From a virus: DNA of 40,088 nucleotides. Both the position numbers and the translations under genes were made by a program. The stretch lies in IMG/VR virus record IMGVR_UViG_3300033571_011401, positions 1 through 40,088 of that record; one strand, 5' to 3'. Under the pieces are notes generated by a model, which worked only from the letters and a program-made list of their open reading frames with translations, searched no databases and was not told the DNA's origin. Each line of letters starts with the position of its first letter. The first letter of the stretch is position 1. Below, one piece after another: positions 1 to 40,088 of this stretch.

Positions 1-701
1 CTACGTGCTACGTAGTATTGATTTAATTCTAATGTATAATAAATTACAGTTTTTCCAGACTTAACCGCATTTGCTGCTATACTAACCAATGCCCAACTTT
101 TACCTATACCCGCAGGAGCAACAATAATTCCCAATTCTCCTCCCGCAAGACCACCGTTCATAACATCATCTATTACAGACCATCCAGTAGACACACATTC
201 ACGTGAGCCTTCTGCATAACGAGCTTGAATATCTATTTTATATTCATGTCCGATGTCCTTATCAGCACCAGCTTTCATTGCAGTATCTATTTTCTTTTTG
301 ATTAAATCAAAGTTTCCAGATTTCAATAAATCAACCGAATCTAAAATTGCACCCTTCATTCTTTGGTTTTTACAGAATTGTAAAACCGCGGACTTTATGT
401 ATTCCAAATCCGTAGAATTTTTGTGAGTTTTCATTTCAATAAGTACTTTAGTGACCGATGATTTTAATACAGTATCTTCTATTGAAAGTACTTCAGTTTT
501 CAATACTTCAGCTGTTGGTGTGCTTTTATATTTGTTGTAGTATGATATAATCTTTTCTACAAGCCAAGAATTGGCTTGTGATTCAAAATAATATGGTTCT
601 AATATATCAGATACTTGTTGTAAAAATGACTTATCAGATAGAAGTGTAGTAATAACTTTTGATTGAAATACATGACCATAATCTGCCAAATTATCTTGCA
701 T
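1..701 (-). CDS. Replicative DNA helicase, DnaB/T4 gp41 family (partial, C-terminus beyond window)
   Basis: Reading the minus strand from ATG at 701 gives 233 codons still open at the window edge. The N-terminal ~150 residues are helical and not strongly conserved, as in gp41/DnaB N-domains. They are followed by GGLAGGELGIIVAPAGIGKS, a RecA-fold P-loop of DnaB type with the Walker lysine at about residue 201, then a strand and TLEL, the usual position of the DnaB H1a acidic motif. Expected role: ring helicase unwinding the fork 5' to 3', loading with a primase. The ATG overlaps the end of the exonuclease gene by 11 bases, so the two are probably translationally coupled. The window cuts the protein before Walker B and the arginine finger, so activity cannot be judged. 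A RadA-like or other RecA-fold ATPase is less likely. Confidence 0.85.
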   Translation of the reverse strand, partial: MQDNLADYGHVFQSKVITTLLSDKSFLQQVSDILEPYYFESQANSWLVEKIISYYNKYKSTPTAEVLKTEVLSIEDTVLKSSVTKVLIEMKTHKNSTDLEYIKSAVLQFCKNQRMKGAILDSVDLLKSGNFDLIKKKIDTAMKAGADKDIGHEYKIDIQARYAEGSRECVSTGWSVIDDVMNGGLAGGELGIIVAPAGIGKSWALVSIAANAVKSGKTVIYYTLELNQYYVAR

Positions 702-1749
702 GTTTGTTCCTAAGCAAGTTTAATGATGTAAAATTCTTCTTCAACCAATTATCCCAATTGGGTATAACTGAATGTAATTTATCTTGTATGTATAGTTTAC
801 TCAATTCACTATTTTTTATACCATCAATATCACCATCAACTAAATTACGTATATTTGATTTATGTGATTGTGATATATCTACATCATGCAATTGCATAAT
901 AGCATGATTTCTTTCAAGTAAATTGATATTATCTTTTAGGGTTAGTATTGATTTTACATTTCCATCATACAATCTACAAAATTCCGAGAACATTTCCAAA
1001 TCAATTCTCCTTTTTTCAGAAAGCATAGGAAAATTTTTATGTATTGTTTTTACACCTATACCTTTCATACCCTCAATATTATCACTCTTATCACCTAATA
1101 GAGATTTATAAATGATATAATTCTCACACCATATTCCAGTTTCTTCATATAGTGCTTCGGGGGTATACATTTTCTTTTTTGTTGGTAAGTAAACATTGAC
1201 TCGGTCAGAAACTAATTGTAAAAAATCTCTATCGTTTGATAGTATCACAACCTTTTCTTTCAAATAACTTGATAGATAAGCAATTACATCATCAGCTTCT
1301 ATTTGGTCTATGGATATTATATTGACGGGCAAATTATCTAAATATTTGTATACACGTAATAATTGATGTTTTATGGATGCCTGTTCGTCTTCTAAGTTTT
1401 CAAAACCAACTATTCTATTCAATCTGCTTTTCATAGAACGTTTTTCTTTGTAGTTTGAATACATCTGTCTGCGTCTGTATGAACCACCTTTGCCATCAAA
1501 AACTACTATTAGTCTTGTTGGATTTACCATTCGTATCGTTGATGCTAATGATAATAAAAATCCAGATAATCCACCAACGTGAACTCCTTCCTCATTTAAT
1601 GTTGGTATTGCTGAGAATGTTCTTATGAAGAGATTCATGCCATCAACTATCAATACTTTACTGTTTCTGTGTAATGATTCTTGATCTATTCTTTCGTCTT
1701 CAATCTCTTGAAGCATTTTTTGATATTTTTTTATCATGGTGTAATCCAT
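691..1749 (-). CDS. rnh: 5'-3' exonuclease / RNase H of the Pol I N-domain (FEN, T4 Rnh) family
   Basis: 352 residues. The metal-binding acidic residues appear in family order: VDGMN (D36), VVFDGKGG (D85) followed by a basic helical-arch segment (YRRRQMYSNYKEKR), IEADDV (E151, D153, D154), SNDRDF (D173, D175) and LLGDKSDN (D220, D223), leading into a helix-hairpin-helix GMKGIGVKT. The known role of the family is removal of RNA primers and 5' flaps during lagging-strand synthesis. Codon 1 at 1749 has no good ribosome site; Met5 at 1737 is preceded by TGGATTACACC and may be the real start. The gene sits behind the terminator at 1801-1838 and the host-like promoter at 1768-1799, so it starts its own transcription unit with the helicase. 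Confidence 0.92.
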   Translation of the reverse strand: MDYTMIKKYQKMLQEIEDERIDQESLHRNSKVLIVDGMNLFIRTFSAIPTLNEEGVHVGGLSGFLLSLASTIRMVNPTRLIVVFDGKGGSYRRRQMYSNYKEKRSMKSRLNRIVGFENLEDEQASIKHQLLRVYKYLDNLPVNIISIDQIEADDVIAYLSSYLKEKVVILSNDRDFLQLVSDRVNVYLPTKKKMYTPEALYEETGIWCENYIIYKSLLGDKSDNIEGMKGIGVKTIHKNFPMLSEKRRIDLEMFSEFCRLYDGNVKSILTLKDNINLLERNHAIMQLHDVDISQSHKSNIRNLVDGDIDGIKNSELSKLYIQDKLHSVIPNWDNWLKKNFTSLNLLRNKHAR

Positions 1750-1767
1750 TTATTATGCATTAGATTA

Positions 1768-1799
1768 CAAATATACGAAATAAATGTGACAAATCCAAG
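1768..1799 (-). promoter_or_regulatory. Host-like promoter (Bacteroidetes TTG-N20-TATATTTG)
   Basis: On the minus strand CTTG at 1799-1796, a 20-base spacer, then TATATTTG at 1775-1768. This matches the published Bacteroides/Flavobacterium pattern (-33 TTTG or TTG, -7 TAnnTTTG). It lies directly behind the uvsX terminator and 18 bases before the exonuclease ATG, so it would drive exonuclease plus helicase. The assignment as a promoter is inferred from pattern and position. Confidence 0.55.
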
Positions 1800-1800
1800 T

Positions 1801-1838
1801 AAAAAAATAAATGGGGTAAAGAAAAAAATCTTTACCCC
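1801..1838 (-). terminator. Rho-independent terminator after uvsX
   Basis: A perfect 10-bp inverted repeat (GGGGTAAAGA / TCTTTACCCC, arms 1813-1822 and 1829-1838) with a 6-base loop is followed on the minus strand by ATTTATTTTTTT. It begins 7 bases after the uvsX stop codon. The stem and U tract are the classical intrinsic terminator layout. Confidence 0.88.
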
Positions 1839-1844
1839 ACTCAA

Positions 1845-2990
1845 TTAAACCTCGTCAAACGGTATCTCGTCCGACAAAATCACTTCGTCAATCCTAGCAC
1901 TATCCAACTGCTGATACTTCATAATTACTTTATCAGCAATTTCATCATAAACAGTTTCCTTATATTGAGGAATGTTTATAATTTTATCCGCAAATTCTTT
2001 CGATTGGAATTTAATCACTTCTCCAGACTTCTTATCAGTCCAAGAATACCAAGCACCAGCCTGAGATACTAAGCTGTACTCCTTCATCGTAGTAAGCCAA
2101 CTACTATAATCATCAATTCCTGAATCGAAATAGATTTCATACTCACACTCACGTAATGGTGGCCCAACTCTGTTCTTGACTACCTTAGCCTTAACACGTG
2201 ATCCAACAACTTGATCATGTCCTTCTACTTTAGATTTAATAGCACCAATTGATGATAGACGTAGACGAACCGAGGCATGAAATGGGATTCCTTTTCCACC
2301 AGGTGTAGTCCATGGATCAGAGAATGCTGGTGCATTTAATTTTTGACGTAATTGATTTGTAATGATTAAACATATCCTTTCTCTACCAATCAAATTTGTT
2401 ATCTTACGCATTGCCTTTGATATAATCAAAGCCTTAGCAGTTGCATAACCGTCCTTATCAAAATCAGCAGACATTTCTGTTTTGGTAGAAGCACCCGCTA
2501 TTGAATCAATGACAATAGTAACTAACCTATCTTTGTCAGAAGATCTAACTTTATCTATGATTACATCTACTGTAGCAAAAATATCTTCAACTGTTTCTAA
2601 TGGAACATAAATCATTTCCTTTAGGTTCAAACCAATTGCAGTTAAATATTCAGAAGATAAAGCATTTTCAGTATCAATGTATACTGCCAATCCACCTTTT
2701 TTCTGAGTACTTAACAATGCGTGAGCAGCTATTAAAGACTTTCCAGATTGTTCCAATCCAGTTATCTCACAAACTCTTCCTACAGGAAATCCACCATTTT
2801 TTCTATTTGATATTGCCAAATCTAAAATAGTTGACCCAGTACTAACCCACTCCTTTACAATAGTAGGTGCATCGGTATCACCTTCTAAGAAGTAAGCGGT
2901 TTTTAAATTCTGAGACTTAAATTCCTTGTTTATAGTTTCAGCTATTAAACTACCCAATTCATCAGATAGTTCATTTTTTGTTTTTGCCAT
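1845..2990 (-). CDS. uvsX: UvsX/RecA-type strand-exchange recombinase
   Basis: 381 residues, the size expected for T4 UvsX. Walker A is GLEQSGKS (78-85). YIDTENALSSEYL (104-116) carries the catalytic glutamate seen in RecA. Walker B is LVTIVID (156-162). A loop-2 region ITNQLRQKLNAPAFSD is followed by TTPGGKGIPFHASVRLRL, typical of RecA/UvsX. The C-terminus is acidic, as in RecA. It catalyses homologous pairing and recombination-dependent replication on gp32-coated single strands. The start has a strong site (AGAGGTAAAT before ATG) and is 12 bases after the SSB stop, so ssb and uvsX form one unit ending at the 1801-1838 terminator. Confidence 0.95.
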   Translation of the reverse strand: MAKTKNELSDELGSLIAETINKEFKSQNLKTAYFLEGDTDAPTIVKEWVSTGSTILDLAISNRKNGGFPVGRVCEITGLEQSGKSLIAAHALLSTQKKGGLAVYIDTENALSSEYLTAIGLNLKEMIYVPLETVEDIFATVDVIIDKVRSSDKDRLVTIVIDSIAGASTKTEMSADFDKDGYATAKALIISKAMRKITNLIGRERICLIITNQLRQKLNAPAFSDPWTTPGGKGIPFHASVRLRLSSIGAIKSKVEGHDQVVGSRVKAKVVKNRVGPPLRECEYEIYFDSGIDDYSSWLTTMKEYSLVSQAGAWYSWTDKKSGEVIKFQSKEFADKIINIPQYKETVYDEIADKVIMKYQQLDSARIDEVILSDEIPFDEV

Positions 2991-3002
2991 ATTTACCTCT
3001 TA

Positions 3003-3785
3003 TTAAAAAAGATCATCGAAAACAGCATCTACGTCACCACTGTCTGTTTTGTCAGGAGTTGATTTTGGTGTACTTTCTGTTTTTTGTTCTGATTTTGAAT
3101 TACGTGTATAATTCAAATCTTCTGTGTCATCTGATTGACCAAGATATGTTTGTAGATACGTTTTTAATTCATCATACGATGGTTCGGGATATAATTCTGT
3201 GATGTTTGGATGTTGTTTAATTTTCTCTACAATATCAGGATTTGATGATACTGGAGATGGGTTTGGTTTGATTCGGATACTTGTTTCAGCATAGTCTCTT
3301 CCGGTCTCTTCGGGTGACTTCACAGTAACCACAATGTCACGCCCTGTTTCAACATCAGATAGGTCTCCGTAATCATTGTCTGCAAAATAACCTAACAATT
3401 CTTCATATAATTGTTTTCCAAATCCCCAAAACTTAACACCTTCGCTTTCAGAACCACGCACAATTACAGGAACATATGTTCTCATTTTGGGTTCTAATTT
3501 TCTACCCATAACCCAATCTTCTTTGTCTCCTGTCTGTTTCATTTTTTCAGCAAAGTTTACGATTGGATCTGGTCTTCCAAATGAGATTGGTGATAGAATT
3601 GATCGTTTACCCAACTTGTAGTGGAAATACAGTTCAATAAATGGTGCATTTTCTGCTTTGTGTTGGTAGGGAACAATACGAATTTGGTGTTCACCTGGTT
3701 CAGGTCTCCAAATATGTGATGTTCTGTTATTAGAATTTTTTAGTGAGTTTAAGCGATTTTTAATCGCGTCCAAGTTGATACCCAT
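3003..3785 (-). CDS. 32: Single-stranded DNA-binding protein, T4 gp32-like
   Basis: 260 residues. The N-terminal basic segment is followed by WRPEPGEHQIRIVPY and FIELYFHYKLGKRSILSP, then the gp32-type OB core (RTYVPVIVRGSESEGVKFW). The tail is low-complexity and acidic, ending DAVFDDLF, the usual protein-interaction tail of SSBs. It is expected to coat single strands and recruit UvsX, helicase and polymerase. The protein has no cysteine, so the zinc site of T4 gp32 (one His, three Cys) is absent. The start has AAGGAG seven bases before ATG. It is first in a unit with uvsX and lies behind the host-like promoter at 3857-3888. Confidence 0.88.
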   Translation of the reverse strand: MGINLDAIKNRLNSLKNSNNRTSHIWRPEPGEHQIRIVPYQHKAENAPFIELYFHYKLGKRSILSPISFGRPDPIVNFAEKMKQTGDKEDWVMGRKLEPKMRTYVPVIVRGSESEGVKFWGFGKQLYEELLGYFADNDYGDLSDVETGRDIVVTVKSPEETGRDYAETSIRIKPNPSPVSSNPDIVEKIKQHPNITELYPEPSYDELKTYLQTYLGQSDDTEDLNYTRNSKSEQKTESTPKSTPDKTDSGDVDAVFDDLF

Positions 3786-3856
3786 AATGAGTCTCCTTAT
3801 TTAATGAATAATGTGTAATGCTGAACTCTTAATGTTCAATGCACAGTTAATGTTTA

Positions 3857-3888
3857 CAAATATACTAAATTAATGTTTAATATGCAAA
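3857..3888 (-). promoter_or_regulatory. Host-like promoter for ssb-uvsX (TTTG-N20-TATATTTG)
   Basis: Minus-strand TTTG at 3888-3885, exactly 20 bases, then TATATTTG at 3864-3857, a full match to the Bacteroidetes -33/-7 pattern. The 114-base gap 3786-3899 holds nothing else I recognise. It leaves a leader of roughly 65 bases before the SSB ATG. Confidence 0.6.
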
Positions 3889-3899
3889 TTTTATTTTTA

Positions 3900-4559
3900 T
3901 TATTTACGTAATTTTTTTTGGAGTATAGCTGTTCGTATCATTTCACGAATCTTTTTTTTAAGTTTTCTTTTATAAAAATTATCATGGAGTGCTTCTTTTT
4001 TCGGCTCTTCTCCATCTTCTTCTGATTTCTCAACATCTAATTTATTTGGCTTTTTGTCAGTATCATCGGGTGAATTTGGTAACTCCATATACCTATCCAA
4101 TTCCGACATTATTTTAGCTGTTACAATCGATGCCGTTTTATCTAAAGAAGCAAATACAGTATCTAAACTTTCAATATCAGCATCTGTTAACTTATTTTTT
4201 ATGTATATGCTTATTTTTCTAACCAATTTATTTACATCAGATTCACGTTGTTCTCTATCTTCTTCTGAAAATCCCGTGTTTATCAATGTCTTTAGTGACT
4301 TGTACAATAGTTTTAATTTTTCATCACCATATAGACGAGAACCTATCGAGCTTATTTTATTTTTAATATCTTCATCCGAATAGGTATCTGAGTCTTTTAT
4401 TGGACTGAACCAAGAAATTAATTTTTGTAATTTAACTTCAGGGAATGCATGCATTATCATTCCACGACCATTTTCTAATATTTCTACAATATCTATGAGT
4501 AGAAGATATTTTAAGTATCTTTTAAATTCGGAGTGTAATTCTTCTTTTATCAAAGACAT
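3900..4559 (-). CDS. Hypothetical protein, charged and helical
   Basis: 219 residues, not recognised. The first ~150 residues are mostly helical with spaced hydrophobics (FKRYLKYLLLIDIVEIL). They are followed by an acidic, lysine-rich linker (about 165-190) and a strongly basic C-terminus (KRKLKKKIREMIRTAILQKK) that could bind nucleic acid or form a coiled coil. The ATG is supported by AGGA seven bases upstream. It lies 13 bases after the previous small gene and in front of the ssb-uvsX promoter, so it probably ends the late-motif unit starting near 4939. A replication accessory role is possible from its neighbours only. Confidence 0.75.
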   Translation of the reverse strand: MSLIKEELHSEFKRYLKYLLLIDIVEILENGRGMIMHAFPEVKLQKLISWFSPIKDSDTYSDEDIKNKISSIGSRLYGDEKLKLLYKSLKTLINTGFSEEDREQRESDVNKLVRKISIYIKNKLTDADIESLDTVFASLDKTASIVTAKIMSELDRYMELPNSPDDTDKKPNKLDVEKSEEDGEEPKKEALHDNFYKRKLKKKIREMIRTAILQKKLRK

Positions 4560-4572
4560 TTCATTTTCCTAG

Positions 4573-4905
4573 TTATGGTATTAAACTTATTATTTTCTTT
4601 CCTTGCAACAAGTATAAACTAACACTGGTATCTTTGTTGAAAAAGTGCAGTTTATTGCCAATTGCCTTTTTATAGTCATATCCCATCTTTTTTAAAGATG
4701 CTATTATAGCCTTCTCATCGTACTTAGTAGCATCAATTCTGTTATCGGGTAACATCTCTATATTTTGTAGTTCTTTTTGTAAATCGTCGAATATATTTTC
4801 AAATCCAGATCCTTCTACCACTTCTAACTTTTCGGTTAGACGTTTCATAACACGATTTGTTATATCTTCAACTAATTTTTGATATTCGTTATTTTTATTT
4901 TTCAT
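4573..4905 (-). CDS. Hypothetical small protein
   Basis: 110 residues from ATG at 4905; a longer reading from TTG at 4917 would add four residues, but the ATG is the likelier start. Residues 1-40 look helical and amphipathic. The C-terminal half (KAIIASLKKMGYDYKKAIGNKLHFFNKD then SVSLYLLQGKKIISLIP) looks like a small alpha/beta domain. I do not recognise the family. There is no strong Shine-Dalgarno sequence (only GGTAAT). A late-type motif lies 26 bases upstream and the next gene starts 13 bases downstream. Confidence 0.7.
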   Translation of the reverse strand: MKNKNNEYQKLVEDITNRVMKRLTEKLEVVEGSGFENIFDDLQKELQNIEMLPDNRIDATKYDEKAIIASLKKMGYDYKKAIGNKLHFFNKDTSVSLYLLQGKKIISLIP

Positions 4906-4931
4906 ACTAATTACCAATATTATTATATGTT

Positions 4932-4939
4932 ATAAATAT
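4932..4939 (-). promoter_or_regulatory. Late-type -10 motif TATATTTAT upstream of the 4905 gene
   Basis: Minus-strand ATATTTAT, preceded by T, 26 bases before the ATG at 4905, in a 39-base gap. One of ten intergenic copies; no TTTG 20 bases further up. Confidence 0.45.
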
Positions 4940-4944
4940 AAAAT

Positions 4945-5334
4945 TCAAAAAGAATACACCTTAACTAACAGTATTTTAACAACTCTAAACCCATCCTTGT
5001 TCTTCAACAATGCACAGTTCTTATAACGCTCCCATTCTATCTCATATGATTTATCCAACAATCCATTGTTTAAATTCATTATCAATTCATTTAGGGCATT
5101 TATTGTATAAATTGTATTAGTTTCTCTTTTTTGATGGACCATGATAGAATTTGGTAAGAATTTTTTATATGAATCCATTATTACATTATAAGAAAGCATA
5201 TAATCTTCCTTTATCTCTATTGGCTTAAATAGAAATATTTTATTATTAAATAGTGGAAATTCATTTCGTATTCTACTTATTGTGTCATCTATCAAGTATT
5301 TTTTACTGAATGTACATACCAATTGTGTCTTCAA
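4945..5334 (-). CDS. Conserved-looking hypothetical phage protein (TTG start)
   Basis: 129 residues. The segment HQKRETNTIYTINALNELI followed by LNNG and ILLVKVY resembles short proteins I have seen near replication genes of marine T4-like phages, but I cannot attach a function. The start is read as TTG at 5334 because an in-frame TGA lies just upstream, no in-frame ATG is near, and a purine-rich GAGAGAGAGG precedes it. It has its own late-type motif 47 bases upstream, right behind the polymerase gene. Confidence 0.7.
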   Translation of the reverse strand: MKTQLVCTFSKKYLIDDTISRIRNEFPLFNNKIFLFKPIEIKEDYMLSYNVIMDSYKKFLPNSIMVHQKRETNTIYTINALNELIMNLNNGLLDKSYEIEWERYKNCALLKNKDGFRVVKILLVKVYSF

Positions 5335-5381
5335 TACCTCTCTCTCATTTTTAGCTAAATGTTTTATTATAACAATTACAT

Positions 5382-5389
5382 ATAAATAT
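5382..5389 (-). promoter_or_regulatory. Late-type -10 motif TATATTTAT upstream of the 5334 gene
   Basis: Minus-strand CCTATATTTATATG, 47 bases before the TTG start, in the 59-base gap after the polymerase stop codon. An AT-only 6-bp inverted repeat (ATTAAA / TTTAAT) overlaps the polymerase stop just before it. Confidence 0.45.
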
Positions 5390-5393
5390 AGGA

Positions 5394-6605
5394 TTAAATT
5401 TGTTTAATATCACCAAAAGTGTCTCCAACGTAAATTTTTATTGACATTTCATCGGTTTCAAATGCTGATTGTAGAATATTAACCAATTCCATTTCATTTG
5501 GGTGAACATCAAATACAAAAGCGTCATATAAATACATCATAAATACAGACTTTTTATCAATTAAGTGTGGTAAAATAGTTTTTATTTTACGCACATTATA
5601 TTCCGTTTCTAATGATTGTAGAACATAATTGAATACTTTATTTGGCGTTGCATCTTGAATATCACGAAAGGTTTTTTCATAAAACCAAGATTTAACCATA
5701 CCATCTGTTTCATATTGTTCATACATAGTATCAATCATCGCTTGAACTGTTTCAAAGAATGGATGTGACATAAATTCTGTGGTTATCGTTCCATAGATGT
5801 TTTGGAATACTTTAGATTTGAATTGATCATAATCCATACTAATTCCTAAATCATCTCTTATTTGTTCATACGGGTGATACTCAAATTTATAATCCAATAT
5901 TTTTGCTAATAATTTAATGTGAAAAGCATCATAGTCGAATTGAACTATTTTACCACCGTTAAACCTTGAACGTATTTTATTACGAGTACCATCTTTTTTA
6001 TTCATAGCGGAAAAATTAAATCCGTTAAAAGAATTACTAGGTCTACTCGTTGTGGTATACCACATATAATTTTGTTTTTTTATCTCATCACCAAAAACTA
6101 TGTCATTCTTTTCTATTGTATAGAATACTTGTATAAAGTCATTACAATAGTCAATGCACTTTTGAGTAATACTATCAAAAGGTTGCAACGCAATTACATA
6201 CTTTGAAATATTTTTTGCCCAATCTAATTGATTTGCTAATGGGATTATGTGTCCCAAATCACTTTGATGTTGAAACTTATTTGATAAGAGTTCCATGCTC
6301 TTTGTATAAAACTCGTGTAAACTGATGTAGTCGAGGGCATTATAATGTAGATATGAATTTAGGTCTATTCCAAAATTAAATCCATTTGAGATTAATGCCT
6401 TTTTATTGAATACAAGTGATTTTGGATGAAGTTGTATGTCTAACAATTTTACATCATCGATTAGTTGATCTGGATGGGTGAAATTAATATAGTTTTCATC
6501 CCCATTATCGAATAATAGGTATAGACCTACAATAACAACTTCTGAATGATGTTTATTTCCATTTGAAACCAATGGAACACAAATACAAGGACGTTCATTA
6601 AGCAT
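5394..6605 (-). CDS. Family-A DNA polymerase, minimal polymerase domain
   Basis: 403 residues. From residue 184 the order of Pol I landmarks is clear. TTSRPSN corresponds to TGRLSS, followed by RNKIRSRF and then motif A IVQFDYDAFHIKLLAKILDY with the metal aspartate at D224. The O-helix equivalent has K263, F267 and Y271 in the K-x3-F-x3-YG spacing, ending IYGTI. YVLQSLE corresponds to the conserved Gln helix, and motif C is YLYDAFVFDV with D361. Differences from Pol I: the O-helix arginine is Tyr, and motif C HDE reads YDA. Residues 1-170 show no intact 3'-5' exonuclease motifs, and no thumb of normal length fits. RM378 is known to carry its family-A exonuclease and polymerase domains in two genes; a separate exonuclease may exist here outside the window. 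There is no clear Shine-Dalgarno site. Confidence 0.82.
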   Translation of the reverse strand: MLNERPCICVPLVSNGNKHHSEVVIVGLYLLFDNGDENYINFTHPDQLIDDVKLLDIQLHPKSLVFNKKALISNGFNFGIDLNSYLHYNALDYISLHEFYTKSMELLSNKFQHQSDLGHIIPLANQLDWAKNISKYVIALQPFDSITQKCIDYCNDFIQVFYTIEKNDIVFGDEIKKQNYMWYTTTSRPSNSFNGFNFSAMNKKDGTRNKIRSRFNGGKIVQFDYDAFHIKLLAKILDYKFEYHPYEQIRDDLGISMDYDQFKSKVFQNIYGTITTEFMSHPFFETVQAMIDTMYEQYETDGMVKSWFYEKTFRDIQDATPNKVFNYVLQSLETEYNVRKIKTILPHLIDKKSVFMMYLYDAFVFDVHPNEMELVNILQSAFETDEMSIKIYVGDTFGDIKQI

Positions 6606-6625
6606 AACAATTTATAGAACTATTA

Positions 6626-7288
6626 TTAAAAATTCTCATCGTATACTGTATATTCACGTGGATTATTTACGATTGACTCAAATATACGAAATTTTTTTGA
6701 ATTTTCCTCAATAATTCTAGAATTTGTATCCACAACACCTGACTTAATTAATATTCCATTATAATATTCATCAAATTCTGGGCCTGTTAATTTCCATTTT
6801 ATTTCCAATAAACCATATAACATATGATTGGTTCCCGAATTTGTATCCGCATATGATTTTGCCTGAGCTGCGTCTATTTCAAAAAATATTTTGTTTTGCT
6901 CATTTCTCTTATAAGCAAAAAATCTTTTCATATAACCATTTGTAAAATCTGAATCGTTTGGTGGCAATTTAGTATAGACGGGACTTCTTAAATTACCCAT
7001 ATATGTTTCTAACGAACCAATAACTCGTTGCTTATTACCTTTTTGATTGTTATATTCAGTTAAATCAACATACTTAAAATACATATCGGAACGTCTTCTG
7101 TATGCTACCAATTTTTTAGATACATTTGGAATCCAATCTATTTCGGTAAACACTTCTCCAGTAGAATATTTATGATATGGACCCGAATATTCTTTCCAAT
7201 CGTCCAACGTCATCCATTCTTTGCCATTGGTAAACAGATTTTTCTGTATTTGATTTTCCGAGTAATATGCTCTTTTTCTTCCAGTCAT
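6626..7288 (-). CDS. Putative structural/baseplate-associated protein
   Basis: 220 residues, rich in Tyr, Lys and Asn. Phrases such as KEWMTLDDWKEYSGPYHKY, GEVFTEIDWIPNVSKKL and LLEIKWKLTGPEFDEYYNG resemble structural proteins from uncultured T4-like phages, but I cannot name the family. It follows the hub-like gene by 10 bases with a good site (GAGGAATATATT before ATG), so it is co-expressed with the baseplate genes. The polymerase gene begins only 20 bases after its stop. Role in baseplate or fibre attachment is inferred from position. Confidence 0.75.
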   Translation of the reverse strand: MTGRKRAYYSENQIQKNLFTNGKEWMTLDDWKEYSGPYHKYSTGEVFTEIDWIPNVSKKLVAYRRRSDMYFKYVDLTEYNNQKGNKQRVIGSLETYMGNLRSPVYTKLPPNDSDFTNGYMKRFFAYKRNEQNKIFFEIDAAQAKSYADTNSGTNHMLYGLLEIKWKLTGPEFDEYYNGILIKSGVVDTNSRIIEENSKKFRIFESIVNNPREYTVYDENF

Positions 7289-7298
7289 AATATATTCC

Positions 7299-10200
7299 TC
7301 ACCTAACGTATGCAGTTCTTACTTCTGAAGCGTATTTTCCATCTGCGTTCAATCTTGCAGCTGTGTAAAGGGTCGTTTCCCAAGTAGATGTTGTTACTTT
7401 ATGTACCACTTTTATTACAGTAAATACAATATCCCAATCTACATTATAATGTTTTGGTATTAAAGACGTTTTTATTACATCACCAAACTTAAATCCATTT
7501 ATGCCGTCTAATGTTACACTAAACTCTATTGGATATATCGCTCTATTAAGCCACGAAGTACCCAATCCTGTTACCGGATCTTGTGGTTCTATTGTCAAAC
7601 GTTTAAGTTTAATTAACGTACCTCTAATTAATTCAGACCAAGCCTCTGTCCATCCAGCCTTGCCTAATACATTTAAATCATTATAAAGTTCATCTGTTAT
7701 TTTCTTTACTTCTGCTTTATAAGTTTCAACATTTTGAAATCCTTTCAAATTTAAAGTTACTTCTAAATTCTGTATTCCTTGGCCCGAACCTCCTCTATCA
7801 ATAGCACCTTGACCTCTAGCAGCAATATAAGCAGCAGCTGCCATTTCTTTTGATGGTTTTGATACTACCTGAACATTTTTTAGCATAGGTCTTACCATAG
7901 TCGCATCAAATTTGAATGGCTCTACTGATCCCTCTTTTATAACATCAGCTGATAGATTAGTATCCTCGATTGAAACAATAGCTCTTGGCCTTTTATTAGA
8001 TATATCATAACTAAATATATCAGCCATCTCTATCCTCGATCCACCCCTGAGTTTTACGTTTTCTAAGGCTTGGTTATATTCGGATCTGGGTACAAGTTTT
8101 TCTGGCTCCTCGAATAATATAGTTGTGAACTGATATATTTCTCCAGTAGAAGTACTTATCATTTTTACGATTTCATCAAAAAATTTAGTTATATTTTTTA
8201 GAGATATGTTTTGACCACCTGTTGCTAAGAAAGAGTCATATGTACGTTTAACAAAATCAACTCCAACCAATATTTGACCTATATTAATCACATTATCTTT
8301 TATTATAGGTGTTCGTTTACCATTTTTATCAGGAGCGGATTGAAATAATCTAAGTACCTGATTTCCTCCAGTACCATCTTCTCTCCATGAACCTTCTTTA
8401 TTAAATGGACAAAACTCCCCATATTGTCCCATTATTATGTCTGGAAAAAATACATCTATTGGATAAGCAGACCTAACATATTTATTATATTCTGCCTCAT
8501 TATTAAAAGCTTGTATTCTAAATAAGTTAGTGGAGAACTTATTATTAGTATCGTTTTCGTATCTTTCTATTAATTTATTTGCAAATTCTACTAAAGATCC
8601 CAATCTAACATACCAAAATGTTTTTGGAACTGAGTTAGCTTTAACTTCAGATTCATTTGTAGCCGTTATTGGTTCTTCAGTTGAAGCAGTATCGGTTGGA
8701 TTTTCTGTTTCTGGTTGGTTATCTTGTGCATCTTTACCTGCTTCATTTAAAGTATCATCATATTGTTTTTTAGCCTCATCATATACATTCCCATTATCTT
8801 TTTGCTCTTTACTTACCGAATCTTCTCTTGAAGGTCTAACGTTACTACCAACACCTACCTTAATTTGAATTTGTGCTGGAACTATGTCCACTAATGTTGA
8901 AGTGCCAGTTTTAAATCTTTTATTATCAACCTGTAGGTAGTACGTTTTTACACCCTCACTTTTTGGTTTAAATACAGTTTCTATGTAAGCACCTTTTTGT
9001 CTGTCTTTGCCTAAAATGCTATCTGTTGTAAGCAATTTAGGCTTTTCAAATTCATCGTTTCCACCAAAAATTTTCGCATTATCATATCCGTTGTATAGCC
9101 CGTCATTCGCTGAAAAACCGAACCATCTATTCATTCTTAGCCTATATGTTTCACCGACTTTATATGTATAAGCGTTTATTCCATTTTCATTGTTAAATGT
9201 AACTGGCGAATAATTACCATCAGCTCCCAATATATCAAGTCTTGTATCTCCAAAATCAACACGTTGTTGTGCATTAAAAAATGGATCTACATTCATATCT
9301 ATTACGTTTCTTTCACCATCTACACCACTTCTTTTTTGCTTTGCCTTAGCTCGTACATTAATATACCTAACTAATTTAGTTTTTGCTTTATTTTCATATT
9401 GACCAGTAAATCTTCCACCTGGCTGTATCATCTTACCTGTTTTTGGATCCTTTAAGGGTACAGAATATTCCGATGTTGATACAGTTGTTGGTTGGTATTC
9501 AACTAATACAACTTTAAGTGTTGCCTTATATTCACCGACATTATTGTTATTTGCACCACCAGAAACTACAGATCTATTAGGTTTCCATGTAATCCTAATT
9601 CTATCTCTATTTGGTACATTAGGTCTTGGATCTTTTAATTCCCACCTATCTGATTCACCATCATTGTCTAAATCTATTGGGTTTACCAATTTTTTAGTAT
9701 TATTTTCTATATCAATAAAAAACGAATAAGGATCCTGTCCCCATCTATCATTTGGATCGAAGTCTTGAAAAACAACTAATTGCTCATTATTAGCTAATAT
9801 CCCAAAGTCAAGTGTTTTAGATAATCCCGTATTAGCATCAAGATATTCTATTTCACCTAAATCAACATCTATATCGTCTCGCCACGTATTCACATCATTT
9901 AAAAGAGCTTCTAATACTGAGCCACCACTAATGTATGGTGTTATCACCCCGGCTTTCACATACGGATTATTATAGAATTCTTTTATAATTTCCCATTTAT
10001 CTCTCCACCCACCACTATTCCATCTACTATTTGGATCTGAAAATTCTCTACCACCACTCTGATTCCAAATATTATCGAAAAACTGCTGTCCTTCTTTTTT
10101 AATTTTTTCTACAAGTTCTTCTTCAGTCTCACCTTGTTGTTCAGCTTCCCCATATGGTGTGCCACCACCTTCCCAATTACCAGCATCATAGTCATAATTA

Positions 10201-11051
10201 TTAATTACTATATTTTGTACTTCCTCAAATTCCGAGGTTAACATACCAATTCCATAGTAATCTAAGAGTTTTTCTGTTGTTTGCTCTTTGGGATAATAAG
10301 CTATTTGACCACTTTCAAGTGAAGCGGTTTGTATGGACAAATCTTTATTTATAACCGTTAGTAGATTTAAACCTTTTAACTCAGAATTCCAACCGTCAAC
10401 CATGACAATATCACTCTGATCGGATGGTAAAACACTTTGGTCTCCTGATAATCCCAAAGCTATTGTTGTTGCCGATACTATTTCTACATCAGCTGCTATA
10501 GATAGATTTGGTTGAACTGTCCAATTAAACCCATATATTATTCCTTTAAATTCTAATTTATTAACCCAAGGATTTTCAGCATAAACACTCCAACCGAATG
10601 ACAATTGAACTTCACGTCCTGGTGTGAATAATGCCCCTTGTAATTCTTCCAACTCAAATCCATCTATTGTTAAATCTGGAAAGTATGTAAAACTAAATTT
10701 ACCTTTTAACAAAGAACCACGTTGTCCCATATTAGATATTTCTACACCGGTCAATAACGGTATTTTTGGTACATTCCTATCCTTTGTGTATAAAATTAAA
10801 TCACCTTGTTCATCCGAATTTCTCCCATCCAATTGTTCTTTCGAAAATCCCAATCTTACATTCGGAAAATCTACGGAAACAACATGAGCCCAAGGCATTT
10901 TTTGATATGGCCATTCTATACTTTTTGTGTTTGCACTTCGGAAATCTGAAGCAATAAAAGCTGCTCGCATTTCCAACTCAGCCCTAACATCGGGGTGTAC
11001 ATCCAAATAAAACGGATTTATGTAACGTCCTAACGTATCGTAATACGGCAT
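7299..11051 (-). CDS. Large baseplate hub-like structural protein
   Basis: 1250 residues. The first ~230 residues (VEISNMGQRGSLLKGKFSF, LQGALFTPGREVQLSFGW, GIIYGFNWTVQPNLSIAADV) look like the tail-tube-like beta domain of hub proteins (T4 gp27, P2 gpD group). The middle has beta-rich inserts and a polar, disordered linker near 735-805 (many Glu, Asn, Thr, Ser). The C-terminal ~400 residues again look hub-like and end with VIKVVHKVTTSTWETTLYTAARL, a strand pattern common to hub C-termini. By position (after the gp53-like gene) it would sit at the baseplate centre under the tube. It starts two bases after the previous stop, with AGGAG nine bases upstream. The CDS is certain; the exact T4 equivalent is not. 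Confidence 0.75.
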   Translation of the reverse strand: MPYYDTLGRYINPFYLDVHPDVRAELEMRAAFIASDFRSANTKSIEWPYQKMPWAHVVSVDFPNVRLGFSKEQLDGRNSDEQGDLILYTKDRNVPKIPLLTGVEISNMGQRGSLLKGKFSFTYFPDLTIDGFELEELQGALFTPGREVQLSFGWSVYAENPWVNKLEFKGIIYGFNWTVQPNLSIAADVEIVSATTIALGLSGDQSVLPSDQSDIVMVDGWNSELKGLNLLTVINKDLSIQTASLESGQIAYYPKEQTTEKLLDYYGIGMLTSEFEEVQNIVINNYDYDAGNWEGGGTPYGEAEQQGETEEELVEKIKKEGQQFFDNIWNQSGGREFSDPNSRWNSGGWRDKWEIIKEFYNNPYVKAGVITPYISGGSVLEALLNDVNTWRDDIDVDLGEIEYLDANTGLSKTLDFGILANNEQLVVFQDFDPNDRWGQDPYSFFIDIENNTKKLVNPIDLDNDGESDRWELKDPRPNVPNRDRIRITWKPNRSVVSGGANNNNVGEYKATLKVVLVEYQPTTVSTSEYSVPLKDPKTGKMIQPGGRFTGQYENKAKTKLVRYINVRAKAKQKRSGVDGERNVIDMNVDPFFNAQQRVDFGDTRLDILGADGNYSPVTFNNENGINAYTYKVGETYRLRMNRWFGFSANDGLYNGYDNAKIFGGNDEFEKPKLLTTDSILGKDRQKGAYIETVFKPKSEGVKTYYLQVDNKRFKTGTSTLVDIVPAQIQIKVGVGSNVRPSREDSVSKEQKDNGNVYDEAKKQYDDTLNEAGKDAQDNQPETENPTDTASTEEPITATNESEVKANSVPKTFWYVRLGSLVEFANKLIERYENDTNNKFSTNLFRIQAFNNEAEYNKYVRSAYPIDVFFPDIIMGQYGEFCPFNKEGSWREDGTGGNQVLRLFQSAPDKNGKRTPIIKDNVINIGQILVGVDFVKRTYDSFLATGGQNISLKNITKFFDEIVKMISTSTGEIYQFTTILFEEPEKLVPRSEYNQALENVKLRGGSRIEMADIFSYDISNKRPRAIVSIEDTNLSADVIKEGSVEPFKFDATMVRPMLKNVQVVSKPSKEMAAAAYIAARGQGAIDRGGSGQGIQNLEVTLNLKGFQNVETYKAEVKKITDELYNDLNVLGKAGWTEAWSELIRGTLIKLKRLTIEPQDPVTGLGTSWLNRAIYPIEFSVTLDGINGFKFGDVIKTSLIPKHYNVDWDIVFTVIKVVHKVTTSTWETTLYTAARLNADGKYASEVRTAYVR

Positions 11052-11053
11052 TA

Positions 11054-11383
11054 TTATCTACTCCTATTGAACTCTGTCAATCGTTCACTTACACCGACTA
11101 AGGTTTCATACGGTATGTATAATAATTTTCCAGGAGGTATATTCATAGATCCCTTTCCTAAATCATTCGCTCTTGCAATTACAAACCATAACCTTTCGTC
11201 ACCATAAAACTCTTTTGCTAATATGTCTAATCTATCACCGTCTTGTGATATTATACGGGTATCATTTCCTGTAAAAAAATCTGGATACATTACGGTTGTT
11301 AATCGTCTAACAGTACCTTCTTTTCCTGTGGAATCTATCTTTTTAGCACCCGTCATTATCATAGCATCTTGATAGCGTCTCAT
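11054..11383 (-). CDS. 53: LysM-domain baseplate wedge protein, gp53-like
   Basis: 109 residues. The core (about 43-92) is a LysM-like fold: DGDRLDILAKEFYGDERLWF, VIARANDLGKGSMNIPPGKL, LYIPYE. T4 gp53 and P2 gpX are baseplate proteins built on this domain, where it works as a structural contact. The gene lies between the giant baseplate protein and the hub, the place expected for a wedge component. The start ATG at 11383 has AAGGAAATAGAT upstream. A near-match to the late motif (CATATTTAAT) lies about 19 bases upstream in the 40-base gap. A free peptidoglycan-binding role is less likely because there is no signal peptide or enzyme domain. Confidence 0.8.
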   Translation of the reverse strand: MRRYQDAMIMTGAKKIDSTGKEGTVRRLTTVMYPDFFTGNDTRIISQDGDRLDILAKEFYGDERLWFVIARANDLGKGSMNIPPGKLLYIPYETLVGVSERLTEFNRSR

Positions 11384-11423
11384 ATCTATTTCCTTATATT
11401 ATTAAATATGTAATATTTTAAAA

Positions 11424-14400
11424 TTATTCGTTTGGATTCAATATGTAAGTGTAATCATCTAAACCATCGGAATTATAACCTTTATCGTTTTTATTGGATG
11501 GACGACCACTCCATTTTGAATTATAAGATCTACTTTTTACACCAAGTGATGCATCTCTATCTTTACGGCGTTGCCAAACATCTATAGGATCATTGTTGGG
11601 TCTTAATCTAGGTATAATTCCATATGCGTTGGTGGCCTGTATATGAGCAATCTCATAAGTTTGTTTAGCATCTTTTAGTGGTGTAAACCAAGCTTTCCAT
11701 AGTGGCTGTTTAACTGAATCTGCTAAAAGTGTTGGAGCTTTCATTCCAGCACTTATGGGTTTAGGCCAATATTTATAATCACTATTATCTGGTTGTTGAA
11801 CAATATAATAGTCAGCCCAAGACTCTCTAGTAGTTTTAGTTCCCTCAACATCTGGCGTTAAATTTAATTTAGTATAAGCATTGAATGTTGTTTTTTGATC
11901 CAAATTTGTTGGTATGCTAAACTTATATGATGTTTTATCGAAATTTGGTTCGTATCCTCTTGGCCATCCTGTATAGGATTCTCCTACGTTCTTACCATTC
12001 TCTTCTACTAAAGCTGTTCCAGTAAAGTAATGTGGACCAACTCTCCAAAACTTAGTACCATCCTTTCTCCAACAAGTTGCTGTCACAGGACATTGTTTTG
12101 GTGGACATTTCTTTGGCGGTTCACACCCAATGCTTTCGCCCGATAATGGAGTTATCTCTACACGTCTATTCTCTTGACTAGGCCATGTAGCATTACGGCC
12201 CTTACCCCTTTTATCAATTGCTGTTTTTTCATCACCAAATCCTTGACCATCTATAACTAATCTATTAGGATCTATTCCAAATTCTTCTATAAGAAGATTT
12301 GCAACTGTAGTTGCTCTTCCCCAAGACAAATATATGTTATATTGTGGATTATTTCTTTCTTTTGAGCAGTAACCAGTAACCTTAACTTTCAAGTCAGGAC
12401 AGCGTTTTAACCACTCAACATATGTTCGTATAGCAGTTCTTGAAGGTGGAGTTATTTCTCTATCTTCATCAAAACAGAAATCTATCCTACAAACACATGG
12501 AGGAATTATAATTGGTGTTGTTGTTGGCACCGTTGGTGTAGGTGGTGGTGTAACAGTTGGCGGTGGTGTTGTTGGTGGTGGTGTACCAGTTGGCGGTGGT
12601 GTTGTTGGTGGTGGTGTACCAGTTGGCGGTGGTGTTGTTGGTGGTGGTGTTGTTGGTGGTGCATCAGTTGGTGGTTCATCAATTGGTGGTTGTGATTCTT
12701 TTGTAACTTCAGGTGGTGGTGGAACAACACCACAAAGCAAAGCGTTCATAGGGTGATTCATCGGCAAATCATCGTGAGTTCTAAAATAATTTACCACATC
12801 ACCACTCATTGGCAATAGACCCGATTCAAAACCAGATGGGTTTCTATCATCAAATAATGAGTAGAATACACAGTCCCATTGAGGTCTGTATATGTTAAAT
12901 GTTACAAATGTACATTGAACTATAATTGTCTTTGGCAATTCCAAAGCACCCGGCCTTGATAGTTCACCAACAGAAATTTGAGTTCCATCAGGTGTAGTTA
13001 CTTTTTGCGTATCTGTTAAGTCCAAATCAGCAGCTAACTTAGCAGTTTCCCATGTTGTTTGTGTATTATCAAATGTATAATTTAATGTACTTATAAATCC
13101 TGGGAATTTTCTGTATAGATTACCAATGTTCAATCTACATATTGGTGCCTTCATAAAACCTGGATCTATGTAATCGGGTGAAGTCCATGATGCTAACATG
13201 TTTAATTTACGCCATGTAGCCTTCAATTCATCTCTACTACCAATGTGAATAGTAAATCCAAATGATATTTCTCGTTCATACCCATCATACGAATAAACTG
13301 GGTCGGCTCTTCCTATGTATTTTATTGGAGTCCAAGTTGGTTTATGGTTATCAACTATTGTATCTAAATATGCCCTAAACACTAAAGCTTCAGTTGGTCT
13401 ATATGCTGTTCCTTGAAGATCCACTCCTGAGAAATAAAACTGTATGGAATCCTGTGCAGATAATAAATGATCCTTTGAATCATTAAATCTATCGTGTTCA
13501 TACACGGTGTTTAAATTTAGATCATATTCTTGACGTTTCCAATCTATAATGTTTATTCTATCACCATGAAACCCATTCCAAAAATTCCTATCTAACGGTA
13601 AATTGTTAGACTTATCGTTTAGCGTTATTACTTCATCTTTTATGGTTGGATAAGCACCATATCTTCTATTAGCTAATCTGTAAGTATCAGCTTTACTTCT
13701 AGACTTATCTTCAGGTTTATAGGAATCTTTTACATTTTTAGCTAATCCAGATGTGTACTTGATATTTGATATAAATGGAAATGCCTTTATAAATCCACGT
13801 TTTCCTGGATTACCAAATCCAGCACTGTACTGACCTAAATTTTCTATATGTAATTTGTCATAGTCAATTGTATCGGGTGAGTGCGAAAATCTGCTATATT
13901 TTTCTATATTTAAAAGTGTTCTAAAGTCTGATGGGTCTGTGTCTTTAGGTTGATGACCCAATCCTAACTGTGGGTAATCTAATGTTGTAAAGTCATCGGA
14001 TGTATCTAATTCCTGTGAATATAAATTGTTAGATCTATCTATATTTGGACCTAATGCCATCTTAGGATTGGCTTCACGATTAATCTTATCGGCCGTCATA
14101 GCTTCTAATCGTTCCCAATCAGACGGATATTTGAATTCAAATGGACTTAATTTTTTAATTCTATTCTTAGTATCGGTTCCAATGAACTCGTCATCTAAAT
14201 CGGTTTCTATTCCATCTGGAGAAAGGTGTTGTTGTCCAGATACTTCATTTGGGAAACGAGGTCCACCAATTTTTACATATGACGTGCTTTGCATACCCAT
14301 GCCGTTTGTCACGCCAAATATCTGACCGTTTGATGTTTCTAATTGAGTTAGATCAGACGATTCAACCGTTGATACCGCCTTTACTTGTGCAGCCCTTATA

Positions 14401-17400
14401 CCTAATTTAGAAGCAGCTAATACCAATCCCTTGAACGTACTATCATTTTGAGAGTAATCATTTTTTAATTTTTGAGCATATGTTATTTTACCATCTCGTT
14501 GGTCTTTATATTCACCATATTTTATTAAATCTAATAGAGATTGTGCATTTTGTATAGATGACGCATCTTTAGCTGTTTCACTGTTTATAGCCCTATATCT
14601 ATCAGTTTCAAACGGGAACAAAAACTTAAATGGTTGGATTTTTTGTAGTAGAATTTTTGTTTTTGAATTTATACGAATATTATTAAAATCCGCATATTTC
14701 GATGTTACATCTTGCCAATATGGTCTAACTCCTAATAATTTATCATTAACAGTTGATGCTAATAATAAACCAAAAGCATTACTCAATCTACCACGTTCTA
14801 ATATTAAAAAATCGCCATAGTTGTCTATGGTTATCGATGTATCTTGATTTAAAATAGATCCTTTAAAAAACATCGAATCAGCTGCCAAACCTATTAGATC
14901 CTTTCTTGGCATTATATTCGTACTATTGACAGAACGAGCTCTTTCTTTTACAGGTGCTTCTTTAAAATCAAATGTTTTTAATTCTAATATTCTACGTTTA
15001 TCATATTTGTTTAATGGTATTTTAAAATCTTCAGGTTTAACCAAATGAGGACCAAATTCCAAATATGGACTAAAGCTTCCACTTTGCCCCAATGTTGAAC
15101 CCAATATTATACCAAATACTTCTCCCCCATATTTAGTATATTCACCAGTCTCACTATTAAATAATCTATCAAAATACGTTTGTTCAAATTCAGGGCCTCT
15201 GAAAAATACTTCTTCCGCTATACTCTCGTTATATTCTCTGAATGGAATCCACCCAGAATTCATAGCAGTAAATCTTTCAGTAACCGTTGGCTTTTTAAAC
15301 TCAAATACTTGAGACCCCTTTATTCTGTCTTGAGTTATTAATTGAAATTTTATATTTTTATCGTCAAATAAATTTTTGCTATTTTCTGACCAAGTTGGGA
15401 CAAATGATTGTGGTTTAGATATACTAGCAGCACTTAGTATTAGCCCGTACATATCACCCTGAAATTCTTCCATCTCACTAAACAACATTGATCTATATGT
15501 ATTCGGTTGATTTGTACCCCTATCATATTTTGCAGAGAAAAATACTTCCCTATCAAATCCCAACCCTATACTTATTTTATCCGGAAAATAACCAGTAGTA
15601 TTTACTATTTTAAACGGATGTTTTGCACGATTTATAGTTGTACCAAAAAATCCCAATAATGAGTTTGGTCCACCAAATCCAGAAGAAATTCTGTTTATTT
15701 CTAAATCTGTATCTTTTTGTGGTATTCTATTTTCACGAATAGTGTCATATGAGTTTGGTAACAATTCTTTTACCAACCCTATGAGTCTATTATAATTATT
15801 TTTTGGATTAACGTCTAAGTCATCAAAATAATTGTAATCATCTAAATTTAAGGCACGTTCTATAGATACACTTTCATATCTACCAGCGACACCATCCATC
15901 AGTATACCATGACGAGTAAATCTGAGTCCTAATACACTTCTTCCAGTTATATTAGCAGGAACTGATAGGGGATTGTAGACTTGAGTAGGAACTCTACCTA
16001 ATGTTAACAGAGTCTCTATAGGATTTCTTCTTGTTGCTATGTCTACGTTTGGATTCATAGCTTGGAGTCCAGCTTGTTTTATGTTCCAAAGTATTCCTCG
16101 TCCCGATAATAGAAACTTTCCAATACGTTTTGTATCTAAAACTGTCCTTACCGTATTAGCAATAACACCACCACGAACCAATCCGTCATCGAATTTTGAT
16201 ATTTTTAAGAAGTCTGGTCCTTTTAATGATCCATCGACAAATGGCTGTCCTATGAATATATCATCATTATACGCTTCTAAACTTAGTGAGTATTTACTGT
16301 GCTGATTATCTATTAATCTGTTGTTACCATTAGACCAACTTTCCATGTTACCATCAACAACACTTGGTCTAACATCAACACCCCCACCTGTAGTGTATCT
16401 TTTTGTAAAGTTTGGTGCAGCTGGATTTATACGAACACGATTAGTAGCGATGTTTAAATTTAATTTCTGTATTGTTACCGCTGGAATCTGTATGTCTAAT
16501 GTTGATCTGAATCCAGATATTGTTTTACCACTAAAAGTTAATGGTGCAAATTGTTCTAAGTCACGGGTTTGAAGTGGCTGAGCTATTTGTCTTATAGTTG
16601 ATAATGCAAATCTCTGTAGTCTTTGTGGAAATCCTGGAATTCTTAGTAAGTTCGGATTGAATCTAGGTGTTATTATAGGATAAGCAGTCCCATCGAATTG
16701 AGACATGTTTACCATAAATCCGAATCTTGTTGTTTGATTGAATCCAAAGAATCTAGTTGTTTGAATTGAATATGGATCAAAACCATCCCAATCAAATTGA
16801 GTTGCACCTGCATTCAAAAAGTTTACAGTCGTTCCCAATGTTGGATTGAAACCAGCTGCTACATTATAAGCTGTATTTCTGCCGCCTAAATCCGCAAACG
16901 CATGGAATCCTCTTGTAGTACTTATATTATTTGGATCAAAATAATTTACCGTTGGAGCTCCAGACCTTAATCCAGTCCAATCGAATCTTGATACGCCAGC
17001 CCGTAATGCCGATACATTACCAACCTGTATTGTTGCATACGATGTTGGTTCTCTTTCAACAGCGAATGTGTGGAAACCTCGTGTTGTTGAACCACCCGCT
17101 ATTGGCCAATTGGGGAAGAAATTCACTGCCGGAGCTGTGTTTCTTGTCCCTGACCAATGTAAATCTAAACCACTACCAAAAAATACAGGTAATGTTCTTG
17201 CTCCAGTAGAAGTACCTTGTGTAACAAATGCTGTAGGTTCACCTGTTGATGCAAATGTATGAAATCCACGTGTACCATTATTACGTGTTCTGAACGGTGC
17301 TGATAAATCAAAGTAGTTTACTGTTGGAGCAGCTGTTCTGAACCCATCCCAGTCAAAGAAAGAAGCAAATCTATCTAATATTTCCACCAATCCTGTTTGT

Positions 17401-20400
17401 ATGGTATTGTATGATGTTTGTTCTTTCTCTCTAGAAAATGCATGAAATCCTCTTCTAGTAGAAGTATTTGGGAAGAAATCTACAGTACGTCTTGTAGCAA
17501 AACTTCTTGGTCCATCCCAATCGAAACGAGTAGCAGTTGGACGTAATATCAATGCACTGCCAACTAATTGAGTTTGGTATGATGTTGGTTCCCGTTCAAC
17601 AGCAAATGTATGAAATCCACGAGTAGTTCTTATATTATTTTGGTCTAACCAATTTACAGCTGGAGCTGCGTTTCTTGCTCCTGACCAATGTAAATCTATA
17701 CCAGGACCAAAAAATACGGGTAATGTTCTTGAACTCGGTGTTGCAGCTATGGTTCTAAATGCAGTTGGTTCTAAAGGCTGTGCAAATGCATGAAATCCTC
17801 GTCTACCATTATTACGAGTTCTAAACGGCCCTGATAAATCAAAATAATTTACTACTTGAAATGCTACATTCGCTCTTGGACCAGTCCAAGGACCAGAAGT
17901 AAGGCTAGTTGTTCTTGTATTTAGTATCAATACATTTCCAATTGCCTGTGTTTGGTATGAGGTTGCTTCTCGCTCAACAGCAAATGTATGGAATCCTCTG
18001 AAAGTCCATTGGTTTCCAAAATCCATATAATTTACAGCTGGTGCATTTACCAACGTACCATCCCAATCAAATCGGGTAGCGCCCAATGGACCTGTTGTAA
18101 GTGTAACGGCTGGACCAAATCGTGTTACTATTTGGTTGTTAGCAGTTGTTTGATATGATGTTGGTTCTCTTTCAATAGCAAATGTATGAAATCCTCTCCA
18201 AGTACTAAACGGTGCTAATAAATCAAAAAAGTTAACCGCTGGAGCCGCTGCTCTAAATCCATCCCAATCCAATTGAGTTGGTCCAAGTGGACCGCCTATT
18301 AATGCTACGGGAGGACCTCCTGCTAAAACTAATTGTCCAATTGCAGTTGTTCTATATGCTGTTGGTTCAAAAGGACCCGAAAGGGCAAAAGTATGAAATC
18401 CTCTCCAAGTACTAAAAGGTGCAGTTAAATCAAAAAAGTTAACTGCTGGAGCATTTACTCTAAATCCATCCCAATCCAATCTACTTGGACCAGTAGGACC
18501 CGGTAAAAGTATTACAGGAGGACCAAACGATGATATTAATTGACCATTAGCTGTTGTAACATACGATGTTGGTTCAAACGGACCTGAAAGAGTAAATGTA
18601 TGAAATCCTCTCCAGGTACTAAACGGTGCTGATAAATCAAAAAAGTTAACAGCTGGCGCAGCTGCTCTCAATCCATCCCAATCAAATCGAGTAGCACCTA
18701 ACGGACCAGGAGTAAGTGTTACTGGAGGTCCACCTTGTAGAACCAATTGATTGTTTGCTGTTGTTTGATACGAAGTTGGTTCGAGTTCAAATGCAAAAGT
18801 ATGAAAACCTCTCCAAGTTCTTTGAGCAACTAAATCAAAAAAGTTAACTGCTGGAGCGGCTGCTCTAAATCCATTCCAATCAAATTGTGTTGAACCGAAT
18901 GTCAATATTACTGGAGGTCCACCTTGTAGAACTAATCTACCATTTGCAGTTGTAGCATATGAAGTAGGTTCCTTTGTAAATGCAAAAGTATGAAAACCTC
19001 TCCAAGTTTGAATTGTATTAACATCAAAATAGTTTACCGATGGTGCATTTCTTCTAACACCGTTCCAATCAAATCGAGTAGCACCAAAAGTAAGTGTTAC
19101 AGGACGACTGCCGGGAAATATTACTTGACCGTTTGCAGTTGTAGCATACGAAGTTGGTTCACGTTCAAATGCAAACGTATGGAAACCTCTCCAAGTTTGA
19201 ATGGTATTAGTATCGAAATAATTTACAGATGGTGCGTTACCTCTTATACCATTCCAATCAAATTGAGATGCATTAGCTCTTAAAGTTACAGCGTTACTAT
19301 ATGCTGATAATCCTGCTAATACGGGGGTTGTTGCATATGATGTTGGTTCTTTTGTAAATGCAAATTTGTGGAAACCACGTACAGTACTTTGGTTAGTAAA
19401 ATCGAAGTAGTTTACTGTTGGTGCCGCTATTCTTAATCCATCCCAATCGAATCGTGAGGAATCTGTTTTATATTTTGTATCTTCCCTTTCAAATGCAAAT
19501 GTATGAAATCCCTGTATTGTATTTCTGTTGTTTCTATCAAAATAATTTACAGATGGTGCATTTACACTCAGTCCATCCCAATCGAAATCCGAAGAATCTA
19601 CTTTGTAACGTGTTCTCTCACGAGTCAATGCAAATGTATGAAAACCTTCGGTGGTATTCTTATTATTTATATCTAAGTAGTTTACCGATGGTGCATTTCT
19701 ACGAAGTCCTTCCCAATCAAAATCAGAAGCATCTGTTTTATATTTTGTTGTTTCCCCTGGTTGAGCAAACGCATGGAATCCATCACGAGTATATTTATTG
19801 GTTATATCAAAATAATTAGCTTCTACTATTGCATCATATCCCAATGTAGAACTACTTGTTCTATATTCAGTTCTTAATGGTTCTGCGTTATTAGTAAATC
19901 CTGAGGCGTTATCATCGGGAAACTGATTTAATTGTTGTCCAAACTTATTAGATAGATTACTATTGCTATCAGTCTCATGCCTTCCACTTGGATTTGTTTG
20001 GATAGATCCATCTAAATTTAAATCACTCAATCCGAATATACGAGCTATTCTTGATGCTGAATTGTATTTTATTGGTGCTCCATTTATGTCTAACTTAGTG
20101 CTATTTAATATGGTATTAGCATCATTGTTTACCGATAACCTAAAGGTTTCTGGATTATTATCTATATTAGGTGACTCAGTTTCTCTATCCTTCGTCTGTC
20201 TCGGTATTGTTATAGGTATGAGTGGAACTTTTATATTATTTATAGCTTCCGAAGGATCTTTTATTATAAATGGTGCTTGTCCAGCCTTTGGCAATTCTTG
20301 AGGTTTACGTTCTATGTTTACGTCAGGTATTCTTATGTTTCCAGTCTGATTATCACGCTTTATAATATCTACATTAGATTCTGTTATGTTGGTTTGAGAA

Positions 20401-20834
20401 ACATTCGTTTCTATACGTGATAATTGAGATACTACATCTGTTACTGAAGTTTTTCCAAATGTACTTTTGTTATAATCTTTACTTTGTGGAGATAGTTGAG
20501 ATACCGAATTTACTAATATATTTTCAGTTCTTGGTTTTTGAATATCATCTAATCGAGTTGTATCTAATTTTTTTGTAACATCACTATCCGTTAACGTATT
20601 CTGAATATCATCCAAGCGTGTTGTATCTAGTTTACCAATTAAATCCACTTCTTTTGGTGAATTTATTTTTGGTAAATCTCCACGATTTATAAAAGTATTT
20701 GATATTGGTTGGAACGAGGCAAAATTATCACCATATTGAACTGCTCTTGGAGTCCTTGAATTTGGATCTACGGGAGCGGTTGGTCCTTTCCAACGATATT
20801 TAGATAAGTCCGATTTTAAATCTAAAAGTGACAT
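11424..20834 (-). CDS. Giant multidomain baseplate/tail repeat protein with OmpA-like domain
   Basis: 3136 residues in one open frame. In order: a polar N-terminus (1-340) with a duplicated LDTTRLDDIQ; about 17 tandem units (about 345-1370), each with RGFHTFAxxxEPTSYxTT, FDWDGxR and APxVNYFD; a beta-rich region; a second family of four ~110-170-residue units (about 1750-2250) with FGLxLAS and FxF...ER..A-N motifs; a segment (about 2505-2650, YSYDGYEREISFGFTIHIGS) resembling tube-initiator or gp48/54-type domains; a Pro-Thr linker (about 2700-2780); an OmpA-C-like domain (about 2780-2900); and a C-terminal ~230 residues of unknown fold. It lies between tape measure and gp53-like gene, where T4 has genes 48 and 54. 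No signal peptide. AGGAAAACGA precedes the ATG. Role as a baseplate/tail-tip scaffold that meets the cell wall is inference. Confidence 0.75.
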   Translation of the reverse strand: MSLLDLKSDLSKYRWKGPTAPVDPNSRTPRAVQYGDNFASFQPISNTFINRGDLPKINSPKEVDLIGKLDTTRLDDIQNTLTDSDVTKKLDTTRLDDIQKPRTENILVNSVSQLSPQSKDYNKSTFGKTSVTDVVSQLSRIETNVSQTNITESNVDIIKRDNQTGNIRIPDVNIERKPQELPKAGQAPFIIKDPSEAINNIKVPLIPITIPRQTKDRETESPNIDNNPETFRLSVNNDANTILNSTKLDINGAPIKYNSASRIARIFGLSDLNLDGSIQTNPSGRHETDSNSNLSNKFGQQLNQFPDDNASGFTNNAEPLRTEYRTSSSTLGYDAIVEANYFDITNKYTRDGFHAFAQPGETTKYKTDASDFDWEGLRRNAPSVNYLDINNKNTTEGFHTFALTRERTRYKVDSSDFDWDGLSVNAPSVNYFDRNNRNTIQGFHTFAFEREDTKYKTDSSRFDWDGLRIAAPTVNYFDFTNQSTVRGFHKFAFTKEPTSYATTPVLAGLSAYSNAVTLRANASQFDWNGIRGNAPSVNYFDTNTIQTWRGFHTFAFEREPTSYATTANGQVIFPGSRPVTLTFGATRFDWNGVRRNAPSVNYFDVNTIQTWRGFHTFAFTKEPTSYATTANGRLVLQGGPPVILTFGSTQFDWNGFRAAAPAVNFFDLVAQRTWRGFHTFAFELEPTSYQTTANNQLVLQGGPPVTLTPGPLGATRFDWDGLRAAAPAVNFFDLSAPFSTWRGFHTFTLSGPFEPTSYVTTANGQLISSFGPPVILLPGPTGPSRLDWDGFRVNAPAVNFFDLTAPFSTWRGFHTFALSGPFEPTAYRTTAIGQLVLAGGPPVALIGGPLGPTQLDWDGFRAAAPAVNFFDLLAPFSTWRGFHTFAIEREPTSYQTTANNQIVTRFGPAVTLTTGPLGATRFDWDGTLVNAPAVNYMDFGNQWTFRGFHTFAVEREATSYQTQAIGNVLILNTRTTSLTSGPWTGPRANVAFQVVNYFDLSGPFRTRNNGRRGFHAFAQPLEPTAFRTIAATPSSRTLPVFFGPGIDLHWSGARNAAPAVNWLDQNNIRTTRGFHTFAVEREPTSYQTQLVGSALILRPTATRFDWDGPRSFATRRTVDFFPNTSTRRGFHAFSREKEQTSYNTIQTGLVEILDRFASFFDWDGFRTAAPTVNYFDLSAPFRTRNNGTRGFHTFASTGEPTAFVTQGTSTGARTLPVFFGSGLDLHWSGTRNTAPAVNFFPNWPIAGGSTTRGFHTFAVEREPTSYATIQVGNVSALRAGVSRFDWTGLRSGAPTVNYFDPNNISTTRGFHAFADLGGRNTAYNVAAGFNPTLGTTVNFLNAGATQFDWDGFDPYSIQTTRFFGFNQTTRFGFMVNMSQFDGTAYPIITPRFNPNLLRIPGFPQRLQRFALSTIRQIAQPLQTRDLEQFAPLTFSGKTISGFRSTLDIQIPAVTIQKLNLNIATNRVRINPAAPNFTKRYTTGGGVDVRPSVVDGNMESWSNGNNRLIDNQHSKYSLSLEAYNDDIFIGQPFVDGSLKGPDFLKISKFDDGLVRGGVIANTVRTVLDTKRIGKFLLSGRGILWNIKQAGLQAMNPNVDIATRRNPIETLLTLGRVPTQVYNPLSVPANITGRSVLGLRFTRHGILMDGVAGRYESVSIERALNLDDYNYFDDLDVNPKNNYNRLIGLVKELLPNSYDTIRENRIPQKDTDLEINRISSGFGGPNSLLGFFGTTINRAKHPFKIVNTTGYFPDKISIGLGFDREVFFSAKYDRGTNQPNTYRSMLFSEMEEFQGDMYGLILSAASISKPQSFVPTWSENSKNLFDDKNIKFQLITQDRIKGSQVFEFKKPTVTERFTAMNSGWIPFREYNESIAEEVFFRGPEFEQTYFDRLFNSETGEYTKYGGEVFGIILGSTLGQSGSFSPYLEFGPHLVKPEDFKIPLNKYDKRRILELKTFDFKEAPVKERARSVNSTNIMPRKDLIGLAADSMFFKGSILNQDTSITIDNYGDFLILERGRLSNAFGLLLASTVNDKLLGVRPYWQDVTSKYADFNNIRINSKTKILLQKIQPFKFLFPFETDRYRAINSETAKDASSIQNAQSLLDLIKYGEYKDQRDGKITYAQKLKNDYSQNDSTFKGLVLAASKLGIRAAQVKAVSTVESSDLTQLETSNGQIFGVTNGMGMQSTSYVKIGGPRFPNEVSGQQHLSPDGIETDLDDEFIGTDTKNRIKKLSPFEFKYPSDWERLEAMTADKINREANPKMALGPNIDRSNNLYSQELDTSDDFTTLDYPQLGLGHQPKDTDPSDFRTLLNIEKYSRFSHSPDTIDYDKLHIENLGQYSAGFGNPGKRGFIKAFPFISNIKYTSGLAKNVKDSYKPEDKSRSKADTYRLANRRYGAYPTIKDEVITLNDKSNNLPLDRNFWNGFHGDRINIIDWKRQEYDLNLNTVYEHDRFNDSKDHLLSAQDSIQFYFSGVDLQGTAYRPTEALVFRAYLDTIVDNHKPTWTPIKYIGRADPVYSYDGYEREISFGFTIHIGSRDELKATWRKLNMLASWTSPDYIDPGFMKAPICRLNIGNLYRKFPGFISTLNYTFDNTQTTWETAKLAADLDLTDTQKVTTPDGTQISVGELSRPGALELPKTIIVQCTFVTFNIYRPQWDCVFYSLFDDRNPSGFESGLLPMSGDVVNYFRTHDDLPMNHPMNALLCGVVPPPPEVTKESQPPIDEPPTDAPPTTPPPTTPPPTGTPPPTTPPPTGTPPPTTPPPTVTPPPTPTVPTTTPIIIPPCVCRIDFCFDEDREITPPSRTAIRTYVEWLKRCPDLKVKVTGYCSKERNNPQYNIYLSWGRATTVANLLIEEFGIDPNRLVIDGQGFGDEKTAIDKRGKGRNATWPSQENRRVEITPLSGESIGCEPPKKCPPKQCPVTATCWRKDGTKFWRVGPHYFTGTALVEENGKNVGESYTGWPRGYEPNFDKTSYKFSIPTNLDQKTTFNAYTKLNLTPDVEGTKTTRESWADYYIVQQPDNSDYKYWPKPISAGMKAPTLLADSVKQPLWKAWFTPLKDAKQTYEIAHIQATNAYGIIPRLRPNNDPIDVWQRRKDRDASLGVKSRSYNSKWSGRPSNKNDKGYNSDGLDDYTYILNPNE
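12500..12730 (-). repeat. Pro-Thr linker microsatellite in the giant gene
   Basis: A run of GGTGGTGTT- and GGTGTACCAGTTGGC-like units (plus strand) encodes a proline/threonine linker of PPPTTPPPTGTP type. It joins the tube-like segment to the OmpA-like domain. The units are near-identical at DNA level, so copy number may vary by slippage or be misassembled. Confidence 0.9.
14080..15560 (-). repeat. Four-unit protein repeat family inside the giant gene
   Basis: Residues about 1750-2250. Aligning by eye: GLILSAASIS, GIILGSTLGQ, GLLLASTVND and GLVLAASKLG each precede, by about 45-80 residues, FEFKKPTVTERFTAMN, FDFKEAPVKERARSVN, FKFLFPFETDRYRAIN and FEFKYPSDWERLEAMT. Three units also carry a VFF.G or MFF.G element about 30-50 residues before the first motif. 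Units are diverged at DNA level, so this is an old duplication. Confidence 0.65.
16720..19800 (-). repeat. About 17 tandem GFHTFA/FDWDG units inside the giant gene
   Basis: About 3.1 kb of imperfect tandem repeat. Each unit encodes RGFHTFA, a variable stretch, EPTSYxTT, an optional 15-25-residue insert, FDWDG and APxVNYFD. The N-terminal three units are about 45 residues; later ones are 55-70 because of an inserted Gly-Pro-rich hairpin (GGPPVTLTPGP type). The units around 18200-18950 are the most alike at DNA level, suggesting recent duplication or conversion; units toward 16800 are degenerate. Confidence 0.92.
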
Positions 20835-20854
20835 TCGTTTTCCTAATCTTTTCT

Positions 20855-20862
20855 ATAAATAT
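20855..20862 (-). promoter_or_regulatory. Late-type -10 motif TATATTTAT upstream of the giant gene
   Basis: Minus-strand GTTATATTTATAG, 20 bases before the ATG. A start about 7 bases after the motif would leave a short leader that still contains the AGGA ribosome site. Confidence 0.5.
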
Positions 20863-20877
20863 AACTTAATAAGATTA

Positions 20878-23800
20878 TTACCTTTTTAAAAATCTTCCAG
20901 TACTATTATCAACATTAGCGTTGACATCACTCCGTGCATTCAATGAGACACTGATTTCCTCGATAAATCTTTCACCAAACTTAATTTCAGCCTTTTGAGT
21001 AGACAATGAGCTCAATACTTTTATCATAGTATCTAATTTTTGCTCTATTCTTTCTGTGTTAAGATTTACATTTTGAGTTTGAGGTGCATTACCAAAATTA
21101 CTGTTAGATGTACGAATAGTTGCAAATTTTGGTGGAGGTGGTATGTTTACAACAGGCTTATTGCTTTCTTCACCAAAACCAAAAAATGAAGATACTTTAT
21201 TTAAACCACTCTTAACAAGACTTGTAACACTACCAAAAAGTCCAGTATTTCGTTTTTCTTCCTTCCCTTGCATTTTAAGAGAAACACTATTTAATTTAGA
21301 AACATCTAATTTATTTAAAGCCATGCCAACCGATTCGAGTGATTGTGCCATGTAAAATATTGCATTACTTAATGAAATTACTTTAGTAGCTTCCATTACA
21401 TTTAATATACCAAATAAAGATACTAATTTACTATTACCCCTATCGTCCATTGATCTACTAAATGATTTTACTAAGAAATCCAAGGCTTTTCCGAAATCCC
21501 ATAAGGCATTTATTTTCTTATCGTCCATTTTTTCTAAAGCCTCTGAAACCTCTTTCAGTCCAACTGCCAAGTGTTTCATAGTTCCAGAAAATGCCATTAT
21601 TCTATTCATATTTATTTTTGCTATAAAATCGACTATCTTTTCAAGTGGACTTTGAGTTCCAAATACTCCTAAGAATGTCTCTTTGAAAGACTTCATTAGA
21701 ATACCCTCACCTTTACCCATTTTCTTAAAAAATTCGTCCATAGCATCAGCTGCTTTGTATATCTTACCCCAATCTAAATTTTGAATTATTTCAAAGCTTT
21801 TTGCAGTTTTATGAGCTGCTTCTGCAAACAATTCGGCACTTTTTGCAAAGGCGTATATTGCACCAGCAATAGCATATATTGTTCCAACTACAATAGCAAT
21901 TTCTCCAGCAGCAGCAACCGAACCTTTTAGTGCCTTCATTGCAAACATTATTCCACCTATCATAGCACCAACAATACCCAATCCAATTTGTCCATCGGTT
22001 CCCGCTTTAGCTAATTTTTCAGCTGCATCTGATATTACCCATATTGCACCAGCTAATCCAACTAAACTACCTATTAAACCAGTCTTACCTCTACCAAATA
22101 ACCCTAATATTTTCCATAAAGCTATAAATCCACCAACTACATATACTAATGTTTTATTTTCACTAAAAAATTTCATTAATATTCCACCGAGGTCTTCAAA
22201 AAACCCACCTATATCTCCAGTTAGCAAACTCATAAAAGACAACTTTTTATTGGTTTTATCAACTTCTTCACCCATTTTTTTTACGCCATCCGTTGGAAAT
22301 AAATCTACACCGCCAAATAAACCAGAAATTGCATTTGCAGCCATTTTAATAAGTTCGCCTAAGAATTCACCAAATCCCTTACCTTCGGATGTCATTTGTT
22401 TAAATAAATCAATAATATATCTTAGCCCTTTAAGTGCCCAACGTATACCCGCTGCTAATATATCTGCCATTGGTTTAGCAACCCCATTCAATCCATCAAT
22501 TATATCTCTTATAATTCCAGAATTAATAATTTCAGTCATTATTTGGTGTAAAACATCCAATACTGGTAATGCAGTTTGCATAACCTGTAATTTAATTTTT
22601 GTCATTTGGTCGTCATAACGTTGCATTAAGGTCGCATTTTCTTTTTCCAAAGCTAATTTATTCGCATAATCCGCTTGACCTTGTTTGCCCATTAAAGCTG
22701 CCTGTTTAGCATATTCCCGTAATTCTTTTGCGTTTTTAGCTTCTAATATTGCCGCCTCTTGCATTGAAAGACCTAATTTTTTCATAGCGTCTTTTCTTGT
22801 CAACATGTCTACCAATTTTTCTCTATCCATTCCGAATTGTTTTGCAAAAGCGTCCTGAGCTATTACTCCCCCACGTCTTTTTAATTTTTCAAAATCTGCT
22901 AAAGAACCCATAGATTGATCTAATAGGTCTAATGCCTTTGCTGATTCACCCTCAAAAAATGCCAATCTAATTGCGTCCATGCTTGCAACACGAACTCCAC
23001 TTAGTGATGTCGAAATCATTTCAGCTTCAAGTGAAGCTTCTATGTCCATTAAAAAATCACCTGTGGATTTAAATTGATCCATATCCATTCCCAACTGTTT
23101 TGCTTTATTAGCAAAATGAATCAAATCTTTCAAAGAATCTTTCATGTTTACTTGAATAGATTTTGGAACAGCAGCTAAAGCTTTTAGTGCAGAACGAGAG
23201 TTCATTATACCCTTACTCATCTTATCAACACTCATTACCATTTGATCCATGGTTTTTCCATGAATTACACTCAGTTCAAAGAATTTTTGTGAGTCTTCCG
23301 TTGTCAGTTGAAACTTCTCTCGTAAAATTGTCATAACTTCAACATTCTTCATAGCTTCTTTTGAATCTATTATTCTCATTGGATCTATACCAAAGTCATC
23401 TGAAAGTTGCTTTGTTGTCTCTAAAAACTGCTCCCAATTGACACCAACCAAATTAACTTTCATTGCCATATCAGCAAATTGTTGAGTTACTTTAATAGCT
23501 TCACCACGTGTTACATTAAGTCCAACACCAATTTTTGCAACTACTTCATCTAATTGTAACGCTGCACCGAAGAAGAATTTTATTATTGTAGTTGCAAATG
23601 AAAATACTCCAGATAAAAAATTAAACGTTACTTCAAATGCACCCTTTATTTTATTTTTTAAAGAAACCAATCTGTCTGATATGTTTCTTGTGCTCTTTTC
23701 AGCTTTATCCATTTCCATTTTTTTATGCAGTCCTCCTGCTGGAACAGCGGCAGCTACTCCTGCCATAGCCTTTTGTGTATCTACGGTTGCCTGTTTTGTT

Positions 23801-24660
23801 TTATACATTTCTTGGGATTGTTGAGCTACGGACTTATTTATAGATTTAACACGTTGTAATTGATTTTCATACGACTTTAATACATTTTTTTGCATACCCG
23901 CTCTTTTTTCCCCCATCTTATCAGCATTTAAATCCACCAATGCTATTTGCTGTTTTATGTCTCTCTCAAGTTGATAAAGATCAATCATCTCATATTGTCT
24001 TTGCCCTAAATTATCAATCCCCTCAGCAATTTTTGATTCCATAGAATCCAATTCTTTAGCAATGTTTACCGTACCTTCCATTGTTTTTGAGAAAGCTTCA
24101 TTGACTTTGGTTGATTGAGTGGATCTTATATTAGCATCCTTCATTTCATCAGCAAGTGCCTTAGTATTTGATACCGTCAATCCAATTAGCTTAGATTGAT
24201 TTTGTGTTTCCGCACTCATAGAACGCATAAGTGCTACGGAATTTTCTTGAATGCCCGCTAATTCCTTGTTATAGTCCCTTATAGTTTTGAAACTACTTTC
24301 ATCATCTTTTAGTTTATCAGCCCTATCCTTTTCTATCTTCTCCGTCTTTTTTAAACGTTCAAAATCTTCACGTTTTAATTTTGATAATTTTTGAGAAATT
24401 TCATAATACTCTTTGGCAACTTTTTTTCGTGTCTTTTCTAACTCTACTATTTTATCCATTTCAGCTTTATTAGCCTTATCGTGCCCAGTTATTGTTTTTT
24501 TTATTTGAGCTATTTGAACTAATAATTGTTTTCTCTCTTTTTCCAATTTAGCTATTGAACTAGACACCTGTTCTTCTCCAGTACCCTTTTGTTTTTTTTG
24601 AGGAGTTTTTGGATTGGTAGGATTGGTTGGATTGTTGAGATTGCCTTTTTGTTTAGCCAT
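20878..24660 (-). CDS. Tail tape measure protein
   Basis: 1260 residues. The N-terminal ~330 residues are Lys/Glu-rich coiled coil (SSSIAKLEKERKQLLVQIAQ and on). A hydrophobic segment near 340-370 (FNFLSGVFSFATTIIKFFFG) follows, then helical repeats. A long Gly/Ala-rich hydrophobic block at about 835-970 (VVGGFIALWKILGLF, LVGLAGAIWVISDAAEKLA, IAIVVGTIYAIAGAIYAFA) is typical of tape measures that insert in the membrane. Tape measure length sets tail length; using the usual ~1.5 angstrom per residue, the tail would be about 190 nm. It replaces T4 gp29 in the order, between the gp26/gp51-like pair and the baseplate genes. There is no clear Shine-Dalgarno sequence before ATG 24660. Confidence 0.88.
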   Translation of the reverse strand: MAKQKGNLNNPTNPTNPKTPQKKQKGTGEEQVSSSIAKLEKERKQLLVQIAQIKKTITGHDKANKAEMDKIVELEKTRKKVAKEYYEISQKLSKLKREDFERLKKTEKIEKDRADKLKDDESSFKTIRDYNKELAGIQENSVALMRSMSAETQNQSKLIGLTVSNTKALADEMKDANIRSTQSTKVNEAFSKTMEGTVNIAKELDSMESKIAEGIDNLGQRQYEMIDLYQLERDIKQQIALVDLNADKMGEKRAGMQKNVLKSYENQLQRVKSINKSVAQQSQEMYKTKQATVDTQKAMAGVAAAVPAGGLHKKMEMDKAEKSTRNISDRLVSLKNKIKGAFEVTFNFLSGVFSFATTIIKFFFGAALQLDEVVAKIGVGLNVTRGEAIKVTQQFADMAMKVNLVGVNWEQFLETTKQLSDDFGIDPMRIIDSKEAMKNVEVMTILREKFQLTTEDSQKFFELSVIHGKTMDQMVMSVDKMSKGIMNSRSALKALAAVPKSIQVNMKDSLKDLIHFANKAKQLGMDMDQFKSTGDFLMDIEASLEAEMISTSLSGVRVASMDAIRLAFFEGESAKALDLLDQSMGSLADFEKLKRRGGVIAQDAFAKQFGMDREKLVDMLTRKDAMKKLGLSMQEAAILEAKNAKELREYAKQAALMGKQGQADYANKLALEKENATLMQRYDDQMTKIKLQVMQTALPVLDVLHQIMTEIINSGIIRDIIDGLNGVAKPMADILAAGIRWALKGLRYIIDLFKQMTSEGKGFGEFLGELIKMAANAISGLFGGVDLFPTDGVKKMGEEVDKTNKKLSFMSLLTGDIGGFFEDLGGILMKFFSENKTLVYVVGGFIALWKILGLFGRGKTGLIGSLVGLAGAIWVISDAAEKLAKAGTDGQIGLGIVGAMIGGIMFAMKALKGSVAAAGEIAIVVGTIYAIAGAIYAFAKSAELFAEAAHKTAKSFEIIQNLDWGKIYKAADAMDEFFKKMGKGEGILMKSFKETFLGVFGTQSPLEKIVDFIAKINMNRIMAFSGTMKHLAVGLKEVSEALEKMDDKKINALWDFGKALDFLVKSFSRSMDDRGNSKLVSLFGILNVMEATKVISLSNAIFYMAQSLESVGMALNKLDVSKLNSVSLKMQGKEEKRNTGLFGSVTSLVKSGLNKVSSFFGFGEESNKPVVNIPPPPKFATIRTSNSNFGNAPQTQNVNLNTERIEQKLDTMIKVLSSLSTQKAEIKFGERFIEEISVSLNARSDVNANVDNSTGRFLKR

Positions 24661-24687
24661 TATTATACCGAATAAAGATACTATAAA

Positions 24688-24723
24688 TAAAATAGTCTAC
24701 ATACGTATAAATATGTAGACTAT
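24688..24723 (-). terminator. AT-rich hairpin with U-rich tail between the gp51-like and tape measure genes
   Basis: A perfect 12-bp inverted repeat (ATAGTCTACATA at 24692-24703, TATGTAGACTAT at 24712-24723) with an 8-base loop is followed on the minus strand by TTTATTTATAG. It lies 18 bases after the stop of the gp51-like gene. The stem is AT-rich, so termination may be partial. The loop contains part of a late-type motif (24707-24714). Confidence 0.55.
24707..24714 (-). promoter_or_regulatory. Late-type -10 motif inside the hairpin before the tape measure gene
   Basis: Minus-strand CATATTTATACG, spanning the loop and part of the arms of the 24692-24723 hairpin, 46 bases before the tape measure ATG. 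A second, poorer copy (TTTTATTTATAG) follows at about 24682-24692. Confidence 0.35.
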
Positions 24724-24741
24724 GAAATTATCATAAAAACT

Positions 24742-25005
24742 TTATTTTTTAGAGTATAGTGAGTATGGGTTTTCTACATTAGGTTGATGTACCATTGATG
24801 AATTACCATTGTTACCATCTTCATATTGTTTATTTTCACGTTCAATAGCATCAACAGTTTGCTTAATGTAAAAATGTCTCAAATGAATTGGCATAGAATA
24901 AACATCACCCCAATTAAACCCACTCTTAGTATAATAACATAGATCGAATATCTCTCTATGCATTATTAATTTATACTCAGGTGTTAGGCCAAAAAAAGGA
25001 GACAT
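24742..25005 (-). CDS. Small baseplate hub assembly protein, gp51-like (tail chaperone position)
   Basis: 87 residues: FFGLTPEYKLIMHREIFDLC, YYTKSGFNWGDVYSMPIHLR and HFYIKQTVDAIERENKQ, then a polar tail. The pattern of a short helical protein with a G-F-x-W/Y-x-x-V-Y-x-M-P-I-x-L-R core matches small proteins that follow gp26 in T4-like phages and act as hub assembly factors. It overlaps the preceding gene by 29 bases in the +1 frame. Its ATG lies in the 3' arm of a hairpin, and the nearest strong ribosome site (AAGGAG) is 16 bases away, too far to work well. It may be made by coupling or as a frameshift extension of the upstream protein. Confidence 0.65.
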   Translation of the reverse strand: MSPFFGLTPEYKLIMHREIFDLCYYTKSGFNWGDVYSMPIHLRHFYIKQTVDAIERENKQYEDGNNGNSSMVHQPNVENPYSLYSKK

Positions 25006-25849
25006 CCATCGGGATGTCCAACTCCTTCATTTCACCAGTTTCTTCAGACACAAATGTAAATCTCATGTCTAAGTCTGGAGATATTTCTTTGATATGAGAA
25101 CGTAATGCTCTTGAATCAACAGCGAATAATTCATTATCAACAAAATCATTTATTACAGCCCTTCCAGATTCACCGTCAATAGATGTTATAATATATTTGA
25201 GCCTTGTTGTTAACTCCTTATCGATTCCACTTCTGTTTATTTTTCGGTTCATCGATTTTAATTCTTGTTGAACTTGATTTTCCAATCCATGTGTCATCAA
25301 TCTGAATGTTACTTTTCGTTTTGAATTTGGAAGTTCAAAATCGAATTCATTCTTACGTTTCTCAAATAAGCTGTAATCGACCTCCTTGTGCTCGATTTGA
25401 GATAAATCTATTGTTACTTTTTGTTTATTTCCTGGAGAAAATGGATCTTCTATTTCAACTGTGTAATCGTTACCGTAACCTAATAATCTAGCAGCAACCA
25501 TAATTGCGTTTTTATCACCGCTATAAATATCATCGTAATTAACGGGGGTAACAATCAAGGACTCAAATAATTTATCCAACACCACGCCCTGTTTAATAAG
25601 GTTTTGTGATGTTAAAATATCTTCTTCTCTTGCTGTCATATACTTCATTTCAATAAAACCATCAGCTAATGGATGTCCTTCTGGATAAAGAAGACCACGT
25701 GATGGCAATGGAACAACTTCTGTTGGAAAGTTTGTTTTTTTTACTTCAGACTGTTTATATTCGGATAATAAACGACTTTTGAGTTCGGCATCTGAAATTT
25801 CTTCCTGTACTTCATTTGGTAAATTATAACCATTTGGTATTTTCGTCAT
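24977..25849 (-). CDS. 26: Baseplate hub / tail assembly protein, gp26-like
   Basis: 290 residues. VVPLPSRGLLYPEGHPLADG, then IEMKYMTAREEDILTSQNLI with KQGVVLDKLFESLIV, is the signature I associate with gp26-type hub proteins of T4-like phages: a beta hairpin followed by helices with an MTA.EE.IL motif. The C-terminal part (SLFEKRKNEFDFELPNSKRK, then FRLMTHGLENQVQQEL) is a similar alpha/beta domain. It stands just before the gp51-like gene and the tape measure, the classical place of tail assembly chaperones. A T7 run six codons before its stop could shift ribosomes +1 into the next gene. CAGGAATTAGTT precedes the ATG. Confidence 0.65.
   Translation of the reverse strand: MTKIPNGYNLPNEVQEEISDAELKSRLLSEYKQSEVKKTNFPTEVVPLPSRGLLYPEGHPLADGFIEMKYMTAREEDILTSQNLIKQGVVLDKLFESLIVTPVNYDDIYSGDKNAIMVAARLLGYGNDYTVEIEDPFSPGNKQKVTIDLSQIEHKEVDYSLFEKRKNEFDFELPNSKRKVTFRLMTHGLENQVQQELKSMNRKINRSGIDKELTTRLKYIITSIDGESGRAVINDFVDNELFAVDSRALRSHIKEISPDLDMRFTFVSEETGEMKELDIPMDVSFFWPNT
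24991..25018 (-). promoter_or_regulatory. Hairpin and T7 slippery run at a gene overlap
   Basis: On the minus strand a 7-bp perfect stem GACATCC / GGATGTC with loop CGAT (25018-25001) contains the downstream ATG in its 3' arm. It is followed three bases later by seven T residues (24997-24991), read TCC TTT TTT TGG in the first frame and CCT TTT TTT GGC in the second. It could couple translation of the two genes or allow +1 slippage. Confidence 0.5.
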
Positions 25850-25893
25850 AACTAATTCCTGTGAGATTAAAAATAAAACGTTTTACAATACTA

Positions 25894-25901
25894 ATAAATA
25901 T
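25894..25901 (-). promoter_or_regulatory. Late-type -10 motif upstream of the gp26-like gene
   Basis: Minus-strand CCCATATTTATTAG, 44 bases before the ATG, in the 70-base gap behind the dehydratase gene. Confidence 0.45.
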
Positions 25902-25919
25902 GGGTTTTGGTAAAAAATA

Positions 25920-26891
25920 CTATTTCTTATTGTTGCTATACCACTCGATTGTTGATTTTAGACCTTCACCAAATGAAATCTTTGGCTCCCATCCTAATTC
26001 TTCTTTTGCTTTTGATGAATCTATTGCATATCTTCTATCATGTCCTAATCTATCTTTTACATATTGTATTGTAGAATTTTTTACATCCATAAGAGAGATT
26101 ATTTTTCTTACCAACTCACCGTTAGACCACTCATTATCAGAGCCTATGTTATAAACTTCACCATTTTTACCCTTTTCGTATGCAAGCCAAACTGCTCTAC
26201 AATGGTCATTAACATGAATCCAATCACGCACATTGAGCCCATCACCATATATTGGCAATTTTTCACCATTCAATATGTTGTTTATCATCATTGGTATCAA
26301 TTTTTCCGTATGTTGTCTTGGTCCATAGTTGTTTGAACATCGTGTTATTACCGTTGGGACACCATATGTGTGATAAAATGACCTAACAAACCCATCAGCA
26401 GCAGCCTTTGCAGCGGAATACGGTGAATTTGGTGATATTTGAGAATTTTCGGTGAATTTTTCATCAGAATCTAATTCCAAACTGCCATAAACTTCATCGG
26501 TTGACACTTGTAAGAATTTTTTTAGTCTTAATTCCTTTGCAACAGTTAAAAGTGATAAAGTTCCAATAACATTAGTATCTAAAAACGGTTTAAAGTCCTG
26601 AATAGACCTATCTACATGTGATTCTGCTGCAAAATTTATTATGCCCTCAATCTTATGTGTTTTGCATAGATAACTAACATAGTCTGTGTCTTCTATTTTA
26701 CCGATATACGACTTAAAATCGTCATTATCAACGAATTCCTTTACATTTTCGGGATCTGCAGCGTAGGTATTTGCGTCTAAATTTATTATTTTTATATTAT
26801 CGGTTTTTGATTTTAGTATCATGTGGATGAAATTACTTCCTATGAAACCATAACCGCCTGTAACCATTATTGTTCTTTTTTCTGAATGCAT
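25920..26891 (-). CDS. rmlB: dTDP-glucose 4,6-dehydratase (RmlB/RfbB family)
   Basis: 323 residues, extended short-chain dehydrogenase fold. NAD-binding GGYGFIG (12-18), NFAAESHVDRSI, catalytic STDEVYG (T131, D132, E133) and YSAAK (Y158, K162), then ITRCSNNYGPRQ with EKLIPMMINNILNGEKLPIY are all characteristic of the dehydratase that converts dTDP-glucose to the 4-keto-6-deoxy sugar on the way to dTDP-rhamnose. It is a little shorter than the usual ~340-360, with all active-site residues present. It sits between tail tube and gp26-like genes, has its own late-type motif upstream and lacks a Shine-Dalgarno sequence, so it looks like an inserted cargo gene. Likely use: altering host surface sugars or supplying a sugar nucleotide for glycosylation. 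Confidence 0.92.
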   Translation of the reverse strand: MHSEKRTIMVTGGYGFIGSNFIHMILKSKTDNIKIINLDANTYAADPENVKEFVDNDDFKSYIGKIEDTDYVSYLCKTHKIEGIINFAAESHVDRSIQDFKPFLDTNVIGTLSLLTVAKELRLKKFLQVSTDEVYGSLELDSDEKFTENSQISPNSPYSAAKAAADGFVRSFYHTYGVPTVITRCSNNYGPRQHTEKLIPMMINNILNGEKLPIYGDGLNVRDWIHVNDHCRAVWLAYEKGKNGEVYNIGSDNEWSNGELVRKIISLMDVKNSTIQYVKDRLGHDRRYAIDSSKAKEELGWEPKISFGEGLKSTIEWYSNNKK

Positions 26892-26929
26892 AATAATAAA
26901 AAACCCTATACTTAAAAATATTTCTATTA

Positions 26930-26937
26930 ATAAATAT
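26930..26937 (-). promoter_or_regulatory. Late-type -10 motif upstream of the dehydratase gene
   Basis: Minus-strand CCCTATATTTATTAA, 38 bases before the ATG. Its CCCTATA is repeated inverted (TATAGGG) about 30 bases downstream. Confidence 0.45.
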
Positions 26938-26995
26938 AGGGAATTTTACTAAAAAGTGGTTTTAATACTAATAAATCGAAAAAAATACGATTAAA

Positions 26996-27484
26996 TTAGT
27001 ATTGTAGAATTGCATAATCGTAGGCTAAAGTGAGAGAAATCTCAACAAACGCATCGTTTGCCCAATCCATCTCACCAAACGTAGTAGCAATAATGAAAGC
27101 ACCCTTTAATGTCCATTCTTCCACTTTATCACCAACAGGACCAAGTAGGTGGAATGTTATATCTTTCTTATAAAAGTCGGAATAACCATCTCTACCCGTA
27201 ACAGATTCGTGTGATAGACGAACCCATTCCATTACGGTTTGAGCACCTGATGGAACTACTGGATCATAAAGCTTAATGGTAACATCCTGCCACTCTCCCT
27301 TTCCTTTTACTTTACGATATACGTTGATGTGATCTAATTTAATTGGGTTAAAGTTGATATTAGGACGACCAGCACCTTTAACTAACCAAGAAGGAACACC
27401 TTCAATATACATAATAAAGCGATTTTGAAGTTTTGGCTCGAAGGGGGTAAAAAATATCTCATTCGAGTTAAGTAATTCAGCCAT
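26996..27484 (-). CDS. 19: Tail tube protein, gp19-like
   Basis: 162 residues, near T4 gp19 (163). QNRFIMYIEGVPSWLVKGAG, INFNPIKLDHINVYRKVKGK, WQDVTIKLYDP and WTLKGAFIIATTFGEMDW follow the tube-protein beta-barrel pattern seen in T4-like and related phages. It forms the inner tube around the tape measure. It follows the sheath gene, as in T4, but is separated from it by a terminator and a late-type motif, so it has its own promoter. TTGGAGACATAA precedes the ATG. Confidence 0.9.
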   Translation of the reverse strand: MAELLNSNEIFFTPFEPKLQNRFIMYIEGVPSWLVKGAGRPNINFNPIKLDHINVYRKVKGKGEWQDVTIKLYDPVVPSGAQTVMEWVRLSHESVTGRDGYSDFYKKDITFHLLGPVGDKVEEWTLKGAFIIATTFGEMDWANDAFVEISLTLAYDYAILQY

Positions 27485-27515
27485 TTATGTCTCCAATAAT
27501 AAAATATGCTTTTGT

Positions 27516-27523
27516 ATAAATAT
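27516..27523 (-). promoter_or_regulatory. Late-type -10 motif upstream of the tail tube gene
   Basis: Minus-strand ACTATATTTATAC, 31 bases before the ATG and just behind the sheath terminator. The bases around the -33 position are part of the terminator tail and hold no TTTG. Confidence 0.55.
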
Positions 27524-27529
27524 AGTATT

Positions 27530-27564
27530 TTTAAAAATATGGGGCAGAATAAAGTCTGCCCCAT
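27530..27564 (-). terminator. Rho-independent terminator after the tail sheath gene
   Basis: A perfect 10-bp stem (ATGGGGCAGA at 27539-27548, TCTGCCCCAT at 27555-27564) with a 6-base loop is followed on the minus strand by ATTTTT. It starts 12 bases after the sheath stop. Confidence 0.85.
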
Positions 27565-27576
27565 AACTATCAAATA

Positions 27577-30051
27577 TTAAGCAGTAAACGCTGCACCTGT
27601 AGACTGAATATTGAAGTCTAATATTATAAATTCAGCTGTTCTTGTTGGTTGTAAGAACAATTGTCCGTAAAGTATGTTACGGTCTATAATGTCAGGTGTG
27701 TTGTTTGTATCATCCATTATGACACGGAATGAGAACAAACCTTGACGTTGTTGTATAGATTCCAAATATGGATTTACTATATTTAAGAATCTTGAACGTG
27801 TTTGCGAAGTATTTTGTTCAAATACAAGGAATCTTGTAGATGTTGCAATAAACTTCTTGGCGGCTATCAATAGACGACGAACATTTATTCTATCCAATGC
27901 AGATGGACGACCTTGAAGTGTTTTTTGTCCCCATACAGCAACCCCAGTTGCAGGGAAAGTTGCTATTGGATTTATTCTGCCTTCATATAGTACATCACGT
28001 TCTGTTTGTGTTAAACGTGTTCTAGCCTCTATTACCTCTGTTAATCCACCACGATTAAGACCCGCTGGTGCAAACCATTCAGCTGCAACTCGGTCATTAA
28101 ACGCAATCACACCTGGAAGTACGACTGAAGGTGGAACCCATACTGGTTTGTTTCTATCAACATCCAATACTTTAACCCAAGGATAATAAGTAGCTGCATA
28201 GTTAGTATCTAACGCTTCTACTGTAGAGACTGCTGTTGCAATATTATCGTAAATAGCAACGGAATCCATTACATAAAAAGCATCACCACGTTCTTCACAA
28301 ACTTCTTTAGCATAATTTGTTATTGGTGAGTGTAGAGAATGAACTACTCCCGGAGTTACTAACATGTTTATATCAAATTCATCAGCATTTGATATTGTAT
28401 CCAACGCCTTTTTATAAGCAGTGTATCCAGAAGCAGCAGTTGATGAAATATCAAATCCTTGAGTATTCTGAGCTATCATGTGTACACCGACTTTCTTTTG
28501 AAGATGTGGTTTATGACCATCGAACCCACCTTGAAATGGCACCATAAATTTACGTGTGTCTGGAGATGTGTTGGATGTTAAATCAATTGCACCAACATAA
28601 GGATTTGTTGGTGTTGGATAATTTGCAGATATATTTTGATCATAGTCACCTAAATAAAAATCTACATTATTACCCAATACTCTACGTGAAATTGTTGGCA
28701 ATGGTTTCAAGTAATTGAAATTGTCACTTTCACCAAAATTATAATCAAACCCATAATAGACTCGTCTATTAAATAGACCATTTACAGCTTGGTCTTGTAC
28801 ATATGTTGCAGCTGCTGGTTGAGTAAAGCCTTCTGGAATAGGTGAATGTAAAGCTCTAAATCCAAATGGTAAGTATGTTGTTGGTATAGCAGCATTTGTA
28901 ACAGCTTCGGTTACTTCAACTCTTACGAATTTTGATTTACTTGCATAGTCACCGTTAATAATTACTTTACCACTATCATCTACAGTTACAAATCTGTCAC
29001 CTATAACACGTGAAATAAATCTTGGTGAATTTGGATCTAAATTACATCTAAACTGTTCTACAATGTTTGGACGCAAATCATCGTCATCATATCTAAATGG
29101 TGTTTGTGGTAATTTAGATTGATCAACATACCGTATTACTACATCAAATTCACCATATTCAGAACCAGCGATTGTTCCAGCTGCTCTTATATTTGCAATA
29201 CCAATCTTTAACTGATAGTTAGCATGTATACCATGAGATAATGTGTGGAATTTAAACATATCAGTTACCATACCACCAACTTTTTGTGAAGTTATCCAAG
29301 GAGTTGATGCTACTTGGTAATCATCTGTAAAGTCCCACTCGGATGCATTTGTTCCAGTTTCTATTTCTATATCTGGAACATATCCCAAGTCATCTATAAT
29401 TGCACGAGCATCATTAGCAAATGACACATAGTTGTATACAGCACGTGTTCCATATGGATTATGACCATATATGTCACCGATATATGAAGTACTATCTGGA
29501 TCTATAGAAGCACTAACTGCTACGCCATTTTCATTCAATGCATTTGTAAATGTAGATGTATCTGTTGCAAATGAACCTGATAATGTGATGACAAAATCAT
29601 CATTATTTTGTACCAACACAGTTTTATTAAAGAGAGGAACACTGTCATTACTTGTAATTACAAATGTTGGGTGTAAAAATGAAATGAGCCTTCTTTGAAA
29701 GGATCCGCTAATAGGTTCGCCTTCTACGTCAACGTTTTGAATTTTAGCAACAATACCAACGGGGTGTTTTAACGAATATCCACCCGTTCCTAATACTCTA
29801 ACAATTGTTGCAGATCCAGCGTTTGCTAAATAACTTCTAACCGCATATGGCAAATATGATTGCTCATATGTACCACCATAATATGTTTCAAAGTCAGAAT
29901 AGCCATTAACAAAAGAAGGGACAAACGCAGGTCCCAATAAAGTTGGTCCTATTAGAGCTGCGCCAATTGCTCCGATACCAACTGGTAAAAATGATTGGTC
30001 TCGTTCATTGGCAAAAACTCCAGGACTTATAATTCTTTCAGCAGTAGCCAC
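27577..30051 (-). CDS. 18: Tail sheath protein, gp18-like (GTG start)
   Basis: 824 residues, longer than T4 gp18 (659). The N-terminus (ERIISPGVFANERDQS, IGAALIGPTLLGPAFVPSFV, FETYYGG) and the C-terminal sheath domain from about 700 (GVAVWGQKTLQGRPSALDRI, INVRRLLIAAKKFI, DDTNNTPDIIDRNILYGQLF, TRTAEFIILDF) match contractile sheath proteins. It forms the outer cylinder that contracts to drive the tube. The start is GTG at 30051, supported by GGAG six bases upstream and by the N-terminal motif starting at once. The extra length lies in the middle, probably as surface domains. Confidence 0.93.
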   Translation of the reverse strand: MATAERIISPGVFANERDQSFLPVGIGAIGAALIGPTLLGPAFVPSFVNGYSDFETYYGGTYEQSYLPYAVRSYLANAGSATIVRVLGTGGYSLKHPVGIVAKIQNVDVEGEPISGSFQRRLISFLHPTFVITSNDSVPLFNKTVLVQNNDDFVITLSGSFATDTSTFTNALNENGVAVSASIDPDSTSYIGDIYGHNPYGTRAVYNYVSFANDARAIIDDLGYVPDIEIETGTNASEWDFTDDYQVASTPWITSQKVGGMVTDMFKFHTLSHGIHANYQLKIGIANIRAAGTIAGSEYGEFDVVIRYVDQSKLPQTPFRYDDDDLRPNIVEQFRCNLDPNSPRFISRVIGDRFVTVDDSGKVIINGDYASKSKFVRVEVTEAVTNAAIPTTYLPFGFRALHSPIPEGFTQPAAATYVQDQAVNGLFNRRVYYGFDYNFGESDNFNYLKPLPTISRRVLGNNVDFYLGDYDQNISANYPTPTNPYVGAIDLTSNTSPDTRKFMVPFQGGFDGHKPHLQKKVGVHMIAQNTQGFDISSTAASGYTAYKKALDTISNADEFDINMLVTPGVVHSLHSPITNYAKEVCEERGDAFYVMDSVAIYDNIATAVSTVEALDTNYAATYYPWVKVLDVDRNKPVWVPPSVVLPGVIAFNDRVAAEWFAPAGLNRGGLTEVIEARTRLTQTERDVLYEGRINPIATFPATGVAVWGQKTLQGRPSALDRINVRRLLIAAKKFIATSTRFLVFEQNTSQTRSRFLNIVNPYLESIQQRQGLFSFRVIMDDTNNTPDIIDRNILYGQLFLQPTRTAEFIILDFNIQSTGAAFTA

Positions 30052-30102
30052 TATTTTCTCCAGAAAATTTAATAATCAGATTAATAAGTTAAGTAACTTA
30101 TC

Positions 30103-30387
30103 TTATGTCTGTGATGGAACAAACTTATTTGATTCTAAGTCTAATACACCATCACCGTATTTGTCATTTAGTTCTTTGACTAAATCTTGTTCTTCTGTTT
30201 GTAAATCTGTATATGACTTGAACAAACCTTCACGTATTTCTGTTAATTCTTTTAGTTGTTTATTCAAAACATATAGTTCGATTTCAACTTGACCAATTTG
30301 TGCAGTTGTCTGTGCATATTTGGTACGTAACTGCTTCACCTTTTCAATATCATCGGTGGAAACTTCTTTTTCAACATTGTCTGCCAT
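30103..30387 (-). CDS. Small coiled-coil protein between gp15-like and sheath genes
   Basis: 94 residues from ATG 30387; a reading from 30420 is possible but the ATG at 30387 has GAGG five bases upstream and starts MADN. Almost the whole chain is a heptad-like helix (IEKVKQLRTKYAQTTAQIGQ, then VEIELYVLNKQLKELTEIRE), with a short polar C-terminus. I do not recognise a family. Its place between tail terminator and sheath suggests a tail assembly factor or minor structural protein. Confidence 0.75.
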   Translation of the reverse strand: MADNVEKEVSTDDIEKVKQLRTKYAQTTAQIGQVEIELYVLNKQLKELTEIREGLFKSYTDLQTEEQDLVKELNDKYGDGVLDLESNKFVPSQT

Positions 30388-30417
30388 AAAAACCTCATTA
30401 AAAATATAATTAAAATA

Positions 30418-30430
30418 CAAATATAAATAT
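30418..30430 (-). promoter_or_regulatory. Overlapping late-type (ATATTTAT) and host-like (TATATTTG) boxes
   Basis: Minus-strand GATATTTATATTTG holds both the late motif (30430-30423) and a TATATTTG box (30425-30418). No TTG lies 20 bases above the latter. The late box ends 35 bases before the ATG at 30387. Confidence 0.4.
30423..30430 (-). promoter_or_regulatory. Late-type -10 motif upstream of the small coiled-coil gene
   Basis: Exact ATATTTAT, 35 bases before ATG 30387; the late half of the composite site at 30418-30430. It could drive the small protein together with the sheath gene. Confidence 0.4.
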
Positions 30431-30471
30431 CATTTAATTTTTGTAGAATATAGTTTTTAGAAAAAAAAATA

Positions 30472-31410
30472 TTAGTCATCTAAGTTAAGTCCTAAATTTC
30501 TAACCTCATCTTCTGAGTTATAATTTAGTGGTCTAAATCCATCATTTCTATTTTCACGATATAGTATTGTGTTAATATCCGTGAATGTTTCTGGTACAAA
30601 TCTAACTTTGTTTGGAGTGACGTATCTTTTTGTTGTAGTCATTCCACCAACATCTTTTGGTAGCAAGTATCCGTGAACTTTCATTTGAAAGCTACACTTT
30701 ACCATTCTATCTTGACCTGATGTATTACTATCATCTAATACCAAATTTTCCAAATGTGTTGGGAACTTTAAAAAATTTCTATCCCCAAACGATTGTCCTG
30801 TGTAGTATACAAAGTTTTCTATAACGTAATTTAACTGCATTTGGTATTCACACCAAACCACAAAATCATATGTAACATCAATATAATCTGGTGCTGGAGT
30901 TAAGAAGTATTCATAGGATTTTTGTCTTGGTTCATTTAGTATACTAAATTTATCATAAGGTTGATTTCGATTGTATGCCTGCTTCATTACATAGTGAATT
31001 TGATCTACCGTTGCTACTTTATTTCTTCGCATTTCATCTACCATTGCGATGTTTGATTTTTTATAAACCATCAATGGTAACATAGTTTTACCCTTCTTGT
31101 CTTTTAAGTGACCATCTTTTTGTATAGATGCCCATTTTTCTGCATTAGCATATATTATCGGTATTGATATTATCTCACCATTATCTTCAACTCGTAATTG
31201 CATTTTTTGATCTATGAATGATTTTACAGCAAAATCTATATCGTAGATTGTTATGCCTAACGTTCTAACCCTATCTTTATCCCTTCTTACTTGTGTGTGT
31301 CTAGCTTTACCTAAATCTATTCTAGGATTTTGTTGTGAATTAAAATCATCTATAAAACTATCCCGTGTTCTTTTTATAGGAGGTAATCTATATTTAGATG
31401 AATTTTTCAT
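30472..31410 (-). CDS. 15: Tail completion / proximal sheath stabiliser, gp15-like
   Basis: 312 residues. GEIISIPIIYANAEKWASIQ, then KTMLPLMVYKKSNI, corresponds to the gp15 strand-turn-strand region (I.VPITYAS..., LP.I...). YIDVTYDFVVWCEYQMQLNY with VIENFVYYTG and KCSFQMKVHGYLLP corresponds to the gp15 C-terminal core. T4 gp15 forms the ring that ends the tube and binds the neck. It begins in a TAATG overlap with the gp14-like gene, so the two are coupled. It lies in T4 order: 13, 14, 15, sheath, tube. Confidence 0.82.
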   Translation of the reverse strand: MKNSSKYRLPPIKRTRDSFIDDFNSQQNPRIDLGKARHTQVRRDKDRVRTLGITIYDIDFAVKSFIDQKMQLRVEDNGEIISIPIIYANAEKWASIQKDGHLKDKKGKTMLPLMVYKKSNIAMVDEMRRNKVATVDQIHYVMKQAYNRNQPYDKFSILNEPRQKSYEYFLTPAPDYIDVTYDFVVWCEYQMQLNYVIENFVYYTGQSFGDRNFLKFPTHLENLVLDDSNTSGQDRMVKCSFQMKVHGYLLPKDVGGMTTTKRYVTPNKVRFVPETFTDINTILYRENRNDGFRPLNYNSEDEVRNLGLNLDD

Positions 31411-31934
31411 TATATGTTGCTCGGAATATCATTATCAGTATTAGTTAATCCTGCCCTGAACTCCTCAACATGTATTCTTGATCTACGTGTTAAGTGAGAT
31501 ACAGCTATAATTGAAACATTGTAACCCCATTTATCTCCAGAAAAAGCATAGTCTGGATTTTTACCACCAAAATATTCAGCTTCTTCTATTGCGTCAATTT
31601 CCCACCATTCGCCATTAAATTCTATTACATCACCAACTTCAACATATATTTCAAATTTTTTAAGATATTCACGTACAAAACCAAATCTACATTGTTGTGT
31701 GTAATCTTGACCAAATTCATTTCCCTCATATGCCTGTGGTTGTCTGTCTATTAATGCAGCTACTTTTATAGGACTATAATAGACCTTTTTATCAGACTCG
31801 TTATAAACGTTTGTTTTTGTGTCTTCTAATGATAGTTTGTATAAAGCTACTTCAGTATCTATTATGTCAACTACCAATTCTAAATTTATATGATGAACGA
31901 AACCAGCATCTCTTGATCCATGGAATAATGGCAT
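31410..31934 (-). CDS. 14: Neck protein, gp14-like
   Basis: 174 residues. RFGFVREYLKKFEIYVEVGD, VIEFNGEWWEIDAIEEAEYF, GKNPDYAF and NVSIIAVSHLTRRSR follow the gp14 pattern, in which the collar protein has a short beta domain with EVGD.I...G..YEV. It is expected to join head and tail with gp13. A clean site (AGGAGACTTAA) precedes the ATG, and its stop overlaps the next ATG by one base. Confidence 0.78.
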   Translation of the reverse strand: MPLFHGSRDAGFVHHINLELVVDIIDTEVALYKLSLEDTKTNVYNESDKKVYYSPIKVAALIDRQPQAYEGNEFGQDYTQQCRFGFVREYLKKFEIYVEVGDVIEFNGEWWEIDAIEEAEYFGGKNPDYAFSGDKWGYNVSIIAVSHLTRRSRIHVEEFRAGLTNTDNDIPSNI

Positions 31935-31947
31935 TTAAGTCTCCTAA

Positions 31948-33078
31948 TTATCCGATATAAATAAATGCTGGGATAGTGTTTAGTGTTTTGTTTATATTTT
32001 CAGCCTCAGCAGCCTTCGACTCTAATAGTTTTGGTCGAGTCATACTATCTAACATACCTCTCAATTCTTCTATTAGTCTTGCTCTTTCAGCTTCAGCAGA
32101 AGCTAATAAGTCTCCCAAAGTTGTTTCTGCATTAGGTATTGGTATCGTTGTATATTTACCACGAATATAGCCCAATGTCTGTGTTGCTAATACTAAAGCA
32201 TATTTATAGATCCACTGTTTTCCAACCGAATTTATATTCCTATATGGTATTAGATTATATGGAGCATTTGACATATCAGATACGGATCCAGTTCCATACC
32301 CATTTTTTAGAGGATTATTCCTTTCTTCACGTATTACATATTCCATCCAAAGTTTAAATCCACGTGTAGGAACAGGAAATATTCTCATATCGTTATTGAA
32401 TATTTCAAATGAATAAGCAGATTTACGCATTTGGTCATTAAACTCTATAGCTTGAACACGCAATAAATCAGCATACATTGGCATAAACATGAATGAAACT
32501 CCAGTTGAGTATGCACCAAATCCAAACGTATCCAACATTGCCTGATTTCCCAAATATGGATCATAAAAACGCATCGATGCGGGAGGAGCATAGTGATGAA
32601 CTCGTTTTATCTCTATTGAACTTGTTGGTGCTAACACATCTCTAACTAATTTATTAAGACTGTATACCTGTTTACCTGGTAAAATATCTATTGACGCTGT
32701 GTAGTAAGGAAATCCAGCACTTGTGAATGAATCTGCACCATATTCCGCTGCTATATCTATAATAGGACCTAATACTGGTGTAACTACTCGTTGTGTTAGA
32801 TTAACATTTGTAGGTTGACCTATTAAACTTAAAAGGTTTTGTTGAATGTTAAATTGATTTACTTGATTGGAATATTCTGCGATAGCTTCTTCGGCACAGG
32901 CATAGAAATTACTCGCTTGTAATTCTATATCTACTATAGGATACCCCAATCTTCTTGCACACCAATCTGCTATACTGTCAATGTCTGCTAAAAACTGTGG
33001 GTCATTATCATAAAAACCAAATGGCGTATCTCCAGGACGAAATGATGAACTCCCAGGCCATATAGGTATTATAGTCAT
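31948..33078 (-). CDS. 13: Neck protein, gp13-like
   Basis: 376 residues. The N-terminal ~85 residues (DSIADWCARRLGYPIVDIEL, FYACAEEAIAEYSNQVNQFN) are the head-connector helical domain seen in gp13-type proteins (a short helical bundle that docks on the portal). A beta insert (about 125-240) and the sequence FEIFNNDMRIFPVPTRGFKL, WMEYVIREERNNP follow. A C-terminal coiled coil (SAEAERARLIEELRGMLDSM) is compatible with collar contacts. It is followed 13 bases later by the gp14-like gene. GGAG lies seven bases before the ATG. Confidence 0.78.
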   Translation of the reverse strand: MTIIPIWPGSSSFRPGDTPFGFYDNDPQFLADIDSIADWCARRLGYPIVDIELQASNFYACAEEAIAEYSNQVNQFNIQQNLLSLIGQPTNVNLTQRVVTPVLGPIIDIAAEYGADSFTSAGFPYYTASIDILPGKQVYSLNKLVRDVLAPTSSIEIKRVHHYAPPASMRFYDPYLGNQAMLDTFGFGAYSTGVSFMFMPMYADLLRVQAIEFNDQMRKSAYSFEIFNNDMRIFPVPTRGFKLWMEYVIREERNNPLKNGYGTGSVSDMSNAPYNLIPYRNINSVGKQWIYKYALVLATQTLGYIRGKYTTIPIPNAETTLGDLLASAEAERARLIEELRGMLDSMTRPKLLESKAAEAENINKTLNTIPAFIYIG

Positions 33079-33112
33079 TTTTTAACTCCAAAGTGATTCA
33101 ATTTAGCTACAT

Positions 33113-33120
33113 ATAAATAT
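33113..33120 (-). promoter_or_regulatory. Late-type -10 motif upstream of the neck genes
   Basis: Minus-strand GTTATATTTATATG, 34 bases before the gp13-like ATG in a 53-base gap; it would drive the gp13-14-15 unit. Confidence 0.5.
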
Positions 33121-33131
33121 AACAAAATTAT

Positions 33132-34862
33132 TTAATTTTGAACACCAAAACATCTCCAAGCTAAACTAATAGTGTCATAAATTAACGTTACTCCAGAATC
33201 AGGTTCTAATACTATATCATCTTTAATATAGAACCTGTTGTTAGCTAAAGAGAATAGACTTCTATTTTTTAGTGTTATATTATTATTACCAATATTTGTC
33301 AAGAAAATAGTTTGATTCGTATTTGGGGATGGTGCTTGTAATCCAGTTAAATTTATATCAGAACTTGAACTTAATCTCAAAAAATTAGAAGATTCTAAAT
33401 TAGTTGGGTTATAATTATTGGTATTTGTTATTAATTGTGGAGGTGTCAAGACACCACCAAATGATAACTGCTTTGTAAAATTAGAATCTATTGATATATT
33501 ACCACCATTGTTTTTTGGTGCTAATATAAAATTTAAACTTATCAATGCAGCTGCTGGTATATCAATCAGTCCACTATATTTCAATGCTTCTACTGTGAAT
33601 GTGAACCAACCGTTAAACTCTTCGATTTTTAATATTTTAAACACATACTGTTGTGCGGTTATCAACGCTTGCCAACCTATACCACTTCCACTCTGTCTTG
33701 GATACGTAGTTGAATATTGAAATGTTCCAATATCATTCCCATAGTGGCTAGATGTTATTATTAAAATAGATCCTACATTAATTTCTCTATAGAAATCAAC
33801 TAAGCTGGTTGAATTATCTGCAAATCCGAGCCTTGCTGGAGTATATGGGTTTATATTACCCGCGTTAAAGCTAACTTGAATTTTTAAATTTCTTGTTGAA
33901 GGAATGGTGTTATTTATTCTTACCACCCCTCCTCCTGGATTACACTCTGTTATTCCATTTCCACATGTTATATCATAACTAAGCGGTGTTCCGTTGTCAG
34001 CATTTGGATTATATCTATATAGCAATCCACCATTTAGTCCCCTATTACCACTTCTCGATACAGTAACATTTAGTTTTTCATTTGCATTAAATCCAAGATT
34101 ACCGGTAATCGGATTTACCTGAAAAATAACCCATTGACTATTTGAATAATCTACTCCAGCAATTTGCATTATGGCAATTCTCGATGGATTTTCGCTACTG
34201 TATATTGTTATAATCGAATCTCTTTGGTATATTGAATGCAAACTCGATAAAAGTGGATTATCTGTACTACCAAAATATTTTCTCAGGTCTACACCGTTTA
34301 CATCTAAGTTGCTTATTGCCAATTTTTGTGTAGGAGAGTTATAGTCTTGCTTTAGAAATCCTGGAAATGGGTTTACTGATGCGTTTGTATCTCCACTAAA
34401 ATAGTACTGAAATGTTGCATGCGCGCCATTTTGCCCAGATATTCCAGATGTTCCGTTTTGTCCCGATGTGCCTGATGTTCCGTTTTGTCCCGATGTGCCT
34501 GATGTTCCGTTTTGTCCCGATATTCCAGATGTTCCAGAACTAGCATATGAAAGTCCACTGGTTCCAGATGTTCCATATGTTTGCCCACTTGTTCCAGACA
34601 TACCTGAAGTACCTGATGTTCCATATGTTTGCCCACTTGTTCCAGACACACCTGAAGTACCTGATGTTCCGAGTGATAATCCACTTGTTCCCGATATTCC
34701 AGACGTTCCTGATGTTCCTGAGATGCCGTCACCACCATCACATGGACCACAACCATTAACTTCTATAACAGTGGTAGATCCAAATATTTCTACAATATTT
34801 GGTAATTCTTGAGTGACGACTACTTCACTCAAACCATCTATATCTAAACATATCTCTGCCAT
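33132..34862 (-). CDS. Collagen-like (Gly-Thr-Ser) fibre protein
   Basis: 576 residues. A short N-terminal beta segment (1-40) is followed by a Gly-X-Y stretch at about 43-146 (GTSGTSG, GQNGTSG, GQTYGTSG units), probably a triple-helical shaft. After that, ~430 residues of beta-rich sequence end in SGVTLIYDTISLAWRCFGVQ, a pattern common at the tips of head or tail fibres. It starts one base after the BppU-like gene's stop, so the pair is probably one assembly, with the small protein as its base. Likely a receptor-binding or decorative fibre; whether on head, neck or tail cannot be told. Confidence 0.8.
   Translation of the reverse strand: MAEICLDIDGLSEVVVTQELPNIVEIFGSTTVIEVNGCGPCDGGDGISGTSGTSGISGTSGLSLGTSGTSGVSGTSGQTYGTSGTSGMSGTSGQTYGTSGTSGLSYASSGTSGISGQNGTSGTSGQNGTSGTSGQNGTSGISGQNGAHATFQYYFSGDTNASVNPFPGFLKQDYNSPTQKLAISNLDVNGVDLRKYFGSTDNPLLSSLHSIYQRDSIITIYSSENPSRIAIMQIAGVDYSNSQWVIFQVNPITGNLGFNANEKLNVTVSRSGNRGLNGGLLYRYNPNADNGTPLSYDITCGNGITECNPGGGVVRINNTIPSTRNLKIQVSFNAGNINPYTPARLGFADNSTSLVDFYREINVGSILIITSSHYGNDIGTFQYSTTYPRQSGSGIGWQALITAQQYVFKILKIEEFNGWFTFTVEALKYSGLIDIPAAALISLNFILAPKNNGGNISIDSNFTKQLSFGGVLTPPQLITNTNNYNPTNLESSNFLRLSSSSDINLTGLQAPSPNTNQTIFLTNIGNNNITLKNRSLFSLANNRFYIKDDIVLEPDSGVTLIYDTISLAWRCFGVQN
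34430..34735 (-). repeat. Gly-X-Y coding tandem repeat
   Basis: Short DNA units built on GGAACATCTGG-like 9- and 18-base blocks encode the collagen-like shaft. Several blocks (for example the two at about 34562-34662) are almost identical, so copy number is probably variable between isolates. Confidence 0.9.
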
Positions 34863-34863
34863 A

Positions 34864-35229
34864 TTATCTCGTTACTGATTTACTGATTTTAACTTTACCT
34901 TCCAACAATCTTTTAGTATAGCTTCCACTGTATATTTCCAAATCATAGTATCCTTCGTCGAACTGAAAGGTGTCAGTCTTTTCAGCGGATATACAGATTG
35001 CTAATGATCCAGATTCAGGAACTATTAGTATTCCACTACCATCTGGATCCATTGATGAACTTAACGTTAAGTACTTATCTGAAGTAAAGTCTGCATAGTT
35101 TGGTCTTATTTGTAATTGTGCAGAATATCCTTCCAATGATATTGGATTACCATTTTGATCCTTATATCTTATAAATAATTCAGAAGTAGTTCCTTGTTCT
35201 ATAAAATAAGCATATTTTCCAGAAGACAT
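34864..35229 (-). CDS. BppU-N-like small structural protein
   Basis: 121 residues. FIEQGTTSELFIRYKDQNGN, ISLEGYSAQLQIRPNYADF, GYYDLEIYSGSYTKRLLEGK and VKISKSVTR are the strand pattern of the short beta domain found at the N-terminus of upper baseplate and fibre proteins (BppU-N type), where linear D-x-x-G-x-P-x-x-L-x-G-Y is usual. Here it is a stand-alone protein directly upstream of the fibre gene, so it may be the fibre's anchor. GAGAGAAATGAA precedes the ATG. Confidence 0.7.
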   Translation of the reverse strand: MSSGKYAYFIEQGTTSELFIRYKDQNGNPISLEGYSAQLQIRPNYADFTSDKYLTLSSSMDPDGSGILIVPESGSLAICISAEKTDTFQFDEGYYDLEIYSGSYTKRLLEGKVKISKSVTR

Positions 35230-35242
35230 TTCATTTCTCTCA

Positions 35243-35980
35243 TTATTTTATTTCATCAAAATACGATAATATGTCATCAACTATCGGATGACGATGGTTT
35301 GTTTTTAGCTCGTATACACCCAATCCATTTATTTTATCTTTCATGTCATATAGGTGTGGTAATCCAGAATCCTTTTTATTTTTCAAATCTATCTGTGCAG
35401 AATCACCAGTTAACATCATTTTTGAGTTTATACCTAATCGTGAAAGAATCATTTCCATTTGAGCCTTTGTTACATTTTGTGATTCATCCACTATTACACA
35501 AGCATTAACAAATGTTCTACCACGTAAAAAACTTATTGGTGCTATTTCTATCTTATCTTCTGATATTAACTTTTCAATTTTTTCTTTGCTGTAAAGCATA
35601 AACATATTTGCATGAATAGGTGCCAACCAAGGATCCATTTTTTCTTTTATATTTCCTGGAAGAAATCCCAAGTCTTCATTTGATACAGTTGGTCTTGTTA
35701 TTATTATCTTATCGACCTCTCTGTAAAATAAATATTCTAATGCTATTTGTGTTGCCAATAATGTTTTTCCCGAACCAGCCTTTCCTAAAAAAACAGATAT
35801 TGTATCTTGTAAAGCTTTAGTCTTTATATTTTTTTGTTCTTCGTTTAGTGGTAATTGAAACTGTATTTTATTTTTTATGGTTTTTCTACCTTTTTTTATT
35901 CCTGAATTGTTTATACCGAAAACTTCCTCTTCATTGTTATATGCTTTTTGACTGTTATCTTCGTCGTGATTAAAGTCCAT
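35243..35980 (-). CDS. phoH: PhoH-family ATPase
   Basis: 245 residues. Walker A GKAGSGKT (66-73), the TRP..SNEDLGFLPGN segment (95-110), FLRGRTF, Walker B VIVDESQN (162-169) and TGDSAQID (191-198) with a final NHRHPIVDDIL are all diagnostic of PhoH. PhoH proteins are common in marine and T4-like phages; proposed roles are RNA- or phosphate-related ATPase activity, not settled. It lies 8 bases after the GAF-like gene and before the fibre genes. AGGAGTCATT precedes the ATG. Confidence 0.93.
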   Translation of the reverse strand: MDFNHDEDNSQKAYNNEEEVFGINNSGIKKGRKTIKNKIQFQLPLNEEQKNIKTKALQDTISVFLGKAGSGKTLLATQIALEYLFYREVDKIIITRPTVSNEDLGFLPGNIKEKMDPWLAPIHANMFMLYSKEKIEKLISEDKIEIAPISFLRGRTFVNACVIVDESQNVTKAQMEMILSRLGINSKMMLTGDSAQIDLKNKKDSGLPHLYDMKDKINGLGVYELKTNHRHPIVDDILSYFDEIK

Positions 35981-35988
35981 AATGACTC

Positions 35989-36588
35989 CTATAATAATTT
36001 AGAAAGGGTTTCTCCCATCGTTTTTACATCGTCTTGAATCTTATCTATTTTATCTATTGACTCTTCCGATGTATGTGTCCATTCAAATCCTATCAATGCT
36101 ATTAACTCAGAACTTTTTTTTATAGGATAAACCACAGCTGATTTAGTTCCTCTTTGTGAAAAAAAAGCCTTTGTTATCAAGTCATCTATACTGTCTATTG
36201 ATTTGTAGATAGCTTTATGTTTTGATACATCATCAACAAAATTTGAATATAAGGACATTGGAAGGTTTTGTGATTGCCTAAACTCAGAACTTACTCCTTC
36301 TTCGAGTGACTCGAAAGATGTGGATAGTTTTGTCATTGATTTTCCAGTTTTATATTTACCGCCATTATGTCTTTGTAATATAAAAGCACGTTGGCATTCA
36401 TATTCTTCTAACAATTGATCCAATATTGTTTGTATTAATTTGGAATGCGATAGTTCTTTGTCTAATTTTTTCTGCTTATATTCGCCATATTGGTATTTCA
36501 GATACCAAGATAGTACCACACCCAAAAGTGTGGCTAAACTAGATACCGCTAATTTAATGAGGTCGATATAATCTATATTGTCTATCAT
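35989..36588 (-). CDS. Membrane-anchored protein with a GAF-like domain
   Basis: 199 residues. A single hydrophobic segment (about 10-31, LIKLAVSSLATLLGVVLSWY) is followed by a basic stretch (KYQYGEYKQKKLDK), so the rest would face the cytoplasm side by the positive-inside rule. The remainder has RAFILQRHNGGKYKTGKSMT near 67-86 and AVVYPIKKSSELIALIGFEW near 148-167, the pattern of GAF-type sensory folds. It lies between major capsid and phoH. ATG 36588 has no Shine-Dalgarno sequence and sits four bases after a late-like ACTATTTATTA, so the mRNA could be leaderless. Function unknown. Confidence 0.72.
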   Translation of the reverse strand: MIDNIDYIDLIKLAVSSLATLLGVVLSWYLKYQYGEYKQKKLDKELSHSKLIQTILDQLLEEYECQRAFILQRHNGGKYKTGKSMTKLSTSFESLEEGVSSEFRQSQNLPMSLYSNFVDDVSKHKAIYKSIDSIDDLITKAFFSQRGTKSAVVYPIKKSSELIALIGFEWTHTSEESIDKIDKIQDDVKTMGETLSKLL

Positions 36589-36591
36589 ATG

Positions 36592-36603
36592 TAATAAATA
36601 GTT
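36592..36603 (-). promoter_or_regulatory. Late-like motif directly before the GAF-like gene
   Basis: Minus-strand AACTATTTATTA ends only three to four bases before ATG 36588. It is a near-match to the late motif. If used, transcription would begin at or just inside the start codon. Confidence 0.3.
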
Positions 36604-36641
36604 TTTTTATAGAAAAAATGGTTGTTATTATCTGTGTTTAA

Positions 36642-36679
36642 TAAAAAAAGTGGTTGTTCGGAAAAACCGAACAACCACT
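36642..36679 (-). terminator. Strong terminator after the major capsid gene
   Basis: A perfect 13-bp stem (AGTGGTTGTTCGG at 36649-36661, CCGAACAACCACT at 36667-36679) with a 5-base loop is followed on the minus strand by TTTTTT. It lies 23 bases after the capsid stop. Confidence 0.92.
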
Positions 36680-36702
36680 ATTAATCTAATCGTATCAGAC
36701 TA

Positions 36703-38358
36703 TTAGATGTCACCGAGAGAATCTATTTGGATAAGACCATAGAACTCAGGACGAACAATCTTCTTGGCATAACGAGTCATCACGCCTTTTCTTGGTGTGA
36801 AGTTTGTTGGATCGTATACCAAAGGTGTCATTACAAGTGGAATGTATGGAGCATAAACAGCACCTGTTTCGAGGAATTGTGTTCCACGGAAACCTACAAG
36901 TACTTGGTTCTCAAGCATGTAAGGATTCTTATAGACTGTTATGCGGCCATTCAATTGACCAACTTTTTGTACACCCATTGCAAACTTCATACCTTCACCA
37001 TCAACTGCGTATCCAGGCATTGATTCAAGCAAGGTAGCAACTTGTGGGGAACATACCAAGAAGTTTGCACCACCACGAAGTGTTTTTTGATGAATAATGT
37101 TAGATACTTTTTGAATTTTAGTGCCAAGTGTTTGGAACCATGTTTGTTGATTGAAAGCAGATGCCTGTGCCTGAGCATTTGAATAGTCTGTAAAGAGACC
37201 TGTAGCAGCATCATATGTACGACCAACACGTGCAGACCATCTTTCTGTTGTCTGAGCATTCTTAATCAACATGTCAAGAATTTCAAGATCAATTTCTTGA
37301 GAAATATATTCTGACAACATTGATGTTAATTCTGCTTCAGCATCGATTGAATGGTAAGCATTTAAGTCTTGTGCAAATTCAGGTGTCCAAACTGCTTTCA
37401 ACTTACGTGTTTTCGCCACTATTGGTTCGGAACGGAGTTCCAAATTCAATTCTGGAATGTCAAGTGTTGCACCTGTTTGTGTTGCACCTTCTTCAAAGTC
37501 ACCACGAGTTGTTGCAGTAGGTTGTTTTTCATACCAAACCATAGCATCTGTTACAAGTCCTGCATTAACTTTACGAACAACGAAAGTAACTTGAGAATTT
37601 GCTGTATTTGAAGTTGTATATTGTGGGAAGTATTCAACAATACCAGAACCACTAATCTTAAATGCACGAATAGCTTCTGCATCATGTGTTGTCATAGACA
37701 ATGCTGATACAGTAACGGTTTCGATATTACCAGCTGCTAATGAAGCTGAGTAAGCATTTTGGAATTCTGTATCAAATTGATATGTTGATGGTGTATTGTG
37801 TGATACTGAACCAGTTGCACAATTGTCAACATTTATAGTAGCAGGAGTTGCGTTGAGGAGAGATGTGGTTGCTTCGTTAATTGAATAACCAAATCTGCCT
37901 GCACCGTAAAGACCGCCAGACGGATCAGCATTCTTAGCATCTTTGCCAGTCACACCAAATACTGAATCAGCTTGTGAATCTTTACCAGCACCTGTTGTGA
38001 AACCAGGTTGTGCTGTACCATACTTAAAGTCTAAGAAGAATACAAGACCTGAAGGTAAGCTCATAGGCTGTACGGAAACGAAGTCTTTAGCAGCAATTTC
38101 TGAAAAGATACGACGTACTAACGGAAGAGCAACTCCAGCCCATTCTTCAGAACCAGCTTGAGTACCTGTGCGGTTTGTTTCATCAATAAGTTGTTTTGCC
38201 TGATTTTCGAGAAGAACAGCAATACCATTCTTTTCATATTCAGCTGAAATATTGTCAAGAAGTCCTGATTTTTCCCACTTCTTTACAATAGTTTTATTTT
38301 CGTCGAGAAGGCGTCTATGAGCATTGCTTGTAGAGCCTAAAAGTGATTGTATACTCAT
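36703..38358 (-). CDS. 23: Major capsid protein, gp23-like
   Basis: 551 residues, near T4 gp23 (521). EEWAGVALPLVRRIFSEIAA, then FVSVQPMSLPSGLVFFLDFK, is the conserved gp23 entry into the HK97-type shell fold. RSEPIVAKTRKLKAVWTPEF, AQDLNAYHSIDAEAELTSML and the C-terminal VLVGFRGTQFLETGAVYAPY, IPLVMTPLVYDP are equally typical. The N-terminal ~60 residues should be removed by the prohead protease; LLE (49-51) and IDE (58-60) fit the (I/L)xE rule and precede the conserved core. The gene follows the scaffold by 17 bases and ends in a strong terminator. AGGATAATAAA precedes the ATG. Confidence 0.96.
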   Translation of the reverse strand: MSIQSLLGSTSNAHRRLLDENKTIVKKWEKSGLLDNISAEYEKNGIAVLLENQAKQLIDETNRTGTQAGSEEWAGVALPLVRRIFSEIAAKDFVSVQPMSLPSGLVFFLDFKYGTAQPGFTTGAGKDSQADSVFGVTGKDAKNADPSGGLYGAGRFGYSINEATTSLLNATPATINVDNCATGSVSHNTPSTYQFDTEFQNAYSASLAAGNIETVTVSALSMTTHDAEAIRAFKISGSGIVEYFPQYTTSNTANSQVTFVVRKVNAGLVTDAMVWYEKQPTATTRGDFEEGATQTGATLDIPELNLELRSEPIVAKTRKLKAVWTPEFAQDLNAYHSIDAEAELTSMLSEYISQEIDLEILDMLIKNAQTTERWSARVGRTYDAATGLFTDYSNAQAQASAFNQQTWFQTLGTKIQKVSNIIHQKTLRGGANFLVCSPQVATLLESMPGYAVDGEGMKFAMGVQKVGQLNGRITVYKNPYMLENQVLVGFRGTQFLETGAVYAPYIPLVMTPLVYDPTNFTPRKGVMTRYAKKIVRPEFYGLIQIDSLGDI

Positions 38359-38375
38359 TTTATTATCCTAAATTG

Positions 38376-39545
38376 TTATTTTAAACCAGCTAATTTACGT
38401 AAACGACTTGCCATATCATCACCTTCGTTGATGATAGTTTTTGGTCTTGTGCTTGCAATTGGTTTACTTGCAAAAGATTCTTTCAAAGGTTTAATATTCG
38501 TCTTAGCGGATTTAAGTGCCTCGGAAAGGGTTGCAAACACCAATTTGACTTCACGCAAGCTAGAAGCACGGTCAAAATTCTCAATGACCGTAATTTTTTG
38601 GTTTTCAGATAAAGCATGCTTCTTGAAGATTTTATTAGTGAATAAAAGCTTAGAATTCAATAGATTAACCTCATTGATTTTAGAACGTAGGAATGTTATG
38701 ACTGCATATGCCTCACGTAGTTTAGCATTTGCTTCTTCCAAGTCCTTATCATCGTCTTTAGCTTCATCTACCTTTTCTTCTTCATCGTCTTCTTCTTCAC
38801 GTAAAGCACGAAGAATTTCATTGATGTCCAATTCACTTGATTCATCCATTTTTTCTTCATCACCATCTTCTTCACGAATAGCACGAAGTATTTCGTTGAC
38901 ATCTTCATCATCGTCTTTAGCTTCATCAACTTTTTCTTCGTCTTCTTCTTCAACCAATTGAACTACCTTTTGACTTCCTGCTGGGTCTTGAGTAGAATCA
39001 TCAGAAGCCTTTGCAGATGGTTTTTTATTATCACCTTTACCGATTTCAGATGAAGCAAGGTCTTCTTCGAGTTGACGAATGATTTCCATTAAATCTTCAT
39101 CAAGATCTTCTTCTTCTTTTTCATCTTCGGTGTGTTCTGCTTCTTCAACGTGTTCTTCTTCATCTTCGGAATCTTTGCCTTCAAACTTTGCCATGGTTTT
39201 TTCTAATTCTGTGATTCTCTCTTCTAAATCTTTTTCTTCAGAACCATCAGCTTCAGCAAAATATTCATCCATGTCATTTTGTTCTTCGCCGTCTTCCATT
39301 GATTTTTCGTGCTCATCACCTTCAGCATCGTCTTCGCCTTCACCCATTGCGAACTCATTAAAAAATCCTTCTTCTTCTACTTCTTTGGATTCATCATCCA
39401 TTTCAGCTTCTTCAGAAAGTTTTTGAGAAAGCATGGATTGAAGACGTGGTGTGAAAGCTTCTTCTAAAGCTAATTTCGCGTTTGCAAGAGCAACTTCACG
39501 AACAGCTTTAGCATCTGCTATCGCTTCTTTCAATAAGTCATTCAT
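38376..39545 (-). CDS. 22: Prohead core / scaffolding protein, gp22-like
   Basis: 389 residues, very acidic (residues ~45-280 are mainly Glu, Asp, Lys). The conserved part is the C-terminal region: AYAVITFLRSKINEVNLLNS, KLLFTNKIFKKHALSENQKI, FDRASSLREVKLVFATLSEA, the gp22 signature in T4-like phages. It forms the core around which gp23 assembles and is then degraded. An internal duplication is present (KVDEAKDDD twice; VNEILRAIREE / INEILRALREE). It lies directly before the capsid gene, as in T4. TTGGAGATTTCAA precedes the ATG. Confidence 0.88.
   Translation of the reverse strand: MNDLLKEAIADAKAVREVALANAKLALEEAFTPRLQSMLSQKLSEEAEMDDESKEVEEEGFFNEFAMGEGEDDAEGDEHEKSMEDGEEQNDMDEYFAEADGSEEKDLEERITELEKTMAKFEGKDSEDEEEHVEEAEHTEDEKEEEDLDEDLMEIIRQLEEDLASSEIGKGDNKKPSAKASDDSTQDPAGSQKVVQLVEEEDEEKVDEAKDDDEDVNEILRAIREEDGDEEKMDESSELDINEILRALREEEDDEEEKVDEAKDDDKDLEEANAKLREAYAVITFLRSKINEVNLLNSKLLFTNKIFKKHALSENQKITVIENFDRASSLREVKLVFATLSEALKSAKTNIKPLKESFASKPIASTRPKTIINEGDDMASRLRKLAGLK
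38745..38955 (-). repeat. Internal tandem duplication in the scaffold gene
   Basis: The two blocks encoding EEKVDEAKDDD (near 38755 and 38925) and the two NEILRA(I/L)REE blocks (near 38800 and 38880) are close copies at DNA level. They lie in the acidic, probably disordered part of the core protein. Confidence 0.75.
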
Positions 39546-39682
39546 TTGAAATCTCCAACTATTATGGTGTTATTATCAACCCCAATCATCATAAAAAAAT
39601 TATAGATCCCACATCTAAGATATTCTCATATTCTTTAATTGTATGGGATATTATTGATATAAATATGGCTAAATTTAAAAAA
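39546..39682 (-). other. 137-base leader before the scaffold gene
   Basis: The longest gap in the window. It opens with a late-type motif right after the bS21 stop, then holds an imperfect inverted repeat (ATCCCA / TGGGAT, about 28 bases apart) followed by CTATAA and seven T residues, then the scaffold ribosome site. No small ORF with a ribosome site was seen. A partial terminator or leader structure is possible. Confidence 0.4.
39659..39666 (-). promoter_or_regulatory. Late-type -10 motif upstream of scaffold and capsid genes
   Basis: Minus-strand GCCATATTTATATC, 113 bases before the scaffold ATG, giving a leader of about 105 bases, longer than for any other copy. Confidence 0.45.
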
Positions 39683-39910
39683 TTAATAATTTTCCATATC
39701 CATTTTTCTTTGTCTCCGTACGGCTGCATTTTTTCGTTCAACCTTTTTTTTAGATGGTTTCACATATTCCATACGACTTTTATATTCTTCTAAAATTCCA
39801 GCTTCTTTTACTTTTCGCTTAAATACTTTTATCATAGTATCTATATTCATTGTACCAGCTTTAACTTTAACATGAGCTGGTTTTGAGTTTACATATACTC
39901 TGTCTGACAT
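39683..39910 (-). CDS. rpsU: Phage-encoded ribosomal protein bS21
   Basis: 75 residues, close to the bacterial size (~65-71). VYVNSKPAHVKVKAGTMNID, MIKVFKRKVKEAGILEEYKS, RMEYVKPSKKKVERKNAAVR and RQRKMDMENY follow the bS21 pattern: short N-terminal strand, FKR..K.AGIL helix, then E-Y/F-x-KPS-x-KK and a basic C-terminal helix. bS21 sits at the 30S platform next to the anti-Shine-Dalgarno end of 16S rRNA. Phage copies are known from large and marine phages and are thought to exchange into host ribosomes. AAGGAATGGGTT precedes the ATG. It lies 15 bases after the upstream partial gene and before the head genes. Confidence 0.9.
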   Translation of the reverse strand: MSDRVYVNSKPAHVKVKAGTMNIDTMIKVFKRKVKEAGILEEYKSRMEYVKPSKKKVERKNAAVRRQRKMDMENY

Positions 39911-39925
39911 AACCCATTCCTTGTT

Positions 39926-40088
39926 TTATTTTATTTCGTAAAAATTACTGAGTTGTCTTCCTATATGTTCATAGATAGACTCCAAAGTTTTTTGTAATTT
40001 AGTTATTTTTTGTCCAGTTTTTTCTAATTCTAACATAGATTCTTTTAGCTTTTTAGTCTTTCTTTTAAGTGATATACCTTCAAACCAA
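39926..40088 (-). CDS. C-terminal end of an unknown coiled-coil protein (partial)
   Basis: The last 53 complete codons of a gene running in from beyond 40088: LKRKTKKLKESMLELEKTGQ, then KITKLQKTLESIYEHIGRQL, ending SNFYEIK and a TAA at 39928-39926. The visible part is one long charged helix with heptad spacing. The stop is 15 bases before the bS21 ATG. No family can be named from this fragment. Confidence 0.65.
   Translation of the reverse strand, partial: WFEGISLKRKTKKLKESMLELEKTGQKITKLQKTLESIYEHIGRQLSNFYEIK

Follow-up and report, generated by a model that had tools for sequence, protein, structure and literature searches.

A giant protein of a Far-T4-related phage is probably a tail-tube initiator with stretched arms and an exchangeable C-terminal module

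A virus record of 40,088 bases, analysed in full and referred to here as the window, encodes on its minus strand a single intact ORF (11424..20834) for a protein of 3136 residues. Taken as a whole, this protein is probably a tail-tube initiator of the Far-T4 type, in which the chain has acquired stretched arms and a C-terminal module. The 9.4-kb frame takes up 23.5% of the window, as a preliminary description of this DNA had estimated (about 23%). Since a second IMG/VR record of 62 kb (L001) has the identical ORF (100% identity), and giants related to it are found in further contigs as well as in the genome deposited for Microcystis phage Mel-JY01, the ORF is no assembly accident. The phage displays traits of Far-T4 phages, namely a T4-type capsid, sheath and tube, and a phoH gene (35243-35980) adjoining the structural genes, the latter being a reported trait of the group (PMC4360716). 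It appears to be related to the Far-T4 group, judging only from its similarity to Rhodothermus phage RM378 (the founding Far-T4 isolate), Flavobacterium phage immuto and Mel-JY01.

All main genes of the window lie on the minus strand. In transcript order, the tail module comprises the tail sheath (27577..30051), a gp19-like tail tube protein (26996..27484), a sugar-nucleotide dehydratase, a T4 gp26-like baseplate hub protein (PF12322; 24977..25849), a tape-measure-like protein (TMP) of 1260 residues (20878..24660), the giant, a gp53-like LysM wedge protein of 109 residues (11054..11383) and a putative hub protein of 1250 residues (7299..11051). The TMP was assigned from its position and from relatives annotated or placed as TMP. 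The 109-residue protein, a conserved partner gene by synteny, matches the PHROG family "baseplate wedge subunit" (E=2e-9) and, weakly, LysM structures in the PDB. The giant thus has the tape measure upstream and the gp53-like LysM gene downstream, which is the position originally noted for it, and this arrangement is kept across relatives. The dehydratase (PF16363; 25920-26891), which lies within the tail module between the tube and gp26-like genes, has an ORF of equal length at the same site in relative L002 and none in Mel-JY01.

The chain can be divided into eight segments, all encoded on the minus strand. The N-terminal segment (residues 1-334; 19833..20834), which starts MSLLDLKSDLSKYR, resembles immuto gp236 and other giants at its beginning and is of low complexity in the remainder. 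It is followed by a first repeat array (residues about 335-1321; 16872..19832) of 17 units of 44-69 aa with the pattern FDWDG..APxVNYFD..GFHTFA, apparent both as protein units and as tandem repeats in the DNA. The basic unit measures 44-45 aa (about 44 aa in relatives), and many units carry loops of ~18-24 aa. The middle domain (residues 1358-1747; 15594..16763), with the motif RIGKFLxSxxGIxWNxKQxGLQxMNP, is common to all giants and also occurs in several relatives that lack repeats. Next comes a second repeat family (residues about 1758-2270; 14025..15563), composed of four units of about 110-160 aa that match each other within the window with pairwise E values of 8e-9 to 0.08. The conserved core, the putative tube initiator, spans residues 2425-2690 (12765..13562) and is connected by a Pro/Thr-rich linker (residues about 2700-2785; 12480..12737), recognised by its composition (zero aromatic residues, 72% PGNSTQ), to an OmpA-family domain (residues about 2786-2897; 12144..12479). 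The chain ends with a C-terminal extension of 239 aa (residues 2898-3136; 11427..12143), which has no known domain and is shared only with other OmpA-bearing giants. The two repeat families, the Pro-Thr linker and the OmpA-like domain listed in the preliminary description are therefore all present, and the tube-like segment that it placed at 2505-2650 falls within the core.

As for the core, it was identified by alignment, and structural modeling strengthens its assignment. An AlphaFold model based on 47 sequences is confident and tube-like, with a pLDDT of 85-92 over about residues 2465-2594. When this model was compared with the PDB using Foldseek, nearly all of the best matches were chains from the baseplate or tube of contractile tails, or of tails related to them, including PVC (6j0n_b, E=2.1e-4), AFP (6rao_G), the baseplates of the Streptomyces, Algoriphagus and Anabaena CIS, R2 pyocin and the "baseplate-initiators" of cyanophage A-1(L), all assigned at the level of the complex rather than from the subunit named for each chain. 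A similar comparison with the predicted structures in BFVD gave matches that include, with E values from about 1e-5 to 3e-4, several proteins named "Baseplate tail tube cap" and "gp48". Whole-model TM-scores are low, at 0.2-0.27 by query; by target, most eCIS chains score 0.43-0.50. Modeling of the repeats together with the middle domain (18 sequences) gave a pLDDT of 37 and no usable model, so that structure prediction succeeded for the core and failed for these segments.

The sequence of the core offers no comparable link. Profile comparison with T4 gp48, gp54 and gp19 gave no signal, Pfam, PHROG and NCBIfam contain no family covering it, and a PDB search using its sequence profile had no match. 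Consequently, the assignment to the initiator class rests on fold and synteny. A profile match to gp48 or gp54 is not what defines this class, since members such as gp48 and the eCIS initiators are identified from their fold and position. In a search specified beforehand, we also looked in the genomes of relatives for separate gp48/gp54 genes and found none: gp48 (phrog_230) was not detected in Mel-JY01, immuto, RM378 or the large contigs, while phrog_45 (gp54/gp19) gave no more than a single weak hit in any genome, in Mel-JY01 at the gp19-like tube gene. The T4 control was positive. This outcome favours the interpretation proposed initially, but the core itself escapes such profiles, and a diverged second initiator may have escaped them too. 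This leaves one initiator of the class found per genome, which counts against our reading because T4 and eCIS have two.

Comparison with known systems shows what is shared and what is peculiar to the giant. T4 gp48/gp54 (tail tube cap/tube initiator) likewise come after the tape measure, and the predicted fold of the core is similar to that of gp48-type proteins. However, these are two proteins of 320-364 aa with no detectable sequence similarity to the core. The eCIS proteins Cis5/Cis7 (of PVC, AFP, AlgoCIS, Anabaena and Streptomyces), whose baseplates yield the best fold matches among solved structures, are about 220-240 aa long and have no arrays. In eCIS, LysM is found within the Cis7 chain, whereas in the giant-bearing phage it is encoded by a separate, adjacent gene. 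In the Anabaena system, the first two layers of the tube are made of Cis5 and Cis7, and the LysM domain of Cis7 ties them to the baseplate (PMC8894136). That the core is a tube initiator of the gp48/gp54/Cis5/Cis7 class, the role initially proposed for the protein, is thus well supported by its modeled fold and gene position, albeit unproven.

We then consider the family. Searches with the core find immuto gp236 (716 aa) and RM378 p067 (458 aa), which have the same core and gene order, but neither a repeat array nor OmpA. They also find WWT39329.1 of Mel-JY01 (2255 aa, "hypothetical protein"), an orthologue at the same locus with an array of 44-aa units, the middle domain and the core, which lacks OmpA, has almost no C-terminal tail and retains a mere remnant of the second repeat family. 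In IMG/VR, the core search gave 233 matches, of which 80 were kept, comprising short forms (mostly 440-720 aa) without array and giants of 1772-3142 aa with 6-21 units. Querying with the middle domain yielded 72 loci, many of which were new. Among them were relatives without repeats, 500-990 aa long, and two giants that have 24 units. Over both searches, short relatives range from 440 to 990 aa, and 36 distinct giants were counted. Since repeat-free relatives possess the middle domain, this domain and the core are old parts to which the array was added. The close relatives (L004, which is Mel-JY01, versus L005 and L006) come, according to their records, from a cyanobacterium, Flavobacterium and Rhodothermus, and scans of bacterial genomes with the core and with the OmpA domain, for a hint of host or donor, gave no match.

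The gene order is strikingly stable. A TMP gene lies upstream in 34/34 giants and 44/45 short relatives, and a LysM gene downstream in 33/34 and 41/45, respectively. In one giant-bearing record (L011), the ORF neighbouring the giant upstream of 4949 encodes ~387 aa versus >1180 in other giants, which may mean that the tape measure is split or its frame broken, or that an error arose in sequencing. In a 60-row tree, the giants form one clade, on one side of a branch with support 99/97. The giant form is an in-place expansion within an existing initiator family, common to the whole clade including the isolate Mel-JY01. This replaces the preliminary idea of a fusion of separate proteins, the family having short members without array (immuto gp236, RM378 p067 and those of dozens of contigs). 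About 80 phages keep the gene at this site between those for TMP and LysM. Together with the tube-initiator fold, this makes it highly improbable that the protein acts in assembly as a large scaffold or chaperone and is absent from the virion, as its size and repeats might otherwise suggest. Our literature search found no paper on a Far-T4 baseplate, a tandem-repeat tube initiator or Mel-JY01.

The array is translated and under purifying selection. Across five pairs of relatives its omega is 0.10-0.16, similar to that of the middle domain plus core, while the C-terminal tails evolve faster (0.22-0.41), and the units stay in register between related phages. These properties bear on whether the array could serve as an integral fibre or adhesin of the baseplate that points outward and binds receptors. 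Such a role would fit the long repeat array, as well as the OmpA and S74 modules at the C-terminus, both being of types known to take part in contact with surfaces. However, the low omega and in-register units are unlike a diversifying receptor binder, the array matches no fibre, spike or lectin family (S74 being present only in relatives L019/L020), and the window has a separate collagen-like fibre gene at 33132-34862. We therefore find a fibre or adhesin unlikely. The collagen-like gene, of tail-fibre type with GTSGTSG tandem repeats, lies between the connector and capsid genes.

The array also shows a relation to the tape measure. Among the 36 giants, repeat number rises with TMP length (rho 0.66; independent contrasts r=0.48, p=0.003), as does array length (independent contrasts r=0.46, p=0.005), while hub length, used as a control in the contrasts, does not (r=-0.03). 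These analyses are exploratory, the test having been devised after the data were seen. In all giants with a complete TMP gene, the TMP has 1184-1503 aa, versus about 490-660 in most short forms. Moreover, LR756508 combines a 1604-aa TMP with an acidic array that occupies the same place but is unrelated. In this 484-kb phage, the initiator relative (L161:7753-12498) has ~1580 aa, its N-terminal 900 aa consisting of dozens of very acidic repeats with units of ~15 aa, unrelated to the 44-aa array.

These relations, and the fact that the array is conserved rather than fast-evolving, would suit N-terminal arms that run alongside the tape measure within the tube lumen and form a second ruler or plug component expelled before the DNA. 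Yet repeat number does not scale proportionally with TMP length, since 6-24 repeats are found over 1184-1503 aa, with 24 repeats accompanying a TMP of 1306 aa and 20 accompanying TMPs of 1352-1503 aa. Short and intermediate forms show no relation with TMP length (r=0.01), and the relation across the whole family is weak (r=0.21, p=0.07). An array acting as an exact second ruler was rejected on these grounds. Given also that the correlation test was post hoc and that six additional chains would crowd the lumen, we consider lumenal arms quite improbable. A little less probable again is the fuller version, in which lumenal arms and tape measure are two co-scaling proteins that set or fill tail length, one of them anchored in the first ring, with the acidic array of the megaphage being convergent. 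Our preference is for arms outside the tube.

As for the C-terminal module, the OmpA-family domain is recognised by Pfam (PF00691, residues 2792-2879, E=3e-12, 47.2 bits versus a cut-off of 27.2), by sequence matches in the PDB and by alignment. OmpA-type domains are the kind that bacteria use to hold their cell wall. The domain of the giant shares PF00691 and the LSxxRA motif with Pal, OmpA and T6SS TagL, the Arg of the motif being invariant in six OmpA-bearing members, but it differs in sitting on a phage tail initiator and in lacking the diaminopimelate-contacting Asp. At this position, which we infer from the alignment and from A. baumannii OmpA, there is a Ser in five members, including the phage of the window, and an Asn in L012. 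The loss of this Asp counts against binding of the domain to the cell wall, leaving such binding plausible. In the megaphage Lak-C1 of Prevotella (L160:6666-8264), an OmpA-family domain ends a protein of solute-binding type that is unrelated to the tail. The OmpA domain of Lak phages was therefore rejected as a parallel.

The OmpA-bearing members of the 60-row tree (L001, L002, L010, L011 and L012) form one subclade (100/100), and L092/L093 likewise carry the domain. OmpA is thus a late addition, specific to one subclade. The hub measures 1180-1330 aa in three OmpA-bearing phages versus 650-810 in other giants, with an insert of ~500 aa relative to Mel-JY01 in the window phage (at about 8682-10211), which indicates that both central baseplate proteins were enlarged together. 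In another giant (L019:4169-11278, the same in L020), the place of OmpA is taken by a Peptidase_S74 domain (E=3.6e-14), an intramolecular chaperone normally found on tail spikes, where it usually matures trimeric spikes. Since most other giants examined have only a disordered-looking C-terminal tail, the C-terminus is an exchangeable module.

The S74 domain of L019 raises the question of whether the ORF encodes a precursor, from which a protease would split arms, core and C-terminal module so that no 3136-aa chain is present in the virion. S74 domains are self-cleaving in known cases, linkers divide the chain, and T4-like heads use a maturation protease. On the other hand, no protease domain was identified in the chain of the window, and we regard processing of this sort as improbable.

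A structural scenario can be proposed for the initiator with outer arms. The core, by its fold and synteny, would form the first hexameric ring or rings of the tail tube atop the hub, and the neighbouring LysM protein may be the partner that locks this ring to the wedges. Tandem duplication would have stretched the chain ahead of the core in place, producing arms that contain the constrained repeats. In the most likely arrangement, six of these arms would extend from the ring and add a further structural layer or skirt to the end of the tail. Beyond the core, the presumably flexible Pro/Thr linker would carry the OmpA-family domain. Because the leading tube rings are driven through the outer membrane into the periplasm on contraction, this domain could be brought to the peptidoglycan and might hold or steer the tube tip there. 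One difficulty for this scenario is mechanical: the tube would have to drag six long arms on its outside across the outer membrane, which would be awkward.

Tube initiators are usually pictured as small, conserved parts of the contractile machinery. In this lineage, a tube initiator appears to have gained up to about 2,500 extra residues, which make up its arms and an exchangeable module at the C-terminus, be it OmpA, S74 or a disordered tail. This vastly enlarged form spans a whole clade of aquatic T4-like phages, in which the sole annotated member calls the protein "hypothetical." The core family could serve as a new marker for the tails of Far-T4 phages. The giants would also provide a system for asking what the first ring of a contractile tube can carry, whether a tail tip may grip peptidoglycan directly and whether initiator arms may join in the control of tail length.
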